DNA of 64,000 nucleotides, taken from assembly GCF_005222915.1 (NCBI RefSeq), contig NZ_STFX01000001.1, positions 1 through 64,000 on the forward strand, read 5' to 3'. Shown here in pieces: positions 1-64,000 of the stretch. The number at the start of each line of letters is the position of its first letter. The first letter of the stretch is position 1. The DNA comes from Rhizobium sp. FKL33 (GTDB lineage: Bacteria; Pseudomonadota; Alphaproteobacteria; Rhizobiales; Rhizobiaceae). The notes beneath the pieces were generated by a model. That model worked only from the letters and a program-made list of their open reading frames with translations. It made no database searches and had not been told where the DNA came from. The position numbers were made by a program, and so were the translations under genes.

Positions 1-28
1 AACACCTCCAATCAGAAGGGAATCATGA

Positions 29-238
29 AAACCGGAAATCTCAAAATCCCAACGATTCACGTTTTCGGTACGATGCTTTAGCCAGGCCTCCGAAGAGGCA
101 ACCAGAGATGGGGCTATAGCTATTGATCTTATCGATGGTGAAAGACTTTGTGAGTTACTTAAGCAGTTTGACCTTGGTGTAAGCACAAGGCTTGTCGAGA
201 GTATCAGTGTAAACAAGGATTGGTTTTCTAATATATAG
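29..238 (+). pseudogene. 3' remnant of an Mrr-like restriction endonuclease
   Basis: The open frame from 29 to the TAG at 236-238 ends in a stretch typical of the C-terminus of Mrr-type (type IV, methyl-directed) restriction endonucleases: SQASEEA, then AIAIDLIDGERLCELL, then DLGV. That is the last helix and strand of the Mrr catalytic fold. A TGA at 26-28 closes the frame upstream, and residues before about position 80 do not read like the family, so either a frameshift lies near 26-80 or this is a degraded fragment. No catalytic D/E-x-K segment lies inside the window. The DNA is AT-rich compared with the core. The family reading is moderate; whether the gene is truncated or only frameshifted cannot be decided because the window starts here. 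Confidence 0.45.
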
Positions 239-1006
239 TATGATTGGCCGCGTTTTTATGAGAAATTTATATGCGGATTTTTATATCCTATGGTGAAGGC
301 TCTGGAAGTGATTGTTGTTTGGCGCTTGCACCGTCTAAATGTTATAGTACAAAACAGCTCCTTTGACGAAAGTGCATCCCTCTTCATGCGGCACATTGCC
401 CGTGCTTGACTTAAATCACGCAGCGTTTGCGGGCGGGGATTAAAACGGGAAACCTCAAGAGAAGGGGTTTCCGTCATGAATGTCCGCCCGGAAGATCTGC
501 CCGCATAGCCTCACCCCTCAAGCCGTTGAGCATGACGCAACGTGAGGCCGGACCTTGAGCCCGTGCGTCCACCGTGCAGCGCGACGACAGCGCGCAGTCT
601 GCCATCAAGGCGCGACAGTCATGGCTGGCGGTTGCAGCGGCGGTCCTGTTGCCCTTTGCCGCGCCTGCCTCCCCCAAAAACGTGAATCCTCCGCAAGATA
701 ATATATATTTTATCGATTTCTTATGCAACTTATTAGGATAATTTAAACGCACGCCTTCCTAATATTCCATCAACGCAGGGTAATGATGTTGGTTCGCTCC
801 TACACGCTTGCGCCGATCCTTTCGTCGGCGCAGCGGGGCGGTTCTCGCATGCCCGCGAGAGAGTCAGCTGCATGATGCGCCGTAGACGGACGCCGTCCCG
901 TTGAGCCAACGGGCGAAGGCGGAGCCATGTCCGAGCACGGCCTCGGAGACTGACTGAGATGCAACCGGGCGCGGGTGAAGATCGTCGCCAGAGAGGGATG
1001 TGACCC
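239..1006. other. Gene-poor spacer upstream of the chemoreceptor
   Basis: No convincing gene. The minus-strand open frames at 256-477, 474-752 and 733-1287 have low-complexity or shadow-like translations and no credible ribosome site. A 56-codon plus-strand frame from GTG 574 to the TAA at 742-744 starts with a signal-peptide-like run (WLAVAAAVLLPFAAPA) but stops soon after; it may be the 5' stump of a lost exported protein. A 6-bp hairpin (CGCCGA/TCGGCG) lies at 811-830. AT content falls from left to right, which suggests the boundary between an acquired segment and the core. Confidence 0.4.
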
Positions 1007-2926
1007 ATGCTGAAAAAGACCGCTTCCTTGAAATTTTCGCTCATCGGCATGATGGCGACGCTGTTCGTGCTGCTCGTCGCGCAGGGTGGTTTCGGTCTCC
1101 TATCGATCAGCGGCGTGTTCGACAACACCGAGCGGCTGGCCTCCAAGGCGCTGCCGGCGGTCGATATCACCAACCGGTTGAACATCACCATCGCCAATCT
1201 GCGCGGCCTGCAGAACAGGCATCTCGTGGATCGCACGCCGGAGGAAATGGCTGCCACGGAAAAACAGATCGCCAAGGATCTCGGCAAGCTGCGCGACCGT
1301 ATGGCCCGCTATGAAGCGCTGATTTCGCTGCCCAAGGAAAAGGCCGCCTATGCGGTGTTCACGGAACGGCTGTCGGCCTATCTCGCCGCCCATGACCAGA
1401 TGATCGCGCTGTCGCGCGCCGGCATGAAGAAGGAGGCGTCCGATCTTCTCATCAACTCGATGACCAAGATCTATGGCGAGATCGACGATGCCGCCGACGC
1501 CTTCCGCGACGCCAATGTCGACGCCGCCGAGGAGATGCATCAGGAGGCGATCCGCGGTTTCCGCAACGCCTGGATCGCCAGCGTCGCCGTGCTTCTCCTG
1601 GGCCTTGCGGTCGGCGTTGCCGCCATGGCCTTCGTCATCCGCCGGGTCTCGCGCCCGATCGGTGAGACCACCGTGCTGATGCGGCGTCTGGCCGGCGGCG
1701 ATCTCGATGTCGCCATCCGTTATCTCGATCAGGGCAACGAAATCGGCGACATGGCCCGCGCCGTCGACGTGTTCAAGCAGAACGCCATCCGCGTCCGCGC
1801 CATGAACGAACAGGAGCGCGCGCTCAAGCAGCAATGCGAGGCGCTGCAGGCGGCGATCGCAGAAATCGTCGCCGCCGCCGTGGAGGGCGATTTCAGCCGC
1901 CGCATCCGCGCCGATTTCGGCAATGCCGATCTCAACGCTTTCGCGGGATCGATGAACGAATTGGTGGAGTCGATCGGCAGCGGCCTGTCCGAAGTCCGGA
2001 GGGTGATGTCGTCGCTGTCCGACGGCGATCTGACCGAGCAGATGCGCGGCGTCTTCCAGGGCGCATTCGCCGAACTGCAGCACAATGTCAACCAGACCAT
2101 GGAGGTTCTGCGCGTGCTGGTCACCGAGGTGCGCGCCTCCATCGACATGATCAATTCGGGTTCAGGCGAACTTCGCCTGGCGTCGGAAGATCTGTCGCGG
2201 CGCACGGAACAGCAGGCGGCGGCGCTCGAGGAAACCTCCTCTGCGTTGGAAGAGATCACGGTGGCCGTCCGCCAGTCCACCGAGCGCGCCATCGAGGCCG
2301 CCAAGGCGGTCACGCTCGCGCATAACAGCACCGAGAAATCGTCGAGCGTGGTCGGCGAGGCGGTCGCTGCCATGGAGCGGATCGAACAGGCGTCCACCGA
2401 GATCGGCAAGATCATCAATGTCATCGACGAAATCGCCTTCCAGACCAATCTCCTGGCGCTCAACGCCGGGGTCGAGGCGGCGCGCGCGGGCGAGGCCGGC
2501 AAGGGTTTCGCAGTCGTCGCCCAGGAAGTGCGTGAACTGGCCAGCCGTTCGGCCGGCGCCGCCAAGGATATCAAGGCCCTGATCGGCAAATCCGGGACCG
2601 AGGTCACCGAAGGCGTTCGCCTCGTCACCGCCACCGGCAATGTGCTCACCGCCATCCGCCAGCATGTCGGCGAGGTGAACCTGCATGTGAAGGAGATTTC
2701 CTCCGGCGCCCAGGACCAGTCCTACAAGCTTCAGGAGATCAACGACGCCGTCAACCAGCTCGACCAGGTCACCCAGCGCAATGCCGCCATGGCCGAGGAA
2801 ACCACCGCCAGCACCAGCCGGCTCGCAGACGACGCCAACCAGCTCGCCCGCCTGATCTCGCGCTTCAAGGTCGGCAATGAGCGGGCTGCAACTCATCCAC
2901 CCCGGGCGCTTCGCGCCGTCGGCTGA
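1007..2926 (+). CDS. Methyl-accepting chemotaxis protein
   Basis: A 639-residue transmembrane chemoreceptor that would pass a periplasmic signal to CheA/CheW. Order of parts: TM1 at about 10-30, a periplasmic helical bundle to about 185, TM2 at about 187-210 ([15 protein letters not shown]...), HAMP at about 211-265, a second HAMP-like linker at about 280-335, then the signalling domain. The conserved hairpin tip is intact at about 473-500 ([20 protein letters not shown]). The periplasmic region is short and helical, a four-helix-bundle type, so no ligand can be named. There is no C-terminal CheR-binding pentapeptide; the tail is Pro/Arg-rich. It stands alone with no che genes beside it and is followed by a strong hairpin. 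Confidence 0.93.
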
Positions 2927-2952
2927 TCCGGCTGCGCGTCTCCGCCCTATAA

Positions 2953-2982
2953 ACCAAGGACGCTCCCCCGGGCGTCCTTGGT
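2953..2982 (+). terminator. Hairpin after the chemoreceptor gene
   Basis: A perfect 11-bp stem (ACCAAGGACGC at 2953-2963 and its complement at 2972-2982) with an 8-base loop, 26 bases after the chemoreceptor stop. No T-run follows, so it may act as a Rho-assisted or RNA-stabilising stem rather than a classical terminator. Confidence 0.6.
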
Positions 2983-3014
2983 CCGTTCAGGGTTCGAGAT
3001 GATGGAGACGCCGC

Positions 3015-3575
3015 ATGCCGCTGATCGAGAGACGCGCATTTTGTCTGGCCGCCGCCGCCATGCTGGCGGGCGGCAGCGCCTGGGCTGCGGAGATCTGGCC
3101 GCTTTTTCGTCGCGGCGACGTGTTGGCGCTGATGCGGCATGCGACTGCGCCGGGAACGGGAGATCCGGACGGGTTTCAACTGAGGGATTGCTCGACGCAA
3201 CGCAATCTATCGGACGAGGGCAGGGCGCAGGCGCGGCGGATCGGCGCGCTGTTTCGTCAGAATGGCGTCAACACCGCCTCCGTCTATTCGAGCCAGTGGT
3301 GCCGCTGCCTCGACACAGCGCGCGGCCTCGGATTGGGAGAGGTCGCCGAACAGCCGCTCCTCAATTCCTTCTTCGGCGAACCCGGGCAGAGCGAGGCGCG
3401 CAGCGCGCAGACGCTTGCCTGGATCCGTTCGCTGAAACCGGCGGCGCCCGTGGTCCTCGTCACCCATCAGGTCAACATCACCGGTTTGACCGGCGTCTTC
3501 CCGGCCTCGGGCGAGATCATTTTCGTTTCGCTGGACAAGGGCGCCGTGACGGTGCTGGGCCGGCTCGAAACCTGA
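3015..3575 (+). CDS. Secreted histidine phosphatase family protein
   Basis: A 186-residue member of the histidine phosphatase (phosphoglycerate mutase-like) clan. The N-terminus IERRAFCLAAAAMLAGGSAWA is an export signal with a twin-arginine-like start, so the protein probably acts in the periplasm. The LMRHA motif carries R41 and the phosphate-accepting H42; R97 (QWCRCLDTA) and H151 (VTHQ) supply the rest of the phosphate pocket. The short form lacks the large cap of acid phosphatases, so the substrate cannot be told. It lies alone between the chemoreceptor hairpin and the glutamate-synthase-like gene. Confidence 0.8.
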   Translation: MPLIERRAFCLAAAAMLAGGSAWAAEIWPLFRRGDVLALMRHATAPGTGDPDGFQLRDCSTQRNLSDEGRAQARRIGALFRQNGVNTASVYSSQWCRCLDTARGLGLGEVAEQPLLNSFFGEPGQSEARSAQTLAWIRSLKPAAPVVLVTHQVNITGLTGVFPASGEIIFVSLDKGAVTVLGRLET

Positions 3576-3734
3576 CGAGGCCTTTGCGAAGGGTTCGCGC
3601 CCGGCACCGCGACGATAGCGCAAGACAAAGAGGCGGCGGAGCACGAAAAAGCGGTGAATGCTCCGTATCGGCTTCACGTTTGTATAATCGAATTCACGTA
3701 ATTTACGGCCTTCAGCATCCTTTCGGGTAGCACC

Positions 3735-5360
3735 ATGGCCGCGTTCCGTCTTCTCTTCTCCGCCCGCATCCTGCCGCTCACCATCAGCATCGCCTTTGTT
3801 GCGATCTTCGGCCTGGCCCTGATTTCGATGGGTTTCTTTCATCCCGTCATTCTCGGCTTTTTTCTTCTGTCGCTGTTCCTGTCGGTTGTCGGCATTCACG
3901 ACATCGTCCAGAGCCGGCATGCGGTTTTGCGCAACTATCCGATCAGCGGACATGCGCGTTACATCATGGAAGACCTGCGGCCGAAGATCCGGCAATACTT
4001 CTTCGAGGGCGAGAAGGACGGGCGGCCGTTCCCGCGCGACAAGCGCTCGCTCGCCTATCAGCGCGCCAAGGGCCAGCTCGACAAGCGGCCGTTCGGCACG
4101 GAATACGATGTCTATGAGCCGCGCTACGAATGGATCTCGCATTCGCTGGCCCCGACCCGGATCGCCGATCACCATTTCCGCGTCATTGTCGGCGGTCCCG
4201 ACTGCACGCAGCCCTACAGCCATTCCGTGCTCAACATCTCGGCCATGAGCTTCGGCTCGCTGTCGGCCAACGCCATCCGGGCGCTGAACAAGGGCGCCAA
4301 GACGGGCGGCTTCGCCCATGACACCGGCGAGGGCGGCATTTCTCCCTATCACCGCGAATATGGCGGCGATCTGATCTGGGAGATCGGATCTGGCTATTTC
4401 GGCTGCCGTCATGACGATGGCTCGTTTTCACCGGAGCGTTTCGAGAAGGCTGCGGCAGATCCGCAGGTCAAGATGATCGAGATCAAGCTCAGCCAGGGGG
4501 CCAAACCCGGCCATGGCGGCGTGCTGCCCAAGGCCAAGATCACGCCTGAGATCGCCGAGATCCGCGGCATTCCGATGGATCGCGACTGCGTGTCGCCCGC
4601 AGGCCATCCGGCGTTTTCGACGCCGCTCGAACTCATGGCCTTCATCGCCCAGTTGCGCAAATTGTCGGGCGGCAAGCCTGTCGGCTTCAAGCTCTGCATC
4701 GGTCATGCCCATGAATTCCTGGCCGTAGTCAAGGCGATGCTGGCGACGGGCGTCACCCCTGACTTCATCGTGGTCGACGGCAAGGAGGGCGGCACCGGGG
4801 CTGCGCCCTCGGAATATATCGACCATATCGGCATGCCGCTGCGTGAAGGCCTCACATTCGTGCACAATGCGCTGATCGGGGCGGGCCTGCGCGACAAGAT
4901 CCGCATCGGCGCGTCCGGCATGATCATCTCCGCCTTCGATATCGCCCGCGTCATGGCGCTCGGCGCAGACTGGGTGAATATGGCGCGCGGCTTCATGTTC
5001 TCGATCGGCTGCATCCAGTCGCAGGCCTGTCACACCGATCACTGTCCCGTCGGTGTCGCCACCCAGGACGAGCATCGGCAGCGGGCGCTGGTGGTGCCGG
5101 ACAAGGCGACGCGCGTGGCGCAGTTTCACGCCAAGACGCTCGAAGCTTTGGCGGAAGTGGTGGCGGGCGCCGGGCTGCACCACCCATCCGAATTCAAGCC
5201 CTTTCATTTCCACAAGCGCATCAATCACAGCCAGGTGACCACGTTCACCCATCTCTATCCGCCGCTGCGGTCCGGCGAACTCTTGGAAGGGACGAACGAC
5301 GTGCGCTTCCACATTCCCTGGCAGATCGCCCGCGCGGAAAGTTTTGCGCCCGCCCACTGA
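3735..5360 (+). CDS. FMN-binding glutamate synthase family protein
   Basis: 541 residues. Two N-terminal membrane helices (about 8-28 and 36-56) precede a domain matching the FMN-binding (beta/alpha)8 barrel of glutamate synthase large subunits. Cys426, Cys432 and Cys437 (C-x5-C-x4-C) fit the 3Fe-4S cluster ligands, and the glycine-rich stretches VVDGKEGGTGAAPSEY and IGASGMI fit the FMN site. There is no glutaminase domain, so it is a stand-alone, membrane-anchored oxidoreductase of the GltB-C-like group, not GOGAT itself. The true substrate is unknown. It is followed 133 bases later by the DegP-type protease in the same direction. Confidence 0.85.
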   Translation: MAAFRLLFSARILPLTISIAFVAIFGLALISMGFFHPVILGFFLLSLFLSVVGIHDIVQSRHAVLRNYPISGHARYIMEDLRPKIRQYFFEGEKDGRPFPRDKRSLAYQRAKGQLDKRPFGTEYDVYEPRYEWISHSLAPTRIADHHFRVIVGGPDCTQPYSHSVLNISAMSFGSLSANAIRALNKGAKTGGFAHDTGEGGISPYHREYGGDLIWEIGSGYFGCRHDDGSFSPERFEKAAADPQVKMIEIKLSQGAKPGHGGVLPKAKITPEIAEIRGIPMDRDCVSPAGHPAFSTPLELMAFIAQLRKLSGGKPVGFKLCIGHAHEFLAVVKAMLATGVTPDFIVVDGKEGGTGAAPSEYIDHIGMPLREGLTFVHNALIGAGLRDKIRIGASGMIISAFDIARVMALGADWVNMARGFMFSIGCIQSQACHTDHCPVGVATQDEHRQRALVVPDKATRVAQFHAKTLEALAEVVAGAGLHHPSEFKPFHFHKRINHSQVTTFTHLYPPLRSGELLEGTNDVRFHIPWQIARAESFAPAH

Positions 5361-5493
5361 TTTTTCTCAGGTTGCGATGAAATCTCGCCCCGATCGGCGC
5401 GTTATAGTGCGGCCGGCGCAAAGCGTCGTTGCCGCACTTGGCAAGCCGCGCGCTGGAATGAGAGAAAGAAAACCGCAAGAAAAAGGGAATCAC

Positions 5494-6885
5494 ATGCTGT
5501 TTCGTCCGCGCATCCTGTTGATGGTCATGGCTCTGTCGCTCGCCGCGCCTGTTGGGGCGGAAGAGGTGAAAACGCTGCCTCAGAGCCGAGCCGAAGTTCA
5601 GCTGTCCTTTGCGCCACTGGTGAAACAGACGGCCGGGACGGTGGTGAATGTCTATGCCGAAAAGGTCGTGGAGCGCCCGTCGCTCTATTCCGATCCGTTC
5701 TTCGAGGAATTCTTCGGCCAGCGGCTGCCCAACCGCACGGAAAAACAGAGCTCGCTCGGCTCCGGCGTCATCATCGCCAAGGATGGTCTCGTCATCACCA
5801 ACAACCATGTCATTTCCGGCGCCGACGACATCAAGATCGCGTTGTCGGACGGGCGCGAATTCTCCGCCAAGGTGACGTTCAAGGATGAGCGGCTCGATCT
5901 CGCTCTCCTGAAGGTCCAGGGCGGCGGCTCGTTCGAAGCGCTGCCGATCGGCGATTCCGACGGCGTCGAGGTCGGCGATCTCGTGCTGGCGGTCGGCAAT
6001 CCCTTCGGCGTCGGCCAGACCGTGACCTCCGGCATCGTCTCCGCGCTGGCGCGCAACCGGGTGGGCGAGGGCGACTTCTCCTTCTTCATCCAGACCGACG
6101 CCTCGATCAATCCCGGCAATTCCGGCGGCGCTCTGATCAATATGCGCGGCGAACTGATCGGCCTCAACACCGCGATCGTGTCGCGCGACGGCGGCTCGAA
6201 CGGCATCGGCTTCGCCATTCCCGCCAATCTGGTGAAAGTGTTCATCGAGGCGGCGCGCGGCGGCCAGAGCGGATTTACGCGCCCCTATGTCGGCGCGACG
6301 TTCGAACCCGTCACGTCCGAGGTCGCAGAAGCCCTGGGTCTCAAGCTCGCGCGCGGCGCGCTGGTCACCAAGATCGTCAAGGATGGACCGGCGGATAAAG
6401 CGGGCCTGCGCCCCGGCGAGGTCGTCACCGCCGTCAATGGGCGCCCGGTCGAACATCCCGATGCGCTCGGCTATCGCCTGACCACCGCCGGCCTCGGCTC
6501 GACCGTGACGCTTGCTGTCTCCGACAACGGCAAGGAGCGCGAAGTCAGCCTCACCCTGCAGCAGGCGCCGGAGACGCGGCCGAAGGATGAGCGGCTGATT
6601 GACGGGCGCAATCCCTTCGCCGGGGCGCTGGTGGCCAATCTGTCGCCGCGGCTTGCCCAGGAGCTGCAGATGCCGTCGGAGGCCACGGGCGTGGTCATCG
6701 AGCAGATCTCCCGCGGCTCGCCCGCCGCCCGCCTCGGCTTCGAGCCGCGCGACATCATCATCGCCATCAACGGCCAGGAAATCACCTCCACCGAGGGACT
6801 GCAGGCCATGCTCGAATCCGATCCCAATTTCTGGCGGGTCGAGATCGATCGCGGCGGCCAGCGCATCCGGCAGTTCATTCGATGA
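5494..6885 (+). CDS. DegP/DegQ-type periplasmic serine protease
   Basis: 463 residues from ATG 5494, chosen because AAGGGA lies just upstream and a signal peptide follows (LLMVMALSLAAPVGA, cleavage near 22); the longer frame from 5344 would run into the preceding gene. The trypsin-like domain carries H105 (TNNHVIS), D135 (RLDLALL) and S210 (NPGNSGG). Two PDZ domains follow at about 275-365 and 380-463. This is the Do/HtrA layout, used for periplasmic protein quality control. The stop overlaps the rarA start as ATGA, so the two genes are translationally linked. Confidence 0.92.
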   Translation: MLFRPRILLMVMALSLAAPVGAEEVKTLPQSRAEVQLSFAPLVKQTAGTVVNVYAEKVVERPSLYSDPFFEEFFGQRLPNRTEKQSSLGSGVIIAKDGLVITNNHVISGADDIKIALSDGREFSAKVTFKDERLDLALLKVQGGGSFEALPIGDSDGVEVGDLVLAVGNPFGVGQTVTSGIVSALARNRVGEGDFSFFIQTDASINPGNSGGALINMRGELIGLNTAIVSRDGGSNGIGFAIPANLVKVFIEAARGGQSGFTRPYVGATFEPVTSEVAEALGLKLARGALVTKIVKDGPADKAGLRPGEVVTAVNGRPVEHPDALGYRLTTAGLGSTVTLAVSDNGKEREVSLTLQQAPETRPKDERLIDGRNPFAGALVANLSPRLAQELQMPSEATGVVIEQISRGSPAARLGFEPRDIIIAINGQEITSTEGLQAMLESDPNFWRVEIDRGGQRIRQFIR

Positions 6886-8189
6886 GCAGCCTGTTCGATC
6901 ATGCCGGCGTCGCCGACGCCATTCGGCCGCTTGCCGACCGTCTCAGGCCAAAATGCCTCGCCGAAGTCTCGGGCCAGGAACACCTGACCGGGCCCGACGG
7001 CGCGTTGACGCGCATGATCGAAGCGAAATCTCTGGGTTCCATGATCTTCTGGGGCCCGCCGGGAACCGGCAAGACCACCGTGGCGCGGCTTCTCAGCCGC
7101 GAAACGGATCTCTATTTCGAGCAGATTTCGGCGATCTTTTCCGGCGTCGCCGATCTCAAGAAAGTCTTCGAAGCTGCGCGGATGCGGCGGGAGCAGGGGC
7201 GCCAGACGCTGCTGTTCGTCGACGAGATCCATCGCTTCAACCGCTCGCAGCAGGACAGTTTCCTGCCGGTGATGGAGGACGGCACCATCGTGCTGGTCGG
7301 CGCGACCACCGAAAATCCGTCCTTTGAGCTCAATGCGGCGCTTCTGTCGCGCGCCCGCGTGCTGACCTTCAAATCGCATGACGAGGCGAGCCTCGCTTCG
7401 CTGCTTGGCCGCGCCGAGGCCGAGATGGGCAAGCCTTTGCCCGTTGACGAGGAAGCGCGCGCGCTGCTTTTGACGCTTGCCGACGGCGACGGCCGCGCCA
7501 TCCTGACATTGTCCGAGGAAGTCTGGCGGGCGGCGCGCGACGGCGAACTGTTCGATTCCGCGCAGCTGCTGAATGTCGTCCAACGCCGCGCGCCGATCTA
7601 TGACAAGGGTCAGGACGGCCATTACAATCTGATCTCCGCCCTGCACAAGTCGATCCGCGGTTCCGATCCGGATGCGGCGCTCTACTATATGTGTCGGATG
7701 CTCGACGCCGGCGAAGATCCGCTGTTCGTCGCCCGCCGCTTCGTGCGCATGGCGGTGGAGGATATCGGGCTTGCCGATCCGCAGGCGCTGGTGGTCTGCA
7801 ACGCCGCCAAGGACGCCTATGATTTCTTGGGATCGCCGGAAGGGGAGCTCGCGCTCGCCAATGCCTGCATCTATCTGGCGACCGCGCCGAAATCCAACGG
7901 CGCCTATGTCGCCTACAAGGCGGCGGTGCGCGACGCCAAGGCCAATGGTTCGCTTTTGCCGCCCAAGCACATTCTCAACGCGCCGACCAAGCTGATGTCG
8001 CAGGAAGGCTATGGTGATGGCTATCGCTATGATCACGACGAGCCCGACGCTTTTTCCGGCCAGAATTATTTCCCGGAAAAGATGGGACGGCGCCGCTATT
8101 ATGCGCCTCCGGATCGCGGATTCGAACGCGAGATCAACAAGCGCCTGCAATATTGGACGAAACTCCGCGAGGAGCGGGGCGAGAAATGA
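6882..8189 (+). CDS. rarA: Replication-associated recombination protein A
   Basis: A 435-residue AAA+ ATPase of the RarA/MgsA/WRNIP1 family, acting at stalled replication forks. Walker A GPPGTGKT is at 58-65 and Walker [10 protein letters not shown] has D114 and E115. The C-terminal part keeps the family's tetramerisation region ([25 protein letters not shown], read in short pieces) and the ending [20 protein letters not shown]. It starts inside the stop of the DegP-type gene, an arrangement I recall as common in rhizobia. It is followed within 10 bases by the glycosyltransferase-like gene. Confidence 0.95.
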
Positions 8190-8198
8190 GGAATGGGG

Positions 8199-9233
8199 AT
8201 GAGCCTCGTCAGTCTATGCATGCCGAGCCGCCGTCCGCTGGCGACGTCCAAAGCCTCGATCGATAGCATGGCCGCCTATGCGCGGGCGCGGAACTGTCGG
8301 CTGATCATTTCCGACAATTCCGATGAGCAGGGCAAGGCGGCGCATTACGCCGCGCATTCGGACATCGTGACGGTGCTGCAAAATCCGGGCGCTGGTCCGC
8401 TCGACAACCTGATGCGCACGGTTGAGGCGGCCGATACGCCTTTCATCCTGCCGGTGGGCGACGATGATTTCATCGAAGAGGCGGCGGGCGCGGCGGGGAT
8501 CGATCTGGCTCGGCTGCCGGACGACTTCATCGGCGCGCGGCCGACGGTGGTGATTTTCGCGGCGGGGGAGCCCGAACTCCGTCGCCTGGACTACGCTCTG
8601 CCGGAGGATAGTCCGGTTGACCGGTTTCACGCCTATGCGCAGCGACGGGGCGGCTGCAATTCGCTCTATTACAGTTTTTTCCGACGCGACTCCTTTCTGT
8701 CCGTCCATGAGCCTTATTGGCGCATGCGCAAAACCGTGATCGGCGATTTCGACTGGGCGGTGACCACCTCGCTTCTGTTCGAAGGCAAGGTCGCGCATGA
8801 TCCGTCGACGCTTTATCGCTACGATCTCGGCCGCTGGCGCCGGCAGGAGAGCATCGACGCGTCGGTCAGGGGCTTTTATCTCGATGCGGGCCTTCCGGAC
8901 TGGGCGGCGAAGTTCGATTTGCTGTTCAAATATCTCGATGTCTTCGTGACGACGCAGCGGCCGTCGCTGTCGCTGCCGGAGGTCGATCGCCTCAAGGCGC
9001 TCTATACGGCGACCATCGCGCTTCTGGGATCGCTGCTGCGCAACGCCGCCCAGAATGCCGAGCGCTACCGAGGTTTCGAAGATTACATCGCCGAACTCAA
9101 AGCCGCCGTCAGCGATCCGAGCGACGACCTCGCCAGCGTTTTCGACGCCTGCGCGCGGATCGCCGGCCGCATGAAGCCGGGTTTCGAGGACGAGCTTCAC
9201 CAATGGCTGGCCGCCACCCGCGCCGGGCATTGA
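8199..9233 (+). CDS. Glycosyltransferase-like protein (GT2-type fold)
   Basis: 344 residues. ATG 8199 is preferred over ATG 8193 because GAGGA lies about 7 bases upstream. The N-terminus SLVSLCMPSRRP resembles the first strand of family-2 glycosyltransferases, and VGDDDF near residue 88 could serve as the DxD-like nucleotide-sugar/metal site. NSLYYSFFRRD and DFDWA later in the protein are also typical of GT-A enzymes that use a second acidic motif. No membrane segments. Acceptor and donor are unknown. It follows rarA by a few bases, so it may be cotranscribed, but no functional link is obvious. Confidence 0.5.
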   Translation: MSLVSLCMPSRRPLATSKASIDSMAAYARARNCRLIISDNSDEQGKAAHYAAHSDIVTVLQNPGAGPLDNLMRTVEAADTPFILPVGDDDFIEEAAGAAGIDLARLPDDFIGARPTVVIFAAGEPELRRLDYALPEDSPVDRFHAYAQRRGGCNSLYYSFFRRDSFLSVHEPYWRMRKTVIGDFDWAVTTSLLFEGKVAHDPSTLYRYDLGRWRRQESIDASVRGFYLDAGLPDWAAKFDLLFKYLDVFVTTQRPSLSLPEVDRLKALYTATIALLGSLLRNAAQNAERYRGFEDYIAELKAAVSDPSDDLASVFDACARIAGRMKPGFEDELHQWLAATRAGH

Positions 9234-9261
9234 GGCCGCCGACTTTCACAGGAGACTACAC

Positions 9262-10101
9262 ATGCTGAACATCATTTCCGAAACCACCGCGCATGGCGGC
9301 ATGCAGGGCGTTTTCTCGCATGCCTCCGAGGCCTGCAAATGCGACATGACCTTCTCGGTGTTCGTGCCGCAGCAGGCCAAGGACGAATTGCGCCCGGTGC
9401 TGTGGTATCTGTCGGGCCTGACCTGCACCCACGCCAATGTCATGGAAAAGGGCGAATATCGTCGTCTCGCCGCCGAACTCGGCCTGATCATCGTCTGCCC
9501 CGACACCTCGCCGCGCGGCAATGACGTGCCGGATGAGCTGACCAACTGGCAGATGGGCAAGGGCGCCGGCTTCTATCTCGACGCCACCGAAGCGCCCTGG
9601 GCCGAGAACTATCAGATGTACACCTATGTCACCCAGGAATTGCCCGAGTTGATCGGCAAGACCTTCCGCGCCGACATGACCCGGCAGGGTATTTTCGGCC
9701 ATTCGATGGGCGGCCATGGCGCGCTCACCATCGCGCTCAAGCATCCCGACCGCTTCAAGAGCTGCTCGGCCTTCGCCCCGATCGTCCAGCCCTCCACCGC
9801 CGACTGGTCGCGGCCGGCCTTCGAGAAATATCTCGGAACGGATGAGCTCGCCTGGCGGAAATATGACGCGGTGGCCTTGGTCGAGGACGGCATGACGTTC
9901 CCGGAATTCCTGATCGACCAGGGGCTCGCCGACAGTTTCCTGCAGACCGGACTGCGCCCCTGGCAGTTCGAGGAAGCGCTCGAGAATACCGACATGAAGC
10001 TGACGCTGCGCAATCACGAGCGCTACGACCACTCCTACTATTTCATCTCGACTTTCATGGACGATCATCTGCGCTGGCACGCGGAGCGTCTGGCGAAGTA
10101 A
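9262..10101 (+). CDS. fghA: S-formylglutathione hydrolase
   Basis: 279 residues, full family length (esterase D fold). It hydrolyses S-formylglutathione to formate and glutathione in the glutathione-dependent formaldehyde detoxification path. The nucleophile elbow GHSMGG places the catalytic serine at 148; SGLTCTHANVMEKGEY near 51-66 and NYQMYTYV are signature segments. The gene normally works with a class III alcohol dehydrogenase, which is not in this window. It ends at a convergent hairpin shared with the lipoprotein gene. Confidence 0.95.
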   Translation: MLNIISETTAHGGMQGVFSHASEACKCDMTFSVFVPQQAKDELRPVLWYLSGLTCTHANVMEKGEYRRLAAELGLIIVCPDTSPRGNDVPDELTNWQMGKGAGFYLDATEAPWAENYQMYTYVTQELPELIGKTFRADMTRQGIFGHSMGGHGALTIALKHPDRFKSCSAFAPIVQPSTADWSRPAFEKYLGTDELAWRKYDAVALVEDGMTFPEFLIDQGLADSFLQTGLRPWQFEEALENTDMKLTLRNHERYDHSYYFISTFMDDHLRWHAERLAK

Positions 10102-10198
10102 GCCCCGACTGACTGCGCGATCGTCCTGCCCGGGTTGGTCCTGCGTATCTACCCGCGGATTATCCGGCGCGACGTCGCGGTCGGGTTGACTGGCTCAC

Positions 10199-10221
10199 AC
10201 CCTCGGCGCAAGGCCGAGGGT
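10199..10221. terminator. Hairpin between convergent genes
   Basis: A perfect 9-bp stem (ACCCTCGGC / GCCGAGGGT) with a 5-base loop, between the converging fghA and lipoprotein genes. It is symmetrical and could stop transcription from both sides. No T-run on either strand. Confidence 0.55.
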
Positions 10222-10241
10222 GACGACGGAGAGGCAGGGTC

Positions 10242-11099
10242 TCAGCACTTCTTCTCGAGCGTCTCGACGCAGGGTTCGCCGTCGGCGGACGGATCATCGG
10301 CGGCGGGCGTCGTCGCCGCAGGTTCGGCGGCAGGTTTTTTCGGCATGATCACCACCTTCGCCTTGGCGCCGTCTTCCACGGTGGCCGGGGCGGTCGCGTC
10401 GGGTTGCGTCGTGTCGTTCATTCCTGCCTGCGGCACCTTCGCCGGGGCCGCCTGTTCGGTGACGGGGGTCTTGGAATTCAGCAGCGGATCCTGGTCGGCG
10501 CCGACCACGGGCGCGTTCTGCAGGGGGATGACGACCGGCTTGATCTCTCCCTCGGCGGACGGCGCGATCTGTTGTTCGGCGGGCAGCGCCGGGCCGCTGA
10601 TCTGGGTCGACAGGCGCGGGTCGTGGGTCAGGCGCTTGACGATCGGCGGCTGGTTGAGGCGATATTCGTAGCGGAGGCGCGCTGCGATGGCTTCCGCGGC
10701 CGACCAGTTGGCGGCGCGACGGTCGACCGAAAGGCTCAGCACCAGATAGCTGCGGACATGCACGGGATGTCCCGAGACGACGTCGGTCAACATCACGGAA
10801 ATTTCGGTCTGCGTTTGCAGTCCGTCTTCGGTCGGGGCCTGCTGGACGTCGACGATATGCACCGTCATCACCGCGCGGGGCATGGGGGTCGGCCGCACGG
10901 TGGCGGCGATCGCATCGTCCAGCCGGTCCTGAATGGCGCTCATGAGCTTTTTGGGCGTTCCGGCATTGCCGGTGACCAGCGCCGCGCGGACCTCGTAGAT
11001 CTGGGTCACTTCCGGCAGGCTCTTCGGTCTGGTTCCGCAGGCGGACAGAAGGACGCCAGCCGCTAAGATGACGACCACGCGCAGAAAATGCCCCAGCAT
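10242..11099 (-). CDS. Hypothetical lipoprotein with Pro/Ala-rich tail
   Basis: 285 residues. The N-terminus has a lipoprotein signal with lipobox LLSAC, so the mature protein would be lipidated at about Cys21. Residues about 30-160 form a compact domain (VTQIYEVRAALV..., VMTVHIVDVQQ) and the rest is a low-complexity Ala/Pro/Thr/Lys tail ending in two cysteines near the C-terminus. I do not recognise the family. The gene runs toward fghA and ends at the shared hairpin. A palindrome at 11113-11130 sits directly at its ribosome-binding region. Confidence 0.75.
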   Translation of the reverse strand: MLGHFLRVVVILAAGVLLSACGTRPKSLPEVTQIYEVRAALVTGNAGTPKKLMSAIQDRLDDAIAATVRPTPMPRAVMTVHIVDVQQAPTEDGLQTQTEISVMLTDVVSGHPVHVRSYLVLSLSVDRRAANWSAAEAIAARLRYEYRLNQPPIVKRLTHDPRLSTQISGPALPAEQQIAPSAEGEIKPVVIPLQNAPVVGADQDPLLNSKTPVTEQAAPAKVPQAGMNDTTQPDATAPATVEDGAKAKVVIMPKKPAAEPAATTPAADDPSADGEPCVETLEKKC

Positions 11100-11112
11100 C
11101 GTTCGATTCCCC

Positions 11113-11130
11113 CTTAAGCAAGTGCTTAAG
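11113..11130 (-). promoter_or_regulatory. Palindrome next to the lipoprotein ribosome site
   Basis: CTTAAGCA, two bases, TGCTTAAG: an 8-bp perfect inverted repeat. Read on the minus strand it abuts the purine run AAGGGGGAA, the ribosome site for the gene starting at 11099. It could be an operator or a hairpin affecting translation. Confidence 0.35.
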
Positions 11131-11179
11131 CGACCATGAACGTTTATGGTTAGCGTAGCGTTAACGAGCGGCGGCGCGT

Positions 11180-11204
11180 AGTCTCTCCGTTAAGCGGAGA
11201 GACT
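11180..11204 (-). terminator. Stem-loop spanning the stop codon of the ATP12 gene
   Basis: A perfect 10-bp stem (AGTCTCTCCG / CGGAGAGACT) with a 5-base loop. The loop contains the stop codon of the gene ending at 11190. No T-run follows, so it may protect the 3' end of the message or give weak termination. Confidence 0.45.
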
Positions 11205-11999
11205 GTGAAACAGATCGGCGGCTGTTTTCATTTCGATCCAGCGGGCCTTGCGTCTGGCCTCTGCTTCGGCGTCGGAGCCCCATTGCTCGATGTTGAAATC
11301 CTCGTCGACATGGGCCGCCGCCCAGGCCGCTTCGGCGTCGATCCGGCGCTTGGCGAAAGCCAGCGCCAGAAGCGCCGAGCCTGTCAGCGTGGTGATCGTG
11401 TGCAGCGCTGCGAGCGCGAGCGGCTGGTGATGATCGGAAAGCGCGCGGCGATAGGCTGAGAGCGCCTCTTCCGGCTGCTCCTGATGCATGACGCCTGCGG
11501 CCAGAATGAAGCGCGCGCCGACATTGTCCGCCGCCCAGAACAGCACCGGATCCCAATGTCTCGCCTGCAAGGCGGTCAGCCGCTCCGGATGTTCGGCACG
11601 ATAGCAGAGGAGATCCGTGCCGGCGAAGGAGACGATATCCTCGGCAACCGCGTCGATCTCCCGGGCGATGCCATCGATGGCGGTGTTGGCCAGCCGCGTC
11701 GCCGGCATTTTGGCGGGATTGATCTCCTCGCCCTGAGAACGCCACTCCTCCGCGACGATTTCCGCTGCGGCGGCCGTCGGCAGCAAGAGAGCGGATTTCA
11801 TCGGCGTCTTGACCGGCCGACCGTCGAGCAGAATCTGGAAACCGGCGTCGGATTGTTCGACAGACACGTCCTTGTAGAAACGCTTCGGCAGCGGCCGCTT
11901 CATCTGGATCTGGGCGCGGCGTGTCGGATCTTCATCCGACAGCACGGGCGCGGCGAGGTCGCTGAATATGTCGCGCATCGATTTTTCCTCTTCAGACAT
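11190..11999 (-). CDS. ATP12 family chaperone
   Basis: 269 residues from ATG 11999, whose codon lies in the stop region of the upstream HAD gene (8-base overlap). A later ATG at 11978 (MRDIF) is possible. The protein matches ATP12, the assembly factor that binds the F1-ATPase alpha subunit: KRFYKDVSV, the ILLDGRPVKTP block, EWRSQGEEI, PATRLANTAIDG and DLLCYRAEHPERL are signatures. Length and order fit the alphaproteobacterial type. It closes a leftward cluster of RluC, HAD and ATP12 genes. Confidence 0.9.
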   Translation of the reverse strand: MSEEEKSMRDIFSDLAAPVLSDEDPTRRAQIQMKRPLPKRFYKDVSVEQSDAGFQILLDGRPVKTPMKSALLLPTAAAAEIVAEEWRSQGEEINPAKMPATRLANTAIDGIAREIDAVAEDIVSFAGTDLLCYRAEHPERLTALQARHWDPVLFWAADNVGARFILAAGVMHQEQPEEALSAYRRALSDHHQPLALAALHTITTLTGSALLALAFAKRRIDAEAAWAAAHVDEDFNIEQWGSDAEAEARRKARWIEMKTAADLFHSLSA

Positions 12000-12642
12000 G
12001 GGCCAGGATCTCCAGAGGGGTGTGAAGCACGGCGTCGGCGCCGGCGTCCCAGAGCGCGTCAACGGCGCAATAGCCCCAGGAAACGCCGATCGCTTTCGCG
12101 CCGGCGGCTTTCGCCATGCCCATATCGTAAATGGAATCGCCGATGACAATGGTGTCGGCGGCGTCGATACCCGCGTCGGTGCAGCATTCCAGCACCATGG
12201 CCGGATGCGGCTTGGAGGGGCAGTCATCCGCCGTGCGCGACACGAAGAAGGTCTTCTCGAAGCCATGTGCGTCGACGATCAGGTTCAGCCCGCGTCGCGA
12301 CTTGCCGGTGACGGCGCCGAGCAGCAGGTCGCCGCGCGCCGACAGCGTGTCCATTACATGGGCGATGTCGTCAAACAGCGGCTCCTGAAAATGCGGCAGC
12401 GCGCGGACATCGCTATAGATCGACTTGTAATGCGCCGTCATCGCCGCCACGCGCTCATCGACATGCTCCTGGCCCATGATGCGGGCGATGGCGCTGTCGA
12501 GCGTGATGCCGATGATCGATTTCGTCGCCTCATAAGTCGGCTCGGGCATGTCGTGATGCACGAAGGTGCGGACCATGACTTCATGGATCAGCTTTCCGCT
12601 GTCGACCAGCGTGCCGTCGCAATCGAAGAGAACCAGTTTCAC
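11992..12642 (-). CDS. HAD family phosphatase (phosphoglycolate phosphatase-like)
   Basis: 216 residues. Motif I FDCDGTLVDS supplies the nucleophile D8 and the acid/base D10; an alpha-helical cap follows; motif II/III (GAVTGKSRRG) and motif IV (VIGDSIYDMGMAKAAG) are intact. The closest description is Gph/YjjG-like small-molecule phosphatase; the substrate is not decidable. It starts 4 bases after the RluC stop and overlaps the ATP12 start by 8 bases, so the three genes form one operon. Confidence 0.85.
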   Translation of the reverse strand: MKLVLFDCDGTLVDSGKLIHEVMVRTFVHHDMPEPTYEATKSIIGITLDSAIARIMGQEHVDERVAAMTAHYKSIYSDVRALPHFQEPLFDDIAHVMDTLSARGDLLLGAVTGKSRRGLNLIVDAHGFEKTFFVSRTADDCPSKPHPAMVLECCTDAGIDAADTIVIGDSIYDMGMAKAAGAKAIGVSWGYCAVDALWDAGADAVLHTPLEILAHV

Positions 12643-12646
12643 AGGC

Positions 12647-13636
12647 TTATTCCCCGTAGTCGTCGCCGTTGCCTTCCTCGAAGCCGAGCAGGTTCCAGGT
12701 TTGGACCATATGCGGGGGAAGGGGGGCGGTCACGCGCAGGCGGCCGCCGTCGGGATGCGGAATATCGATGTGGCGGGCATGCAGATGCAGCTTGTTCTGC
12801 ACGCCGCCCGGGAAATCCCAGCCCTGTTCGGCTTCGAAATATTTGGGATCGCCGATGATCGGATGGCCGATATGGGCGGCATGGACGCGCAGCTGGTGGG
12901 TGCGGCCGGTATAGGGCTCCATTTCCAGCCAGGCGAGGCGCTGCGCCGCCTGTTCGCGGACGCGGAAATAGGAGACGGCGTGATCGGCGCCGTCCTCGCC
13001 ATGCTTGGCGACGCGCATGCGATCGCCATCCGGCGTCTGTTCCTTGACCAGCCAGGTCGAAATCTTGCCTTCAGCCGGACGCGGCACGCCCTTGACCAGC
13101 GCCCAATAGGTTTTCTTGGTGTCGCGCTCGCGAAAAGCGCCGGTGAGCGCCTGCGCCGCGCCGCGGGTGCGGGCGATCACCAGGACGCCGGTCGTGTCCC
13201 GGTCGAGGCGATGGCATAGGCGGGGCTTTTCGCCGCGCGGGCTCGTCCAGGCTTCCAGCATCTTGTCGACATTGCGGACCACGCCGGAGCCGCCCTGGAC
13301 GGGCAGGCCGTGCGGCTTGTTGAGCACGATGACCTTCTTGTCTTCATAGAGCACCATGCGCGACAGAAGCTCGTGATCGCTGGAATGCGAGAGCTCCTTG
13401 CCCGACAGCGGCTTGCCCTTCTTCTCGTCGACATCGAGCGGCGGCACGCGCACCGTCTGGCCGGGCTGGACGCGGGTGTCGGATTTCACCCGGCCGCCAT
13501 CGACGCGGATCTGGCCGGAACGCAGCAATTTCTGCAGCGGGCCGAAGCCCAGTCCGGGATAATGAACCTTGAACCAGCGATCGAGCCGCATGCCCGCTTC
13601 GTCTGTTTCCACCTGTTTATGCTCTACGCCAGCCAT
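12647..13636 (-). CDS. rluC: RluA-family 23S rRNA pseudouridine synthase
   Basis: 329 residues. An S4 RNA-binding domain at about 15-65 (MRLDRWFKVHYPGL, LLRSGQIRVDG) is followed by the synthase domain with HRLDRDTTGVL, placing the catalytic Asp at 145. NKPHGLPVQGG and GRTHQLRVHAAHIGHPI are further family signatures. S4 plus this catalytic form fits RluC/RluD, which modify 23S rRNA; I favour RluC from the neighbourhood. First gene of the cluster with the HAD and ATP12 genes. Confidence 0.9.
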   Translation of the reverse strand: MAGVEHKQVETDEAGMRLDRWFKVHYPGLGFGPLQKLLRSGQIRVDGGRVKSDTRVQPGQTVRVPPLDVDEKKGKPLSGKELSHSSDHELLSRMVLYEDKKVIVLNKPHGLPVQGGSGVVRNVDKMLEAWTSPRGEKPRLCHRLDRDTTGVLVIARTRGAAQALTGAFRERDTKKTYWALVKGVPRPAEGKISTWLVKEQTPDGDRMRVAKHGEDGADHAVSYFRVREQAAQRLAWLEMEPYTGRTHQLRVHAAHIGHPIIGDPKYFEAEQGWDFPGGVQNKLHLHARHIDIPHPDGGRLRVTAPLPPHMVQTWNLLGFEEGNGDDYGE

Positions 13637-13663
13637 CGTCTCAATTTTCCTTTTCGGCAGGCT

Positions 13664-14041
13664 TTAGAGCAAAGCGCGCCCGAGCGCCAGCCCCGCGAAA
13701 ACCGCGGCAATCGAGATCACCAGCGTCGCCGCCACATAGACGAAAGCGAGCCCGAGATCGCCGCGCTCGAACAAAGTGGCGAAATCGAGCGAGAAAGACG
13801 ACAGCGTCGTGAACCCGCCCATGACGCCGGTGACCAGGAACAGCCGCATCTCCATCGACGCATTGAGCCTGCGCGCGATCAGCTCCACCAGGACGCCGAT
13901 GGCGAAGGAGCCGGCGATGTTGACGATCAGCGTGCCCCAGGGAAAGGAAGGGCCAAACAGGCGGGTGGTCAAAACGCCGGTGAGATAGCGGGCGACGGAG
14001 CCGAGCGCGCCGCCGAGCGCGACGAGGAGGATGGGGAGCAT
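13664..14041 (-). CDS. crcB: Fluoride exporter CrcB/FluC
   Basis: 125 residues, four membrane helices, the size of a dual-topology Fluc fluoride channel. The signatures GGALGSVARY near the N-terminus, GTLIVNIAGSFAIG and TGVMGGFTTLSSFS are present; the Asn and the Phe/Ser/Thr residues of the ion path lie in these. It stops 27 bases before the rluC start region and runs in the same direction. I looked for a fluoride riboswitch upstream and did not see one. Confidence 0.93.
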   Translation of the reverse strand: MLPILLVALGGALGSVARYLTGVLTTRLFGPSFPWGTLIVNIAGSFAIGVLVELIARRLNASMEMRLFLVTGVMGGFTTLSSFSLDFATLFERGDLGLAFVYVAATLVISIAAVFAGLALGRALL

Positions 14042-14127
14042 GGAGGTGTCTCTGTTTCGATCGCGTCGCCTGAGCGGCGGCGTTCCTTACTTTTCGTGCG
14101 GCCGTCATGTTCTTCAAATCACACGCA

Positions 14128-14144
14128 TGGTCAACCGTTGACCA
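14128..14144. promoter_or_regulatory. Inverted repeat upstream of crcB
   Basis: TGGTCAA, three bases, TTGACCA. A 7-bp perfect inverted repeat about 90 bases upstream of crcB and at the edge of the AT-rich island. It could be an operator; nothing shows which protein would bind. Confidence 0.3.
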
Positions 14145-14236
14145 ATACTGAGCCCATTGGTGTAGAGCCATTACGGCCTTGTCATCGAGGCCGAGCTACC
14201 GCGAGAATTGCTCCATATGTATTTTCTATTATATAT

Positions 14237-14266
14237 TTGACAGATCAAGTAAAATCAAAATATAAT
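14237..14266 (+). promoter_or_regulatory. Near-perfect sigma70 promoter
   Basis: TTGACA at 14237-14242 and TATAAT at 14261-14266, both perfect consensus hexamers, 18 bases apart, in AT-rich DNA. The start ATG of the unknown gene at 14298 is 31 bases downstream, with GGAGG at 14281-14285. Such exact consensus is rare in GC-rich alphaproteobacteria and fits recently acquired DNA. Confidence 0.75.
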
Positions 14267-14297
14267 ATATTAATTTTTATGGAGGCGAATTAAAATT

Positions 14298-14978
14298 ATG
14301 AAGCACGAGACAATAAATTCTGTTGTCGGAGTTCTAGGATTGTTGACTGCAACTATAACTGCGATCTCCCAATTTTGGCCAGAAGATGATAATATTCAGG
14401 TTGTGGTCGAAAGTCGTATCGAGACTGACAGACCTATAAAAATCTTGGGAGTTGGGTTGCTAAAGTCGCATGATGTTGAGCCGTCTCCAATGCTCGGTCC
14501 AATAAGCTGGAAGGTTCGCATATTCAATGAAAACGATAAGCCCGTTTCACTCGTTGATTATCGTGTTTTCCAAATATTGGAGAATAATATGCCAATCTAT
14601 ACAAGTGATACGAGTCCTATTCTAGAAAATTTTTCGCCTATTATGGATGAGCAAAAAACACCTTTCACTATCGCGCCTCACGAGGCTAAAGCCTTCGTTC
14701 TTTCACTGAATATACCGTTCAAGAAATTGGCGGGGAATCATATTAAATGCGATGCTGAGTTATCTAGTATGCGAAAATTCGAACGTTGTTTGCTCGAAAA
14801 TGGCCGAGATCTATTTGGAAACAAAGTTATATACAATATTAAATTTACAACTGGAGTAGATAATTTATGGAGTTTCCGTTGGGAAGAGCAATTCAGTCCA
14901 AAGTATATTTTGGAATTTAAAACGGCATCTGGTAAAAAGTTTGTTTCACGCTTTGATTATTTCCTGTTCAATCGTTAG
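14298..14978 (+). CDS. Unknown membrane-anchored protein in AT-rich island
   Basis: 226 residues, no family recognised. One hydrophobic helix near the N-terminus (about 8-27, VVGVLGLLTATITAIS) would anchor it, with the rest outside the membrane and mostly beta-like (WKVRIFNENDKPVSLVDYRV, PFTIAPHEAKAFVLSL). That pattern resembles small envelope or immunity-type proteins, but this is inference. Base and codon use are strongly AT-rich, unlike flanking genes, which indicates horizontal transfer. It has its own consensus promoter and GGAGG site and no partner gene. Confidence 0.7.
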   Translation: MKHETINSVVGVLGLLTATITAISQFWPEDDNIQVVVESRIETDRPIKILGVGLLKSHDVEPSPMLGPISWKVRIFNENDKPVSLVDYRVFQILENNMPIYTSDTSPILENFSPIMDEQKTPFTIAPHEAKAFVLSLNIPFKKLAGNHIKCDAELSSMRKFERCLLENGRDLFGNKVIYNIKFTTGVDNLWSFRWEEQFSPKYILEFKTASGKKFVSRFDYFLFNR

Positions 14979-15353
14979 GGAAAAATATATTATATTGTTT
15001 TTAGTATGTAGTATTTTAAATCAAATATTTCTGCTTTTTCACTTTTATCGAAGTAAGTGCGCTTCATTAAAATTATGCAATTTTTGGCGGAAATGTATAT
15101 CAATATTTCGACGGTAATCACGCAATATATCAAAAAATATTGCAAAAACAACTGAGGTAATTCCCTTTTATACAAAGGTCCGACTAAATATGTATGTTTG
15201 ATTTATTTTCTATATTGTTTATTATTTTTATGGTAATCGATTTGGCTTGCTGCGGCAATTCTGGCAGCTTTGACATTGATTGTTCGCGCATTCGCCAAAA
15301 AATTGCTTTGGGTTGCGTCCGTTGCTTCATTGCGATCATAGCCTGCGGGCCCT
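14979..15353. other. AT-rich spacer with no supported gene
   Basis: About 375 bases of strongly AT-rich DNA continuing the island. Short open frames exist on both strands (14990-15175 minus, 15194-15577 plus) but the first has no convincing start and the second runs antisense through the next gene. I see no clear gene, tRNA or terminator. Confidence 0.5.
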
Positions 15354-16298
15354 TCAGGATGTTTTGCGGAAAAGGAGTTCTTCTGCAAATTTCTTCCCAT
15401 CAATCGGCCAGAGATCAACTGGTCTCGGGCGCCGAACGTCCAACCTGCCCACTTCCGGTCTGCATGAGAGGACCGCGTCCCGCCACTGCAATGGAATTGC
15501 GTCGATCCCGTAGAGCGCGCCCATCAGCGCGCCGCAGATTGCGGCATTCGTATCCGTGTCGCCGCCGCAAGCGATAGTCGCAACGACTGCGTCTTCGACA
15601 TTCGAACAGTTCAACATCCTGTGTACCGCATTCTGAAACGCGATCAGCACCCAGCCCTGCTGATGAAGGAAGTTTTTGGGAGGCCCGTCTTCCGCGGCTC
15701 TCAATGCCCTGACAACACTTTCCTCTACGTCCAATTCCTGTGCCCAGCGGATCATAGCGGCAAAGAGTTCGCGTGGAGGCGGAGCGTCGGCGATCGCAGT
15801 CGACAGAGCGCGCACAAAAATGACGTTGACGTCACGGCAGACCGGGTTGGGATGCGTGATAACAGCGTCTTGAACTGCCCATGCATCCAAGTCCGGACCG
15901 CGACGATCCGCGCCGAAAATGCCGAGAGGGCTGATCCGCATCAGCGCGCCGTTGGCCTGGCTCTCCTCGTTCGGTTGCCCTCTTATGCCGCTCATCACGG
16001 TCATCCCGCAGTCGAAAGGCTTGGTGCTCAGCAAGTATTCATAGGTTTTTCTGGCCGCGGCCTTAACATATGTGCCCTGTGAAACGATGGTACGTGCGAG
16101 CAAGAGCGCCATTTCAGAATCATCGGTCGGCTGTCCGGCGATGGTGTCCCAGGTTCCGCCCGCTGCAATTTCCCGCACACCATCGGGATAGCGTCGCCCG
16201 ATCTCCTCGGGCGTCAGGAACTCGACGAGGCTGCCCAATGCGTCACCGGTAAGTTGCCCCAAAAGACATCCCCGTGCGCGGTCCAGCTTGGTTGTCAT
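15354..16298 (-). CDS. ADP-ribosylglycohydrolase family protein
   Basis: 314 residues from ATG 16298. It belongs to the DraG/ARH clan, dinuclear-Mg enzymes that remove ADP-ribose from proteins or related molecules. The N-terminal GCLLGQLTGDALGS, the metal motif TDDSEM (T58-D60) and the second metal motif GGDTDTN (245-251) are all intact, so it should be active. The start codon overlaps the stop of the DUF188 gene as ATGA, which suggests coupled translation. Other open frames on the plus strand here are shadows. Substrate unknown: no NAD-dependent transferase such as DraT lies in the window. Confidence 0.88.
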   Translation of the reverse strand: MTTKLDRARGCLLGQLTGDALGSLVEFLTPEEIGRRYPDGVREIAAGGTWDTIAGQPTDDSEMALLLARTIVSQGTYVKAAARKTYEYLLSTKPFDCGMTVMSGIRGQPNEESQANGALMRISPLGIFGADRRGPDLDAWAVQDAVITHPNPVCRDVNVIFVRALSTAIADAPPPRELFAAMIRWAQELDVEESVVRALRAAEDGPPKNFLHQQGWVLIAFQNAVHRMLNCSNVEDAVVATIACGGDTDTNAAICGALMGALYGIDAIPLQWRDAVLSCRPEVGRLDVRRPRPVDLWPIDGKKFAEELLFRKTS

Positions 16299-16756
16299 GT
16301 TACGGCAGCCTTCGCCCGCCGGCACAGTTTCTCCAGCGTCTCCAGAAAGGCCGAGCGATCGCGGGGAGAGAAGGCGGCGTTGTAGCCCTTGCTTTCGCCG
16401 GTTTCGCGCAGATGCTGGCCGAGGTCGCGCATGGCGGAGGCCATGCCGATATTGGTCTGGTCGAAGACGCGGCCGGTCGGGCCGGTCACATGCGCGCCCT
16501 TGGCCACGCAGCGCACGGCGAGCGGCACGTCGGCGGTGATGACGATGTCGTTGGTCTTGACCTCGTCGGCGATCCAGTTGTCGGCGGCGTCGAAACCGTT
16601 GGACACGATAATGTTGCGCACAAGCGGATCTCGCGACGGGCGCAGGCCGGAATTGGCGACGAGCGTCACCCTCAGGCCATGCCGCTCGGCGACCTTCAGG
16701 ATTTCCGGCTTCACCGGGCAGGCGTCAGCGTCGACATAGATTTCGATCGGGGACAA
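16295..16756 (-). CDS. DUF188 / YaiI-YqxD family protein
   Basis: 153 residues if started at TTG 16756; GGAAG sits 5 bases upstream and this gives the normal family length. A longer frame reaches 16885 but would overlap the previous gene. Signatures: IEIYVDADACPVKPEI at the start, LVANSGLRP, DNWIADEV and TADVPLAVRCVAKG. The fold is PIN-domain-like, with acidic residues that could bind metal; the biological role is unknown. Its stop overlaps the ADP-ribosylglycohydrolase start. Confidence 0.85.
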   Translation of the reverse strand: MSPIEIYVDADACPVKPEILKVAERHGLRVTLVANSGLRPSRDPLVRNIIVSNGFDAADNWIADEVKTNDIVITADVPLAVRCVAKGAHVTGPTGRVFDQTNIGMASAMRDLGQHLRETGESKGYNAAFSPRDRSAFLETLEKLCRRAKAAVT

Positions 16757-16782
16757 GGAACTTCCGTCAGTTGCTGTTCTGG

Positions 16783-17268
16783 TCAGGGTTTGGGCGCGGA
16801 GGGCGCGGGCGCCTGGGGCTTGGCGTCCGGGGGAGTCGTCGTCTTGGTCTTGGGCATGGCGCGCGCGCCATCTTTCTGCGTCCATATCTCATAGGCGACG
16901 CGATCGAGATTTTCATAGGTCCAGGTGCCGCTCCAGGAGCCGTCGGCCTGCTCGGAATAGACGGCGAGGCCGACATCCTTGCCGCTGCGGAACAGAATGG
17001 AGATGGCGGTGTCCGCCTCGGAGGCCGGGCCGGGCGTGAAGACGCCTTTGGCCATCACGCCTCCCACGCCGGTGCCGGTGAATTTCGTATCGCCGACGAT
17101 CCAGACGGCCTTGTAGGTCTCGCCGCTGCGATTGATCGTGATCTTGCCTTTATAGGCGCCCGTCCCGTCGGCGTTGCCGCCATTCACCAGCCAGGAGCCG
17201 GTAGGATCGGCCAAAGCCGGCGCGGCGAAGGCTGCGGCGATGAGGAGACCTGTAAGGCAGGCGCGCAT
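16783..17268 (-). CDS. Small secreted protein, unknown role
   Basis: 161 residues from ATG 17268, chosen because a clean signal peptide follows (MRACLTGLLIAAAFAAPALA). The mature part is beta-rich with GTGAYKGKITI, YKAVWIVGDTKFTG and WSGTWTYENL, then a Pro/Ala/Lys-rich tail. I recall such proteins in rhizobia under loose names, but no function can be given. It lies between the P1 peptidase and the DUF188 gene, same strand. Confidence 0.75.
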   Translation of the reverse strand: MRACLTGLLIAAAFAAPALADPTGSWLVNGGNADGTGAYKGKITINRSGETYKAVWIVGDTKFTGTGVGGVMAKGVFTPGPASEADTAISILFRSGKDVGLAVYSEQADGSWSGTWTYENLDRVAYEIWTQKDGARAMPKTKTTTPPDAKPQAPAPSAPKP

Positions 17269-17306
17269 GGAAGGCTCCGTGAATCGAGATTTGTGGCGGA
17301 AGACTA

Positions 17307-18317
17307 TCAGGCGCGGGCTCGGTCCGTCCACACTGGCAGCAGGTCGCCGTCCTCGGCTTCGGCTGAGTAGACGCCGCGGGCGATGGCGCGGGCCATGACG
17401 GCTGCGGCGGCCGCGGACAGGGCGACGAGATCCGCAGGCTCGGGACGGCGCCCGGAGGCGCCTGTTGCCAGCGCGAAGACGATGTCGCCGTCAAACGGCG
17501 TATGCGAGGGCCAGAGCGCATGGGCGAAACCATCATGGGCCGCCATCGCCAGCCGCTTGGCTTCGGCCTTGGTCAGCACGGCGTCGGTGGCGATCACCGC
17601 GATGGTGGTGTTGGCGTCCTTGGGTTGCCCCAGATCCATCTTGGTGAAGATCCTGGCTGCATCCTCCGGCAGCTGCGGCGGCAGGCCCAGCCCGCCGAAT
17701 TCTCCATCGAGTTCGAAGGCCGCGGCGCGGAAATAGGGCGTTGCGCCGAAGGTGGCGGAGCCCAGCGCGTTGACGGCGGCGAGGGCGCCGACGGTGAAGC
17801 CGTTCGGCAGGATGGCCGAAGCCGAACCCAGACCGCTTTTGAGACCCGCCGTCAGCGCGCCCGCGCCAGCGCCGACCGAGCCGAGGCTGAACTCGACCGA
17901 AGCTGCGAGCGCGGCCTCGTAGCCGAGATCGCGATAGGGCGAGTGGCGTCCCCAGTCCTTCTCGCCGCCGTTCAGCAGGTCGAACAGGATCGCGGCGGGC
18001 ACGATCGGCACGCGCGCCGATCCGACCGCGAAGCCCCGGCCCATCTCGCGAAGCGCCGATTGCACCCCGGAGGCGGCGTCGAGCCCGAAAGCCGAGCCTC
18101 CCGACAGCGTAATGGCGTTCACGGCCTGAACGGTGTTGTGCGGCTCCAGGAGATCGGTCTCGCGGGTGCCCGGCGCGCCGCCCATCACATGCGCCGCAGC
18201 CACGGCCGGTGGATCGCAGAGAATGGCGGTGACGCCGGATTTAAGCCGGGCGTCGGTCACATGCCCCACGGTGAGGCCGGCGACATCGGTCAGCAGATTG
18301 CGCGGGCCGGCTTTCAT
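17307..18317 (-). CDS. P1 (S58) family peptidase, DmpA/NylC type
   Basis: 336 residues from ATG 18317, with GGAGA about 7 bases upstream; an ATG at 18362 would add 15 residues. N-terminal-nucleophile enzymes of this family cleave themselves before a Thr or Ser and act as aminopeptidases or oligomer amidases. The predicted cleavage site is N236/T237 in DANTTIAVIATD, which matches the conserved site. Other signatures: NLLTDVAGLTVGH, LSGGSAFGLDAA and VGAGAGALTAGLKSG. Substrate unknown. Confidence 0.88.
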   Translation of the reverse strand: MKAGPRNLLTDVAGLTVGHVTDARLKSGVTAILCDPPAVAAAHVMGGAPGTRETDLLEPHNTVQAVNAITLSGGSAFGLDAASGVQSALREMGRGFAVGSARVPIVPAAILFDLLNGGEKDWGRHSPYRDLGYEAALAASVEFSLGSVGAGAGALTAGLKSGLGSASAILPNGFTVGALAAVNALGSATFGATPYFRAAAFELDGEFGGLGLPPQLPEDAARIFTKMDLGQPKDANTTIAVIATDAVLTKAEAKRLAMAAHDGFAHALWPSHTPFDGDIVFALATGASGRRPEPADLVALSAAAAAVMARAIARGVYSAEAEDGDLLPVWTDRARA

Positions 18318-18410
18318 AACGATCTCCGTGGTTTGGGGGTGGTTGCTCGAGGTTTGAGTCACCGACTTGAGACATTGAATCCGGCTGACTGCGCAAGCCT
18401 CTGGCGCGAC

Positions 18411-19484
18411 TTACTCCACTGTCACGGCCGGCTCGAATCTCTCGCCGGTCCAGCGCATCAGAGTGAAGGGATTGGCGGCCAGTTCATGGTTCTTGGTGAA
18501 GCGGATTTGTCCGATGGCGGTGTCGAAAGGCGTGTCTACAAGCGCTTCGGCGATGTCGGCCCCGCTATTGGCGGAGATCTCGGCGGCGTCGACGGCGATC
18601 GTCACGGCCGCATAGGCGGGCAGGGCGTAGCCGTCCGCTGACTGGCCGGTGGCTTTGAGCGCTTCGATCGCCGTCTTGGCGTCCGGCTGTTCGGGCCAGT
18701 CGGGCAGGGTGACGGCGAGCACGCCTGCTTCGAGCGGCGCATCGACATCCACGGCGTTCAAGGCGTCGCCGCCGAGGAAGACCAGCGGCAGGCCCGCCTT
18801 CTTCGCGTCGCGGGCCATCACAGCCATGTCGCTGCGGTCGGCGGCGGCGAAGACATGGGTGACGCCGGCTTTCGCGAGGCGCCGCATCAGCTGCGTCTGC
18901 ACTTCCTGGGCGGGGCGGAACGTATCGGTGAAAGTCGGCTTCAGCCCTTGCGTCTCCAGCGCGTTGCGCACCCATTCGGCCGTGTCGCGGCTGGTGATCG
19001 TGCCGTCGTCGAGGAGGGCGAAGGGCTTGTCGGCCCAGTAGCGGCGAATGGTTTCAGTGATGCGCTCGCGTTCGGCCTGCGACCCCGGCGCCAGACGGAA
19101 GAGCGGCCAGCCATGCTTGAGCGCGTCCTCCATGGGAATGGGCGCGCGAATGCCGACAGTGATCACCGGGATCTTCGCCTCCGACAGCGGCGCCAGCGCA
19201 CCGTCGAGCGATTCCGTGCAGAGAAAGCCGATCGCCGCCTTGGCGCCCGACGCCTTGATCGCTTCGGCCAGCGCCGGGCCCGAACCGTCTTCGCAGCTCT
19301 CGGTCAGCGTCACCAGTTCCGCCTTGTCGCCGGCCGCGGCATTTCCGCCGCGCCGAACCTGATCGCCGAGAAGGCCCAGCGCTTCGCCCTCCGGGGCGAC
19401 CACGGCGATCTTGATCGGCGCGCAAAGGGCGCTGGATGCGAGCGCCGCGACGAGGGCGGCGAGGAGGAACGGCTTGATCGACAT
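18411..19484 (-). CDS. Periplasmic ligand-binding protein (branched-chain amino acid ABC type)
   Basis: 357 residues with a signal peptide (PFLLAALVAALASSALCAP). Two Rossmann-like lobes of the LivJ/Peripla_BP_6 class: KIAVVAPEGEALG begins lobe one, and the hinge region GVTHVFAAADRSDMAVMARDA sits in lobe two. No permease or ATPase gene is nearby, so it is an orphan binding protein that may serve a transporter elsewhere or a sensing role. It is divergent from the flavin reductase gene across a 140-base region. Confidence 0.8.
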   Translation of the reverse strand: MSIKPFLLAALVAALASSALCAPIKIAVVAPEGEALGLLGDQVRRGGNAAAGDKAELVTLTESCEDGSGPALAEAIKASGAKAAIGFLCTESLDGALAPLSEAKIPVITVGIRAPIPMEDALKHGWPLFRLAPGSQAERERITETIRRYWADKPFALLDDGTITSRDTAEWVRNALETQGLKPTFTDTFRPAQEVQTQLMRRLAKAGVTHVFAAADRSDMAVMARDAKKAGLPLVFLGGDALNAVDVDAPLEAGVLAVTLPDWPEQPDAKTAIEALKATGQSADGYALPAYAAVTIAVDAAEISANSGADIAEALVDTPFDTAIGQIRFTKNHELAANPFTLMRWTGERFEPAVTVE

Positions 19485-19624
19485 AGGTTTTCGTCCCCTG
19501 GGGATGAGTGCGCATCAAAAGCTGGATTGGCGCAATTTCGCAAGCGCCTATCGCTGGACTTCGAACTTTTTCAATCCTTCGTCTGTATATAGCGTCATCA
19601 ACAACAATCGAAGGCGGGAAGACA

Positions 19625-20104
19625 TTGGTCGAAGCCAAACTCTATCGCGACGCCATGGCGCGTTATGCCGGGCATGTGCAGATCGTCACCACGGCGCTGA
19701 ACGGCGAACGCCGCGGGGTGGCGGTCACCGCCGCCTGCTCGGTGTCCGACGCGCCGCCGACGGTGCTCGTCTGCCTCAACCACAACAATGAGAAGAACAA
19801 GATCTTCTTCGACAGCGGCGTCTTCGCGCTGAATTCGCTCGCCGCCCATCACCAGCCGTTGAGCCACGCTTTTTCCGGTCTCGAAAAGCTGACGATGGAC
19901 GAGCGTTTCGCTCATGGAGAGTGGGATGCGCTCGCCACCGGCGCGCCGACGCTGAAAGATGCGGTGGCGACCTATGACTGCCGCGTCGTGCAGAAGATTC
20001 CCTATACGACGCATACGATTTTGATCGGCGAAGTCGCATCCCTGCGACTGGGCGGGCAGGATGCCGCGCTCGTCTATATGGACCGCTCCTATCATTCGCT
20101 GTAG
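19625..20104 (+). CDS. Flavin reductase family protein
   Basis: 159 residues if started at TTG 19625, just after GGCGGGAAG; the longer frame from 19508 adds a poorly conserved leader. The sequence YRDAMARYAGHVQIVTT is the usual start of the HpaC/RutF-type NAD(P)H:flavin reductases, followed by GVAVTAACSVSDAPPTVLVCLN and a GEVASL near the C-terminus. Such enzymes supply reduced FMN or FAD to partner monooxygenases. The next genes downstream (CoxD/E-like) run the same way after a 53-base gap. Confidence 0.82.
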   Translation: MVEAKLYRDAMARYAGHVQIVTTALNGERRGVAVTAACSVSDAPPTVLVCLNHNNEKNKIFFDSGVFALNSLAAHHQPLSHAFSGLEKLTMDERFAHGEWDALATGAPTLKDAVATYDCRVVQKIPYTTHTILIGEVASLRLGGQDAALVYMDRSYHSL

Positions 20105-20157
20105 TCTGGCGCGGACGGATGCCCGCGCGTCGCGCCGGGTCGAGAGGAGTTCGCCTG

Positions 20158-21078
20158 ATGGTCCAGACCGCGCTGCCCGCTTCGATCGACGAAACGCTGC
20201 GGCTTCTGGAAAGTCAGGATTATCTGGCAGGGCGGCCGCTCGCCACGGTGCTCTATCTCGCGCTGAAGCTCAGGCGTCCCTTGTTTCTCGAAGGCGACGC
20301 CGGCGTCGGCAAGACCGAAATCGCCAAGGTGCTCGCCAAGGGGCTGGGCCGCGAGCTCATCCGGCTGCAATGCTATGAGGGGCTCGACGTCTCCTCCGCC
20401 GTCTATGAATGGAATTATCCTGCCCAGATGCTGGATATCCGCCTGGCCGAAGCCGAAGGCGTGACCGATCGCGGACGGCTGGAAAAGGATCTGTTTTCGG
20501 AAAAGCATCTGATCCGCCGACCAGTGCTGCAGGCTTTGTCCAGCGCCTCGGGCGCTGCGCCGGTGTTCCTGATCGATGAACTCGACCGCACCGACGAGGC
20601 TTTCGAAGCCTTCCTGCTCGAAATCCTGTCCGACTATCAGGTGACGATCCCGGAATTCGGCACGATCAAGGCCGCCGAGCCGCCCATCGTCATCATCACC
20701 ACCAATCGCACCCGCGAGGTGCATGATGCGCTGAAGCGCCGTTGCCTCTATCACTGGGTCGATTATCCCAGCTCAACGCTGGAGCTCGCCATTGTCAGGC
20801 GCAAGGTTCCCGGCTGCAACGAGCGGCTGGCCTCCGAAATCGTCGGTTATGTGCAGCGGCTGAGAACGCTGGACCTGTTCAAGAATCCTGGCATCGCCGA
20901 GACGATCGACTGGGCGACCGCGCTGACCGAACTCGATCGCGTCGCGCTCGATCCCGAAACCATTTCCGACACGGTCGGCGCGCTGTTGAAATATCAGGAA
21001 GACATCGCCCGCATCCAGGGCAGCGAGGGACGGCAGACGCTCGACGCCGTCAAGGCCGAACTTCTGGCGGCGGACTAG
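20158..21078 (+). CDS. MoxR-type AAA ATPase (CoxD-like)
   Basis: 306 residues from ATG 20158, preceded by GAGAGGAG. Walker A is GDAGVGKT at about 46-53; Walker B is VFLIDELDR; the sensor region IIITTNRTREVHDALKRRC is intact. This MoxR subgroup, paired with a VWA protein, matures the metal centres of CO dehydrogenase and related molybdenum hydroxylases (CoxD with CoxE). The VWA gene starts 9 bases after its stop. Confidence 0.88.
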   Translation: MVQTALPASIDETLRLLESQDYLAGRPLATVLYLALKLRRPLFLEGDAGVGKTEIAKVLAKGLGRELIRLQCYEGLDVSSAVYEWNYPAQMLDIRLAEAEGVTDRGRLEKDLFSEKHLIRRPVLQALSSASGAAPVFLIDELDRTDEAFEAFLLEILSDYQVTIPEFGTIKAAEPPIVIITTNRTREVHDALKRRCLYHWVDYPSSTLELAIVRRKVPGCNERLASEIVGYVQRLRTLDLFKNPGIAETIDWATALTELDRVALDPETISDTVGALLKYQEDIARIQGSEGRQTLDAVKAELLAAD

Positions 21079-21086
21079 GCGAGGCC

Positions 21087-22346
21087 ATGATCGAGGGGCG
21101 TTCGAGCGTTCAGGACGGTCTCGTCGTTCCCCCGGTCGCGCCGGGCGCGGGCCGCTTCGCCGACAATATCGTGCATTTCTCGCGAGCGCTGCGTCGCGCC
21201 GGCCTGAAGATCGGCCCCGGCGCGGTGATCGACGCCATCGAGGCGGCGGAGGCGATCGGCGTCGGTTCGCGCGATGAATTCCACACGGCGCTATCGGCCA
21301 CGCTGGTGAAGCGGCATGAAGACATGGCTGTGTTCGATGAAGTCTTTGATATCTTCTGGAGGCCGCGCGATTTCGAGGGTAAGCTGATCCAGATGCTGTC
21401 GCGGATGACGCCGGATCTGGGAGAGAAGGAAAAGCCGCGCCCGGCGCAGGCGCGCGCCACGGATGCGCTCTACGCCGAACGGCCCGAGCAGACGCGGGAA
21501 CGGCAGGAGATCGAGATCGATTCCCGCTTCTCCGTTTCCGAGCGCGAGACGTTCCGGCAGATGGATTTCGCGCAGATGAGCGCCGTCGAACTGCGCGAGG
21601 CGCGGGCGGCGCTGGCCAAGCTGACGCTGCCGATGGACGAGGTTCTGACCCGGCGCTACGAGCCCTCCAAGCGTCCCGCCCGCTTCGACGCCCGCGCCAC
21701 GCTGCGGGCGGCCATGCGCACCGGCGGCGACCTGATGCTGCCGAAATGGCGCAAGCGCCGGCGCGTGCAGCCGCCGCTGGTGGTGCTCGCCGATATTTCC
21801 GGCTCGATGAGCCAGTATTCGCGCATCTTCCTGCATTTCATGCATGTGCTGACCGAGCGCCGCAAACGCGTCCATACCTTCGTGTTCGGCACGCGGCTCA
21901 CCAATGTGACGCGCGCCATGCGCCATCGCGATCCGGATGAAGCGGTGGCGCTTTGCCTCGGCTCGGTCAAGGACTGGTCGGGCGGCACCCGCATCGGCGA
22001 GACGTTGAAGGAATTCAACCGCCGCTGGGCGCGTCGGGTGCTGGGGCAGGGCGCGACCGTGCTGCTGATCACCGACGGGCTCGAGCGCGATGACGCCACG
22101 CTGTTGGCCGAGGAGACAGACAGGCTGCATCGCTCCTGCCGGCGGCTGATCTGGCTCAATCCGCTTTTGCGCTTCGAAGGTTTCGAGGCGCGGGCGCGCG
22201 GGGTGATTGCCATGGCCGCCCATGTCGACGAACTCAGGGCAGTCCACAATCTCGACGCCATCGGCGATCTCGCCCGTGCGCTGTCGGGCGCGCCATCGCG
22301 TGACGCCGATCCGCGCCGTTTTCTTCCCGAAAGACGAAAGGACTGA
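21087..22346 (+). CDS. VWA domain protein (CoxE-like)
   Basis: 419 residues from ATG 21087. The C-terminal von Willebrand A domain has a complete MIDAS: DISGSM with D236, S238 and S240, then SGGTRIGET and LLITDGLERDD. Such proteins work with the MoxR ATPase directly upstream; known CoxD/CoxE pairs help build the copper-sulfur-molybdenum site of CO dehydrogenase. Here no CO dehydrogenase subunits are seen, so the target enzyme is unknown. Followed 5 bases later by an XdhC-type gene. Confidence 0.88.
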   Translation: MIEGRSSVQDGLVVPPVAPGAGRFADNIVHFSRALRRAGLKIGPGAVIDAIEAAEAIGVGSRDEFHTALSATLVKRHEDMAVFDEVFDIFWRPRDFEGKLIQMLSRMTPDLGEKEKPRPAQARATDALYAERPEQTRERQEIEIDSRFSVSERETFRQMDFAQMSAVELREARAALAKLTLPMDEVLTRRYEPSKRPARFDARATLRAAMRTGGDLMLPKWRKRRRVQPPLVVLADISGSMSQYSRIFLHFMHVLTERRKRVHTFVFGTRLTNVTRAMRHRDPDEAVALCLGSVKDWSGGTRIGETLKEFNRRWARRVLGQGATVLLITDGLERDDATLLAEETDRLHRSCRRLIWLNPLLRFEGFEARARGVIAMAAHVDELRAVHNLDAIGDLARALSGAPSRDADPRRFLPERRKD

Positions 22347-22351
22347 TCGCC

Positions 22352-22666
22352 ATGCCGCTTGATCCGCTCGATATTGCCGAGGCCTGGACCGGAGAGGGCC
22401 GTAGTGTGGCGCTCGCCACAGTGATTGAAACCTGGGGCTCGGCGCCGCGACCGGTGGGGTCGCATCTGGTGATCGACGCCGAGGGCAATTTCGAGGGCTC
22501 GGTGTCCGGCGGCTGCGTCGAAGGCGCCGTCATTTCCGAGGCGCAGGACGTCATCGCCTCGGGCGAGGCGAAACTGCTGGAGTTCGGCGTCGCCGACGAG
22601 ACCGCCTGGCGCGTGGGCCTGTCCTGCGGCGGCCGCATCGCCGTCTATGTCGAAAGGATCGCCTGA
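22352..22666 (+). CDS. XdhC/CoxI-type protein, N-terminal half
   Basis: 104 residues. It equals the N-terminal XdhC_CoxI domain: VALATVIETWGSAPRPVGSH, then SVSGGCVEGAV, then a conserved cysteine in GLSCGGRI. XdhC proteins bind molybdenum cofactor and help insert its sulfurated form into xanthine-dehydrogenase-type enzymes. In most bacteria the domain is fused to a Rossmann domain; here that second part is a separate gene starting in the stop codon of this one (TGATG). Confidence 0.88.
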   Translation: MPLDPLDIAEAWTGEGRSVALATVIETWGSAPRPVGSHLVIDAEGNFEGSVSGGCVEGAVISEAQDVIASGEAKLLEFGVADETAWRVGLSCGGRIAVYVERIA

Positions 22667-23352
22667 TGAAGCGCGAGGATCTTGTCCGCTTGAATGCCCT
22701 GAGGGCAGAGCGCCGCGCATCCGTCTATGTCGCCGATCTCGAACAAGGCGGAGGTCGGTTGATCGCCGAAGGCGAGGTGGTGGAGGACAGTCTGGGCGCA
22801 GCCGTCAGGACGGCCTTTCTCAGCGGCAAGTCCAACCAGGTCGAGATCGACGGCAAGCGTCTGTTCCTCAACGTTCAGGTTCCGCCGCCGCGCATCGTCG
22901 CCATCGGCGCCGTCCACATCACCCAGGCTTTGGCGCCGATGGCGGCCATTGCCGGCTTCGATGTGAGCGTGATCGATCCGCGCACCGCCTTTGCGGCGCC
23001 CGAGAGGTTCGAGGGTGTGGATCTCGTCGCCGACTGGCCGGAGGATGTGTTGGAGGCGCGGCCGCTCGACGCCTATACGGCGCTGATCGCGGTGACGCAT
23101 GATCCGAAGATCGACGACTACCCGATCGCTGCGGGCCTGAGGGCCGGCTGCTTCTATGTCGGCGCGCTCGGCAGCCGCAAGACGCATGCAAAGCGGGTGG
23201 AGCGGCTGATGGCGCTTGGCCTGACGGAGGAACAGATCGCCGGGATCGACGCGCCCATCGGGCTCGATATCGGCGCGATCAGCCCGGCGGAGATCGCCGT
23301 ATCGGTTCTCGGCGCCCTCATTCATGCATTTCGCCGGCGGGCCATTCGCTGA
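22666..23352 (+). CDS. XdhC/CoxI-type protein, Rossmann half
   Basis: 228 residues. The second half of an XdhC-like protein as a separate polypeptide: the Rossmann segment IVAIGAVHITQALAPMAAIAGF, ALIAVTHDPKIDDYPI, and the hallmark ending VGALGSRKTHAKRVERL with DIGAISPAEIAVSVLGAL. It overlaps the first half by one base, so both are made together. The gene is followed by the rpmG terminator on the opposite strand. Confidence 0.88.
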   Translation: MKREDLVRLNALRAERRASVYVADLEQGGGRLIAEGEVVEDSLGAAVRTAFLSGKSNQVEIDGKRLFLNVQVPPPRIVAIGAVHITQALAPMAAIAGFDVSVIDPRTAFAAPERFEGVDLVADWPEDVLEARPLDAYTALIAVTHDPKIDDYPIAAGLRAGCFYVGALGSRKTHAKRVERLMALGLTEEQIAGIDAPIGLDIGAISPAEIAVSVLGALIHAFRRRAIR

Positions 23353-23363
23353 TCCACACAAAC

Positions 23364-23394
23364 AAAAAGCGCGTCAGCCTTTGGGCGACGCGCT
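23364..23394 (-). terminator. rpmG: Rho-independent terminator of rpmG
   Basis: On the minus strand: AGCGCGTC with an inner GCC/GGC extension around CAAA, pairing with GACGCGCT, then TTTTTGTTTG. A stem of about 11 bp with one bulge and a T-run, 26 bases past the rpmG stop. It could also block reading from the converging XdhC gene. Confidence 0.85.
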
Positions 23395-23419
23395 CTCATT
23401 CCGGAACCGGAAGACCAGA

Positions 23420-23587
23420 TTACTTGATCTTGGTTTCCTTGAACTCGACGTGCTTGCGCACGACCGGGTCATACTTGGTCTTGACCATCTTCTCGGTGAA
23501 GGTGCGGCTGTTCTTGGTGGTCACGTAGAACGTGCCGGTGTCAGCCGTCGAGAGAAGCTTGATCTTGATGGTTGTTGCTTTCGCCAT
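23420..23587 (-). CDS. rpmG: 50S ribosomal protein L33
   Basis: 55 residues from ATG 23587: [18 protein letters not shown], then [15 protein letters not shown] and [17 protein letters not shown]. Full length, the form without zinc-binding cysteines common in Gram-negatives. The only convincing start in a longer open frame. It ends in a strong terminator and lies downstream of the MFS gene on the same strand. Confidence 0.97.
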
Positions 23588-23676
23588 GGTCGTACTGCCC
23601 TTAAAAAGTTGACGCCGTGAAAACCGGTGAGGCCACGGCGAAATCTGGCGCGAAACTACGCATAAAGCCTGGAAAG

Positions 23677-24852
23677 TCAAGTCCGGCGCGGATGAAAAAT
23701 CAGGCGGTAGAGGGCGAAGACCACGAAGACCACGAAGAAGGCCGTCAAAGTCCAGGCAAAACCATCGGTTCCACGCAGATCCATGCCCGCGCCGATTGCC
23801 GCAGGACCCGCCACCGTGCCGACTGCATAGAAGAAAATGAAGGCGGCGTTGGCGGCGGCGAGGTCGGAGCCTGAGAATCGCTGGCCGATGAGACTCAGAC
23901 CTACCGTGTAGAGACCGGCCACCACGCCGCCCCAGATCAAGAGCAGCACCGCGAGCTTGACCCAGGAGGATGAGGCATGCGGCAGCAGGACGGCGCCGAT
24001 GAGGCCGATCACGCCCATGATGAGCAGCAGCAGGCGGCGGTCGCGGATGCGGTCCGCCATCAGCCCGATCGGGATCTGCAGCGCGACATTGCCGATCGCC
24101 ATTACGGTCAGGAGCGTGCTCGCCTGCGCCTCGGTGAAGCCGAGCCGCGTGGCGTAGACCGGCAGCAGAGCGAGACCGCCCGCTTCGACCGCTCCGAACA
24201 CGAAGACGCCCATGATGGCGGTGGGCACCGCGAATGTGTAGCGCAGGAAGTGCTGGCGCGGCTTTTCGTCGAGATAGGGGCTTTCCTTGCGGGCGATGAA
24301 AATCGGGATCGCGGCCAGCGTGATCACCAGCGCGCCGATCACGAATGGCAGCACGCCCTGGGTTCCGACCAGCGAGAAGATCGCCGTGCCTCCGGCGAAG
24401 CCCATAGACAGAACCGTGGCGTAAATTCCCAGCACGAAACCGCGTTTCGACGGCGGCGCCGCATGGTTGATCCAGAATTCCGACAGGATGAACAGCGTGG
24501 TCGTGGCGCCGTGAAAGACGATGCGCAGCGGAAACCAGGCCCAGAAATTCTCGATGTAGTAGAAGCCGAGCGAACTGATTGCGGCGACGAACACCGCCCA
24601 GATCATGGTGGTGGCCACGCCATAGTCATGGGCGAGCTTGGTGGTGATCGGCGCTGCGATCATCGCGGCAAGGCCGGCCGTGGCGGTGTTCAACCCGTTG
24701 AGAGAGGAGGGAATGCCGCGCTGTTCCAGCAGCAGCGACAGAAGCGGAAGTCCGAGACCGATGGCGATGCCCACGGCGGAGATGGACGCAATCGCAGCGA
24801 TCAGCGAAGGCCAGTGGATCGCCTCGCTTTCGCCTCCCAAGGGTTCACTCAT
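23677..24852 (-). CDS. MFS transporter
   Basis: 391 residues with 12 likely membrane helices. The loop motif [26 protein letters not shown] and [11 protein letters not shown] between helices 8 and 9 correspond to the duplicated MFS motif A. It resembles the YcaD/sugar-efflux-like subgroup found at this place in rhizobial chromosomes. Substrate unknown. The ATG at 24852 gives a short cytoplasmic lead before helix 1. Confidence 0.85.
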
Positions 24853-24923
24853 GCAACTTCACTTTCAAAGGCTCGCTTCCTGCTCGCGCCGCGCGCTTTG
24901 ACGGCTCCAGACAGTTAGACGGC

Positions 24924-24948
24924 TCAGGGCCGGATTTCAAAGCCCTGA
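24924..24948. terminator. Hairpin between DUF983 and MFS genes
   Basis: TCAGGGC and GCCCTGA, a 7-bp perfect stem with an 11-base loop, 30 bases past the stop of the DUF983 gene. No T-run on the minus strand, so function as a terminator is only possible. Confidence 0.35.
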
Positions 24949-24977
24949 CGCGCATTTTCCGGTAATTTTTAAAGATG

Positions 24978-25412
24978 TCAGGATTCGGGCTTCGGTTCTT
25001 CGCCGCCGAATCCGTGCATACGCGCGCCCCATTGCAGTCCGATGACAGCGCCCTTGATCGGCTGGATGGTGGTCAGCGCCAGGAGAAGCGTGATCGGCGT
25101 CCAGATGGCGAGATGGGTCCAGTTGGACGCCGGCCAGACGAGATCGGTCATCATGAAGCCGCCGACGACGACATGGCCCACGACGACGATGGAGAGATAG
25201 GCCGGCAGGTCGTCTGCGCGCTGATGGGTCATGTCCTCGCCGCAGACCGCGCAGGCGTCGACCGGCTTCAGATAGGCCCTGAACAGGCGACCCTCGCCGC
25301 AATGCGGGCAGCGGCAGAACAGGCCTCGCTTGATCGCGCCCCAGATGTCGCGCGGCGGGCGTTCGCTCACCTGCGCATTGGTCCAGACTGGGCTGTCTTC
25401 GATCTTGGCCAT
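24978..25412 (-). CDS. DUF983 family membrane protein
   Basis: 144 residues from ATG 25412, with AAGGAGAG upstream. Two CxxC-type pairs (CRCPHCGEG and CAVCGED) look like a small zinc ribbon, followed by two membrane helices (AYLSIVVVGHVVVGGFMM and WTPITLLLALTTIQPIKG). The family sits beside rnr across alphaproteobacteria; its role is not known to me. It starts 23 bases after the rnr stop and is probably cotranscribed. Confidence 0.88.
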   Translation of the reverse strand: MAKIEDSPVWTNAQVSERPPRDIWGAIKRGLFCRCPHCGEGRLFRAYLKPVDACAVCGEDMTHQRADDLPAYLSIVVVGHVVVGGFMMTDLVWPASNWTHLAIWTPITLLLALTTIQPIKGAVIGLQWGARMHGFGGEEPKPES

Positions 25413-25435
25413 CGGGTCTCTCCTTGGGATGTCGG

Positions 25436-27757
25436 TCACCGTCTCCCGCGAGGCGGTCTTGTGCCCGGCGTCTTGCGCGCCGGTTCGCGTCCGCGCTTAC
25501 CCGACTTATGGAACGAGCGCATGGCCGTCGGCATTTTGCGGCCTTCGCTCAGAATATCGAAACGCAGGGCTCCGGCAAGCGGAACCGCCTCGGCCAGTCT
25601 CACCCGCACGGGATCGCCCAACCGGAAGCCGAGACCGGTCTTGTCGCCGGTCAGGGCCTGATGCGCCTCGTCATAAATATAGTAATCGCGGCCGATGGTA
25701 GATACGGGCACGAAGCCGTCGGCGCCATAGGCGGGCAGTGAGACAAATAGTCCCGACTTGGTGACGCCCGAAATGCGGCCGTCGAATTCCTCGCCGATGC
25801 GGCCTGCCAGATGATGGGCGATCAGCCGCTCCACCGTCTCGCGCTCGGCCGCCATGGCGCGGCGTTCGAAAGTGGAGATCTCGGCGGCGATATCTTCGAG
25901 CTGTTCTTCCTCTTCCGGCCGCAGACCGCCGGCGCCGAGGCCCAACGACGCCACCAGCGCCCGGTGCACGATCAGGTCCGCATAGCGACGGATCGGCGAG
26001 GTGAAATGCGCATAGCGCATCAGGTTCAAGCCGAAATGGCCCATATTGGCCGGGCTGTAGACGGCCTGGCTCTGCGAGCGCAGCACCATCTCGTTGACCA
26101 TGGCCTGATAGGGCTTGTCCTCGACCTTTTGCAGGATGGTGTTGAAGTTGTTGGAGCGCAGCGCGCCATGCGCGAGCGAAATGTCGAGCGTGTTCAGGAA
26201 CTGCCTGAGCGTCTCCTGCTTGGCGAGCGACGGCTGGTCATGGACGCGAAAGATCAGCGGCTGCTTCTTTTTCTCCAGCGTCTCGGCGGCTGAGACATTG
26301 GCCTGGATCATCATCTCTTCGATGAGCTTATGCGCGTCCAGCCGTTCCGGCACATAGACCCGATCGACCGTGCCATCGGGCTTCAAGAGGATCTTGCGCT
26401 CGGGCATGTCGAGTTCGAGCGGCTGGCGGCGGTCGCGTCCGTCCTTCAGGATCGCATAGGCGTTCCAGAGCGGCTTCAGGATCGGATCGAGCAGCGGTCC
26501 GGTCTTGTCGTCGGGCGCGCCGTCGATGGCGGCCTGCGCCTGCTGATAGGACAGCTTGGCGGCGCTGCGCATCATGATGCGATGGAAGGTGTGGCCCGCC
26601 TTGCGGCCTTCCTTGGAGAAGACCATGCGCACGGCGAGCGCCGGGCGGTCGACATTTTCCTTGAGCGAGCAGAGGTCGTTGGAAATCCGCTCCGGCAGCA
26701 TGGGGACGACGCGGTCGGGGAAATAGACGGAGTTGCCGCGCTTCAGCGCCTCGCGGTCCAGTCCCGAGAAGGACCGCACATAATAAGAGACGTCGGCGAT
26801 GGCGACCACGACGATCACGCCGCCGGGATTGTCGGGCGAGGCGTCGGGCTCGGCCCAGACCGCGTCGTCATGGTCCTTGGCGTCGGCGGGGTCGATGGTG
26901 ATCAGCGGCAGCTGCCGCCAATCCTCGCGATCCTTCATGTCGGCGGGACCGGCTTCGTCCGCCTCGCGCAGCACCGCGTCCGGGAAAATGTGCGGAATGC
27001 CATGGGCGTGAATGGCGATCATCGAGATCGCCTTTTCCGAGGCGACCGAGCCGACGACCGAAACCACTTTGGCTCGCGGCAGGCCGAAGCGGCCGATCTT
27101 CAGCGTTTCGACTTCGACCAGATCGCCGTCCTTGGCGTTGCCGACAAAGGAGGGATCGGCTTCGATCTCCATGCCGCGCTTTTCGATCGGCATGATGCGG
27201 CCGCCCGCGCCCTGGGAGCGAAACACGCCGAGCGCCGCATTCTTGCGCTTGTCGATGATCTTGACGACGCGCGCCGTATAGGCCGGGCCGCCTCGCTCCT
27301 TGTTGACGAAGATCTTGGCGACGACGCGGTCGCCGAGGCCCGCCACCGGCGCCTTCGACTTCGACCGTTCGGAGGAGCGGCGGATCAGCACGGCGGGCGC
27401 CACGCCGTTCTCGTCGTCCCATTCTGCGGGCCGGGCGATGAGTTCGCCCGAGGAATCGCGCAGCGTGATGTCGAGCACGGTGACGGGCGGCAGCGAACCG
27501 GGACGCATCAGCGTCTTGCGGTTCTTCTCCACCATGCCGTCATCCTCGAGCGAGCGCAGAAGCTCTTTGAGCTCGATGCGCTGCTCGCCCTTCAGGCCGA
27601 ACGCCTTGGCGATATCGCGCTTGGTAGCGAGATCGGGATTGTCCTGAATGAATTCGAGGAGAACCTCGCGCGTCGGCGCCACGCCCTGGATGATTGCGGA
27701 ACGGCTGGTGGTTTTCTGATCCGGTTTGCCCGTCCGGGATCTCGGCGCCTTGGACAC
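25436..27757 (-). CDS. rnr: Ribonuclease R
   Basis: 773 residues from GTG 27757, chosen because GGAGAG lies 10 bases upstream and the frame before it is only a shadow of topA. Order: N-terminal helix-turn-helix region (about 25-80), cold-shock domains, the RNB exonuclease domain with ITIDPADAKDHDDAVW holding the metal-binding aspartates, then an S1 domain (DGRISGVTKSGLFVSL) and a basic tail. It degrades structured RNA 3' to 5' in the cytoplasm. It starts 5 bases after the topA stop, so the two are in one operon. Confidence 0.95.
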   Translation of the reverse strand: MSKAPRSRTGKPDQKTTSRSAIIQGVAPTREVLLEFIQDNPDLATKRDIAKAFGLKGEQRIELKELLRSLEDDGMVEKNRKTLMRPGSLPPVTVLDITLRDSSGELIARPAEWDDENGVAPAVLIRRSSERSKSKAPVAGLGDRVVAKIFVNKERGGPAYTARVVKIIDKRKNAALGVFRSQGAGGRIMPIEKRGMEIEADPSFVGNAKDGDLVEVETLKIGRFGLPRAKVVSVVGSVASEKAISMIAIHAHGIPHIFPDAVLREADEAGPADMKDREDWRQLPLITIDPADAKDHDDAVWAEPDASPDNPGGVIVVVAIADVSYYVRSFSGLDREALKRGNSVYFPDRVVPMLPERISNDLCSLKENVDRPALAVRMVFSKEGRKAGHTFHRIMMRSAAKLSYQQAQAAIDGAPDDKTGPLLDPILKPLWNAYAILKDGRDRRQPLELDMPERKILLKPDGTVDRVYVPERLDAHKLIEEMMIQANVSAAETLEKKKQPLIFRVHDQPSLAKQETLRQFLNTLDISLAHGALRSNNFNTILQKVEDKPYQAMVNEMVLRSQSQAVYSPANMGHFGLNLMRYAHFTSPIRRYADLIVHRALVASLGLGAGGLRPEEEEQLEDIAAEISTFERRAMAAERETVERLIAHHLAGRIGEEFDGRISGVTKSGLFVSLPAYGADGFVPVSTIGRDYYIYDEAHQALTGDKTGLGFRLGDPVRVRLAEAVPLAGALRFDILSEGRKMPTAMRSFHKSGKRGREPARKTPGTRPPRGRR

Positions 27758-27762
27758 TGAGC

Positions 27763-30483
27763 TCAGCTCTCCTTCGATTTCGTCTTGGCAGCGGCCTTGG
27801 TCTTGGCCCCTGTGGTCTTGGTCGCCGCAGTCTTGGCGGCGGTCTTCGTCGTCTTGGCTTTCGCCGCGGTCTTCTTGGGGGTTGCGCCCTCGGCGTCCAC
27901 TGCTGCGGCTTTCTTGGCCGGCGCTTTCTTGGCGGCCGGCTTCTTGCCGACGCCCGCCTTGGCCGCGCGCTCGGCGATCAGGGCAAGCGCCTGTTCGATC
28001 GTGACGTTTTGCGGATCGGTGCCCTTGGGGATGGTGGCGTTGACCTTTTCCCAATTGACGTAAGGCCCGTATTTGCCGTCGCGGACGGTGATCTTGCCGC
28101 CATCGGGATGGTCGCCGAGGTCCTTGAGCGCCGCGGGCGCCGAGCGGCCGCGACCCGGGCCCTTGGCGGCCTTGTCGGCGATGACGCTGACAGCGCGGTT
28201 CAGACCGATCGAGAAGACGTCCTCGACGCTTTCGAGATTGGCGTAGCCGCCGTCATGCAGCAGGAAAGGCCCATAGCGGCCGATGCCGGCGGAAATCATC
28301 TTGCCGGTTTCCGGATGCTGGCCGACGTCGCGCGGCAGGTTGAGCAGCGCGAGCGCCTTTTCATGGTCCATGCTGTCGGGCGTCCAGCCCTTGGGCAGGC
28401 TGGCGCGCTTGGCCTCCTTGCCGTCGCCGCGCTGGACGTAAGGTCCGAAACGGCCCGACCGCAGGCTGATGTCCTCGCCGGTCATCGGATCGGCGCCGAA
28501 GGAGACGGGTTCGCTCGACACCGAGCCTTCGGCATCCGCCGCATCGGCCGACAATTGCCGGGTGAAATTGCAGTCCGGATAGTTGGAGCAGCCGATAAAG
28601 GCGCCGTAGCGGCCGAGCTTCAGCGACAATTTGCCGGTGCCGCAGACCTGACAGACGCGCGGATCGCCGCCGTCGGCGCGGGCGGGGAACAGAAGCGGCG
28701 CCAGCGCCTCGTTCATCGCGTCGATGACGTCGGAGACGCGAAGCTCCTTGGTCTGTTCGATCTGGGCGAAGAACTCGTTCCAGAAGTCGCGTAGCACGTC
28801 CTTCCAGTTCAAGTCGCCGGCGGAGATGCTGTCGAGCTTCTCTTCGAGCGAGGCGGTGAAATCATACTCCACATAGCGGGTGAAGAAGTTTTCGAGGAAG
28901 GTGGTGACGATGCGACCCTTGGCGTCGGGGATCAGCTTGCGCTTGTCGATCGTGACGTAACCGCGATCGCGCAGCGTCGCGAGCGTCGAGGCGTAGGTCG
29001 AGGGCCGGCCGATGCCAAGTTCTTCCATGCGCTTGATCAGCGTTGCTTCCGAATAGCGCGGCGGCGGCTCGGTGAAGTGCTGGCTGGCGTCGATCTTTTC
29101 CTTGGCGAGGCTTTCCTTGGCGCGGATCTCCGGCAAACGGCCGTCTTCCTCCTCGCCGGAATTGTCCTCGATCTCCTCGCGCTGATCGGTATAGGCAGCG
29201 ATGAAGCCGTCGAACTTGATCACCGAACCGACGGCGCGAAGGCCGGCGACGCGGCCGGCGTTTTCCGCGATGATTTCGGCCGTGGTGCGCTCGATATCGG
29301 CGCTCGCCATCTGGCTGGCGATGCCGCGCTTCCAGATCAGATCGTAGAGACGGAACTGGTCGGCGTCGAGATATTTGCGCACGCTGTCGGGCGTCCGGGT
29401 GAAGTCGGTCGGGCGGATGGCTTCGTGCGCTTCCTGGGCGTTCTTGGCCTTGGTGGAGTAGAGGCGCGCCTTTTCCGGCACATAACGGGGGCCGAATTGC
29501 GCGCCGATCGCCTTGCGGGCGGCGTCGATGGCTTCGGGCGCCATCTGCACGCCGTCGGTACGCATATAGGTGATGAGACCGGCGACTTCGCCGCCGATAT
29601 CCATGCCTTCATAGAGCTTCTGCGCCACCTGCATGGTGCGCGAGGCCGAGAAGCCCAGGCGCGAGGAGGCGGCCTGCTGCAGCGTCGAGGTGGTGAAGGG
29701 CGGCGAGGGATTGCGCTTGACGGGTTTCGCCTCGATGCTTTCGACGCGATAGGACGCGCCTTCCAGCATCGACTTCAGGTCTTTCGCCTGCACGCCGTCG
29801 CCGATGGAGCGGGGCTGAAGCTTTTTGCCGTCTGCGGACACCAGCCGGGCTTCGAACGTGTCGTTGCGCGGCGTGCGCAACAGCGCGACGATGTTCCAGT
29901 ATTCCTCGGCGACGAAGCGTTCGATTTCGGCTTCGCGGTCGCAGACCAGCCGCAGCGCCACGGACTGCACGCGGCCCGCGGATTTTGCGCCGGGAAGCTT
30001 GCGCCACAGCACAGGCGACAGGTTGAAGCCGACGAGATAATCCAGCGCGCGGCGTGCAAGATAGGCGTTGACGAGCGGCGCGTCGATATCGCGCGGCTCG
30101 GCCATCGCGTCGAGCACGGCCTTCTTGGTGATGGCGTTGAACACCACGCGTTTCACAGGCTTGTCGCCGATGACCTTTTTCTTCTTGAGAATGTCGAGCA
30201 CGTGCCAGGAAATCGCTTCGCCTTCGCGATCCGGGTCGGTTGCGAGGAAGAGGCCGTCGGACTTCTTCACCGCGTCGGCGATTTCATTCAGCCGTTTCTG
30301 CGAGGCGGCGTCGACTTCCCAAGACATCTCGAAGTCTTCGTCCGGGCGCACCGAGCCGTCCTTGGCCGGCAGGTCGCGCACATGGCCGAAAGAGGCGAGA
30401 ACCTTGTAGTTCGAACCGAGATATTTGTTGATCGTCTTTGCCTTCGCAGGCGATTCCACCACCACTACATTCATTATCGACAT
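27763..30483 (-). CDS. topA: DNA topoisomerase I
   Basis: 906 residues. The Toprim domain opens with VVVESPAKAKTINKYLG and has DPDREGEAISWH. The catalytic tyrosine lies at 306 in LITYMRTDG. One zinc finger of the topoisomerase type (C-x2-C ... C-x5-C around 590-620) is followed by repeats of the RYGPF/KYGPY kind and a long Lys/Ala/Thr-rich C-terminal tail, as in rhizobial TopA. An alternative ATG is three codons further in. It relaxes negative supercoils. The dprA gene lies upstream, separated by about 470 bases. Confidence 0.97.
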   Translation of the reverse strand: MSIMNVVVVESPAKAKTINKYLGSNYKVLASFGHVRDLPAKDGSVRPDEDFEMSWEVDAASQKRLNEIADAVKKSDGLFLATDPDREGEAISWHVLDILKKKKVIGDKPVKRVVFNAITKKAVLDAMAEPRDIDAPLVNAYLARRALDYLVGFNLSPVLWRKLPGAKSAGRVQSVALRLVCDREAEIERFVAEEYWNIVALLRTPRNDTFEARLVSADGKKLQPRSIGDGVQAKDLKSMLEGASYRVESIEAKPVKRNPSPPFTTSTLQQAASSRLGFSASRTMQVAQKLYEGMDIGGEVAGLITYMRTDGVQMAPEAIDAARKAIGAQFGPRYVPEKARLYSTKAKNAQEAHEAIRPTDFTRTPDSVRKYLDADQFRLYDLIWKRGIASQMASADIERTTAEIIAENAGRVAGLRAVGSVIKFDGFIAAYTDQREEIEDNSGEEEDGRLPEIRAKESLAKEKIDASQHFTEPPPRYSEATLIKRMEELGIGRPSTYASTLATLRDRGYVTIDKRKLIPDAKGRIVTTFLENFFTRYVEYDFTASLEEKLDSISAGDLNWKDVLRDFWNEFFAQIEQTKELRVSDVIDAMNEALAPLLFPARADGGDPRVCQVCGTGKLSLKLGRYGAFIGCSNYPDCNFTRQLSADAADAEGSVSSEPVSFGADPMTGEDISLRSGRFGPYVQRGDGKEAKRASLPKGWTPDSMDHEKALALLNLPRDVGQHPETGKMISAGIGRYGPFLLHDGGYANLESVEDVFSIGLNRAVSVIADKAAKGPGRGRSAPAALKDLGDHPDGGKITVRDGKYGPYVNWEKVNATIPKGTDPQNVTIEQALALIAERAAKAGVGKKPAAKKAPAKKAAAVDAEGATPKKTAAKAKTTKTAAKTAATKTTGAKTKAAAKTKSKES

Positions 30484-30685
30484 TCCGCCTGACGGCTTCA
30501 GATTGTGGTTTTGTTGACCCTTTCGCCGCTTGCGAGAGGGAAATCTTGCTGGCTTGGCGTCCAGACTTCGCCGCGCTTATAGCCTTGCAACGCCCGGCAA
30601 TGCAATCCATGGGCCAGACAATCCTTTCGGAGCCGCGAACGTCGTCGATGCAACGTGATACAACCATAAAATGTTGTGCAATTTG

Positions 30686-30713
30686 TTGCAATCTGAAATT
30701 AATCAATTATACT
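30686..30713 (+). promoter_or_regulatory. Predicted promoter of the small gene beside dprA
   Basis: TTGCAA at 30686-30691 and TATACT at 30708-30713, 16 bases apart, in a locally AT-rich stretch. It would start transcription about 50 bases before the small gene at 30769. Confidence 0.5.
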
Positions 30714-30768
30714 AACTCTAAGTGAGCTCAGCTCCGCGATACTATCATGGGTAGAGATTGGTTGTGCG

Positions 30769-30993
30769 ATGGACAGACGATTGGATGTGAGCGCCACTGC
30801 TGTGGCGACCTCCTGGGAGCGCATCTCCTATATCAAGCAGATGCTGGCGGAACTGTCGCAAGTGGCGCGAGCCGAGCGCGCCGACCTTCTCGTCTATCTG
30901 ATCGAGATGGCGTTCACCGAAGCCGGCGACCTGCTCGAGGCGCGGCCGCGTCAGGCCATTTCGAGCGACACGAGACCGCCGGGGTGGCGGTAG
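30769..30993 (+). CDS. Small conserved-looking protein overlapping dprA tail
   Basis: 74 residues: MDRRLDVSATAVATSWERI, then SYIKQMLAELSQVARAERADLLVYLIEMAF. The middle is a plausible amphipathic helix pair and the predicted promoter lies just upstream. The last 43 bases overlap the 3' end of dprA in the opposite direction. I do not recognise a family, but its composition reads as coding and I recall similar short proteins here in rhizobia. Role unknown. Confidence 0.55.
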   Translation: MDRRLDVSATAVATSWERISYIKQMLAELSQVARAERADLLVYLIEMAFTEAGDLLEARPRQAISSDTRPPGWR

Positions 30994-32093
30994 AGCCGGC
31001 CTGCCAGATCAAGCTCCAGCAGCACGAGATAGACGGTTTGCGCCGAGGCGCCGGTGTGGCGGATGACGTCGTCGATCTCCACCGGGCTCGGTCCGAGCGC
31101 ATCGATGATGCGCTGGCGCTCGCTGTCGGACGGCGGCGGCAGATGCGCGCCGTCGCCTTCACGCGGCGGCTCCTGCGCTTCCGGCGGCGAAAACAAGTCG
31201 CGTTCGGTGATCGGGGCCATGGCCCGAAGCACGTCCTCCGGCTCGGTGACAATCTGCGCGCCGTCGCGGATCAGCCCGTTTGCCCCTTTGCAGCGCGGAT
31301 CGAGCGGCGAACCGGGCGCGGCGAACACCAGCCGACCGAAATCAGCGGCATAGCGGGCGGTGATCAGCGAGCCCGACCGTTCCGCCGCCTCCACCACCAC
31401 CAACCCGAGGCCGATGCCGGCGATCAGCCGGTTGCGGCGCGGAAAATCGCGGGCGCGCGGCTCCCAGCCGAACGGCATTTCGCTGACGGCCGCGCCGCCG
31501 TGTTCGATAATGTCTCGTAAAAGGTCCAGATTTTCGGGCGGATAGGGGCGATCGAGACCGCCGGCGAGAATAGCGATCGTGCCGGTGTCGAGGCTGGCGC
31601 GATGGGCGGCGGCGTCGATGCCGCGCGCAAGCCCCGAGACGATGGCGTAACTGGCGCGTCCCAGTTCTTTGGCGATGAGGCTTGCAAATTTCGCGCCCGC
31701 GACCGAACAGTTGCGCGCTCCGACCACGCCGACCGCCACACTGCGCAGAACCTTGGGATCGCCCTCGACTGCGATCAGCGGCGGGGCCGCCTCGATCTGC
31801 CTGAGCGCTTGCGGATAATCCGGTTCGCCGATGCCGATGAAGCGGGCGCCGCGCCTGAGGGCTTCATTCAACTCGGCTTCAGCCTCTTCGCGGCTGGCCA
31901 CGCGGATCGGTCGGGTCGAACCGCCGCGCGCGGACAGTTCCGGCAGCATGTCGAGCGCGGTTTCGGCGGAGCCGAAATGATTGATGAGGTCGCGAAAGGT
32001 GGCGGGCCCGACATTGTCGGAGCGGATCAGCCTCAGCCAGGCGATCCTTTGTCGGTCGGAGAGCGCTATTCCCTTGGCGCTCCCCTGAGACAT
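30951..32093 (-). CDS. dprA: DNA processing protein DprA
   Basis: 380 residues. Rossmann-like domain with VGVVGARNCSVAGAKFA, VSGLARGIDAAAHRASL, AILAGGLDRPYPPEN and the nucleotide-loop-like SEMPFGWEPRARDFPRRNR, followed by a C-terminal winged-helix region. DprA loads RecA on incoming single-stranded DNA in competent bacteria; in most alphaproteobacteria it is simply conserved. It starts 6 bases after the plsY stop. Confidence 0.95.
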   Translation of the reverse strand: MSQGSAKGIALSDRQRIAWLRLIRSDNVGPATFRDLINHFGSAETALDMLPELSARGGSTRPIRVASREEAEAELNEALRRGARFIGIGEPDYPQALRQIEAAPPLIAVEGDPKVLRSVAVGVVGARNCSVAGAKFASLIAKELGRASYAIVSGLARGIDAAAHRASLDTGTIAILAGGLDRPYPPENLDLLRDIIEHGGAAVSEMPFGWEPRARDFPRRNRLIAGIGLGLVVVEAAERSGSLITARYAADFGRLVFAAPGSPLDPRCKGANGLIRDGAQIVTEPEDVLRAMAPITERDLFSPPEAQEPPREGDGAHLPPPSDSERQRIIDALGPSPVEIDDVIRHTGASAQTVYLVLLELDLAGRLYRHPGGLVSLEMA

Positions 32094-32099
32094 GGAGCC

Positions 32100-32717
32100 T
32101 TACCCCTTTTTGCCGATTTTGCTTTCCGTGCCCGACAGCAGCCGGGAAATATTGGCGTGATGCTTGGCGTAGGCGATAACCGTCATGACGGCCGCAACGG
32201 CGGCGATCTTCGGATCTCCGGTCAGATATTGCACCACCGGCACAACCAGCATTGCAACCAGAGCGGACAAAGAAGAGTAACGCGTGATGGCGGCCGTTGC
32301 AATCCAGACCAGCAGAAAAAGCAGACCCATCCGCCAGTTGAGGCCGAACATCACGCCGATATAGGTGGCGACGCCCTTGCCGCCCTTGAAGCCCAGCCAG
32401 ACCGGGAAGATATGGCCGATAAAGGCCGCAAAACCGGCGATCACGCCCGCTCCGACGCCGAAAAATGCGTAAGCCAGTGCGGCGGGAACCGTGCCCTTGA
32501 TCGCATCCAGCAGCAGCGTGGCGGCCGCCAGCTTCTTGTTGCCGGTGCGCAGCACATTGGTCGCGCCGATATTGCCCGAACCGATCGCACGGACATCGCC
32601 GAGGCCGGCGAGCCTGGTCAGGATCAGGCCGAAGGGCACCGAGCCCGAGAGATAGCCGAGAATGAGGGCGATGAGCGCGGGCATGGCCGCGATATTCCAG
32701 GTGGTGAGCGAATCCAT
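32100..32717 (-). CDS. plsY: Glycerol-3-phosphate acyltransferase PlsY
   Basis: 205 residues from ATG 32717 (AGGGGG upstream). A polytopic membrane enzyme that moves an acyl group from acyl-phosphate to glycerol-3-phosphate in phospholipid synthesis. Motifs: [12 protein letters not shown], the substrate motif [14 protein letters not shown] and [12 protein letters not shown]. About five membrane helices. It lies in the conserved order pyrB, pyrC-like, plsY, dprA. Confidence 0.95.
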
Positions 32718-32828
32718 GCGATCCCCCTCTAATAGATGGTCTATGCGCCGGTATTTAGCGCGAAATCCCGCGTCGCGATAGGCGACGAGGTTATCGCGGC
32801 CAACGATCAACCGGCAAAAGCTATGATA

Positions 32829-34115
32829 TCAGGCGCCGAAGACCTGCTTGCCGCCCACATAGGTCGCCACCGCCCGGCCCGAGAAACGGGCGTTTTCGAA
32901 CGGCGTGTTCTTGGAGCGCGAGATCAGGTCTTCCTTGATGCAGAGCCAGGGTTCGTCGAGATCGATCAGCGTGATATCCGCCGGCGCGCCGGGCTTCAGC
33001 GTGCCGCCGGGGAGACCGAAGATCTGGGCCGGACGGGTCGACAGCGCGTCGATGAGGCGTTTCAGCGACACCGAACCGTCGTGATGCAGACGCAGCGCCG
33101 CCGACAGCAGCGTTTCCAACCCGATGGCGCCGTCGGCGGCTTCGGCGAAGGGCAGGCGCTTGGTGTCGACGTCCTGCGGATCATGCGAGGAAACGATGAT
33201 GTCGATATCGCCGCGCGCCAGGGCTTCCACCATGCCGACGCGGTCGTCCTCGGAGCGCAGCGGCGGATAGAGCTTGAAGAAGCTTCTGTACTCGCCGATG
33301 TCGTTTTCATTGAGCGCGAGATTGTTGATCGACACGGCGCAGGTGGCGCGGGCGCCGCGGTCGCGAGCGACCTTCACCGCCTCCACAGAGCCGGGAACGG
33401 AGAGTTGCGCGGCGTGATAGCGGCCGCAGGTGAGGGCGGCGACGCGGAGATCGCGCTCGAGCGGAATGATCTCGGCTTCGCCCGGAATGCCCGAGAGGCC
33501 CAGCCAGCTTGCAAGCAGGCCTTCATTCATCACGCCTTCGGAGCCGAGATATTTGTCGCGGGCTTCGAGCGCGATTACTGCATCGAAATCCCGGGCATAA
33601 GTGAGCGCCCGGCGCAGCACCTGGGTGTTGTGCAGCGACTTGCGGCCATTGGTGAAGGCCACTGCGCCCGCCTCTTTCAGCAGGCCGATCTCGGTCATCT
33701 CGTCACCGGTCAGGCCCTTGGTCAGCGCGGCGGCCGGATAGACGCGCACGGGCGAAGCGTCGCGCGCCATCTTCCGCACGAATTCCACCAGCGCGATGTC
33801 GTCGATCACCGGATCGGTGTCCGGCATCATGATGAAGGAGGTCACGCCGCCGGCGGCGGCGGCGCGGCCGGCCGAGGCGATGGTCTCGCGGTGCTCGCCG
33901 CCGGGTTCGCCGGTGAAAACGCGCGCGTCGATGAGGCCAGGCGTCGCGATCAGGCCCTGGCAATTGCGGATTGTCGCGCCCTCAGGGGCGCCCTGGTTCA
34001 GCGCGTCCTTGCCGGCTGCCGCGATCACGCCGTCCTGGATGACGACGGCGCCGACTTCGTCCATGTCGCGGGAGGGGTCGATGATGCGGACCCGATCGAG
34101 GATCGTGACGCTCAT
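32829..34115 (-). CDS. pyrC: Dihydroorotase homologue lacking metal ligands
   Basis: 428 residues, full class I dihydroorotase fold. The metal motif D-x-H-x-H is replaced: D63 is kept but R65 and F67 stand where the two histidines should be ([13 protein letters not shown]). The second region ALEARDKYL and the late motif [11 protein letters not shown] also depart from the active form. So it should be inactive and instead support aspartate transcarbamoylase, as known for PyrC' (PyrX) proteins paired with PyrB. Its start overlaps the pyrB stop by ATGA. A working dihydroorotase must be elsewhere. Confidence 0.9.
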
Positions 34116-35053
34116 GCGCGTTCTCCCTTGTTCTGGCTGATCAGCAGCGCTTCCATCACCGCCATGCGCACGGCCACACCCATTTCCACCTGTTCGCCGA
34201 TCACGCTTTGCGGACCGTCGGCGATCTCAGAGGCGATCTCGACGCCGCGATTCATCGGGCCCGGATGCATGACCAGGGCATCTTCCTTGGCCGCCTTCAG
34301 CTTTTCGGCGTCGAGGCCGTAATGGTGGAAATATTCGCGCACCGAGGGCACGAAGGAGCCGGCCATGCGCTCGCGCTGCAGGCGCAGCATCATCACCACA
34401 TCGGCGTCCTTCAGCCCTTCCTTCATGTCGTGGAAGACTTCGCAGCCCATATCGGCGATGCCGGAGGGCAGCAGCGTCGAAGGCGCCACCACGCGAACGC
34501 GGGCGCCCATGGCGTTGAGCAGCAGGATGTTGGAGCGCGCCACGCGCGAATGCAGCACGTCGCCGCAGATGGCGACGATGATGCGCGACAGCTTGCCCTT
34601 GGCGCGGCGGATGGTCAGCGCGTCCAGGAGCGCCTGCGTCGGATGCTCATGCTGGCCATCGCCGGCATTGACGACGGAGCAGGACACCTTCTGCGCCAGA
34701 AGGGCGGCGGCGCCGGCGGCGGAATGGCGGATCACCAGCACATCGGGGCGCATGGCGTTCAGCGTCATCGCCGTGTCGATCAGCGTTTCGCCCTTTTTCA
34801 CCGAGGAATTGCCGACCGACATATTCATGACGTCGGCGCCGAGCCGCTTGCCCGCGAGCTCGAAACTGCTCTGGGTGCGGGTGGAGGCTTCGAAGAACAG
34901 ATTGATCTGGGTGAGGCCTCGCAGCGTCGAGGTCTTCTTTTCCCGCTGCCGGGAAATCTTGACGGCCTCGTCGGCCTTGTCGAGGAGAAATCCGATATCG
35001 AGCTCGTTCAATCCCTTGATGCCGAGCAGATGGCGGTGCGGAAAAAAGACCAT
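34112..35053 (-). CDS. pyrB: Aspartate carbamoyltransferase catalytic subunit
   Basis: 313 residues from ATG 35053; the longer frame adds a weak leader. It joins carbamoyl phosphate and aspartate in pyrimidine synthesis. Carbamoyl-phosphate motif FFEASTRT has S-T-R-T at 57-60; [11 protein letters not shown] and MLRLQRERM and MHPGPMNRG follow. No pyrI regulatory subunit nearby; the inactive PyrC homologue that overlaps its stop is the likely structural partner. Confidence 0.96.
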
Positions 35054-35155
35054 GCGGCGCGTCCTTCCTGAATTTTCACGGTCTATAGGGGGCGACCGCA
35101 TCAGGAGCAAGGCGGGGAGGGCGGAAAAAACGGCCCGTCCCCAGCCGGAGCGAGG

Positions 35156-36037
35156 TTATTTCAAGACGAGCAGGCCGGAGACGATGATGATCGCGGCGCC
35201 GGCGATGGTGTAGGCGTCGATCCCCGTGTTGAACAGGAGATAGCTGATCAGCGTGCCCCAGACGATCTGGCTATATTGCGTGGGCGCGACCAGCGACGGT
35301 TCGCCCAGCCGGAAGGCGCGCACCAGGAACATGCTGCCGCCGACGATCGCCGCCCCACCGGCGAAGAAGGTGGCTGCGGCAGGCAGGGTCAGCGGCTTCC
35401 ACTCGCCCGAATAAGCCAGATACGCTCCGGCGCCGATGGCCAGCAGCAGCGCCGGCGCTATGGCGAGCGCCGTATCCGACTCGTCGGGATGGGCTTTCTT
35501 CACCATCAACAGCGTGACGGAGAACAGGCAGGCCGAGCCGATGGCCGCGAGATGACCGGCGGTAAACGCGCCTGCGCCGGGGCGAAGCGCCACGATGACG
35601 CCGATGAAGCCCAGCACCACGCCGGCCCAGGCGATCGGCGTCAGCCGCTCCTTGAAGACGAGATAAGACATCACCGCCACCAGGATCGGCGACATGAAGG
35701 CGATCACATAGGCTTCCGGCATGGGAATATTGGCGAAGGCGTAGTAGATCAACGCCGTTTCGATCGCCAGCAGCAGGGCGCGCAGATAGGTGAAGCCGGG
35801 CTGGCGCGGAACGACGCTTTTCACCCGCCCGCTTGCGGCGGCGATGGCGAGAAGGATCACGGCCGCCGAAATCTCCAGCATCAGCGTCACCTGCGCCAGC
35901 GCATAGGCGCCGCTTTGCAGCTTCACAGTGGCGTCGGCGAGGGTGAAGGTGCCGTAGGAGGCGAGGCCCAGAAGGGCGGCTTTCAGCTTGACGGCGGAAA
36001 CGGACGGCACGGCGTGTTTTGCGGCGAGGTCGGACAT
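35156..36037 (-). CDS. DMT (EamA) family exporter
   Basis: 293 residues, ten predicted helices in two EamA repeats (repeat one about 15-145, repeat two about 155-290). Segments such as YYAFANIPMPEAYVIAFMSPI and GVVLGFIGVIVALRPG are typical. Likely a metabolite exporter; substrate unknown. About 100 bases upstream of pyrB on the same strand but with no overlap, so a separate unit is possible. Confidence 0.88.
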   Translation of the reverse strand: MSDLAAKHAVPSVSAVKLKAALLGLASYGTFTLADATVKLQSGAYALAQVTLMLEISAAVILLAIAAASGRVKSVVPRQPGFTYLRALLLAIETALIYYAFANIPMPEAYVIAFMSPILVAVMSYLVFKERLTPIAWAGVVLGFIGVIVALRPGAGAFTAGHLAAIGSACLFSVTLLMVKKAHPDESDTALAIAPALLLAIGAGAYLAYSGEWKPLTLPAAATFFAGGAAIVGGSMFLVRAFRLGEPSLVAPTQYSQIVWGTLISYLLFNTGIDAYTIAGAAIIIVSGLLVLK

Positions 36038-36170
36038 GGATTCTCAGGGGCTCGAAGGGCGGGCGCAGGCGGAAGGCTGGACCCGGCTCTGCGCGCTGTC
36101 GCGCCGCGCCATTCTGATTCCCCTCCGCATGTACCTGACGGTACGGTCGTTTCGGCCCGGCCACAACGAG

Positions 36171-36192
36171 AAAAGCAGGCCCGAAGGCCTGC
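36171..36192 (-). terminator. Rho-independent terminator of the DUF1328 gene
   Basis: On the minus strand GCAGGC, loop CTTCGG, GCCTGC, then TTTTC. It lies 34 bases after the stop of the DUF1328 gene. Confidence 0.75.
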
Positions 36193-36225
36193 CTGACGAT
36201 TCTCGGGACGACCGTGTCCCCAAGG

Positions 36226-36399
36226 CTACAGCACGAAGCTGCCGGCCATGAAGGCGAGGACCACGAAGACGAGGAAGATGATCAGCGCCAGCACGAACAG
36301 CACCTTGGCGATGCCGGCCGTCGCCGCCGAGACGCCCGAAAAGCCCAGAAAGCCCGAGACGATCGAAATCAGAAGAAAAATCAGCGCCCATTTGAGCAT
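36226..36399 (-). CDS. DUF1328 (YtjA-type) small membrane protein
   Basis: 57 residues, not long enough to stand out as an open frame: [20 protein letters not shown], then [20 protein letters not shown] and [16 protein letters not shown]. Two membrane helices and the FGFSG / AKVLF pattern match DUF1328. The ATG at 36399 has AGGCAACAC just upstream and the stop is at 36226-36228. Terminator follows. Function unknown; often stress-related by annotation only. Confidence 0.9.
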
Positions 36400-36598
36400 G
36401 TGTTGCCTCCATCATGTTTCGCAAACCGAACGTGAGAGAGGCGGATTTGTTCCGGTGCGAACGCAGAAAGGCGCAGGATCCGGCTGGGATGCGAGATGGG
36501 GGGCTGGATGAACAATCCAAAATCTGTCGGTTGACGCGGCCATTCGGAGCCGGGTCAAAAGAAGGAGCCCTTTTCACTTTGCGGAGTGAGTTTCATTG

Positions 36599-37003
36599 AT
36601 GACGCCAGCGTCTGGTCGAGTTACAGTGCCGAAGCGGCAACTGAAAAATCGGACGTCATCATTGAATACCTATAGAAGCCGCCAGGTTATTTCAAAAGAT
36701 GAATTTCTGCATGCGCTGACGACTGGTGAGTCCGAGATTGTCACCGCCGCAATGATGGACGCGGTTGACTCCATCGACGATTCATCCTGGTTGTTGGAGC
36801 AGCTGAAGTTTCAGCTCCAAAATAGTAAAGACTATTGGATTGTTGGCACATCGATTGTCGCGCTGGGCGAGCTTGGGTTATTTCATTCTGATGTCGACCC
36901 CAAAGAAATCTACCGGCTCATCGAGCCGTTTGAAGAGAGGGACGGTTTCCGCGATTGGGCGGAGGATGCACTGAGTGATCTCCGAATTGCTATGAATGGT
37001 TGA
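36599..37003 (+). CDS. Small helical (HEAT-like) protein, orphan immunity candidate
   Basis: About 134 residues from ATG 36599; TTG 36596 (better spaced from GGAG) or TTG 36663 are possible starts. The sequence is a string of helices, such as IVTAAMMDAVDSIDD, WLLEQLKFQLQ and WIVGTSIVALGELGLF, with the look of short HEAT-repeat or contact-dependent immunity proteins. No toxin lies upstream. Base use is less GC-rich than the core. No family can be claimed. Confidence 0.6.
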   Translation: MTPASGRVTVPKRQLKNRTSSLNTYRSRQVISKDEFLHALTTGESEIVTAAMMDAVDSIDDSSWLLEQLKFQLQNSKDYWIVGTSIVALGELGLFHSDVDPKEIYRLIEPFEERDGFRDWAEDALSDLRIAMNG

Positions 37004-37225
37004 GGCCGGTTGAGTGCGCCCAAATGGTCCATGAAGTTAGCGCAATCAAATACTTTCGACCGTGTTGAAGAACAATTGATGGTGGCGCAGGAAATGTTTC
37101 CGCTATACGTCGACGTTGTCCCAACTCTATCGGCGAAGCACACGCGGTCCATCCAAGTCAGCTTTTCACCGATGTCATATCAGCCAACATTCCCCCACTC
37201 GCTAGCGCCCCGCTGAGGAGAAGAG

Positions 37226-37438
37226 ATGTTCTCGCATCGTGTCAGTTTGATCGGCTATTTCTTGATCGCCAGCGCCGTATTGACCGCATGGCTGGGCCTG
37301 CAATTCGATGACTACTTTGTCTTGTTCGTCAGCGCAAACGCCTATGCGATCGGGCTTTTGCTCATCATCATCGGCGTTGTCGTCCGTGGCTTCGAACGTA
37401 TCGAAACAGCCCTTCGAGCGTCCCGGCTTAACGACTAG
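37226..37438 (+). CDS. Small two-helix membrane protein
   Basis: 70 residues with a strong ribosome site (GAGGAGAAG) directly before ATG 37226. Two hydrophobic segments, LIGYFLIASAVLTAWLGL and YAIGLLLIIIGVVV, joined by a short acidic loop, then a basic end. Unknown function. Confidence 0.6.
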   Translation: MFSHRVSLIGYFLIASAVLTAWLGLQFDDYFVLFVSANAYAIGLLLIIIGVVVRGFERIETALRASRLND

Positions 37439-37475
37439 GCTGCACGAACGTACCGCGATCAAGCAATGAAATAAA

Positions 37476-37552
<77 letters not shown>

Positions 37553-37596
37553 GCTGAGGGCCTCGGAGACCGGGGCCGTGACACAAGCGCGGACGA

Positions 37597-37902
37597 TCAG
37601 TGCGTCCAGGGCTGGGTGCGCGTATAGCGGAAATTGTCGATGTAGGAAACGGTCTTGCGGGTGGCTTCCTTGGGCTGGATCACGCGATAGGCTATGCCGT
37701 GGCGCTGGGCGTAGGCTTCGGCGAGTTCCTGGGTCTCGAAGGTCAGCTTGACCTGCTGCTTCATGTCGCCCGAGCCGGTATAGCCGAACAGCGGGTCGAT
37801 GACCTTGGGCTTTTCCATCTCATGCTCCAGCACCCAGAGATGGGTCTTGGCCTTGCCGGACTGCATGGCGGTCTTGGCGGGACGGTAGATCTTGGCCGTC
37901 AT
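37597..37902 (-). CDS. ETC complex I accessory subunit (NDUFS4-like)
   Basis: 101 residues from ATG 37902: MTAKIYRPAKTAMQSGKAK, then WVLEHE, then DPLFGYTGSGDMKQQVKLTF and QRHGIAYRV. This is the alphaproteobacterial homologue of the mitochondrial 18-kDa subunit NDUFS4, an accessory part of respiratory NADH dehydrogenase. The longer open frame runs into element A and is not expected to be used. The outer copy of the tRNA-Pro end lies 114 bases upstream, so before integration this gene would have followed tRNA-Pro directly. Confidence 0.92.
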   Translation of the reverse strand: MTAKIYRPAKTAMQSGKAKTHLWVLEHEMEKPKVIDPLFGYTGSGDMKQQVKLTFETQELAEAYAQRHGIAYRVIQPKEATRKTVSYIDNFRYTRTQPWTH

Positions 37903-38015
37903 AATCTCGGACACCTCATCAAGCATCAAAAGCGGTCGTCGGTCGGCTTTTCGCCGCGATATCGGCACTTTGCCACAAAATCCTGAAAAGGAAAACAATG
38001 TGTGGCGTTTCAGAC

Positions 38016-38038
38016 TGGTCGGAGTGGAGACATTCAAA
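38016..38038. repeat. Outer att copy (imperfect)
   Basis: TGGTCGGAGTGGAGA (15 bases identical to the 3' end of tRNA-Pro at 57604-57618), then two mismatches in the next eight. It marks the left edge of remnant element A, 114 bases upstream of the ETC complex I gene. Confidence 0.7.
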
Positions 38039-38260
38039 ATCAAGGAAGACTTTGAAATTCAACACTTTTTATCGGCGATCTGAAAAATTGTAACCGACGA
38101 CGTTTTGTTTGTGAGGATGTCTTTAGCTTCGATCCGGGGCCTTAGCAACGTCTTTTGAGAATCATCCACACACGACATATGTCGTCATTCCCTAAATTTC
38201 GCACAGCAATGCGAGCCGCTCACCTAGCGTTAGCTACCGCTTTTTGGAGGATGCTGCGAT

Positions 38261-38782
38261 TTAGACTTCGGCGAACGTTGCAGCGACCGATGAGAGCGGA
38301 ATGAACATCGCCTTGAAGTTGTTTTGGTCTTGCGCCGGATCGGCAAACACTTCGAACCCCATCGATTGGTAGATCGCCCGAACGGTATCGTTATAAGCAT
38401 GAAGCGTCAGGGCATACACGCCTACTTGCTCACGCACGTCTAGAGCTCGCTTGAAGGCGTCTAACATGAGTTGCACTCCTAGCCCCTTGGGGCCGTTTTT
38501 GTCGCGCGCAATCATGGTTAGATAAATCGAAGGAATTGCAGCAAAGCGGCCGAACTTCTTGTCAGCCTCTTCGTTCATGCCCGGTCTGAACGTCATCGTT
38601 GTTAGCGCGTAAAATCCGAGTGGCGTCTTGTCGTCTGCGTGACGCGCTACAAACACCCTTTGCGAGTAAGCTTTGTGGCTTTTAGAGGCGTTGTTCTTGA
38701 AAAAGTTATCAATTTTATCAAGGCCGCAGCAAAAAGCCCCTCGCGGATGATCGTCGAGGGGCTCGATAACAATTTCTTCCAT
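38261..38782 (-). CDS. GNAT acetyltransferase, TacT-like toxin candidate
   Basis: 173 residues. N-terminal FCCGLDKIDNFFKNNASK and VFVARHADDKTPLGFYALT follow the pattern of GNAT toxins that acetylate aminoacyl-tRNA (F-x-C-G ... L-x-x-F/Y, then G-F/Y-Y-x-L). The acetyl-CoA segment is around ARDKNGPKGLGVQLMLDA, a variant of Q-x-x-G-x-G, and YQSMGFEVF is the closing GNAT motif. A small gene lies 12 bases upstream in the usual antitoxin place. Toxin activity is inference; a plain GNAT enzyme cannot be excluded. Confidence 0.7.
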   Translation of the reverse strand: MEEIVIEPLDDHPRGAFCCGLDKIDNFFKNNASKSHKAYSQRVFVARHADDKTPLGFYALTTMTFRPGMNEEADKKFGRFAAIPSIYLTMIARDKNGPKGLGVQLMLDAFKRALDVREQVGVYALTLHAYNDTVRAIYQSMGFEVFADPAQDQNNFKAMFIPLSSVAATFAEV

Positions 38783-38794
38783 CCGCCAGACGAC

Positions 38795-38965
38795 TTACTT
38801 TGAGCGCGTCACAAACTGCGCACGGGATTCACGGATGAGCTTTGCCAAAGCCGGCACCGAAGTGGCAGGCTTTTCCATCTTGGCTTTCAACTGCTCGAAT
38901 TTAGCCGTATCATAAACAACTGGCATCGGCGTGAACTCGCCGTCATCTTTCAGAAGTGCGACCAT
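38795..38965 (-). CDS. Small protein upstream of GNAT gene, antitoxin candidate
   Basis: 56 residues from ATG 38965, with GGAGG at proper spacing; a TTG four codons earlier is less likely. It reads MVALLKDDGEFTPMPVVYD followed by a helical, basic part with many Lys and Ser, ending VTRSK. No ribbon-helix-helix motif of the DUF1778 antitoxins is evident. The place, size and 12-base gap before a TacT-like gene make an antitoxin role possible. Confidence 0.5.
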   Translation of the reverse strand: MVALLKDDGEFTPMPVVYDTAKFEQLKAKMEKPATSVPALAKLIRESRAQFVTRSK

Positions 38966-39123
38966 CTTGGCCTCCAACGTCTATGCAGAGTAAACGCAAA
39001 CAGTTAAGGATTTGTTCGGTGGCAAGCGTTATTTCTCTTCTTGCTCTCTGCGTTTTGAGAGCTAAACATAATGCGTAGTGGAATATTTAGCAACAAAAAT
39101 CCGAGACGCCGATGTTCCTGAAA

Positions 39124-39146
39124 GCCCGCCGATCTTCACCGGCGGG
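39124..39146. terminator. Conserved hairpin, copy in element A
   Basis: An 8-bp GC stem (begins GCCCGCCG, ends CGGCGGG) around ATCTTCA-like loop. The 23 bases are identical to 41607-41629 in element B, though the DNA around them differs. It sits downstream of leftward genes in both elements. Confidence 0.6.
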
Positions 39147-39211
39147 GTTCGTTATCAGGTCGCGGTGAGCGGCCTAGGCGGCTTCGTCCGGCGCGGGCGA
39201 CGCGTTCTCGA

Positions 39212-39676
39212 TCACCCGCATAAGCGCCAAAACCGATCGCCGATCACGTCCATAAGCTCGCCATCGGTGACCGCGCCGGCCATGCCCTGCCGAAGTGCTT
39301 CCACGACTTGCTCGTCGGCATAGCCGAACCGGGCGAAGCGGTGATCGGTGTTTCTGAATTCGTTGTCGAGGGCGATCATGCGGCGGTAGTGCGCGACCAT
39401 GATCTTTTCCGGCGTCTGCGCATTTGCCGGGATCGACACCGGGCCAGCGCCGGCCGCTTCGGCGGCGCGGGCGGCTTGTCGCAACGTGGCCTTGAGCCGG
39501 CCCACGGCCTCGTTAAGGGCTTCCTTCGCGGCGCGGCGATCGGGCCCAAGCGGCTCGCGTAGCTCTGATTTGTTGTCGAGGAAGGGCCGAAGCTTTTTGG
39601 GAATCACCACACGGGCAAAATAGCGCCCACCACGATCCAGAAGATAGGGGATATCAGCCAATGCCTTTTTCGCCAT
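39212..39676 (-). pseudogene. Truncated integrase, N-terminal part only
   Basis: 154 residues. The start LADIPYLLDRGGRYFARVVIPKKLRPFLDNK resembles the N-terminal arm-binding part of the full integrase in element B (GRHIDFNRGQYRARIIVPVELRPF), read in pieces. The core-binding and catalytic domains are absent: the frame ends at 39212. A frame shifted by one continues to 39174-39176 with VIENASPAPDEAA, which may be the tail of a different, deleted gene. Orientation and distance to the att copy match the intact integrase. Confidence 0.75.
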
Positions 39677-39776
39677 TTATCGAAGCCCGTTTGTAACAAC
39701 GATTGTAACAGGGTTTCGAACAAAGGTCGTTGTTTTTCAACGTTTTTCAGGCGTTTCAGGCACTTACGTTACAAAG

Positions 39777-39802
39777 AAATGGTCGGAGTGGAGAGATTCG
39801 AA
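39777..39802. repeat. attL of element B
   Basis: 26 bases identical to 57601-57626, which contain the 3' end of tRNA-Pro (starts AAATGGTCGGAGTGGAGAGA). Identity ends on both sides. Together the two copies bound element B. Confidence 0.9.
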
Positions 39803-40047
39803 ATCGCACCGCGTCCGACTATTCTTTGTATTTCAATCACTTATAGAGCCCTCATTCGCAGTTTTTGTAGCAAATTATATTGTGTGTTTTGAAGCACAAT
39901 CGGCGACTCTGAAAGCCTGCCGCTCCAATAGCTCTGTCGCGTTGCCGAATCAAGAGGGCTGAAAAGTGCTGCAAACGATTCTATGTCATTTGAGGAAATC
40001 AACTTCATGTTGTGGGTGATTTTATTTGGAGCAATTCAGAGTGCCAG

Positions 40048-40602
40048 TTAGTCTTCGTTTGGATCTTTGATTAGAGCAAGACGATACACCGCGAGTGCGG
40101 AGGCAATGATCAATAAAATCGAATAGACGAAAAGAAAAAAACCGATGAATGATCCGATGCTAGAGGCCCAGAAATAGGTCGGGACAACCCAAGGGTCCGA
40201 TGCTTTGTGACTGATAGCAAAGTCAATCAGCCAAGTGCCCTGAAACAGTATCGCCCAAATGAGTGAAAGAACCTGAACAAATATGAAGTGAAAAAACGTG
40301 GCATTGATTGCTTCGAGATAGGTCACACCCGGTCGCGCCTCAACTTTTCGAAGCGCACCTTTGAGTCGGCTGCCTATGATGCTAAAAAGTATGGCGTATG
40401 TGCCAAGGCTAAAGCCCAGTAACGTTGGCATGGCTGCTTCGACCCTAGAAGGCCATTGCGGCGTTAGCCACATCGAGTAGTTTAAGCCAGATATTATCAC
40501 CGCCAATCCAAAAAGCGGCGAGCCGATAAGGCCGCGAAATCCTCCGTAAGAGTGGAAGTAACGCCGAAGTCGCTTAAACAGGGCTTTCCATTGATCAAAC
40601 AT
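40048..40602 (-). CDS. Four-helix membrane protein of cargo pair
   Basis: 184 residues. Four hydrophobic segments at about 25-45 (LIGSPLFGLAVIISGL), 57-77 (MPTLLGFSLGTYAILFSIIG), 98-125 (FFHFIFVQVLSLIWAILF) and 145-175 (WASSIGSFIGFFLFVYSILLIIAS). A basic N-terminus (KALFKRLRRYF) and the basic loop RLKGALRKVEAR suggest cytoplasmic sides. No enzyme motif. It starts two bases after the stop of the DUF4747-like gene, so both are made together. Membrane effectors are common in abortive-infection systems; that role is inference from context. Confidence 0.75.
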   Translation of the reverse strand: MFDQWKALFKRLRRYFHSYGGFRGLIGSPLFGLAVIISGLNYSMWLTPQWPSRVEAAMPTLLGFSLGTYAILFSIIGSRLKGALRKVEARPGVTYLEAINATFFHFIFVQVLSLIWAILFQGTWLIDFAISHKASDPWVVPTYFWASSIGSFIGFFLFVYSILLIIASALAVYRLALIKDPNED

Positions 40603-40604
40603 AG

Positions 40605-41474
40605 CTAACGTGCTACCCGAGGAACCGCTGGCAATAGAGCGTCGAAGGCGCTGCGTTCTGATTGGACATCAGGATCGAACTTGTCGTGAAACTCTTCCGG
40701 ATATTTCTCGCTGTTTAAATTCACCGCTCCTTTATCGTCACGGCCAATTACTTTTACCGACCCATTGTCCAGTGCGATTTTGCTTATCCTTTTTATATCA
40801 TCGTCTGGCTCTATAGAGCCCCTCGCATCTGCCTTATATTTAACGGTAAATTCTCTACTTTTTGTATTTGCGAGATGAGCCTCGATGTTTTTCTCAAAAT
40901 CATCGTCGAAAACATCAGTGTTAGGCTTTAGAATAGTTACTGATATTTCTTTTATGCGTTCAATTTTGAACATCTTGTCCAACGTCGCACGATCCTGAAC
41001 AATGGATATCTGAGCTTCGCCAAATTTCTCCATAACATCCAAATCCCTTGAAAGGTGGCTAAAGAAATTATGGGCAGATGGGGGTGTTAATACTTTCTTG
41101 TTGGAATAGGTCTGAAAATATAACCGATGATAGCGTGCATAAAAGGTGAAGTAAAACTGCGCAGGATTATAATGAAGGTTATCTGGTATTTTAATCTCTG
41201 AGACATCATCTTTAGTTGCCTCTTCAAGTTTCTCGGAATTGAACCAATCCCCATCGGAATCAAACTTGATAAAAGTTGTTATCACGCCTCTTATTATGCC
41301 GTCGTTCGCTTTCGATGCATCCAAAGTGGAGATCATCGCATGTCGGTCCCCATGCACCGGCCCAATTAACTTCTTGCGATAAATGTCAACCATCCAATCC
41401 ATATAAATCTCTGGGCTGTGAGGATGAAGACGAATATTTAGCGACGCCGCCGATACCTTGATTTTTCTTGCCAT
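40605..41474 (-). CDS. DUF4747-like protein, sensor candidate of cargo pair
   Basis: 289 residues, no membrane segment. AASLNIRLHPHSPEIYMDWM at the start, then GDRHAMIS and GVITTFIKFDSDGDWFN, match my memory of DUF4747, a family of unknown function found in mobile DNA; this needs a profile search. The middle has alternating strand and helix pieces and the C-terminus a mixed charged region. Strong ribosome site (AGGGGAG). Less GC-rich than the phage block. It is followed directly by the four-helix membrane protein gene, the pair lying alone between the terminator hairpin and attL, where accessory genes of satellites are often found. Confidence 0.7.
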   Translation of the reverse strand: MARKIKVSAASLNIRLHPHSPEIYMDWMVDIYRKKLIGPVHGDRHAMISTLDASKANDGIIRGVITTFIKFDSDGDWFNSEKLEEATKDDVSEIKIPDNLHYNPAQFYFTFYARYHRLYFQTYSNKKVLTPPSAHNFFSHLSRDLDVMEKFGEAQISIVQDRATLDKMFKIERIKEISVTILKPNTDVFDDDFEKNIEAHLANTKSREFTVKYKADARGSIEPDDDIKRISKIALDNGSVKVIGRDDKGAVNLNSEKYPEEFHDKFDPDVQSERSAFDALLPAVPRVAR

Positions 41475-41606
41475 TGGAATCTCCCCTTAGACTCAACAAA
41501 CCTAGTAAGCTCCAGCGTTTGTTGCAATCCTTGATCGATTCAACCGGTTCATGTAGAATCTTGCAGTGTTCTCTTTATGTTCTTTATCTGGGTTTCTGTC
41601 AATTGG

Positions 41607-41629
41607 CCCGCCGATCTTCACCGGCGGGC
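41607..41629. terminator. Conserved hairpin, copy in element B
   Basis: Same 23-base hairpin as 39124-39146. It lies 26 bases after the stop of the last phage-type gene (41655) and separates the block from the cargo pair. Confidence 0.65.
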
Positions 41630-41654
41630 TTCATTGTTAGGTCGGATTGATCGA

Positions 41655-41909
41655 CTACGCGGCGCGGCTGAGCGCTTTCACGCGGACGCGCGGCTTCTCG
41701 TCAAGTTCGCTGCCGAAAACGAAGTGGCCGGCCGTGTCATAGCCGATGACGCGCCTTTCGAGTTCCTCGACAAGCGAAGTCGCTTGTTCGTAGAAATCTG
41801 GCAGTTCGCCCTGTTTGGTGTCCTGAGCTTCATTGAGCGCATTGAAGATGACTTCAATTGCCTGCTCGCGAGGCGAGAGGTTCGCAACTGCATCCATGCT
41901 CATCGCCAT
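41655..41909 (-). CDS. Small element protein, unknown
   Basis: 84 residues from ATG 41909 (MAMSMDAVANLSPREQAIEV), mostly helical and acidic, with a short basic end (KPRVRVKALSRAA). It begins one base after the stop of the next gene upstream. Part of a four-gene set at 41655-43126. No family recognised. Confidence 0.6.
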   Translation of the reverse strand: MAMSMDAVANLSPREQAIEVIFNALNEAQDTKQGELPDFYEQATSLVEELERRVIGYDTAGHFVFGSELDEKPRVRVKALSRAA

Positions 41910-41910
41910 G

Positions 41911-42243
41911 TTACGCGGCCCCTGCCTGCGTTTCGTTTTCTTCAAGCCGATCCTTGAAAACCTGAAAATCGAAGGCGACCATGCGCAGAAGGTCAACGTA
42001 GCCCTTAAGCTCGCCGGCGATTTCAATCAGGTGATTTGCAGGGTCATCCGACGCTGCCGCTTCTTTGGCGACCTGCTCAAGAAACTCGTTCAGATCCTCA
42101 TATTCTGAGGTCGGTGCGAGCGCCATCGACGGGAAGTACGCCCGATTGATCCGGCCGGATTTGCCGCGCCTGACAAACTTCTCATCAACGAACCGGGCAA
42201 AAAGCTCTTGTTCGGTCATCGTTGCTGAAGATGTGGAGTTCAT
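41911..42243 (-). CDS. Small element protein, unknown
   Basis: 110 residues: TEQELFARFVDEKFVRRGKS near the start, then a helical and acidic centre (EYEDLNEFLEQVAKEAAAS) and LIEIAGELKGYVDLLRM. ATG 42243; an in-frame ATG at 42219 is another possible start. Preceded by a structured 117-base gap. No family recognised. Confidence 0.6.
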   Translation of the reverse strand: MNSTSSATMTEQELFARFVDEKFVRRGKSGRINRAYFPSMALAPTSEYEDLNEFLEQVAKEAAASDDPANHLIEIAGELKGYVDLLRMVAFDFQVFKDRLEENETQAGAA

Positions 42244-42277
42244 GCTACTATCACTTTCTGCCCTATGGGCTTTGTGT

Positions 42278-42353
42278 GGCAGGTGTAAGCGCCTGCCTCG
42301 CTCATGCGTCTGCCGGAAAGGGTGCGGGTTCCAATCGACTCCCTATCCGGCAG
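42278..42353 (-). other. Structured gap between small element genes
   Basis: Two inverted repeats: GGCAGG / CCTGCC at 42278-42297, and a 13-bp stem with one mismatch (CTGCCGGAAAGGG at 42310-42322 with 42341-42353). They could be a terminator or leader for the gene at 42243. A weak tRNA-like look was rejected. Confidence 0.4.
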
Positions 42354-42360
42354 AACCTCT

Positions 42361-42879
42361 TTATGACTGATCATCGTCCAAGCTTTGGGCCAGCGCCATC
42401 AACGCAGCGGCCTCTTCTGGAAGAACGAACGTCTGATATTCGTGGCGCGATTTCTTGCCGTAGCCCTGATAGAGCGTCATGAGCTGCGTCATCTCTGCAA
42501 TGTCTTTTGCATCCCTACTTCCGACTTCAGGGCTGGCCTGAAGCCGGGCCATGATCTTTTCTTGCTTAAAGAGCGCGATCAACTGCGCGAGGATGCGCGA
42601 CACTTCGAGACAGCTTGTGATCGCCGATGCAATGGCGATCATTTCCTGTCCATTCTTGCCGGGCTTGAGCGTCTCAGGCGGCAGAGAAGACATAACCTCA
42701 AGCGCATATTCGAGCGCGCCGGAGCGGTCTTCGTCTTCGGCGACCCATTCAAAGAAGCCGTGTTGCAGGAATGACGTGTCGAGCGGCTTCTTCTCGATCT
42801 CCAAAAGCCCTGCCTTGATTGCCTTCTGGCGTTCGCGCCAGCGCTTTTGCTTTTCTGCGTTTGTCAGTGCCATAACCAT
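42361..42879 (-). CDS. Phage-type protein with basic N-terminal helix
   Basis: 172 residues. The start ALTNAEKQKRWRERQKAIKA is the basic helix seen at the front of many phage and mobile-element proteins that bind nucleic acid; the rest is helical and acidic. AAGGGTT precedes ATG 42879. It might regulate or bind DNA, but no family domain is recognised beyond that helix. Confidence 0.6.
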   Translation of the reverse strand: MVMALTNAEKQKRWRERQKAIKAGLLEIEKKPLDTSFLQHGFFEWVAEDEDRSGALEYALEVMSSLPPETLKPGKNGQEMIAIASAITSCLEVSRILAQLIALFKQEKIMARLQASPEVGSRDAKDIAEMTQLMTLYQGYGKKSRHEYQTFVLPEEAAALMALAQSLDDDQS

Positions 42880-42937
42880 AACCCTTGCTAGTAACCTTGC
42901 GTTTAGAGGTAACGGTTATGATTGGCAAGCCCAGAAG

Positions 42938-43126
42938 TTACGCCACTTGCAAAATTTCTTCCGCGTCCACCGGCCGGCTGCTCTCCGGCCAAATGCCAAG
43001 GTGCTCGCCGAGCGCCAAGACAACGTCGTCCCGGATGCGGTCTTTCAGGATGCCGCCGAGGAAGCTGTCGAGGATAGAATCGACATACCGGGAGTGATCT
43101 TCGTCATTCATGTAGATTGCAGTCAT
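42938..43126 (-). CDS. Small element protein, first of the distal operon
   Basis: 62 residues: MTAIYMNDEDHSRYVDSILD, then SFLGGILKDRIRDDVVLALGEHLG. Acidic and helical. AAGGGG precedes the ATG. It is the promoter-proximal gene behind the palindrome at 43214-43235. Function unknown. Confidence 0.55.
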   Translation of the reverse strand: MTAIYMNDEDHSRYVDSILDSFLGGILKDRIRDDVVLALGEHLGIWPESSRPVDAEEILQVA

Positions 43127-43192
43127 GTTCGCCCCTTCGTTGGTTGCGTCACAAGATCTGAATCATTCGCTCTCGGTCGTCAAGGATTTTTT

Positions 43193-43223
43193 AATATAAA
43201 TATCAATGGGTTAGATCAGTCAA
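43193..43223 (-). promoter_or_regulatory. Leftward promoter overlapped by palindrome
   Basis: On the minus strand TTGACT (43218-43223) and TATATT (43193-43198) with 19 bases between; TTTATA at 17 bases is an alternative -10. The -35 box lies inside the 22-bp palindrome, so a protein bound there would block it. Confidence 0.5.
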
Positions 43224-43235
43224 TATTGACTGATC
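43214..43235. promoter_or_regulatory. Perfect 22-bp palindrome, operator candidate
   Basis: Half-site GATCAGTCAAT followed by its exact reverse complement. It lies in the divergent gap between the leftward distal operon (43126) and a possible rightward small gene (43331), and covers the leftward -35 box. Confidence 0.6.
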
Positions 43236-43330
43236 GCTTAGAAGCTTGGGATGCGGCTTGACGAAATTGTTAGAGCGCCACATATGTTGAGGCGTGAGCG
43301 CAAGAGTGCCGTCCTAATAGGCGCACTCCT

Positions 43331-43519
43331 ATGCCCAGAATCCAAAAGCAATCCCGCCCTGATCAGAAACATACGCAAGCTGTGCGTGAAGAGCCGCGTC
43401 GTCGGTTTACGAGCGCCTTCAATCAGGCGGAACGTGCCGCACGCATCGTCAACGCGATTGGGCTGATCTGGCGCTTCGTTTGTTGGCTTTGGCAAGAGCT
43501 TCAGGCCTACATAGATTGA
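43331..43519 (+). CDS. Possible small rightward protein
   Basis: 62 residues, basic first half (MPRIQKQSRPDQKHTQ..., RRRFTSAF) and a hydrophobic aromatic end (IVNAIGLIWRFVCWLWQEL). No good ribosome site. It would be divergent from the distal operon across the palindrome. Low certainty. Confidence 0.3.
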   Translation: MPRIQKQSRPDQKHTQAVREEPRRRFTSAFNQAERAARIVNAIGLIWRFVCWLWQELQAYID

Positions 43520-43534
43520 GCGACGTGCGATGCG

Positions 43535-43761
43535 CTCGCTTCGCTCGCCTCCGCGCCCTTCGGGCTTGGCCGTCCTTCACTCGCTTCGCTCGTTCCGTCC
43601 GGTCGTCTTTGGTTGCTCGCCGGGAAGTGTGTCTGTGTCGCCTGTCCATCAATCACCGGGAATAGGTCTATTCCCCCGCCTGATAGAACACATACAAGAG
43701 ACAGTGTTTCAGTCTCGTGAGTCTATCAGGCGGGGGATTGTCTGTTGATACCGTTCAACAG
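43535..43761. repeat. Cluster of direct and inverted repeats, origin candidate
   Basis: Within 227 bases: a 13-base direct repeat CTCGCTTCGCTCG at 43535-43547 and 43580-43592; a GCCC/GGGC hairpin at 43555-43565; an 18-base near-palindrome GGGAATAG..CTATTCCC at 43658-43675; a 15-bp inverted repeat at 43673-43687 / 43722-43736 with an inner GAGAC/GTCTC stem at 43698-43716; and CTGTTGA/TCAACAG at 43742-43761. The 43658 and 43673 stems share three bases, so they exclude each other. No gene lies here. Such density suggests an origin, packaging site or structured RNA. Confidence 0.5.
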
Positions 43762-44075
43762 GTAGGTAAAGAACAAAGGCTGTCAGGCCAGCGAGGAGGC
43801 TTCCATTGCCCTCGCATTAGTTCCGAATCCAATCTTTCGATTAAGCGGTTACACCTCTCGGTGCGCGCCACATGCTGCATATCACTCAACAGCCATGTGA
43901 CCGAACGTTGTGACCTTGCACAGAGCGTTCGTCTTTTGACAGTCTTCGCAGCGCTGTCGTTCTGTTCGCTTCTGGCAAGCTCATAGCGCCGGTCTAGAGT
44001 CCCTTTTTAGCGCCGTATCGTTCAAGGCCAGTATCGCATTTCCGGTCTGACAACCAAGAAATGTAAGCAAATGCC

Positions 44076-44169
44076 TTGACTGTTTGAGAGTAAAAACGTA
44101 TCTTACTTTCATCGTTCAAGGCGAAAGGGCTGGCCGGCTTCCAAAAAACAGGCCTGCCCTTTTTGTTTT
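44076..44169 (+). ncRNA. Predicted short RNA with own promoter and terminator
   Basis: TTGACT (44076-44081), 17 bases, TATCTT (44099-44104): a good promoter. Starting at about 44111, transcription would meet at 44124-44160 a 12-bp stem with one mismatch (AAAGGGC.GGCC / GGCC.GCCCTTT) followed by TTTTTGTTTTC. The product would be about 55-60 bases and is opposite to the phage block. The 12 bases ATCGTTCAAGGC occur at its 5' end and again near 44025. Confidence 0.55.
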
Positions 44170-44320
44170 CCGGTGAGGTCGATTATAGACCTGTGCTTTT
44201 GCTGGTGCAACAACTCATTTAATTTAGTGATCATGATGGCTTATGCGCATTAAACGCTAAGTCATCTCGATTCTATATTGTCGACCGTGCGGAATAATCG
44301 TAGAATAGTCGTTCAACCAA

Positions 44321-44342
44321 AAGCGAGGAATTCCCCTCGCTT
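44321..44342 (-). terminator. Terminator of the packaging/tape-measure operon
   Basis: On the minus strand AAGCGAGG, six bases, CCTCGCTT, then TTGG (four Ts in all). It lies 60 bases past the tape-measure stop. Confidence 0.65.
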
Positions 44343-44361
44343 GTCCGGTCGTATTGATCAG

Positions 44362-44396
44362 AACGCCTGCAAGGAAAGCCCCGCCTTGCGGGCGTT
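44362..44396. terminator. Second hairpin after the tape measure
   Basis: A 13-bp stem with one G-T pair (AACGCCTGCAAGG with 44384-44396) directly before the tape-measure stop at 44402. On the plus strand it is followed by TTGCTTT, so it may act both ways. Confidence 0.5.
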
Positions 44397-44401
44397 TTGC
44401 T

Positions 44402-47107
44402 TTATCGTCTCCTGTTCAACATATTGCCGACGCGCATCTGTTTTCTCAACTCGTCGACCACGACGCCGCGCATGGTGTTTTCCATCTCTTTGCCGACGCG
44501 CTTGGCGAGGTCGGCGTTTTGCTCGGGTGTTCCGCCGTTGGCGTTCACGGTGACAGGCGCGTTGATGGTGACGTTCTGCGCCGCGCCGCCGTTGCCGGAA
44601 GAACTTGAGCGGCCGGCGAACCTGTCCATCTGATACGGCGGATTGCTGCCGACGTAGCCGCCCGATGCGAAGCCCTTGAGCGCCGAGCGGTGCGCCGCCT
44701 CAAGATTGCCGACGCCGATGCGGCGGACGGCTTGGGCGCTCATGACGTATTCGCCGCGATGCACGACGCCGGCCGGCTGATACTTGCCGCCGTCGCCGGT
44801 ATATCCGCCGTTGGCCCAGCCGAACAACGCGCCGAAGATGCCGCCGCCCTTTGACATACCGAAGAGACCGGCCAAGGGGCCTTTCCCGAGCAAAGACGCC
44901 TGAAGCGCCGCGTCGACAAGGTTGTTCAGCAAGTTGCGGAGCGCGCCGTTCAATGTCTGCGTTCCGGTGAGAAGGCCAGAAAGCGACGACGTGAAGCTCT
45001 CCGCGAAATATTGCTGTGCCTGCTTCAAGCCTTCGGTCGATGTCGCAACCTCCCGGTTCTTGCCGTTCAACTGGTCGGTCATCGCAATCTTCTGGCGAAG
45101 CTTGGCGATCTCGGCGTCGGACAAGGTGACGCCGTCGCGCTTCAACTGCGCAAGACGATCATACAATTCGAGTTCGACGCGCTTCTGACTCTCCGACATG
45201 CCGGAAAGAGACTGTTCGAAGCGGGCGCGGCTAAGGCCTTCGTCGATTGCCTGATTCAGGTTGCGCCGGGCGTCGGCTTGGCGCTGCAAAAGTTCGGTCT
45301 GGCGTTCCTGTCCCGGCGACGGGTCAAGCTGCTGCTGTCCGGTCGGTGTTCCCGCGTAGGCGTTCCGGATGGTGGAATCATCCACGCGCTGAAGACCTTC
45401 CCAGCGCCCACGCAACGCGTCGACGTTGCCGCCTGTGCTGCGGAGAATCCACCGGGCGATTTCGTCCTGTGTCGCGGCGTCGAAGGTCCGATCGCCGGCA
45501 AGGCCCATTTGGCGCATGGCGTCCTGAAGCGTCTGGCGCGTGATCTGGTATCGGCCCACGGCGGACGAATTGAAAGTGTTGGCGGGGTTGGCGAGCATAC
45601 GGCCCTGAAGCGCCATGATCTCGTCCAACGTCATGCCGGTGAGGTTGACCGCGCCGCCTGTATAAGCGCCGTAGCCGAGCGTCTCGTTATAACCGCGCCC
45701 CCTGTCGGTGCCTTCGGCCGCGCCGATCAAGTCGAGGATATTGTCGTGTTGACCATAGGTCGCGATCGATCGGGCGCGATTGGCGAGGTCCGTCGCCTGC
45801 ATGAGTTCGCCCATAGAGCGGGCGTTTCGCGCGGCGTTCATGTATGCGGTGTTCAGGGCGTCGGACTGTGCCAGCGCGTCGAGGTCGGCTTTCAGGCCGG
45901 GAACCATGGCCTTCAGTTCAGCCAGGGCGGTTTTGAAGTTGCTCGCCGCCGTGGCGTTGCGGTCGAAGGCCGGCGAAAGCTGTTCACTGGAATCCTTGAC
46001 GCCGTCGAGCGCCGGACGAGTGTCCTGCAATGCCTGTTGCACTTCGCGAATGCGCGCGTCCACGTCCCGAAGGTTGGCCTTGACGCTCTCGTCAAAGCCG
46101 AGCGAGCGGGCAACCGGCGACATACCGTCAAGCTCTGCCATGAGTTCGGCGCGGCGCTTGAGAAGGTCATTGAGTTCGGAAAGCTCTTGGCGCTGATCAT
46201 AGTCGCGGCGGGCATTGTCGAGCGCGCCGGGTGCAAGCCGGGTGCCGTCGAGCCATTTATCAGCGCCGACGCTTGCGCCTGCGTCGCGGATGGCCTGTGC
46301 AATCGAGGCGGCGACGTTCGCGCCGTCGATGGCTGCGGCCTTGGCCCGAACGGTGAAGTTCCGCCACATGGTTTCAAACTCGGCGTCGATGCGCTTGGCG
46401 GCTTCGATCTGTTCCTTGCTGAAGGTTGCGGCCTCACTGCGGAGCTTCTGGATTTGCTCGACGGACAAGCCGAGGGTCTTCGCAAGCTCTTCCGCGCCGG
46501 TTCCGCCGAACAGTTCGTCGAGCGCGCGCGTCTGGCCTGCCTGATCAAGCTGTTTGATCTTGCCGATCAACTCGTCGAGGAAGGCGTTCGGCTCGCGAAG
46601 CTTGCGGCCCACCTCTTCGGCGGAATAGCCGAAGCGCGTGAACCATTCCGCGCCGCCGCCTTTGCCGGTTCGGGCGAATTCATCGCCGCGAATGTTCAGT
46701 TCCTTCAAGGCGTCGGTGACGCCGTCAACGCTTGCGCCGGTCGCCTTGGCGACAAAGGCCCATTGCTGCCAAACCTTCGTCGAGACGCCAGCCTTACGGG
46801 CCTCGCGATCGACTTCGGCGACGGAATTGGCGATCTCCTTGAAGGCGAGCGCCGCCGCGCCAACGCCGGCAACCATGGCGCTGCCACGGCTGAAGGCGGC
46901 GAAACCGTTCTCGATGGTCTTGCCGATGCGGTCAAATGACCGGGAATAGGTGTCTTCAATCTTCCGCGCCGATTGCCGGGCGCGGTTTTCCATGTCGGTC
47001 GCGCCGCGTTTGTGGATTGCGTTCGCTTTCGCAATGCCCTTTTCGAGCTTGTCGACGCGAGCTTCGATGTCGACCACAAGGCCGGGAAGTGCTGCTTCAT
47101 TCGCCAT
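44402..47107 (-). CDS. Tail tape-measure-like protein with muralytic domain
   Basis: 901 residues. Long helical front (VDIEARVDKLEKGIAKANA), hydrophobic VAGVGAAALAFKEIA, and the typical lambda-family end (GVVHRGEYVMSAQAVRRIGVG, read in pieces). Between about 452 and 590 lies a domain like lambda-R/GH104 transglycosylases: LDLIGAAEGT with a likely catalytic Glu at about 466, GYGAYTGGAVNLTGMTLDEI, SSAVGRYQITRQTL and FDAATQDEIARWIL. Tape measures set tail length, and such inserted domains help cross the cell wall. It starts 9 bases after TerL. No other clear tail-tube or tip gene is present. Confidence 0.85.
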   Translation of the reverse strand: MANEAALPGLVVDIEARVDKLEKGIAKANAIHKRGATDMENRARQSARKIEDTYSRSFDRIGKTIENGFAAFSRGSAMVAGVGAAALAFKEIANSVAEVDREARKAGVSTKVWQQWAFVAKATGASVDGVTDALKELNIRGDEFARTGKGGGAEWFTRFGYSAEEVGRKLREPNAFLDELIGKIKQLDQAGQTRALDELFGGTGAEELAKTLGLSVEQIQKLRSEAATFSKEQIEAAKRIDAEFETMWRNFTVRAKAAAIDGANVAASIAQAIRDAGASVGADKWLDGTRLAPGALDNARRDYDQRQELSELNDLLKRRAELMAELDGMSPVARSLGFDESVKANLRDVDARIREVQQALQDTRPALDGVKDSSEQLSPAFDRNATAASNFKTALAELKAMVPGLKADLDALAQSDALNTAYMNAARNARSMGELMQATDLANRARSIATYGQHDNILDLIGAAEGTDRGRGYNETLGYGAYTGGAVNLTGMTLDEIMALQGRMLANPANTFNSSAVGRYQITRQTLQDAMRQMGLAGDRTFDAATQDEIARWILRSTGGNVDALRGRWEGLQRVDDSTIRNAYAGTPTGQQQLDPSPGQERQTELLQRQADARRNLNQAIDEGLSRARFEQSLSGMSESQKRVELELYDRLAQLKRDGVTLSDAEIAKLRQKIAMTDQLNGKNREVATSTEGLKQAQQYFAESFTSSLSGLLTGTQTLNGALRNLLNNLVDAALQASLLGKGPLAGLFGMSKGGGIFGALFGWANGGYTGDGGKYQPAGVVHRGEYVMSAQAVRRIGVGNLEAAHRSALKGFASGGYVGSNPPYQMDRFAGRSSSSGNGGAAQNVTINAPVTVNANGGTPEQNADLAKRVGKEMENTMRGVVVDELRKQMRVGNMLNRRR

Positions 47108-47116
47108 TGGAATTCC

Positions 47117-48733
47117 TCAAAATGTAAAAATACCCTCGCTGTCGGGGTCATTGTATCGGGATCGGTTGTCTTGGTAGATCGAGGCGAAGCGGACGGCCAT
47201 GAGCGCGGCGACGGCTCCGTCGATCTTGTCGCGGGCTTTGGACTTGTCGAACTTGCGATTGCCGGATGCGTCTTTGACGACGGCGACGTTGTCGAAGTTC
47301 CAGCGCAAGACCGGATTGCCGGCATGGTAGAATTTGCCGTCGAGAATAGCCTTCTCGACAACGTCACAGGCCGGTGACATGGAAATGAAGCCCTGTCGGA
47401 AGTCGACAACGGGAAGGTCGTCTTCCAAGAGGTTCTGCTGCGTCTTCTGTGCGCGCCATGGGTCGAACGCGATTTGCCGAACGTCATGGTCCGCGCAAAT
47501 CCGCCTGATCTCGGCTTCGACGAAGTCGTAATCGATCGCAGCGCCGGGCGTCGGTGTAATCAAGCCCCGCTTTGCCCACTCGACATAGTTCACGCCTTCG
47601 AGCCGCGACTTCTGTTCGATCACGTCTTGAGGGCAAAAAAACCATGGCCGGATGATATAGCCGCCGTCGTCGGTCGGCCATGCGGCGACGATCGCGGTCA
47701 GGTCGGACACTTGGGAGAGATCGACGCCGAGGAAGCAGGGGCGGCCCTTGAGCGCCTCATAGTCGATCGGAAGCGAGCCGCAACGGTCATAAATGACCAT
47801 ATCAACGAACGGTGACGCAGATTGATTTTGCCAGACGCCGAGATAAAGCTGCTGCAGAATTTCGCGCTCGATGATCGAATATTCGGCCTTGATCTTGCGC
47901 TCGCGAAGCGCCTGAAGCGACGGATAGCCATCGGCGAGGCCGGGAAGCAGTTTGTGCCACAGATCTTCATCACGCCAATCCGCATCGGCGGACGCTTCGA
48001 AGATGATGGGCAGGGTGTGCGGGTCCGTGAGTTCGCCGGTTTGAATACGCTTGGCGGCAAACACTTCCTTATAGGCAAGCGTCTCTTGACCGCTGCCTGC
48101 CGTTGTCAGCACGACGGTCAAGCTGTTGTTGGTCTTGTCGGCTGCTGAAGACAGAACGCGCCAAAGCTCGCGATGTTTCTCGGTCTTCCAAGCGTGAAGT
48201 TCGTCGGCAATGACCACGTTGGGCGTAGAGCCATGATGCCCCAAACCTTCGGATGAAATCGCCTCATAGCGGGCGCGGATATCCTTGTTCACGATCTGGG
48301 ATTTGTAATCCCTGATTTGAGCCTTGCGCTTATATCGCGCGTCCTGTGAGACGATAAGCGACACTTCCTCGAACAGTTCGCGTGCCTGCTTCCGGGCGAA
48401 GGCTGCGGACTGGATAAGGCCGCCGGGAATGCGTTCGGGTCCGAAGGTGCAAAGCAGAACAATCGCCGCGGCGAGTGCCGTCTTGCGTGAGCCGCGGCCC
48501 ATTTGCATGACCACCTTCTTAATGATCCGGGTGCCGTCCGGGTTGCGCGGCCCGAAGATGGCGCGAATGATACGCTCTTGCCATTCGGCCAACTGGAAAG
48601 GCTTGCCCGGTGCATTGCTCTTCGGATGCTTGTTTCTGCGCAGCCATTGAATGGCGCGTTCGCCATCGCCGAAGGTGTCCTCAATCGGCGAGTCGTCAAA
48701 CAGCCATGCCGGATAGGTAATGAGCGCGCTCAC
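47117..48733 (-). CDS. Terminase large subunit
   Basis: 538 residues. ATPase: Walker A-like MGRGSRKT and Walker B VVIADELHAW. Nuclease: FLGVDLSQVSDLTA and late DKIDGAVAAL give acidic residues for metal. It packages DNA into proheads. The class is the phage lambda/HK97-like TerL of P27-type systems. Its start overlaps the TerS stop by ATGA. It lies after the connector genes, not before the portal as in most HK97-like phages. Confidence 0.93.
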   Translation of the reverse strand: MSALITYPAWLFDDSPIEDTFGDGERAIQWLRRNKHPKSNAPGKPFQLAEWQERIIRAIFGPRNPDGTRIIKKVVMQMGRGSRKTALAAAIVLLCTFGPERIPGGLIQSAAFARKQARELFEEVSLIVSQDARYKRKAQIRDYKSQIVNKDIRARYEAISSEGLGHHGSTPNVVIADELHAWKTEKHRELWRVLSSAADKTNNSLTVVLTTAGSGQETLAYKEVFAAKRIQTGELTDPHTLPIIFEASADADWRDEDLWHKLLPGLADGYPSLQALRERKIKAEYSIIEREILQQLYLGVWQNQSASPFVDMVIYDRCGSLPIDYEALKGRPCFLGVDLSQVSDLTAIVAAWPTDDGGYIIRPWFFCPQDVIEQKSRLEGVNYVEWAKRGLITPTPGAAIDYDFVEAEIRRICADHDVRQIAFDPWRAQKTQQNLLEDDLPVVDFRQGFISMSPACDVVEKAILDGKFYHAGNPVLRWNFDNVAVVKDASGNRKFDKSKARDKIDGAVAALMAVRFASIYQDNRSRYNDPDSEGIFTF

Positions 48734-49122
48734 AGAAAATCCTCATCGTCGGCAGCGGCTTCGCCAAGGGCGGCACGTGAGCGTGCCGAAGGGGTCAAGC
48801 CGAGTTCGCCGGCCGCGCGAAGCTGCATCTGCTGCGCTTGAATGAGGGCAGTGCTTGCGGGGTGCCGCTTGCCGGATGGCAGAACGTGACCTTCGTCCTG
48901 AAGCTGGCGATGAAGCTCGCGCATTGTGCCGGTGGAAATGCAGTGATTTTCCAGTGTCGCCATGTCGGCGACGGTGAGAACCTTGCGCTCAAGAATGAGG
49001 ATCGGCGCAACACGACGCCATTCCGCTTTCGCGTCCTTGGCGAGGTATGCGGGCGGCGGCGGGACGGTGACGACGGGCGAACTTCCCGGCGCGATCGAAG
49101 CTGGTTTCAGGCCGCGTGTCAT
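48730..49122 (-). CDS. Terminase small subunit, P27 family
   Basis: 130 residues: PPPPAYLAKDAKAEWRRVAP, then LTVADMATLENHC, GHVLPSGKRHPASTA and LGLTPSARSRA, the order of P27-type small subunits. It recognises the packaging site. ATGA overlaps at both ends: with the head-closure gene upstream and TerL downstream. Confidence 0.9.
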   Translation of the reverse strand: MTRGLKPASIAPGSSPVVTVPPPPAYLAKDAKAEWRRVAPILILERKVLTVADMATLENHCISTGTMRELHRQLQDEGHVLPSGKRHPASTALIQAQQMQLRAAGELGLTPSARSRAALGEAAADDEDFL

Positions 49123-49433
49123 TCGCTGGCCTCGCCTGTGATTTCGAGACCGTCGCGAACGCCAAGGTCAAGGATGCTCTTCACATTGAAAGCACGGCCC
49201 AAGAAACGGATGCGGTCGGCCGTAGTCAGGCCGGTGAAGTATTTCGTGCGGAAGGTGACACGATCGGTCCCGGCCTCGCCGAAGCCGGTCGTCGCTTCGT
49301 CGATCAACTGGCGCGCGACTTCGGCGCGAACGGTGCCGACTGTCGCCCAGGTGGAAACGATAGAGTGAAATTCGTTCTTCACCTCAACAAGGCGTTCAAT
49401 GAAGATGACGCGGGAGAGTTTGCCAGCTTGCAT
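49119..49433 (-). CDS. Head closure / head-tail adaptor (SPP1 gp16 type)
   Basis: 104 residues: MQAGKLSRVIFIERLVEVKN, then TVGTVRAEVARQL and FRTKYFTGLTTADRI, IRFLGRAFNVKSIL. The beta-barrel pattern fits SPP1 gp16-like proteins that close the filled head. It directly abuts the DUF3168 gene upstream and overlaps TerS downstream. Confidence 0.75.
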   Translation of the reverse strand: MQAGKLSRVIFIERLVEVKNEFHSIVSTWATVGTVRAEVARQLIDEATTGFGEAGTDRVTFRTKYFTGLTTADRIRFLGRAFNVKSILDLGVRDGLEITGEASE

Positions 49434-49853
49434 TTACACCTTCCACCGCACCACGGCTTCAGCCGTGATAACGCCATGCACGTAGTTGAGCGCCGGGTCT
49501 GGGTCGCGCATCCATCGGATAGCCGGAAGCTGGAATTCATCGATGGAAAAGCCCTGTGTCTTCGGGGCGATCTTCAGGGCGTTGCAAACAGCAAAACCGA
49601 TATGTTTGGCCGTTTCAGCGCCGTCTTCGATGGCCCAAACATGCAAGTCGAGATAGACGCGCGCGACAAGTTGCGAGCCGGAAGCGTTGCCGAGAAAGAT
49701 GGTTTGACCGCCGCTCATGATGATCTCCGGAAGGTTCTCCGGGCGAGTGCTGCCGGCGCGGATATGATCGGGCGTGACAAGCGCTGTCACGGCTGGCGTA
49801 TTGATGAGCGTGTCGCCAATCGCTTTTTGAAGTGCAAGGGTCGGCTCAAGCAT
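49434..49853 (-). CDS. DUF3168-type tail completion protein
   Basis: 139 residues: MLEPTLALQKAIGDTLIN, then VTALVTPDHIRAGSTRP, VYLDLHVWAIEDG and VHGVITAEAVVRWKV. This matches DUF3168, the tail terminator protein placed between HK97 gp10 and the tube gene in many siphophages. Here no tube gene follows; the head-closure gene does. It overlaps the gp10 gene by 8 bases. Confidence 0.8.
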   Translation of the reverse strand: MLEPTLALQKAIGDTLINTPAVTALVTPDHIRAGSTRPENLPEIIMSGGQTIFLGNASGSQLVARVYLDLHVWAIEDGAETAKHIGFAVCNALKIAPKTQGFSIDEFQLPAIRWMRDPDPALNYVHGVITAEAVVRWKV

Positions 49854-50277
49854 TCTTCGCCGCCTTCTTAATTGCGGACGTGATCGCGGCCTTGAGGCGG
49901 CGATCGATGCGGGTTCGCGCCAAGCGCCAGCTAGGACGAACGAACGGCTGCGCTTCCATCTTCACGGTTCCGAATTCCAGCATGTGACCATACCGGGCGT
50001 GGGTGTCGCCGACGGTGACGAGCACCTGATTAGGGCCGGCCGTGCGCTTGCCGCCGTTGGCCGCATAGGGCGGCGTCGTCTCGCCGGGGCCGGTGACGGT
50101 GATCGACTCCTTGAGGTTGCCGGTGTCTTCGGGGACCAACGCGCGCATGTTCCGCGCGACTTCCTCGCCGCTGCGCATGAGCGCCGGCCGAAGTGCTTCC
50201 AAGATCGCGGTCGGGATAGCGTTCAAGCGCTTTTCAAGGTCGCGGGATTGTTCGGTGAGTGACTTAGGTTCGGACAT
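49846..50277 (-). CDS. HK97 gp10-like neck protein
   Basis: 143 residues: SRDLEKRLNAIPTAILEALRP, then MRALVPEDTGNLKESI and HARYGHMLEFGTVKMEAQPFVRPSW, read in parts. The VPxDTGxLxxSI and EFGT...PF(V/M)RP motifs are signatures of HK97 gp10. Overlaps the connector gene by 14 bases and DUF3168 by 8. Confidence 0.9.
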   Translation of the reverse strand: MSEPKSLTEQSRDLEKRLNAIPTAILEALRPALMRSGEEVARNMRALVPEDTGNLKESITVTGPGETTPPYAANGGKRTAGPNQVLVTVGDTHARYGHMLEFGTVKMEAQPFVRPSWRLARTRIDRRLKAAITSAIKKAAKNA

Positions 50278-50605
50278 AACCCGTCACCTGAACACGATAC
50301 GGACGCAGCAAATCGGCGACGCCATAGGGGATTTCGTTGCCGCTGGTGCCGACAAGCACGGTTTCGCGGTTGGCGTAGAAGTGCGCGGCAAGCTGCAAGA
50401 TGGCCTGTTTGATGTCGATCGGAACCGGCGTGAAGTCCGAAAGCGGCTTGCCGAGCATGGCGACGGCGCGGCTCTCCGCTGCGTCGAGATAGTGCTGAAG
50501 CAACTCGTCGGTGCCGGCCGCAAGTCCGCCGAGCGCGCCGGGATCGATCAATTCGTCGCTGCCAATGTGCGCTTTGAAGAGCGCAAGGCTGATGATGTTG
50601 GTCAT
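50264..50605 (-). CDS. Head-tail connector (gp6 type)
   Basis: 113 residues: LFKAHIGSDELIDPGAL, then LLQHYLDAAESRAVAMLGKPLSD, DIKQAILQLAAHFYANRETV and GVADLLRPYRV. This is the helical HK97 gp6-like connector. Start overlaps the HTH-repeat gene stop as ATGA. Confidence 0.88.
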   Translation of the reverse strand: MTNIISLALFKAHIGSDELIDPGALGGLAAGTDELLQHYLDAAESRAVAMLGKPLSDFTPVPIDIKQAILQLAAHFYANRETVLVGTSGNEIPYGVADLLRPYRVQVTGYVRT

Positions 50606-51333
50606 TCTTGGGTCGTCTTTCCTGAAAAACTTATTTTGGGCGTCTCTTGCGCGTGACTCCCGCCGCCGGTCCCTAAGCGCTCTGAAAAGTCCTCAACCAC
50701 CCCCGGGGTGCTGTCATTGGCCCGTTGTGGTCCGTTTCCGCCGGGTCCACCCATGGCGATTGCTTCATGCTGGCCATGCTTGGAGATGCGAGCGCAAAGG
50801 GCGTCGTAGCTGATGCCGAGATGGTGAGCCCATTCCTTGCGGGTGAAGCTCAAGCCGTCGAAGGTGATGCGCTTGTCGGACTTGCTCCGCTGCTTGCCGC
50901 CTTGACCGATCGCGGCTTCAAGGCTGCCAAGTTTCTTTGCGCGTGCAAACAGGGTTGAGATGCTGACGCCGAGAAGGTTCGCCCATTGCCGCGCCGTGAG
51001 GGATCGACCGTTGACGGTATGGATTTTGGCGACACGGCCATGATGGTCATCCGGCGCTTTCGTCTTGGGCTTCGACTGCTGCACAGGCGCGACGGGAAGC
51101 CCTTCATTGTCTTTTGGCTGCGTCGACCACAACGGCATGGTTTGGCCTTGCTCGCCATAGATGACGGTGAGGAACTGGCGACGGCGCTCTTCCTGCTTAT
51201 GTCTGGAATAGGCGAGGGCGCGCGCGAGGGCTTGCCTGCTGTCACGTTGGAATTCTTCTGCATCGATTTGGCGAGCACGTTGGGCGGGTGTCACTGGATG
51301 GACCTCGCTTGATTGCGATCTTCCAATGTGCAA
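50602..51333 (-). CDS. Protein with two phage-type HTH repeats
   Basis: 243 residues from TTG 51333 (start uncertain). Two homologous segments, GRSLTARQWANLLGVSISTL at about 110-145 and GLSFTRKEWAHHLGISYDAL at about 160-195, share G-x-S-x-T-x-x-x-W-A-x-x-L-G-I/V-S and a following R..K.G pattern. These are small HTH modules often found in phage and homing-nuclease proteins. The rest is polar and Gln/Ser/Lys-rich. It may bind DNA, perhaps as a regulator or nuclease partner of the HNH gene upstream; this is inference. Confidence 0.6.
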   Translation of the reverse strand: MHIGRSQSSEVHPVTPAQRARQIDAEEFQRDSRQALARALAYSRHKQEERRRQFLTVIYGEQGQTMPLWSTQPKDNEGLPVAPVQQSKPKTKAPDDHHGRVAKIHTVNGRSLTARQWANLLGVSISTLFARAKKLGSLEAAIGQGGKQRSKSDKRITFDGLSFTRKEWAHHLGISYDALCARISKHGQHEAIAMGGPGGNGPQRANDSTPGVVEDFSERLGTGGGSHAQETPKISFSGKTTQE

Positions 51334-51372
51334 CCGTCAGCCTTCGTTCGCGTGCGGAAAGTGGAGTCGACG

Positions 51373-51510
51373 TTGAAAACAGAAATCTGGAAGCGGCTCT
51401 CTGCGGCCGTGCTGATCGTCTTCACATTTCTGCTCGCAGCCTGGCTTCTGATCACTTTCTGGTTCGGGTTCGCGACGATGTATGGCGTGTGGTTCGGTGG
51501 TGGATTGTGA
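51373..51510 (+). CDS. Possible small membrane protein on the opposite strand
   Basis: 45 residues from TTG 51373 with GTGGAG before it: a short polar start (KTEIWKRLS) and one long hydrophobic helix (AVLIVFTFLLAAWLLITFWFG). It occupies the 190-base gap between the HTH-repeat and HNH genes and points the other way. One-helix proteins of this size can act as holins, but evidence is thin. Confidence 0.35.
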   Translation: MKTEIWKRLSAAVLIVFTFLLAAWLLITFWFGFATMYGVWFGGGL

Positions 51511-51523
51511 GAGTTGCGCCTGA

Positions 51524-51874
51524 TCATGCGTCGCGCTCCTGCTTCTGCTTGGCGCTGCTGTGACAGGGCGTGCAAAGGGGCTGCCAGTTGGCTCTTGTCC
51601 AGAACAGGCGCATGTCGCCGCGATGCGGCTTGATATGATCGACGACGTTAGCCGGCGTGGTTCGGCCCATAGCTGCGCACAGGCGGCAATGGGGATGCGC
51701 GGCGAGGTATTCACACCGGGCTTTATCCCATTCGCTCGTGTAGCCGCGTTGACGGGCTGAAGGACGGCGAGCGTCATGGCGAGCTTTGCGTTCGCGGTCC
51801 TGCTTTTGCTGACAGGTGCAACGGATGCTGGCCGGGACGATGTTGCCGCACTGGCAGAGGCGAGGCGGGCGCAT
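51524..51874 (-). CDS. HNH endonuclease
   Basis: 116 residues. Basic front with C-x-C-G and C-x-C pairs, then CRLCAAMGRTTPANVVDHIKPHRGD, TRANWQPLCTPCHSSAK: the HNH motif with the DH pair, N and final H, and CxxC zinc pairs. Phage HNH proteins of this type work with terminase in DNA cutting during packaging. Its start overlaps the previous stop by one base (TAATG). Confidence 0.9.
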   Translation of the reverse strand: MRPPRLCQCGNIVPASIRCTCQQKQDRERKARHDARRPSARQRGYTSEWDKARCEYLAAHPHCRLCAAMGRTTPANVVDHIKPHRGDMRLFWTRANWQPLCTPCHSSAKQKQERDA

Positions 51875-52455
51875 TAGCTGGCCTCCCCGGACAGGGCGCG
51901 GAGCGTGGCAAGGCCTTGATCGATCTCGGCTTCGGTCGGCAGGTTGCGAGGGTCGTCGTCTTCCGCATTGCCGTGGATGAGCCGGAGCATGTCGAAATGG
52001 CCCTTGCGAGCGTGTTCGATCTCGGCGGGCGTTGCGGCCCAGGTATCGGCCGGCGACCAGTGCAGGACGCCGGTCGCAAACTCAAAGAGTTCGGTGAGGT
52101 GATCTGTGAGCACGAAAGGTTTGGATGACGGCGCGGCCTGTTCGGGCGCGTCGTCTGTCCAGCCGAGTGAATGCTTCACGAATTCGACGATGGCCGGCGT
52201 AAAATCCTGAATCAGGCACAGGCCATTCATTTCGGTCTTGGCCGCGATCAATTCAGACGTTCGGGTGATGTCGTCGCATCCAATCGCGATGAGATACGAG
52301 ATTGCGCCGAAGTGACATTCATCGAGTTTTTGCCGGAGGTCGTCGAGGTCATATTGCTGCGCGACGAGCAAACCGGCCCGCAAAGACGGACGCAGACGGA
52401 CGGCAATGTTGCCGGCCGAAATCTGAATCGGATTGAATGCGAGCCGGGAAGACAT
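51874..52455 (-). CDS. Phage protein, tail-assembly-chaperone-like end
   Basis: 193 residues. N-terminal IAVRLRPSLRAGLLVAQQYD resembles the start of gene-transfer-agent gp10-type chaperones; the end LTELFEFATGVLHWSPADTW, AATPAEIEHARKGHFDML resembles the small Phage_TAC domain. The two parts suggest a role in tail assembly, but the match is by eye. Start overlaps the capsid stop by one base. Confidence 0.5.
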   Translation of the reverse strand: MSSRLAFNPIQISAGNIAVRLRPSLRAGLLVAQQYDLDDLRQKLDECHFGAISYLIAIGCDDITRTSELIAAKTEMNGLCLIQDFTPAIVEFVKHSLGWTDDAPEQAAPSSKPFVLTDHLTELFEFATGVLHWSPADTWAATPAEIEHARKGHFDMLRLIHGNAEDDDPRNLPTEAEIDQGLATLRALSGEAS

Positions 52456-53990
52456 TAGGCGGCCTTCATCTTCAGCTTGGTAAGGGCTTCACCCAGAACA
52501 ACGCGGCCACCGACGCGGCGACGGGTGAGGATCTTCACAAGGCCGTTGCCGTAGCCAACCTTGTAATCGGTGTCGAATTCGAAATCGACGCGATCGGCGA
52601 TGGTGTAGCCCGATGCAAAGTCACCGAAGAGGATCGGCGTTGCGCCGGCCGCGACGTTCGGCATGTCCTTGGCCTCGATGATAGGACGGCCGAGAAGGGT
52701 CGGCGGCTGGCCTGCGGCGAGCGACTGCTGCCACAGGTAAGAGCCGTCTGCGTCCTTCAGCTTGCGAATGCGCGCCATCGTGGCGAGGTTCATCATCCAG
52801 ACGCCGGAAGAGGCGTAGGGCGTCGAGAGGCTGTAGAAGAGATCAATCAGTTCATCGGCGGTGATTGCGGTCGTGCTCGCCGTGGTGACGCCGGCCGCAA
52901 CGTCGGCGGACGTGAGAATGCCTTCGGCCTGCGTGGTGCCGTTGCCGTTGATGAACCAAGCGCCTTCCTTCTGGCCGTAGCGCTTGGCGAGGTAGTCGCG
53001 AAGGAAGCCTTCGAGGTTCACGACGCTGTCTTCGAGCATGGTGCGCGAGACAGGAACGATCACCGACATTTCGAACGGCTTCAGGTCGATGCTGTCGAAG
53101 GTCGGCTCGCTTTCCGGGCGCGCGCTGGTTTCGGTGACTTCACCGACGGTCACGTCGTTGACGAGACGCGGCCATTCCAGAAGCGAGCCGTTCATGCGGG
53201 TGACGTTCGCCACGCTGCGAACCGGCGAGAACTGCATGAGCCTCTGGATAATGGTGGCGCGGAATTCATCGGGAATCAGAACGCCGCCCGTCGAGGTGGT
53301 CAGGGCCTTTTCTTCCCTGCGGCCGGTGCGGAGGAAGTCGAAGAAGGCTTTCTTCTCTTCGCCGTTTTCGTTTTCGCCGGCCGGCTGATTGTTGTTCGCG
53401 CCGCGAAGGCGGTTCGACTTGGCTTCGACGGCGTCGAGGCGCGCCTTCACGGCCTTAAATTCTTCGGCGCTAACAACCGGATCGCTTTTGGTTTCCGGTT
53501 CGTTCTTCATTTCTTCGGTGTGCATTTTGAGTTCCTCAATTACAGATTTAACGACGGTGACGCGCGCGCCGGGATGAACCGGACGGCGGCACAGGCTGAT
53601 TTCGTTGACGGTGATTGACTTGAAGACGCGGCCACCTTCGGGACGCTCTTCGAAGCCGTTGTGTCGGAAGCCGATCGACAAGCCTGTGATGGTGCCGAGC
53701 TTCAAGGCGCGGTGTGCATCACGGGCGGGTTTGACGCCTTCCAGAAACAAGCGGCCTTTGACTTCAAGCCCCTTGTCGGTCTCGGCGAAGGATTCCCAAA
53801 CGCCGATTGCTCCTTTGCCTTGCTCATGTTCCATGAGCATGGGCATGGTGTTGGCATAGCCGAAGGCTCCCTTTTCGATCACGTCGCCGACGCTGTCAGG
53901 CGCGCCGAACGGCCAAGCAAGGCCGGTCACGGTGCCGGCGTCGTCGATAGAGATCTCGGCTTTGATTTCGAGGTTTTCGGTGTCGCTCAT
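52455..53990 (-). CDS. Prohead protease fused to HK97 major capsid protein
   Basis: 511 residues. Residues 1-150 are an HK97 protease: H55 (MEHEQG) and S104 (GLSIGF) are the likely catalytic pair, with SLCRRPVHPGARV near 132. A coiled delta-like linker follows (AEEFKAVKARLDAVEAK), then from about 230 an HK97-fold capsid: TSTGGVLIPDEF, MLEDSVVNLEGFLRDYLA, GNGTTQAEGIL, and LGRPIIEAKDMP. A single chain would yield protease, scaffold and capsid after self-cleavage, probably near 225-232. Confidence 0.9.
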   Translation of the reverse strand: MSDTENLEIKAEISIDDAGTVTGLAWPFGAPDSVGDVIEKGAFGYANTMPMLMEHEQGKGAIGVWESFAETDKGLEVKGRLFLEGVKPARDAHRALKLGTITGLSIGFRHNGFEERPEGGRVFKSITVNEISLCRRPVHPGARVTVVKSVIEELKMHTEEMKNEPETKSDPVVSAEEFKAVKARLDAVEAKSNRLRGANNNQPAGENENGEEKKAFFDFLRTGRREEKALTTSTGGVLIPDEFRATIIQRLMQFSPVRSVANVTRMNGSLLEWPRLVNDVTVGEVTETSARPESEPTFDSIDLKPFEMSVIVPVSRTMLEDSVVNLEGFLRDYLAKRYGQKEGAWFINGNGTTQAEGILTSADVAAGVTTASTTAITADELIDLFYSLSTPYASSGVWMMNLATMARIRKLKDADGSYLWQQSLAAGQPPTLLGRPIIEAKDMPNVAAGATPILFGDFASGYTIADRVDFEFDTDYKVGYGNGLVKILTRRRVGGRVVLGEALTKLKMKAA

Positions 53991-54325
53991 GCTGCTGCCT
54001 CATTGTCCAACGGTTGGACAGGTGCGGCCGGCGAGCCGTTCCAGCGCGCATCGAGGATATCGAGCGCAAGCGGGACGATCTCGGCGAAGGGGCGATCATT
54101 CACATAGGTCTCGACAAGAGTGTGCGCCTTCTCAGGCGAAACGCAGCCGCCGATCAATCCGAGCCGGATGATCTGCGTCATGTCGGAAACGTAGAACAAC
54201 GAATTGACCATGCGGAGATAGAGCGCGCCGACGCCGACGCCGGTCAGTCGCTCAAGTTCGGTGGTCGTGGTGTCGGTGAGTGCGAAGGTATAGGTCGCGT
54301 CACCGAAAAAGGCGGTGTGCTTCAT
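53987..54325 (-). CDS. GTA gp10-like tail-assembly protein
   Basis: 112 residues from ATG 54325: FGDATYTFALTDTTTTELERL, then GVGALYLRM, IIRLGLIGGCVSPEKAHTLV and VPLALDILDARWNG. The pattern fits the gene-transfer-agent gp10/DUF3356-like chaperones. ATGA overlaps at both ends. Its place between portal and capsid is odd, because such genes usually lie beside the tail tube. Confidence 0.65.
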   Translation of the reverse strand: MKHTAFFGDATYTFALTDTTTTELERLTGVGVGALYLRMVNSLFYVSDMTQIIRLGLIGGCVSPEKAHTLVETYVNDRPFAEIVPLALDILDARWNGSPAAPVQPLDNEAAA

Positions 54326-54612
54326 TCGGGGCGCTTTCCAACGATGCCGCCGGCCGCGTAGCTCTTCACTTTTGACGCAAGCATTTCGGCGTTCGTCCAA
54401 ACCGCCTTGCCATGGAAGCCGGCTTCCATGTCGGCTCCCTCGCGGGCGCGAATTTGGACGCATCCAGCCATGTCGTCGCCGAGAAACTCGCCAACAACTT
54501 CGTGAATTGCCTTGGCAAGGGCAGGCTTGAACTTCTCATCGAGTTCGCGTTCGAACTTGTCGATCCAACTGTTGAGATCGACGATTAGGCCGGCCGGAAG
54601 ATTGTCATTCAT
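54322..54612 (-). CDS. Small protein between portal and gp10-like gene
   Basis: 96 residues from ATG 54612: DNLPAGLIVDLNSWIDKFER, then ELDEKFKPALAKAIHEVVGEFL and ASKVKSYAAGGIVGKRPE. Helical and acidic with a glycine-rich tail. ATGA overlaps with portal and with the next gene. Possibly scaffold- or adaptor-like by place; no family recognised. Confidence 0.65.
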   Translation of the reverse strand: MNDNLPAGLIVDLNSWIDKFERELDEKFKPALAKAIHEVVGEFLGDDMAGCVQIRAREGADMEAGFHGKAVWTNAEMLASKVKSYAAGGIVGKRPE

Positions 54613-55829
54613 TGGGACTCGTCCTTTTGTTCGGGATTGGCCGGCGAGGGCGCGGCCGGCGTCGTGGTAATGTGCGGATTGGCGAGGCTGTCGCCTTCGG
54701 GGTGCGCCGGCATGTTCAACATGCTGCGGACTTCGTTGCCGGTGGGCGCGCCCATGCTGCGATACTGTCCGAGCGCCGTGGCCTTCGTGGCGAAGTCGGC
54801 GGTGAGAAGGTCGTCGGGGATGAATTCGATATAGAGGCGTTCGCGCTCTTCGGGCGTGAGAAGGCAACGCGCATAGGCCCAAGCCCATGCCGTAAGCCAC
54901 GGCTCAAGGGTCATGGTGTAGAACTGGCGCGCCATTTCTTCGGTATTCGACCATGTCCCGCGCGTGAGTTCAAAAAGCATGGTTGGCGGGATACCGAAGG
55001 CGCGGGCAACTTCGCGGATCTGCTCAAGGCGGTTCTCGGCGAACTGCGCATCGGCGAAGGTGTTCGCCAACTGTTGCGCCGTCATCTTCTCGTCGAGGAT
55101 GGCGACGCCGTTCGCGTTATCGCCGGAGTGCTGTTCGTGCCATGCGCTCATGAAGTTGCGCTTGCCTTCCGGTGTCATGAACTTGTCGGTCATGACCACG
55201 ACGGACGGCCGGCCGCCGTTGGCGTAATAAGTGGCGAGGTGCTTCTCGGCTGAGATAGCCAGGGCGATCGCTTCACGGCGAAGCTTGATCGGCGACACGC
55301 CGCCGATCGGCTGAATATGCAGAATGTCGGGATACTCGAAACGGACTTGGCCGCGCTCTTCCGAGACGATGTAGAAAGGCGTTCCGTCGTCTTCCTGTTT
55401 AAATTGGACCTTGGCCGGGTCGACGCGAAGCAGTTCGAGCGGCCGGTCGTCGCTGGCGCGGTTGACCACGGCGTAACCGTTGCCATGAAGCAGGGCGTCG
55501 ATTGTGAGATCGACGCGAAGCTGAGCGGCGCTTGTCCAGCCGTTCGCCTCGCCGTGAATGAGCTTGAAGGCCGGGTGCTGGCGTTCGGTCTCTTTCGTGC
55601 CGGTCTTGTAGAGTTTGGCAGGAAGATCGCCGATCTTTCCAGAGATCAATTTGACGGCGTGAGCAACGGCCGGAACTTTCATGGCGCTCGCGACGGTGAC
55701 GCGAACATTAGAGACGGTCGGAATGACGTTGAAAATATCGAATGCTTCGGGGTCCGTCAGGGTGACGGCCTTTTTCACTTCGGCGTTTCGGCCGAAGAGG
55801 TTTCCGATATTGAGGAATGAAGACGCCAT
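54609..55829 (-). CDS. Phage portal protein (HK97 type)
   Basis: 406 residues from ATG 55829; TTG 55838 is in frame but too near AGG. AVAHAVKLISGKIGDLPAKLY, IDALLHGNGYAVVNR, LHIQPIGGVSP, IREVARAFGIPPTMLF and FTRGTWSNTEEMARQF-like ending are family signatures. It forms the ring through which DNA enters the head. First gene of the leftward block, 97 bases from the integrase stop. Confidence 0.93.
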   Translation of the reverse strand: MASSFLNIGNLFGRNAEVKKAVTLTDPEAFDIFNVIPTVSNVRVTVASAMKVPAVAHAVKLISGKIGDLPAKLYKTGTKETERQHPAFKLIHGEANGWTSAAQLRVDLTIDALLHGNGYAVVNRASDDRPLELLRVDPAKVQFKQEDDGTPFYIVSEERGQVRFEYPDILHIQPIGGVSPIKLRREAIALAISAEKHLATYYANGGRPSVVVMTDKFMTPEGKRNFMSAWHEQHSGDNANGVAILDEKMTAQQLANTFADAQFAENRLEQIREVARAFGIPPTMLFELTRGTWSNTEEMARQFYTMTLEPWLTAWAWAYARCLLTPEERERLYIEFIPDDLLTADFATKATALGQYRSMGAPTGNEVRSMLNMPAHPEGDSLANPHITTTPAAPSPANPEQKDESQ

Positions 55830-55926
55830 ATTTGCCAAGCCTGTTTAACAAATTGGCAATATTGTCCCATGGGTGATTCGAGGCGGTCAAGACCGAAAAT
55901 GAAATAATTCCTATATTGAGAGGAAT

Positions 55927-57516
55927 TTATTCAGGTGCGGCGTTCGCGGTGATGATGTCGCGCACCTTGTCCATTTCTTCGGCAAGGCCCAAGAGCTTCA
56001 AGTCGCTGCCGCCGTAGTCGTCGGCCGAAGATCCTGAAGAGCGGCCGGTGATGTAGAGCGCCGCCTTGTGACTTACGCCGGAGAAGAGGGCGTCTTCGAA
56101 CAGGTGTCGAAAGCCATGGTTCGGCGGTGGCATGTCATCGCGGTTCGGGAAGACCTTCTCATGAATCCATTCGCGGATGCGCTGATCTTCATTCTTGCCG
56201 CCGGGGAAGAGCCGGCCGGCGGGTTGAGCCTTCACCCACTCGATAAAGCCTTCCTTGATCAGGCCGTTATGAACCGGAACCTTGCGCGCCTTGTGCGTCT
56301 TCGTGGTGCGACCGTCGCCGACGCGAATGTGAATGAACCAATGGCCCTCAACTTCGATGATATCGGCCTTCTCAAGCGGCGTGATCTCGTTCACGCGCGC
56401 GCCAGTGTGCGCGATAATCCACGGTATCCAGCGGAAGCTTGACCGGGTCGCGGTTCGCGCGAATTCGAGTAGGTGCCGCGCTTCCTTGAGGCTGTATGTC
56501 CGGTCGGCGCTGTCCTGTCTCTCGACGACGGGCAAGTCGAGGAATTGCAGCGGAAGGCCGGCCGGGAATAGCTCGCCCTTGTGCTGTTTGTGCGCCCATG
56601 AAAGCACTGTGCGGATAGCGGTGATTTTGTCGTGGATGGTCTTACGGGATAGCTTGCCGGCCGTGAGCATGTCGTCGCGCCATGCCTCGCCCTGTGCGAG
56701 CGTCACTGTCGCAACTTCCTTGCTGCCCCTGTGTATCTCAAACTCTTCGATGGCCTTGCGGTATTTGGTCAGGGTTGCCGGTGCCTTTTCGCGGCTGCGT
56801 AAGCCGAGCGCGGTGATGCGTTCCTGTTCCTTGATCACGCCTTCGAAGGTCAGGGCCGGGCGCTTCGTAGATGATGGCGCGACGATCGGCGGCAACGGCT
56901 CCGGGGCGGGCTGAAGTAGCTCCGGGGTTCTGGCGTCGGGCGGATAGACTTCGCCCTTGTCGCGGCTCTGTGAGACGGCCAAGGCGTCGAGGCGGACGTT
57001 CGCCAGCACCTTGAGAAGTTCGGCGCGCTTCGTCGGCGTCGAGGCGTCCGCCAAGCCGCGCGCGATGAGGTCTTCGGCTGCATAGCCGATGAGGGCTTCG
57101 GCCTCTTCGTCTGTGACGATGCCGGCCGCGACTAGCCGGAGCTTGTCGCTGTAGATGCGATCTTGATTGCGGAGCGTCTGGCGCGGCCCAATGGCGCGCT
57201 CCATGAGATCGAATTCCAGTTCGGTCGCAAAAGTCGCTTTGGCTGCGCTCGATACGGTCGGCCGTGATGCTTCATAGTGTTTGCGGGCAAGCGATAGCTG
57301 GCGATCAAAATCGGCGAGGATGGGCCGGGACCGCTTCAAGGCTTCACGCGGATCAGCGCCGAGATATTCTTCGAGCGCGCTGCAGGGCGGCGTTCCATCC
57401 TTTTTCAAGACGAAGGGGCGAAGTTCTACCGGGACGATGATTCGTGCGCGGTATTGGCCTCGATTGAAATCGATGTGCCTGCCTAACTTCTGTCGATCCG
57501 GTTTCATGTCCTGCAA
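55927..57516 (-). CDS. Tyrosine recombinase (integrase) of element B
   Basis: 529 residues with start 85 bases from attR. The N-terminal arm (GRHIDFNRGQYRARI) and a long central part precede the catalytic domain: R374 (HTGARVNEI), H467 and R470 (NHGFRHLF) and Y501 (SSADDYGG). The usual second His appears as Arg in ITGRSSG. The long N-terminal region of DUF6538-like kind is seen in alphaproteobacterial integrases. It points away from the tRNA. It should catalyse integration at the 3' end of tRNA-Pro. Confidence 0.93.
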   Translation of the reverse strand: MQDMKPDRQKLGRHIDFNRGQYRARIIVPVELRPFVLKKDGTPPCSALEEYLGADPREALKRSRPILADFDRQLSLARKHYEASRPTVSSAAKATFATELEFDLMERAIGPRQTLRNQDRIYSDKLRLVAAGIVTDEEAEALIGYAAEDLIARGLADASTPTKRAELLKVLANVRLDALAVSQSRDKGEVYPPDARTPELLQPAPEPLPPIVAPSSTKRPALTFEGVIKEQERITALGLRSREKAPATLTKYRKAIEEFEIHRGSKEVATVTLAQGEAWRDDMLTAGKLSRKTIHDKITAIRTVLSWAHKQHKGELFPAGLPLQFLDLPVVERQDSADRTYSLKEARHLLEFARTATRSSFRWIPWIIAHTGARVNEITPLEKADIIEVEGHWFIHIRVGDGRTTKTHKARKVPVHNGLIKEGFIEWVKAQPAGRLFPGGKNEDQRIREWIHEKVFPNRDDMPPPNHGFRHLFEDALFSGVSHKAALYITGRSSGSSADDYGGSDLKLLGLAEEMDKVRDIITANAAPE

Positions 57517-57603
57517 CGCCTGTTTTGTGGCAATCTTTGTAGCAGGTTTTGAAGCGAAACGTCGAGATTTGCAAGGCTTCCCGAGATCCTCAGGCTGTTC
57601 AAA

Positions 57604-57680
<77 letters not shown>

Positions 57681-57790
57681 ATCGTCTGAACGCGCTCCGA
57701 TTACACGCTTGGCGGGGTCGCCGCAACAGCAAAATGTCGGAAATCCGCGTGGATGAACAAGGGCTGCGGCGAAGCCCTTGTTTGCGGCGG

Positions 57791-58267
57791 TCAGGGCGCG
57801 GCGGCTTTGGCGATTGCAGGGCTCGCCACCGTGTCGCCCACGGCTATCCCGAGCTTGGCCGCCAGCCCGCCGTTGATTTCGAGCACGAATCTCACCGGCG
57901 CATGCGAATCGATGATGTCGTCGGAGAGCGGCGTCGTCTCGGCGCGGATATGGCGGATCAGGCCCGACCCGTCGATGAACAGCATGTCGAGCGGGATATA
58001 GGTGTTGCGCATCCACATATAGACGGGGCGCGTTTCGCCGAAATCGAACAGCATGCCGCGATCCTGCGCCATGCTCTTGCGGTCCATCAGGCCGATGCGG
58101 CGTTCCTCCTCGGTGGCGGCCACTTCGACCGTGAAGGTCGCGGAGCCGCCCGAAGCCCTGGCGATCGTCAGCGTCTCGCGATTCGGCAGTTCGGTCGCCA
58201 GTGCGGCGAGGGGACACAAAAAAAGCGCCAGGACGGCGCTTTTCAGGAGAGTTCTGCGGAGGATCAC
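57791..58267 (-). CDS. DUF192 family exported protein
   Basis: 158 residues with a signal peptide (RTLLKSAVLALFLCPLAALA). Signatures: EVAATEEERRIGLMDRKSM, MLFDFG, VYMWMRNTYIPLDMLFID and FVLEINGGLAAKLGI. Role unknown. It starts one base after the cold-shock gene stop, so both are made together. Confidence 0.92.
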   Translation of the reverse strand: MILRRTLLKSAVLALFLCPLAALATELPNRETLTIARASGGSATFTVEVAATEEERRIGLMDRKSMAQDRGMLFDFGETRPVYMWMRNTYIPLDMLFIDGSGLIRHIRAETTPLSDDIIDSHAPVRFVLEINGGLAAKLGIAVGDTVASPAIAKAAAP

Positions 58268-58268
58268 G

Positions 58269-58847
58269 TCAATGCGCCCGGTTGATCGGGGTCGCGACGT
58301 CGGGATGGATCTCGGCGGCCATCAGGCCCTTGTCGCCGTCGCCGAAGCGCACCAAGACGGTCTGGCCCGGGCGAAGCTCGGTGATGCCGTAGCGGCGCAG
58401 CGTTTCCATATGCACGAAAATGTCTTCGGTGCCTTCACCGCGGGTCAGGAAGCCGAAACCCTTGGTGCGGTTGAACCACTTGACGATGACACGCTCGAGC
58501 CCGCTCGACGGCGTCACCTGCACATGGGTGCGCACCGGCGGCAGCTGCGACGGATGCACGGCGGTGGAGGTGTCCATCGACAGGATCCGGAAGGCCTGGA
58601 AGCCGCGGTCGCGTCGCTGGATCAGCGCCACCACGCGGGTGCCTTCGAGGATTGTCTGGTAACCGTCGCGCCTCAGGCAGGTCACATGCAAGAGCACGTC
58701 GCCAGAGCCGTTGTCCGGCACGATGAAGCCGAAACCCTTGGCGACGTCGAACCATTTGATCACGCCCGTGATCTCGATGAGATCGACGGGATCCGAGGCC
58801 ATCTCCTCAAATATGGAGATATTCTTGGAAGAAATCCTATCCGCCAT
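58269..58847 (-). CDS. Two-domain cold-shock protein
   Basis: 192 residues with two cold-shock domains. First: GVIKWFDVAKGFGFIVPDNG with DVLLHVTCLR (about 28-95). Second: IVKWFNRTKGFGFLTRGEG with DIFVHMETLRR (about 119-185). RNP-like motifs KGFGFI/L and VxLH / VFVH are kept in both. Double-CSD proteins are typical of alphaproteobacteria and bind RNA. It is the front gene of a pair with DUF192. Confidence 0.92.
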   Translation of the reverse strand: MADRISSKNISIFEEMASDPVDLIEITGVIKWFDVAKGFGFIVPDNGSGDVLLHVTCLRRDGYQTILEGTRVVALIQRRDRGFQAFRILSMDTSTAVHPSQLPPVRTHVQVTPSSGLERVIVKWFNRTKGFGFLTRGEGTEDIFVHMETLRRYGITELRPGQTVLVRFGDGDKGLMAAEIHPDVATPINRAH

Positions 58848-59037
58848 CCTGCCTTGCCCCTCTACGCGTCACATGCTCGGTTAACTGATTCTTCATTTCA
58901 AAGATTAACATCCCGAAATGATACATATGCAAGTCCTGGGTGTTGCATTCCCGGACGTTTTCCTGCCAGAAATGCCTTGCCTCAAGCTGGTCTTTTGGCC
59001 AGAACTGGCGCCAATTGTTCGCTGATGAGGAAATCCA

Positions 59038-59478
59038 ATGCGTTATCTCCACACCATGGTTCGCGTCAAAGATCTCGACGCTTCGCTCGATTTCTATTGC
59101 GGCAAGTTCGGCCTTCAGGAGGTCCGCCGCATGGACAATGAAGCGGGTCGCTTCACGCTGGTTTTCCTGGCGGCGTCCGAGGATGTCGAGGCCGGCAAGG
59201 CGCATTCCGCGCCGCTGCTCGAACTCACCTATAACTGGGATACGGAAGATTACACCGGCGGCCGCAATTTCGGTCACCTCGCTTATGAAGTCGACGACAT
59301 CTACGCGCTCTGCGCCTCGCTGCAGGAGAAGGGCGTGGTGATCAACCGTCCGCCGCGCGACGGCCGCATGGCCTTCGTCCGCTCGCCCGACGGCATCTCC
59401 ATCGAGATCCTGCAGAAGGGCGGGGCGCTCGCGCCGGCCGAACCCTGGCTCTCCATGCCCAATACCGGCGTCTGGTAA
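59038..59478 (+). CDS. gloA: Lactoylglutathione lyase (glyoxalase I)
   Basis: 146 residues with GATGAGGAA just before ATG 59038. Metal ligands H5, E62, H80 and E123 are in place, in [25 protein letters not shown] and SIEILQKG. It turns the methylglyoxal-glutathione adduct into lactoylglutathione. Full length for the Ni/Co-type bacterial enzyme. Stand-alone gene. Confidence 0.95.
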
Positions 59479-59722
59479 CCTTTTCTTCACCAAGCCCGCC
59501 TATCCACGGGGTGGCTGTCGTTCGCCGAGGCAAAGCGCCGGAACACTGTTCTGGCGCAAGTTTCACGGGGCATAACGGGGTCGGTGCGACGCCTTACGGT
59601 GGGCTTTGTCGTGCGATCACGCATATGTGACGTCAGTTTACAATGCGCGATGAGTGCTTTAACACTTACGCAAGAACGAGAACAGGCCTGGCGGGGATGG
59701 ATAGTTGGGATTGAACCGGATC

Positions 59723-60979
59723 ATGTCGTTCGTATCGAAGCCAGCAATCCGGCTCGCTATTCTGCTCGCCTCCGTCGCCTGCGTCAGCTCCTGCATGTCC
59801 TCGCCCGGCATGGAGCTCGCCTCCATCCAGACCAATGACGCGCCCCGCGCCGCCGCCGCACAGAAGAGCGCCGCTTCCACGCCCTCCGACGCCTCCAAGA
59901 TCGCCAGCCAGGCTTACGCCGACATCCAGTCGATGAGCGCGCGGGACGCCTCCGTGGTGCCGCAATCCTGGAGCGAGGAAGAAAGCAACGGCGAGCCGCT
60001 GCAGCCCAATGTGGCCGCCGCGCAGAACAGCATTTTCTCGACCCGCTCGGCCCAGCCCCAGAACGGCCAGCCCGCCGGCGTCAACGCCGCGCAGAACAGC
60101 ATCTATGCCGGCGCGGTTGCACAGTCGCGCGACATGGGCGCGATCCCGCTGCCGAACGCCGACATCGCCAGCGAGGCGCAGGATCTCGCGCTCGCCGGTC
60201 TGCCCATTCCCGAAGAACTCGCCAGCGCCGATCCGGCCCAGGCCCAGGGCCAGCAGGCCGCGGCGATGCCATCCTATCAGACGGCGCTTGCCGACACCGA
60301 AGCCGAAGAAAAGCCCAAGCCCGCCCCGCGCAGCCGCCGGGTGAAGTCGCTCGCCGATTTCTTCCGCTCTTCGATCGACGAGGACGAGACGGAAAACACC
60401 AAGACGGCCTCGTTCAACCGTTCACGCTTCGGCGAGTCGTCACGCAAGCTGAGCACATCCTCCATTCCCAATATGCGCACCGCCGGCCTCGGCGGCGAGG
60501 ATCTGCCCGGCGTCAACGCCATGATGCCGACCGCCCGCGCTCCTGAGGGCATCGACGAAGACGACCGGCCGGCCGGCCTGATGAAGCTCGCCTCGCTTTC
60601 TGGCATGGCGCGGCTGGGGCCGAACGGGCTGTGGACCCAGACCGACGAAGTGCAGGTTTCCTGTCTTCGTCCGCAGCTGGTCAGCATGCTGAAGATGGTC
60701 GAGCAACGCTATAACCGTCCCGTGGTCGTGACCTCCGGTTTCCGCGATCCCCGGCACAATCGCGTCGCCGGCGGCGCGCGGCATTCGCTGCACACGCTCT
60801 GCGCCGCCGCCGACATTCAGGTGGAAGGCGTCTCCAAATGGGAGCTCGCGGATTTCCTCCGCTCGATCCCCGGCCGCGGCGGCGTCGGCACCTATTGCCA
60901 TACGCAGTCCGTGCATGTGGATATCGGCAGCCAGCGCGACTGGAACTGGCGCTGTCGCCGCAGCTCGCGTCGCAGCTGA
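59723..60979 (+). CDS. Lipoprotein with M15-type peptidase domain (DUF882-like)
   Basis: 418 residues from ATG 59723; TTG 59705 or 59711 are possible starts. Lipoprotein signal with lipobox near SVACVSSC. The long middle is Ala/Pro/Glu-rich and has two copies of AAQNSI(F/Y). The last about 110 residues form a peptidase M15_3 domain: SGFRDPRHNRVAGGARHSLH, AAADIQVEG and SVHVDIG supply two His and one Asp as zinc ligands. It likely trims peptidoglycan cross-links from the periplasmic side, as in rhizobial relatives. Confidence 0.85.
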   Translation: MSFVSKPAIRLAILLASVACVSSCMSSPGMELASIQTNDAPRAAAAQKSAASTPSDASKIASQAYADIQSMSARDASVVPQSWSEEESNGEPLQPNVAAAQNSIFSTRSAQPQNGQPAGVNAAQNSIYAGAVAQSRDMGAIPLPNADIASEAQDLALAGLPIPEELASADPAQAQGQQAAAMPSYQTALADTEAEEKPKPAPRSRRVKSLADFFRSSIDEDETENTKTASFNRSRFGESSRKLSTSSIPNMRTAGLGGEDLPGVNAMMPTARAPEGIDEDDRPAGLMKLASLSGMARLGPNGLWTQTDEVQVSCLRPQLVSMLKMVEQRYNRPVVVTSGFRDPRHNRVAGGARHSLHTLCAAADIQVEGVSKWELADFLRSIPGRGGVGTYCHTQSVHVDIGSQRDWNWRCRRSSRRS

Positions 60980-61107
60980 TTCTGCTTTGAAAATCTGATC
61001 TCCCGCCCGCATGCGCCAATTCGGCCCATGGATTTTGAGCCCGCGAGACCTTATGTCCTCTGAAGCGGCGCACAGCCGTTCGCGCGGATTTGAGAAGGAG
61101 CAGCGTC

Positions 61108-62316
61108 ATGGCCCAATTCGACATCGCCGTCATCGGCGGGGGTCTCGCGGGATCGATCGCAGCGATCGCCTTTGCAGGGCAGGGCTTCAGCGTGGCGCTG
61201 ATCGCGCCGGGGGGCGGCGGCGACCAGCGAACCACGGCGCTGATGGACGATTCCATCCGTTTCATCGATTCGCTCGGCCTGTGGGACAGCGTCCGGCCGC
61301 ATGCGGCGGCGCTCAGCACCATGCGCATCATCGACGGCACCGACCGGCTGTTGCGCGCGCCCGTCGCCTCCTTCCGCTCGAGCGAGATCGGGCTGGACGC
61401 CTTTGGCTACAATATTCCCAACGCGCCCTTTCTCGACGTGCTCGCCGAGCGCATCGCCGCGACGCCGGAAATCACCCGAAAGGACACGGTGGTCGAGGCC
61501 TTCGATTTCGAGGGTGAGATCCTCAGGCTGACGCTGGCGAATGGCGAGATCATCGAAGCGAAGCTCGCCGTCGGCGCTGACGGCAAACAGTCGCCGACGC
61601 GCAAAGCCGCCGGCATCGGCGTCAAAACCATCGCCTATCCGCAAACGGCGCTGGTGGTGAATTTTTCCCACGACCTGCCGCATCAGAACATCTCCACCGA
61701 ATTCCACACCGAGACCGGCCCCTTCACCGCCGTGCCGCTCGGCGATCTGAGATCGAGCCTGGTCTGGGTTGTCAGGCCCGAACAGGCGACGGATCTGCTC
61801 GATATGACGGAGGAGGCGCTCAACCGCCGCATCGAGGAGAAGATGCAATCGTTGCTCGGCAAGATCCGCATCGAGGCCAAGCCGCAGGCCTGGCCGCTGT
61901 CGGCAATGACCGCCGAGCGTTTCGGAAAGGGCGCCGTGGTTCTCGCGGGCGAGGCCGGGCACGCTTTCCCGCCGATCGGCGCGCAGGGGCTCAATCTGTC
62001 GCTGCGCGATATCCGCGACGCCGTCGATCTCGCGGTCAAGGCGCGCGACGCCGGCCGGTCGCTTGCGATCGGCGAGGCCTATGACCGGGCGCGGCGTTTC
62101 GACGTGGTCAGCCGCACGGCGGGCGTCGATCTGCTCAACCGCTCGCTCTTGTCGAATTTTCTGCCGGTGCAGATGCTGCGCGCGGCCGGCATCCATCTTC
62201 TCACCAGCCTGCCGCCGCTCCGGCATTTCATGATGAACGAAGGCGTCTCGCCGGGCCGGGCCTTCAAGCGGCTGCCGGAACTCTTACGGGAAAAGGTCGG
62301 GCGGCAGCGCGCCTGA
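61108..62316 (+). CDS. UbiH/UbiF-family FAD monooxygenase
   Basis: 402 residues from ATG 61108 (AAGGAG upstream). FAD Rossmann motif VIGGGLAGS at the start; KLAVGADGKQSPTRK; and the second FAD motif LAGEAGHAFPPIGAQGLNLSLRD. It hydroxylates the ring in ubiquinone synthesis; which position (UbiH, UbiF, UbiL) cannot be told. The last 33 bases overlap the end of the AEC transporter on the other strand. Confidence 0.9.
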   Translation: MAQFDIAVIGGGLAGSIAAIAFAGQGFSVALIAPGGGGDQRTTALMDDSIRFIDSLGLWDSVRPHAAALSTMRIIDGTDRLLRAPVASFRSSEIGLDAFGYNIPNAPFLDVLAERIAATPEITRKDTVVEAFDFEGEILRLTLANGEIIEAKLAVGADGKQSPTRKAAGIGVKTIAYPQTALVVNFSHDLPHQNISTEFHTETGPFTAVPLGDLRSSLVWVVRPEQATDLLDMTEEALNRRIEEKMQSLLGKIRIEAKPQAWPLSAMTAERFGKGAVVLAGEAGHAFPPIGAQGLNLSLRDIRDAVDLAVKARDAGRSLAIGEAYDRARRFDVVSRTAGVDLLNRSLLSNFLPVQMLRAAGIHLLTSLPPLRHFMMNEGVSPGRAFKRLPELLREKVGRQRA

Positions 62317-63246
62317 CTTGAACAGATAGAGCGCGCCGGACACGCTGGCGACTGAGATCACCGTGGTGATCAGCACCGCCGCCGAGGCGCGCTCCTGCCA
62401 GACGCCATATTGCTGGGCGATGACGAAAACATTGGTCGCTGTCGGCAGCGCGGCGAGCAGCACCGCCGTTTCCACCCAGATCGCCGGGTAATCGCCTGTG
62501 GCGCTCATCGCTAGATACATCAGCGCCGGCAGCACGGCGAGCTTCAAGGGCGCCAGAGCATAGATCTCCTGCGGCACGCGTTTGAGCGGCCGCAGCGCCA
62601 GCGTCACGCCCATGGCAAACAGCGCGCAGGGGGCGGCGGCCAGCGCCAGATTGTCGATCATGGTCTCAAGCACGCGCGGCGCGGAAAAACCGGTCGCGGC
62701 GGCGGCAAAGCCCGCGGCGGTGGCGATGATGAAGGGATGGGTGACGATTTTACGTCCGACATCTTTGGCCAGCGTCAGCGGCGGGCGCTTTTCCTGCCCG
62801 TCAAAGGCCATCAGCGCCGGCGCCGCGATGAAATGCGCCATGTTCTCGAAGGCGAAGATCAGCGCCAGCGGCAGCGCCGCCTGTTCGCCGAAGGCGGCGA
62901 GCGCCAGTCCCGGGCCGAGATAGCCGATATTGCCATAGCAGGCGGCGAGCGCCTGTATGGTCGATTCGCCAACCGGGCTGCGGCTTATGAGGCGCGCGAA
63001 CAGGAAGGCGATCGCGAACACCGTATAGGTGGCGGCGAGGCTCGTGAGGATGAAGTCGAAGCGGGTGAGATCGGCGATCGGCGTGCGGCCGATGATCTTG
63101 AAGAACAGCGCCGGCAGGGCGATGTAGACGATGAAGAAATTCAGCCAGCCCAGCGCCGCCGCATCGAGCTTCCTCAGCCGACCCGAGATATAGCCGAGCA
63201 GAATCAGGCCGAAGAACGGAATGACGAGGGCGGAGATCTCGGCCAT
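62284..63246 (-). CDS. AEC family transporter
   Basis: 320 residues, about ten membrane helices. LVIPFFGLILLGYISGRL at the start, then YIALPALFFKIIG, ACYGNIGYLGPGLALAAFG and ATNVFVIAQQYG match the auxin-efflux-carrier family. Substrate not known. It overlaps the UbiH-like gene tail and lies 12 bases after the ccdA stop, on the same strand. Confidence 0.9.
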   Translation of the reverse strand: MAEISALVIPFFGLILLGYISGRLRKLDAAALGWLNFFIVYIALPALFFKIIGRTPIADLTRFDFILTSLAATYTVFAIAFLFARLISRSPVGESTIQALAACYGNIGYLGPGLALAAFGEQAALPLALIFAFENMAHFIAAPALMAFDGQEKRPPLTLAKDVGRKIVTHPFIIATAAGFAAAATGFSAPRVLETMIDNLALAAAPCALFAMGVTLALRPLKRVPQEIYALAPLKLAVLPALMYLAMSATGDYPAIWVETAVLLAALPTATNVFVIAQQYGVWQERASAAVLITTVISVASVSGALYLFKSGALPPDLFP

Positions 63247-63258
63247 GCTCCCGCTTTC

Positions 63259-64000
63259 TCAGCCGATCCGCGACAGGATCGGGAAGGTTTGCTGGAACCA
63301 GATGGCGACGTCGCCGATATAGCCGAAGATGAAGGCGAGGCCAGTCAGCACGAGAAGCGCCCCGAGCGCCTTTTCCACCAGCCCGAGATGACGGCGGAAG
63401 CGGGTGAGGAAGGCGAGGAACGCCCCGGAGAAGCCGGCCGCCAGCCAGAAGGGCAAAGCCAGCCCCAGCGAATAGACCGACAGCAGCGCTGCACCCTGGC
63501 CCACCGTGTCGCTCGCCGCCGCGACGCCGAGAATGGCCCCGAGAATCGGGCCGATGCAAGGCGTCCAGCCGAAGGCGAAAGCGAGGCCCATCACATAGGC
63601 CCCGGTCCAGGTGGCCGGCCTGCCGCCCGACTGGAAGCGCGCCTCGCGCGAGAAGAACGGGATGCGCACGAGGCCGAGGAAATTCAGCCCCATCAGGATG
63701 ATCAGCAGACCGCCGATCTGGGCGAGAATGTCGATATGCTGGCGCAGCGCCATGCCGATGGAGCTCGCGCTTGCGCCGAGCGCGATGAAGACGGTGGAAA
63801 AGCCGAGCGTGAAGAAGACCGAGGCGATCATCACCGAGCGGCGCGGCCGGCGATTCCCCGTCGTCTGGTCGGGATTGGCGAATTCATCGATCGATACGCC
63901 CGCCATATAACAGAGATAGGGCGGAACCAGCGGCAGCACGCAGGGAGACAGGAAGGACAGGGCGCCGGCGATCAGCGCGCTCAGATAGGAAATATCGGCG
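63259..64000 (-). CDS. ccdA: Cytochrome c biogenesis protein CcdA (5' end outside window)
   Basis: At least 247 residues seen; the gene runs past position 64000. The frame from 64000 reads ISYLSALIAGALSFLSPCVL then PLVPPYLCYMAG, so the start ATG at 63939 would be internal and is not used. Conserved cysteines: SPCVLP and GWTPCIGP. Six helices expected. It carries electrons from thioredoxin across the membrane for cytochrome c maturation. Confidence 0.93.
   Translation of the reverse strand, partial: ADISYLSALIAGALSFLSPCVLPLVPPYLCYMAGVSIDEFANPDQTTGNRRPRRSVMIASVFFTLGFSTVFIALGASASSIGMALRQHIDILAQIGGLLIILMGLNFLGLVRIPFFSREARFQSGGRPATWTGAYVMGLAFAFGWTPCIGPILGAILGVAAASDTVGQGAALLSVYSLGLALPFWLAAGFSGAFLAFLTRFRRHLGLVEKALGALLVLTGLAFIFGYIGDVAIWFQQTFPILSRIG

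Follow-up and report, generated by a model that had tools for sequence, protein, structure and literature searches.

The gene pair and the element that carries it

The stretch of DNA analysed here (64,000 nucleotides from Rhizobium sp. FKL33, hereafter the window) carries, in a prophage-like element, two minus-strand genes encoding a DUF4747 protein and a multi-helix membrane protein (Table 1). According to the ORF calls, the intergenic spacing from the DUF4747 gene to the membrane-protein gene is two bases, and the first gene has a strong ribosome site of its own. The pair has a G+C content of 0.442, lower than that of the element (0.577) and of positions 1-36000 of the window (0.629), and 1.7% of 1427-base windows have a G+C content as low or lower. 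Both ORFs are intact and keep the positions conserved in their families. A first-pass annotation, made from the sequence alone, had described this close spacing, the strong ribosome site, the base use unlike that of the phage block and the plan of a soluble protein followed by a multi-helix membrane protein, and these descriptions are all borne out.

Table 1. Features of the locus, with positions and strands in the 64,000-nucleotide window.
Feature	Position	Strand	Basis or remark
Third, poorer copy of the attachment repeat	38013-38041		Repeat match, 86%
Attachment repeat at the distal end, by the cargo	39777-39805		97% identical to 57601-57629
Second gene, multi-helix membrane protein, 184 aa; proposed membrane effector	40048-40602	-	phrog_20580, hydrophobic segments, model
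First gene, DUF4747 (PF15931) protein, 289 aa; proposed infection sensor/trigger	40605-41474	-	PF15931, phrog_10040, AlphaFold2 model, Foldseek
Shine-Dalgarno sequence AAGGGGAG, six bases 5' of the ATG of the first gene	41481-41488	-	Sequence
GC-rich hairpin at the border of phage block and cargo	41605-41630	+	Terminator-like on the + strand only
Tyrosine integrase, opposite end of the element	55927-57516	-	phrog_1, E 6.7e-28; Pfam Phage_integrase, E 5.9e-4, below cut-off
Attachment repeat, 29 bases, overlapping the 3' end of tRNA-Pro	57601-57629		Repeat match
tRNA-Pro	57604-57680	-	tRNA call

The element extends from 39806 to 57600 (about 17.8 kb). Between the two attachment repeats that bound it are genes for an integrase, a portal, a protease fused to the capsid, a tail tube, terminase subunits and a tape measure protein. 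Separate lysis, replication and tail-tip genes are not recognised among the element proteins scanned, mostly longer than 130 aa. The element could be either a reduced prophage or a satellite able to form capsids. The pair lies 242 bases from the repeat at the integrase-distal end, in agreement with the position by attL initially assigned to it. It had also been placed behind a terminator. A hairpin does exist at the border of phage block and cargo; however, it scores as a terminator on the plus strand only, and the genes of both the pair and the phage block are read from the minus strand. A second copy of this hairpin is found inside 39124-39171, and two related elements (L060 and L061) have similar hairpins at the equivalent border. 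No repressor-like family is recognised in the scanned ORFs adjacent to the pair, and the sole hint of a repressor in the element is an Xre-like match below cut-off (50602-51333).

On the other side of the distal repeat, positions 39212-39676 encode an integrase-like fragment (DUF6538, E 4.1e-6, 26.8 bits for a cut-off of 27), and a GNAT acetyltransferase-like ORF is found at 38261-38782, with a small ORF (38795-38977) ahead of it. Together with the third copy of the repeat, the integrase-like fragment and these two ORFs suggest that 38013-39805 is the remnant of a second, decayed element inserted in tandem at the same tRNA-Pro. The GNAT-like ORF and the small ORF possibly form an acetyltransferase toxin-antitoxin pair.

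Family and predicted fold of the DUF4747 protein

The product of the first gene matches PF15931 over profile positions 1-251 of 257 (E 1.5e-45; 156 bits for a curated cut-off of 27). This settles its provisional assignment to DUF4747, and a match of this strength rules out chance or misread ORFs. The protein also belongs with phrog_10040 (E 3.7e-75), a PHROG of unknown function.

Its structure was modelled with AlphaFold2 from 20 sequences (pLDDT 85.7). In a Foldseek search of the PDB, the model matches lambda RexA best (8TWQ chain B, E 5.7e-6, probability 1.00), with an alignment of 271 columns, gaps included, and 12% identity. RdgC comes second (E 2.9e-4) and no other match falls below 0.001. 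TM-scores over the whole model are low, 0.24-0.26 for RexA and 0.24-0.30 over RexA and RdgC. Hence, the RexA match is one of local geometry, and it is at this level that the modelled DUF4747 protein appears to carry the RexA fold. The next other folds are chains of the kinetochore CCAN complex (E 0.13 and 0.19), CENP-L/N, which we take to be IML3/CHL4. The kinetochore proteins IML3/CHL4 are described as related to RexA (PMC11077077). According to the same source, RexA was crystallised in a closed form that must rearrange for DNA binding (PMC11077077), a view with which the low TM-scores of the model would fit. When the model is compared with predicted viral proteins, uncharacterised proteins from phages take the first four places (E 3.1e-16 to 5.8e-11), and a “recombination-associated protein” ranks sixth (E 2.6e-4).

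The membrane partner

The product of the second gene, hereafter the partner, matches phrog_20580 (E 7.3e-23), again a PHROG of unknown function, and no Pfam family above cut-off. It has four hydrophobic segments. The model, built from 18 sequences (pLDDT 85.6), contains nine helices, of which three are long (50-75, 95-121 and 139-176) and one is broken (29-46). No solved relative is found by sequence at E <= 10 or by Foldseek in the PDB at E <= 0.001. Lysine and arginine residues are concentrated in the N terminus (six) and in the loop between helices 2 and 3 (five), and the positive-inside rule would place both regions in the cytoplasm. In Sbash gp31, two substitutions that abolish defence are reported in the region matching this basic N terminus and loop (PMC6426596).

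Conserved in the partner are a YGG..SP motif of the N-terminal segment and P(S/T)LLGFSLG of helix 2; helix 3 contributes His105 and Gln110. These two residues are invariant in the 18 sequences; in 13 more diverse sequences Gln110 is kept in at least 90% and His105 in fewer. Partners from other loci show 2 to 5 hydrophobic segments by a simple hydropathy count, a number that depends on the threshold.

Distribution and coupling of the two genes

PF15931 is rare. With the genome of the window counted, it is found in 1 of 61 close relatives, 4 of 297 genomes of the order, 2 of 385 of the class and 7 of 398 of the phylum, and in 3 of 72,556 plasmid records; relatives of the DUF4747 protein also occur on small Acinetobacter plasmids. 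A scan with a four-sequence alignment yielded 10 DUF4747 loci from genome contigs and as many from viral contigs, and a single-protein scan added one further locus. When single distant members served as seeds against viral contigs, four scans returned one locus, the protein of which is identical to that of L003; the DUF4747 protein of the window alone returned none. Neither window protein has a tblastn match at E 0.01 among 50,697 phage GenBank records.

In all, 35 loci (L001-L014 and L016-L036) are considered, a number that does not count those from the partner-profile and tape-measure searches. Leaving out L012 (same place as L002), L029 and L033 gave 32 for the alignments; the last two were judged by their match statistics, which equal those of L028 and L024. 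Merging loci with identical proteins (L021 with L010, L036 with L003) gave 30 distinct loci. The start codon was chosen by hand, and is not always ATG, for the DUF4747 genes of L006, L007 and L009 and for the partner genes of L006, L009 and L011, because the longest frame began further upstream and partly overlapped the neighbouring gene.

The partner lies directly downstream of the DUF4747 gene in all 30 distinct loci, the window included. It is complete in 28 of them and cut by the end of the contig in two (L022 and L032), where the frame shows the same N-terminal motif. The widest gap noted between the two genes is 38 bases (L008). Leave-one-out profiles, each made of the 27 others, recover all 28 complete partners with E 1.2e-6 or better, L008 being the weakest. 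Moreover, pairwise distances between DUF4747 proteins and between partners are correlated over 27 loci, the fragment L035 being excluded (r 0.917; none of 2000 permutations as high), and the correlation is 0.824 when limited to pairs below 50% identity. A partner profile matches 8 of 396 phylum genomes (a sample whose list possibly differs from that of the 398 used for DUF4747). In seven of these, the match adjoins a DUF4747 gene; these seven are rows of the profile and match by construction, so that the informative result is that the 396 genomes hold no convincing orphan partner. The eighth is a 37-residue match (E 3.8e-4). Separation of the two genes across genomes had been named at the outset as the observation that would refute the candidate anti-phage system, and the partner is present in all of the 30 distinct loci.

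Defence databases and sequence tests against Rex proteins

Neither protein matches PADLOC-DB 2.0.0 at E <= 1. The first-pass annotation had held that a clear housekeeping or phage-structural match would count against a defence role. No such match above cut-off is found in Pfam or NCBIfam, and the PHROGs concerned are of unknown function only; a weak NCBIfam match to ribosomal S17e (16.5 bits for a cut-off of 72) was rejected.

The Pfam models RexA (PF15969) and RexB (PF15968) have no match among the window proteins at E <= 1, whereas the lambda proteins do match. Conversely, lambda RexA has no HMMER match to PF15931 even at E <= 10; a weak HHpred match of lambda RexA to DUF4747 has been reported (PMC6426606). 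Profile comparisons of the pair with Rex proteins show no relation, and no sequence link is found with the Butters, Toast and CarolAnn proteins. However, these sequence tests carry little weight, since lambda and actinophage Rex proteins, compared as a control, give the same negative result. Indeed, the RexB proteins of accepted systems fail to detect one another. An alignment by eye of the partner with RexB gained no backing from a 28-sequence profile, by which RexB-like proteins score no better than shuffled ones (52 membrane-ORF decoys). The link to Rex therefore rests on fold, gene order and topology. DefenseFinder is reported to have drawn on Pfam or COG for the RexAB rule that it applies (PMC9090908). 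Since the pair is matched by neither the RexA nor the RexB model of Pfam, a rule of this kind should miss it.

Comparison with known RexAB-like systems

The pair resembles lambda RexA/RexB in that a soluble protein is followed by a four-pass membrane protein on a prophage, and RexA is the top PDB fold of the DUF4747 model. It differs in being unmatched by the Pfam RexA and RexB models, in having its own ribosome site and in standing beside no recognised repressor. In Sbash and Butters, the exclusion genes are likewise displaced from the repressor.

Similar in plan are Sbash gp30/gp31, CarolAnn gp44/gp43 and Butters gp30/gp31, which are described as associating a DUF4747-like soluble protein with a four-pass membrane protein on a temperate phage. 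A DUF4747 domain is also spoken of in lambda RexA (PMC7542560, PMC6426606, PMC6426596). However, the soluble proteins of these phages are reported to resemble DUF4747 only weakly (for Butters, HHpred probability 69 and E 140; PMC7542560), whereas the window protein is a full PF15931 member. Both genes of the pair are required for exclusion by Sbash and CarolAnn, for which a RexAB-like membrane depolarisation was proposed (PMC6426596, PMC6426606). In Butters, phages are blocked by gp30 without its partner, and gp31 reduces the effect (PMC7542560).

RexABpp of Pseudomonas putida prophage P1 (PP_5643-5644) is also made up of a RexA-like DNA-binding protein and a four-helix membrane effector. The likeness is drawn from its published description, not from sequence, and RexABpp lies near a CI-like repressor, unlike the window pair. 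Its RexA-like protein binds DNA and, when overexpressed, causes membrane leakage via the membrane partner; a subpopulation of the cells is affected, and no depolarisation is seen (PMC12894663). The same 2026 paper counts five described RexAB-like systems (PMC12894663). Finally, a “DUF4747/CarolAnn prophage system” is reported in another 2026 paper as an immune operon behind capK-capS in 17 of 443 capKS loci (PMC13373217); in contrast, neither capK nor capS is recognised in the three ORFs scanned upstream of the window pair. In a Salmonella genome, a DUF4747 gene of 894 bp carries the locus tag preceding that of a 606-bp hypothetical gene (PMC11181664), and the two may be the same pair.

Thus, the initial suggestion that the pairing might be undescribed does not hold, DUF4747-like proteins with four-pass partners having been published both as RexAB-like exclusion systems and as “DUF4747/CarolAnn” operons. 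Within the literature searched, the new elements are the connection of true PF15931 proteins to Rex at the level of predicted fold, their partner family, which the Pfam RexB model does not cover, and the slot in which the cargo is swapped, described below.

Sister elements and neighbouring genes

A relative of the tape measure protein is found in 8 of 121 genomes of the family, the genome of the window included, with nine matches, and the cargo side was inspected for four of these in three genomes. In one element of G387, a genome of the same genus, the tape measure protein is 89% identical to that of the window. Beyond a hairpin of the same kind, its cargo slot (L060:8773-9948, contig G387:C14) holds an ORF of 391 aa in the opposite orientation that matches AIPR above cut-off (PF10592, E 1.1e-18, profile positions 3-138 of 308); this is a single family, picked from the N terminus of one ORF, and positive in one of the three genomes. 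Near the cargo place, the other sisters have an ORF of 282 aa (G387:C2), a pair of 325 and 192 aa (G395) and an ORF of 195 aa (G1063).

Known defence genes also occur beside other copies of the DUF4747 pair. In Rhizobium sp. R635 (L016), Septu PtuA is encoded two genes upstream of the pair (E 5.5e-237), and in Sphingomonas sp. AOB5 (L025) the next gene upstream is PD-Lambda-4_A (E 1.2e-171). PtuA as a recurrent neighbour was rejected: in the eight genomes searched, which leave out those of L022 and L023, a strong match is found only in that of L016. There, the next ORF gives a second, weaker PtuA match, and the PtuA count of two probably reflects two ORFs of one system; PtuA matches are also present in 6 of 14 control genomes. 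The scan covered 139 of 185 flanking ORFs (70 plus 69 from viral contigs), to the exclusion of shorter ORFs and of the flanks of L013 and L014. Flanks on viral contigs encode terminase, portal, capsid, integrase and DNA methyltransferases, with one or two of each family among the matches listed; all neighbour counts are raw. MADS-like, AriA-like and RtcR-like PADLOC matches (from the 25 of 113 families listed) are not tied to loci and are not used here.

A probable RexAB-type exclusion cassette

We consider it likely that the pair is an intact, mobile phage-exclusion cassette of the RexAB type, carried as cargo by the element. The first-pass annotation had likewise seen in it a cargo with a possible role in abortive infection, an idea now backed by the coupling in 30 of 30 loci, the RexA-like predicted fold, the AIPR match in the slot of a sister element and the defence neighbours.

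Around the observed gene structure, families, strict coupling, fold resemblance and cargo position, a mechanism can be proposed whose dimerisation, DNA binding, trigger and membrane damage would be transferred from the Rex literature. The DUF4747 protein, through its RexA/RdgC fold, would probably dimerise around DNA and recognise an invading phage by one of its components or by a DNA intermediate. When triggered, the DUF4747 protein would act on the multi-helix membrane protein, which would open or deform the inner membrane, leading to growth stop or cell death and aborting the infection. This pore model may need changing, because P. putida RexAB is reported to make the membrane leak in part of the cell population, with no accompanying depolarisation (PMC12894663).

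Roles could be reversed, as in Butters, with the toxic or antiviral action residing in the DUF4747 protein, which its membrane partner would tether and restrain. The behaviour of Butters gp30, active alone and weakened by gp31 (PMC7542560), is the model for this arrangement, and strict coupling suits a restrainer as well as an effector; however, CarolAnn and Sbash need both genes and growth suppression in P. putida comes from the membrane protein (PMC12894663), and we regard the reversal as unlikely. It is harder to credit that the pair acts by superinfection exclusion, blocking phage entry at the membrane instead of aborting infection after entry. Entry exclusion does often follow the plan of a membrane protein encoded by a prophage-like element, but entry blockers are usually single membrane proteins, and the soluble partner of RexA fold, which is always present, would have no obvious role.

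The second fold match, RdgC, could also point to a DNA-binding DUF4747 protein that serves the recombination or the lysis-lysogeny switch of the element with the help of the membrane protein, all the more as lambda RexA is reported to bias the lambda switch independently of RexB (PMC11077077). Yet the pair is far from the integrase, has no recognised repressor next to it and has a foreign base composition, and relatives are also found on small Acinetobacter plasmids, which leaves this role a shade more doubtful than a block at entry. Least probable of all is a decaying or neutral cargo devoid of present function: the element does look reduced and 38013-39777 resembles the remnant of a second element, but the ORFs of the pair are intact, the ribosome site is strong and family-conserved positions are kept.

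Taking the pair as a RexAB-type cassette, a wider proposition can be made, which we hold with slightly more doubt than confidence. True PF15931 pairs would form a sparse, widely spread and mostly unseen RexAB-type branch in Pseudomonadota. They would associate a DNA clamp of RexA/RdgC fold with a membrane-effector family of their own (YGG..SP, P(S/T)LLGFSLG, His and Gln of helix 3), would exchange places with other abortive-infection genes in a slot dedicated to such cargo on small tRNA-borne elements, and would be missed by PADLOC-DB 2.0.0 and presumably by DefenseFinder. RexAB dates back to Benzer's observation about 70 years ago. With its strict partner, 30 natural variants and a usable model of the sensor, this coherent family offers comparative material for studying both the trigger and the membrane effector, and profiles built around phrog_10040 and phrog_20580 could allow defence finders to recover systems that PADLOC-DB 2.0.0 misses.

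Other observations on the sister elements

The pair of G395 (L063:6193-7741) is of lower G+C and is made up of a soluble protein of 325 aa and a membrane protein of 192 aa with three hydrophobic segments. No relation to the DUF4747 pair is detectable, and tblastn against phage records gives no match for the 325-aa protein; it is possible that this pair is a further exclusion cassette. The 282-aa ORF (L061:11265-12352) resembles, by eye only, a trypsin-like protease in its N-terminal part. Inverted copies of the border hairpin are found at both of its ends, one of them overlapping the stop end of the ORF, which suggests that the border hairpins flank an exchangeable cargo slot. Finally, a tRNA-Gln gene, instead of tRNA-Pro, is found near two related elements (L061:12965-13038 and L062:6639-6712), and the element family may therefore use different tRNA sites.
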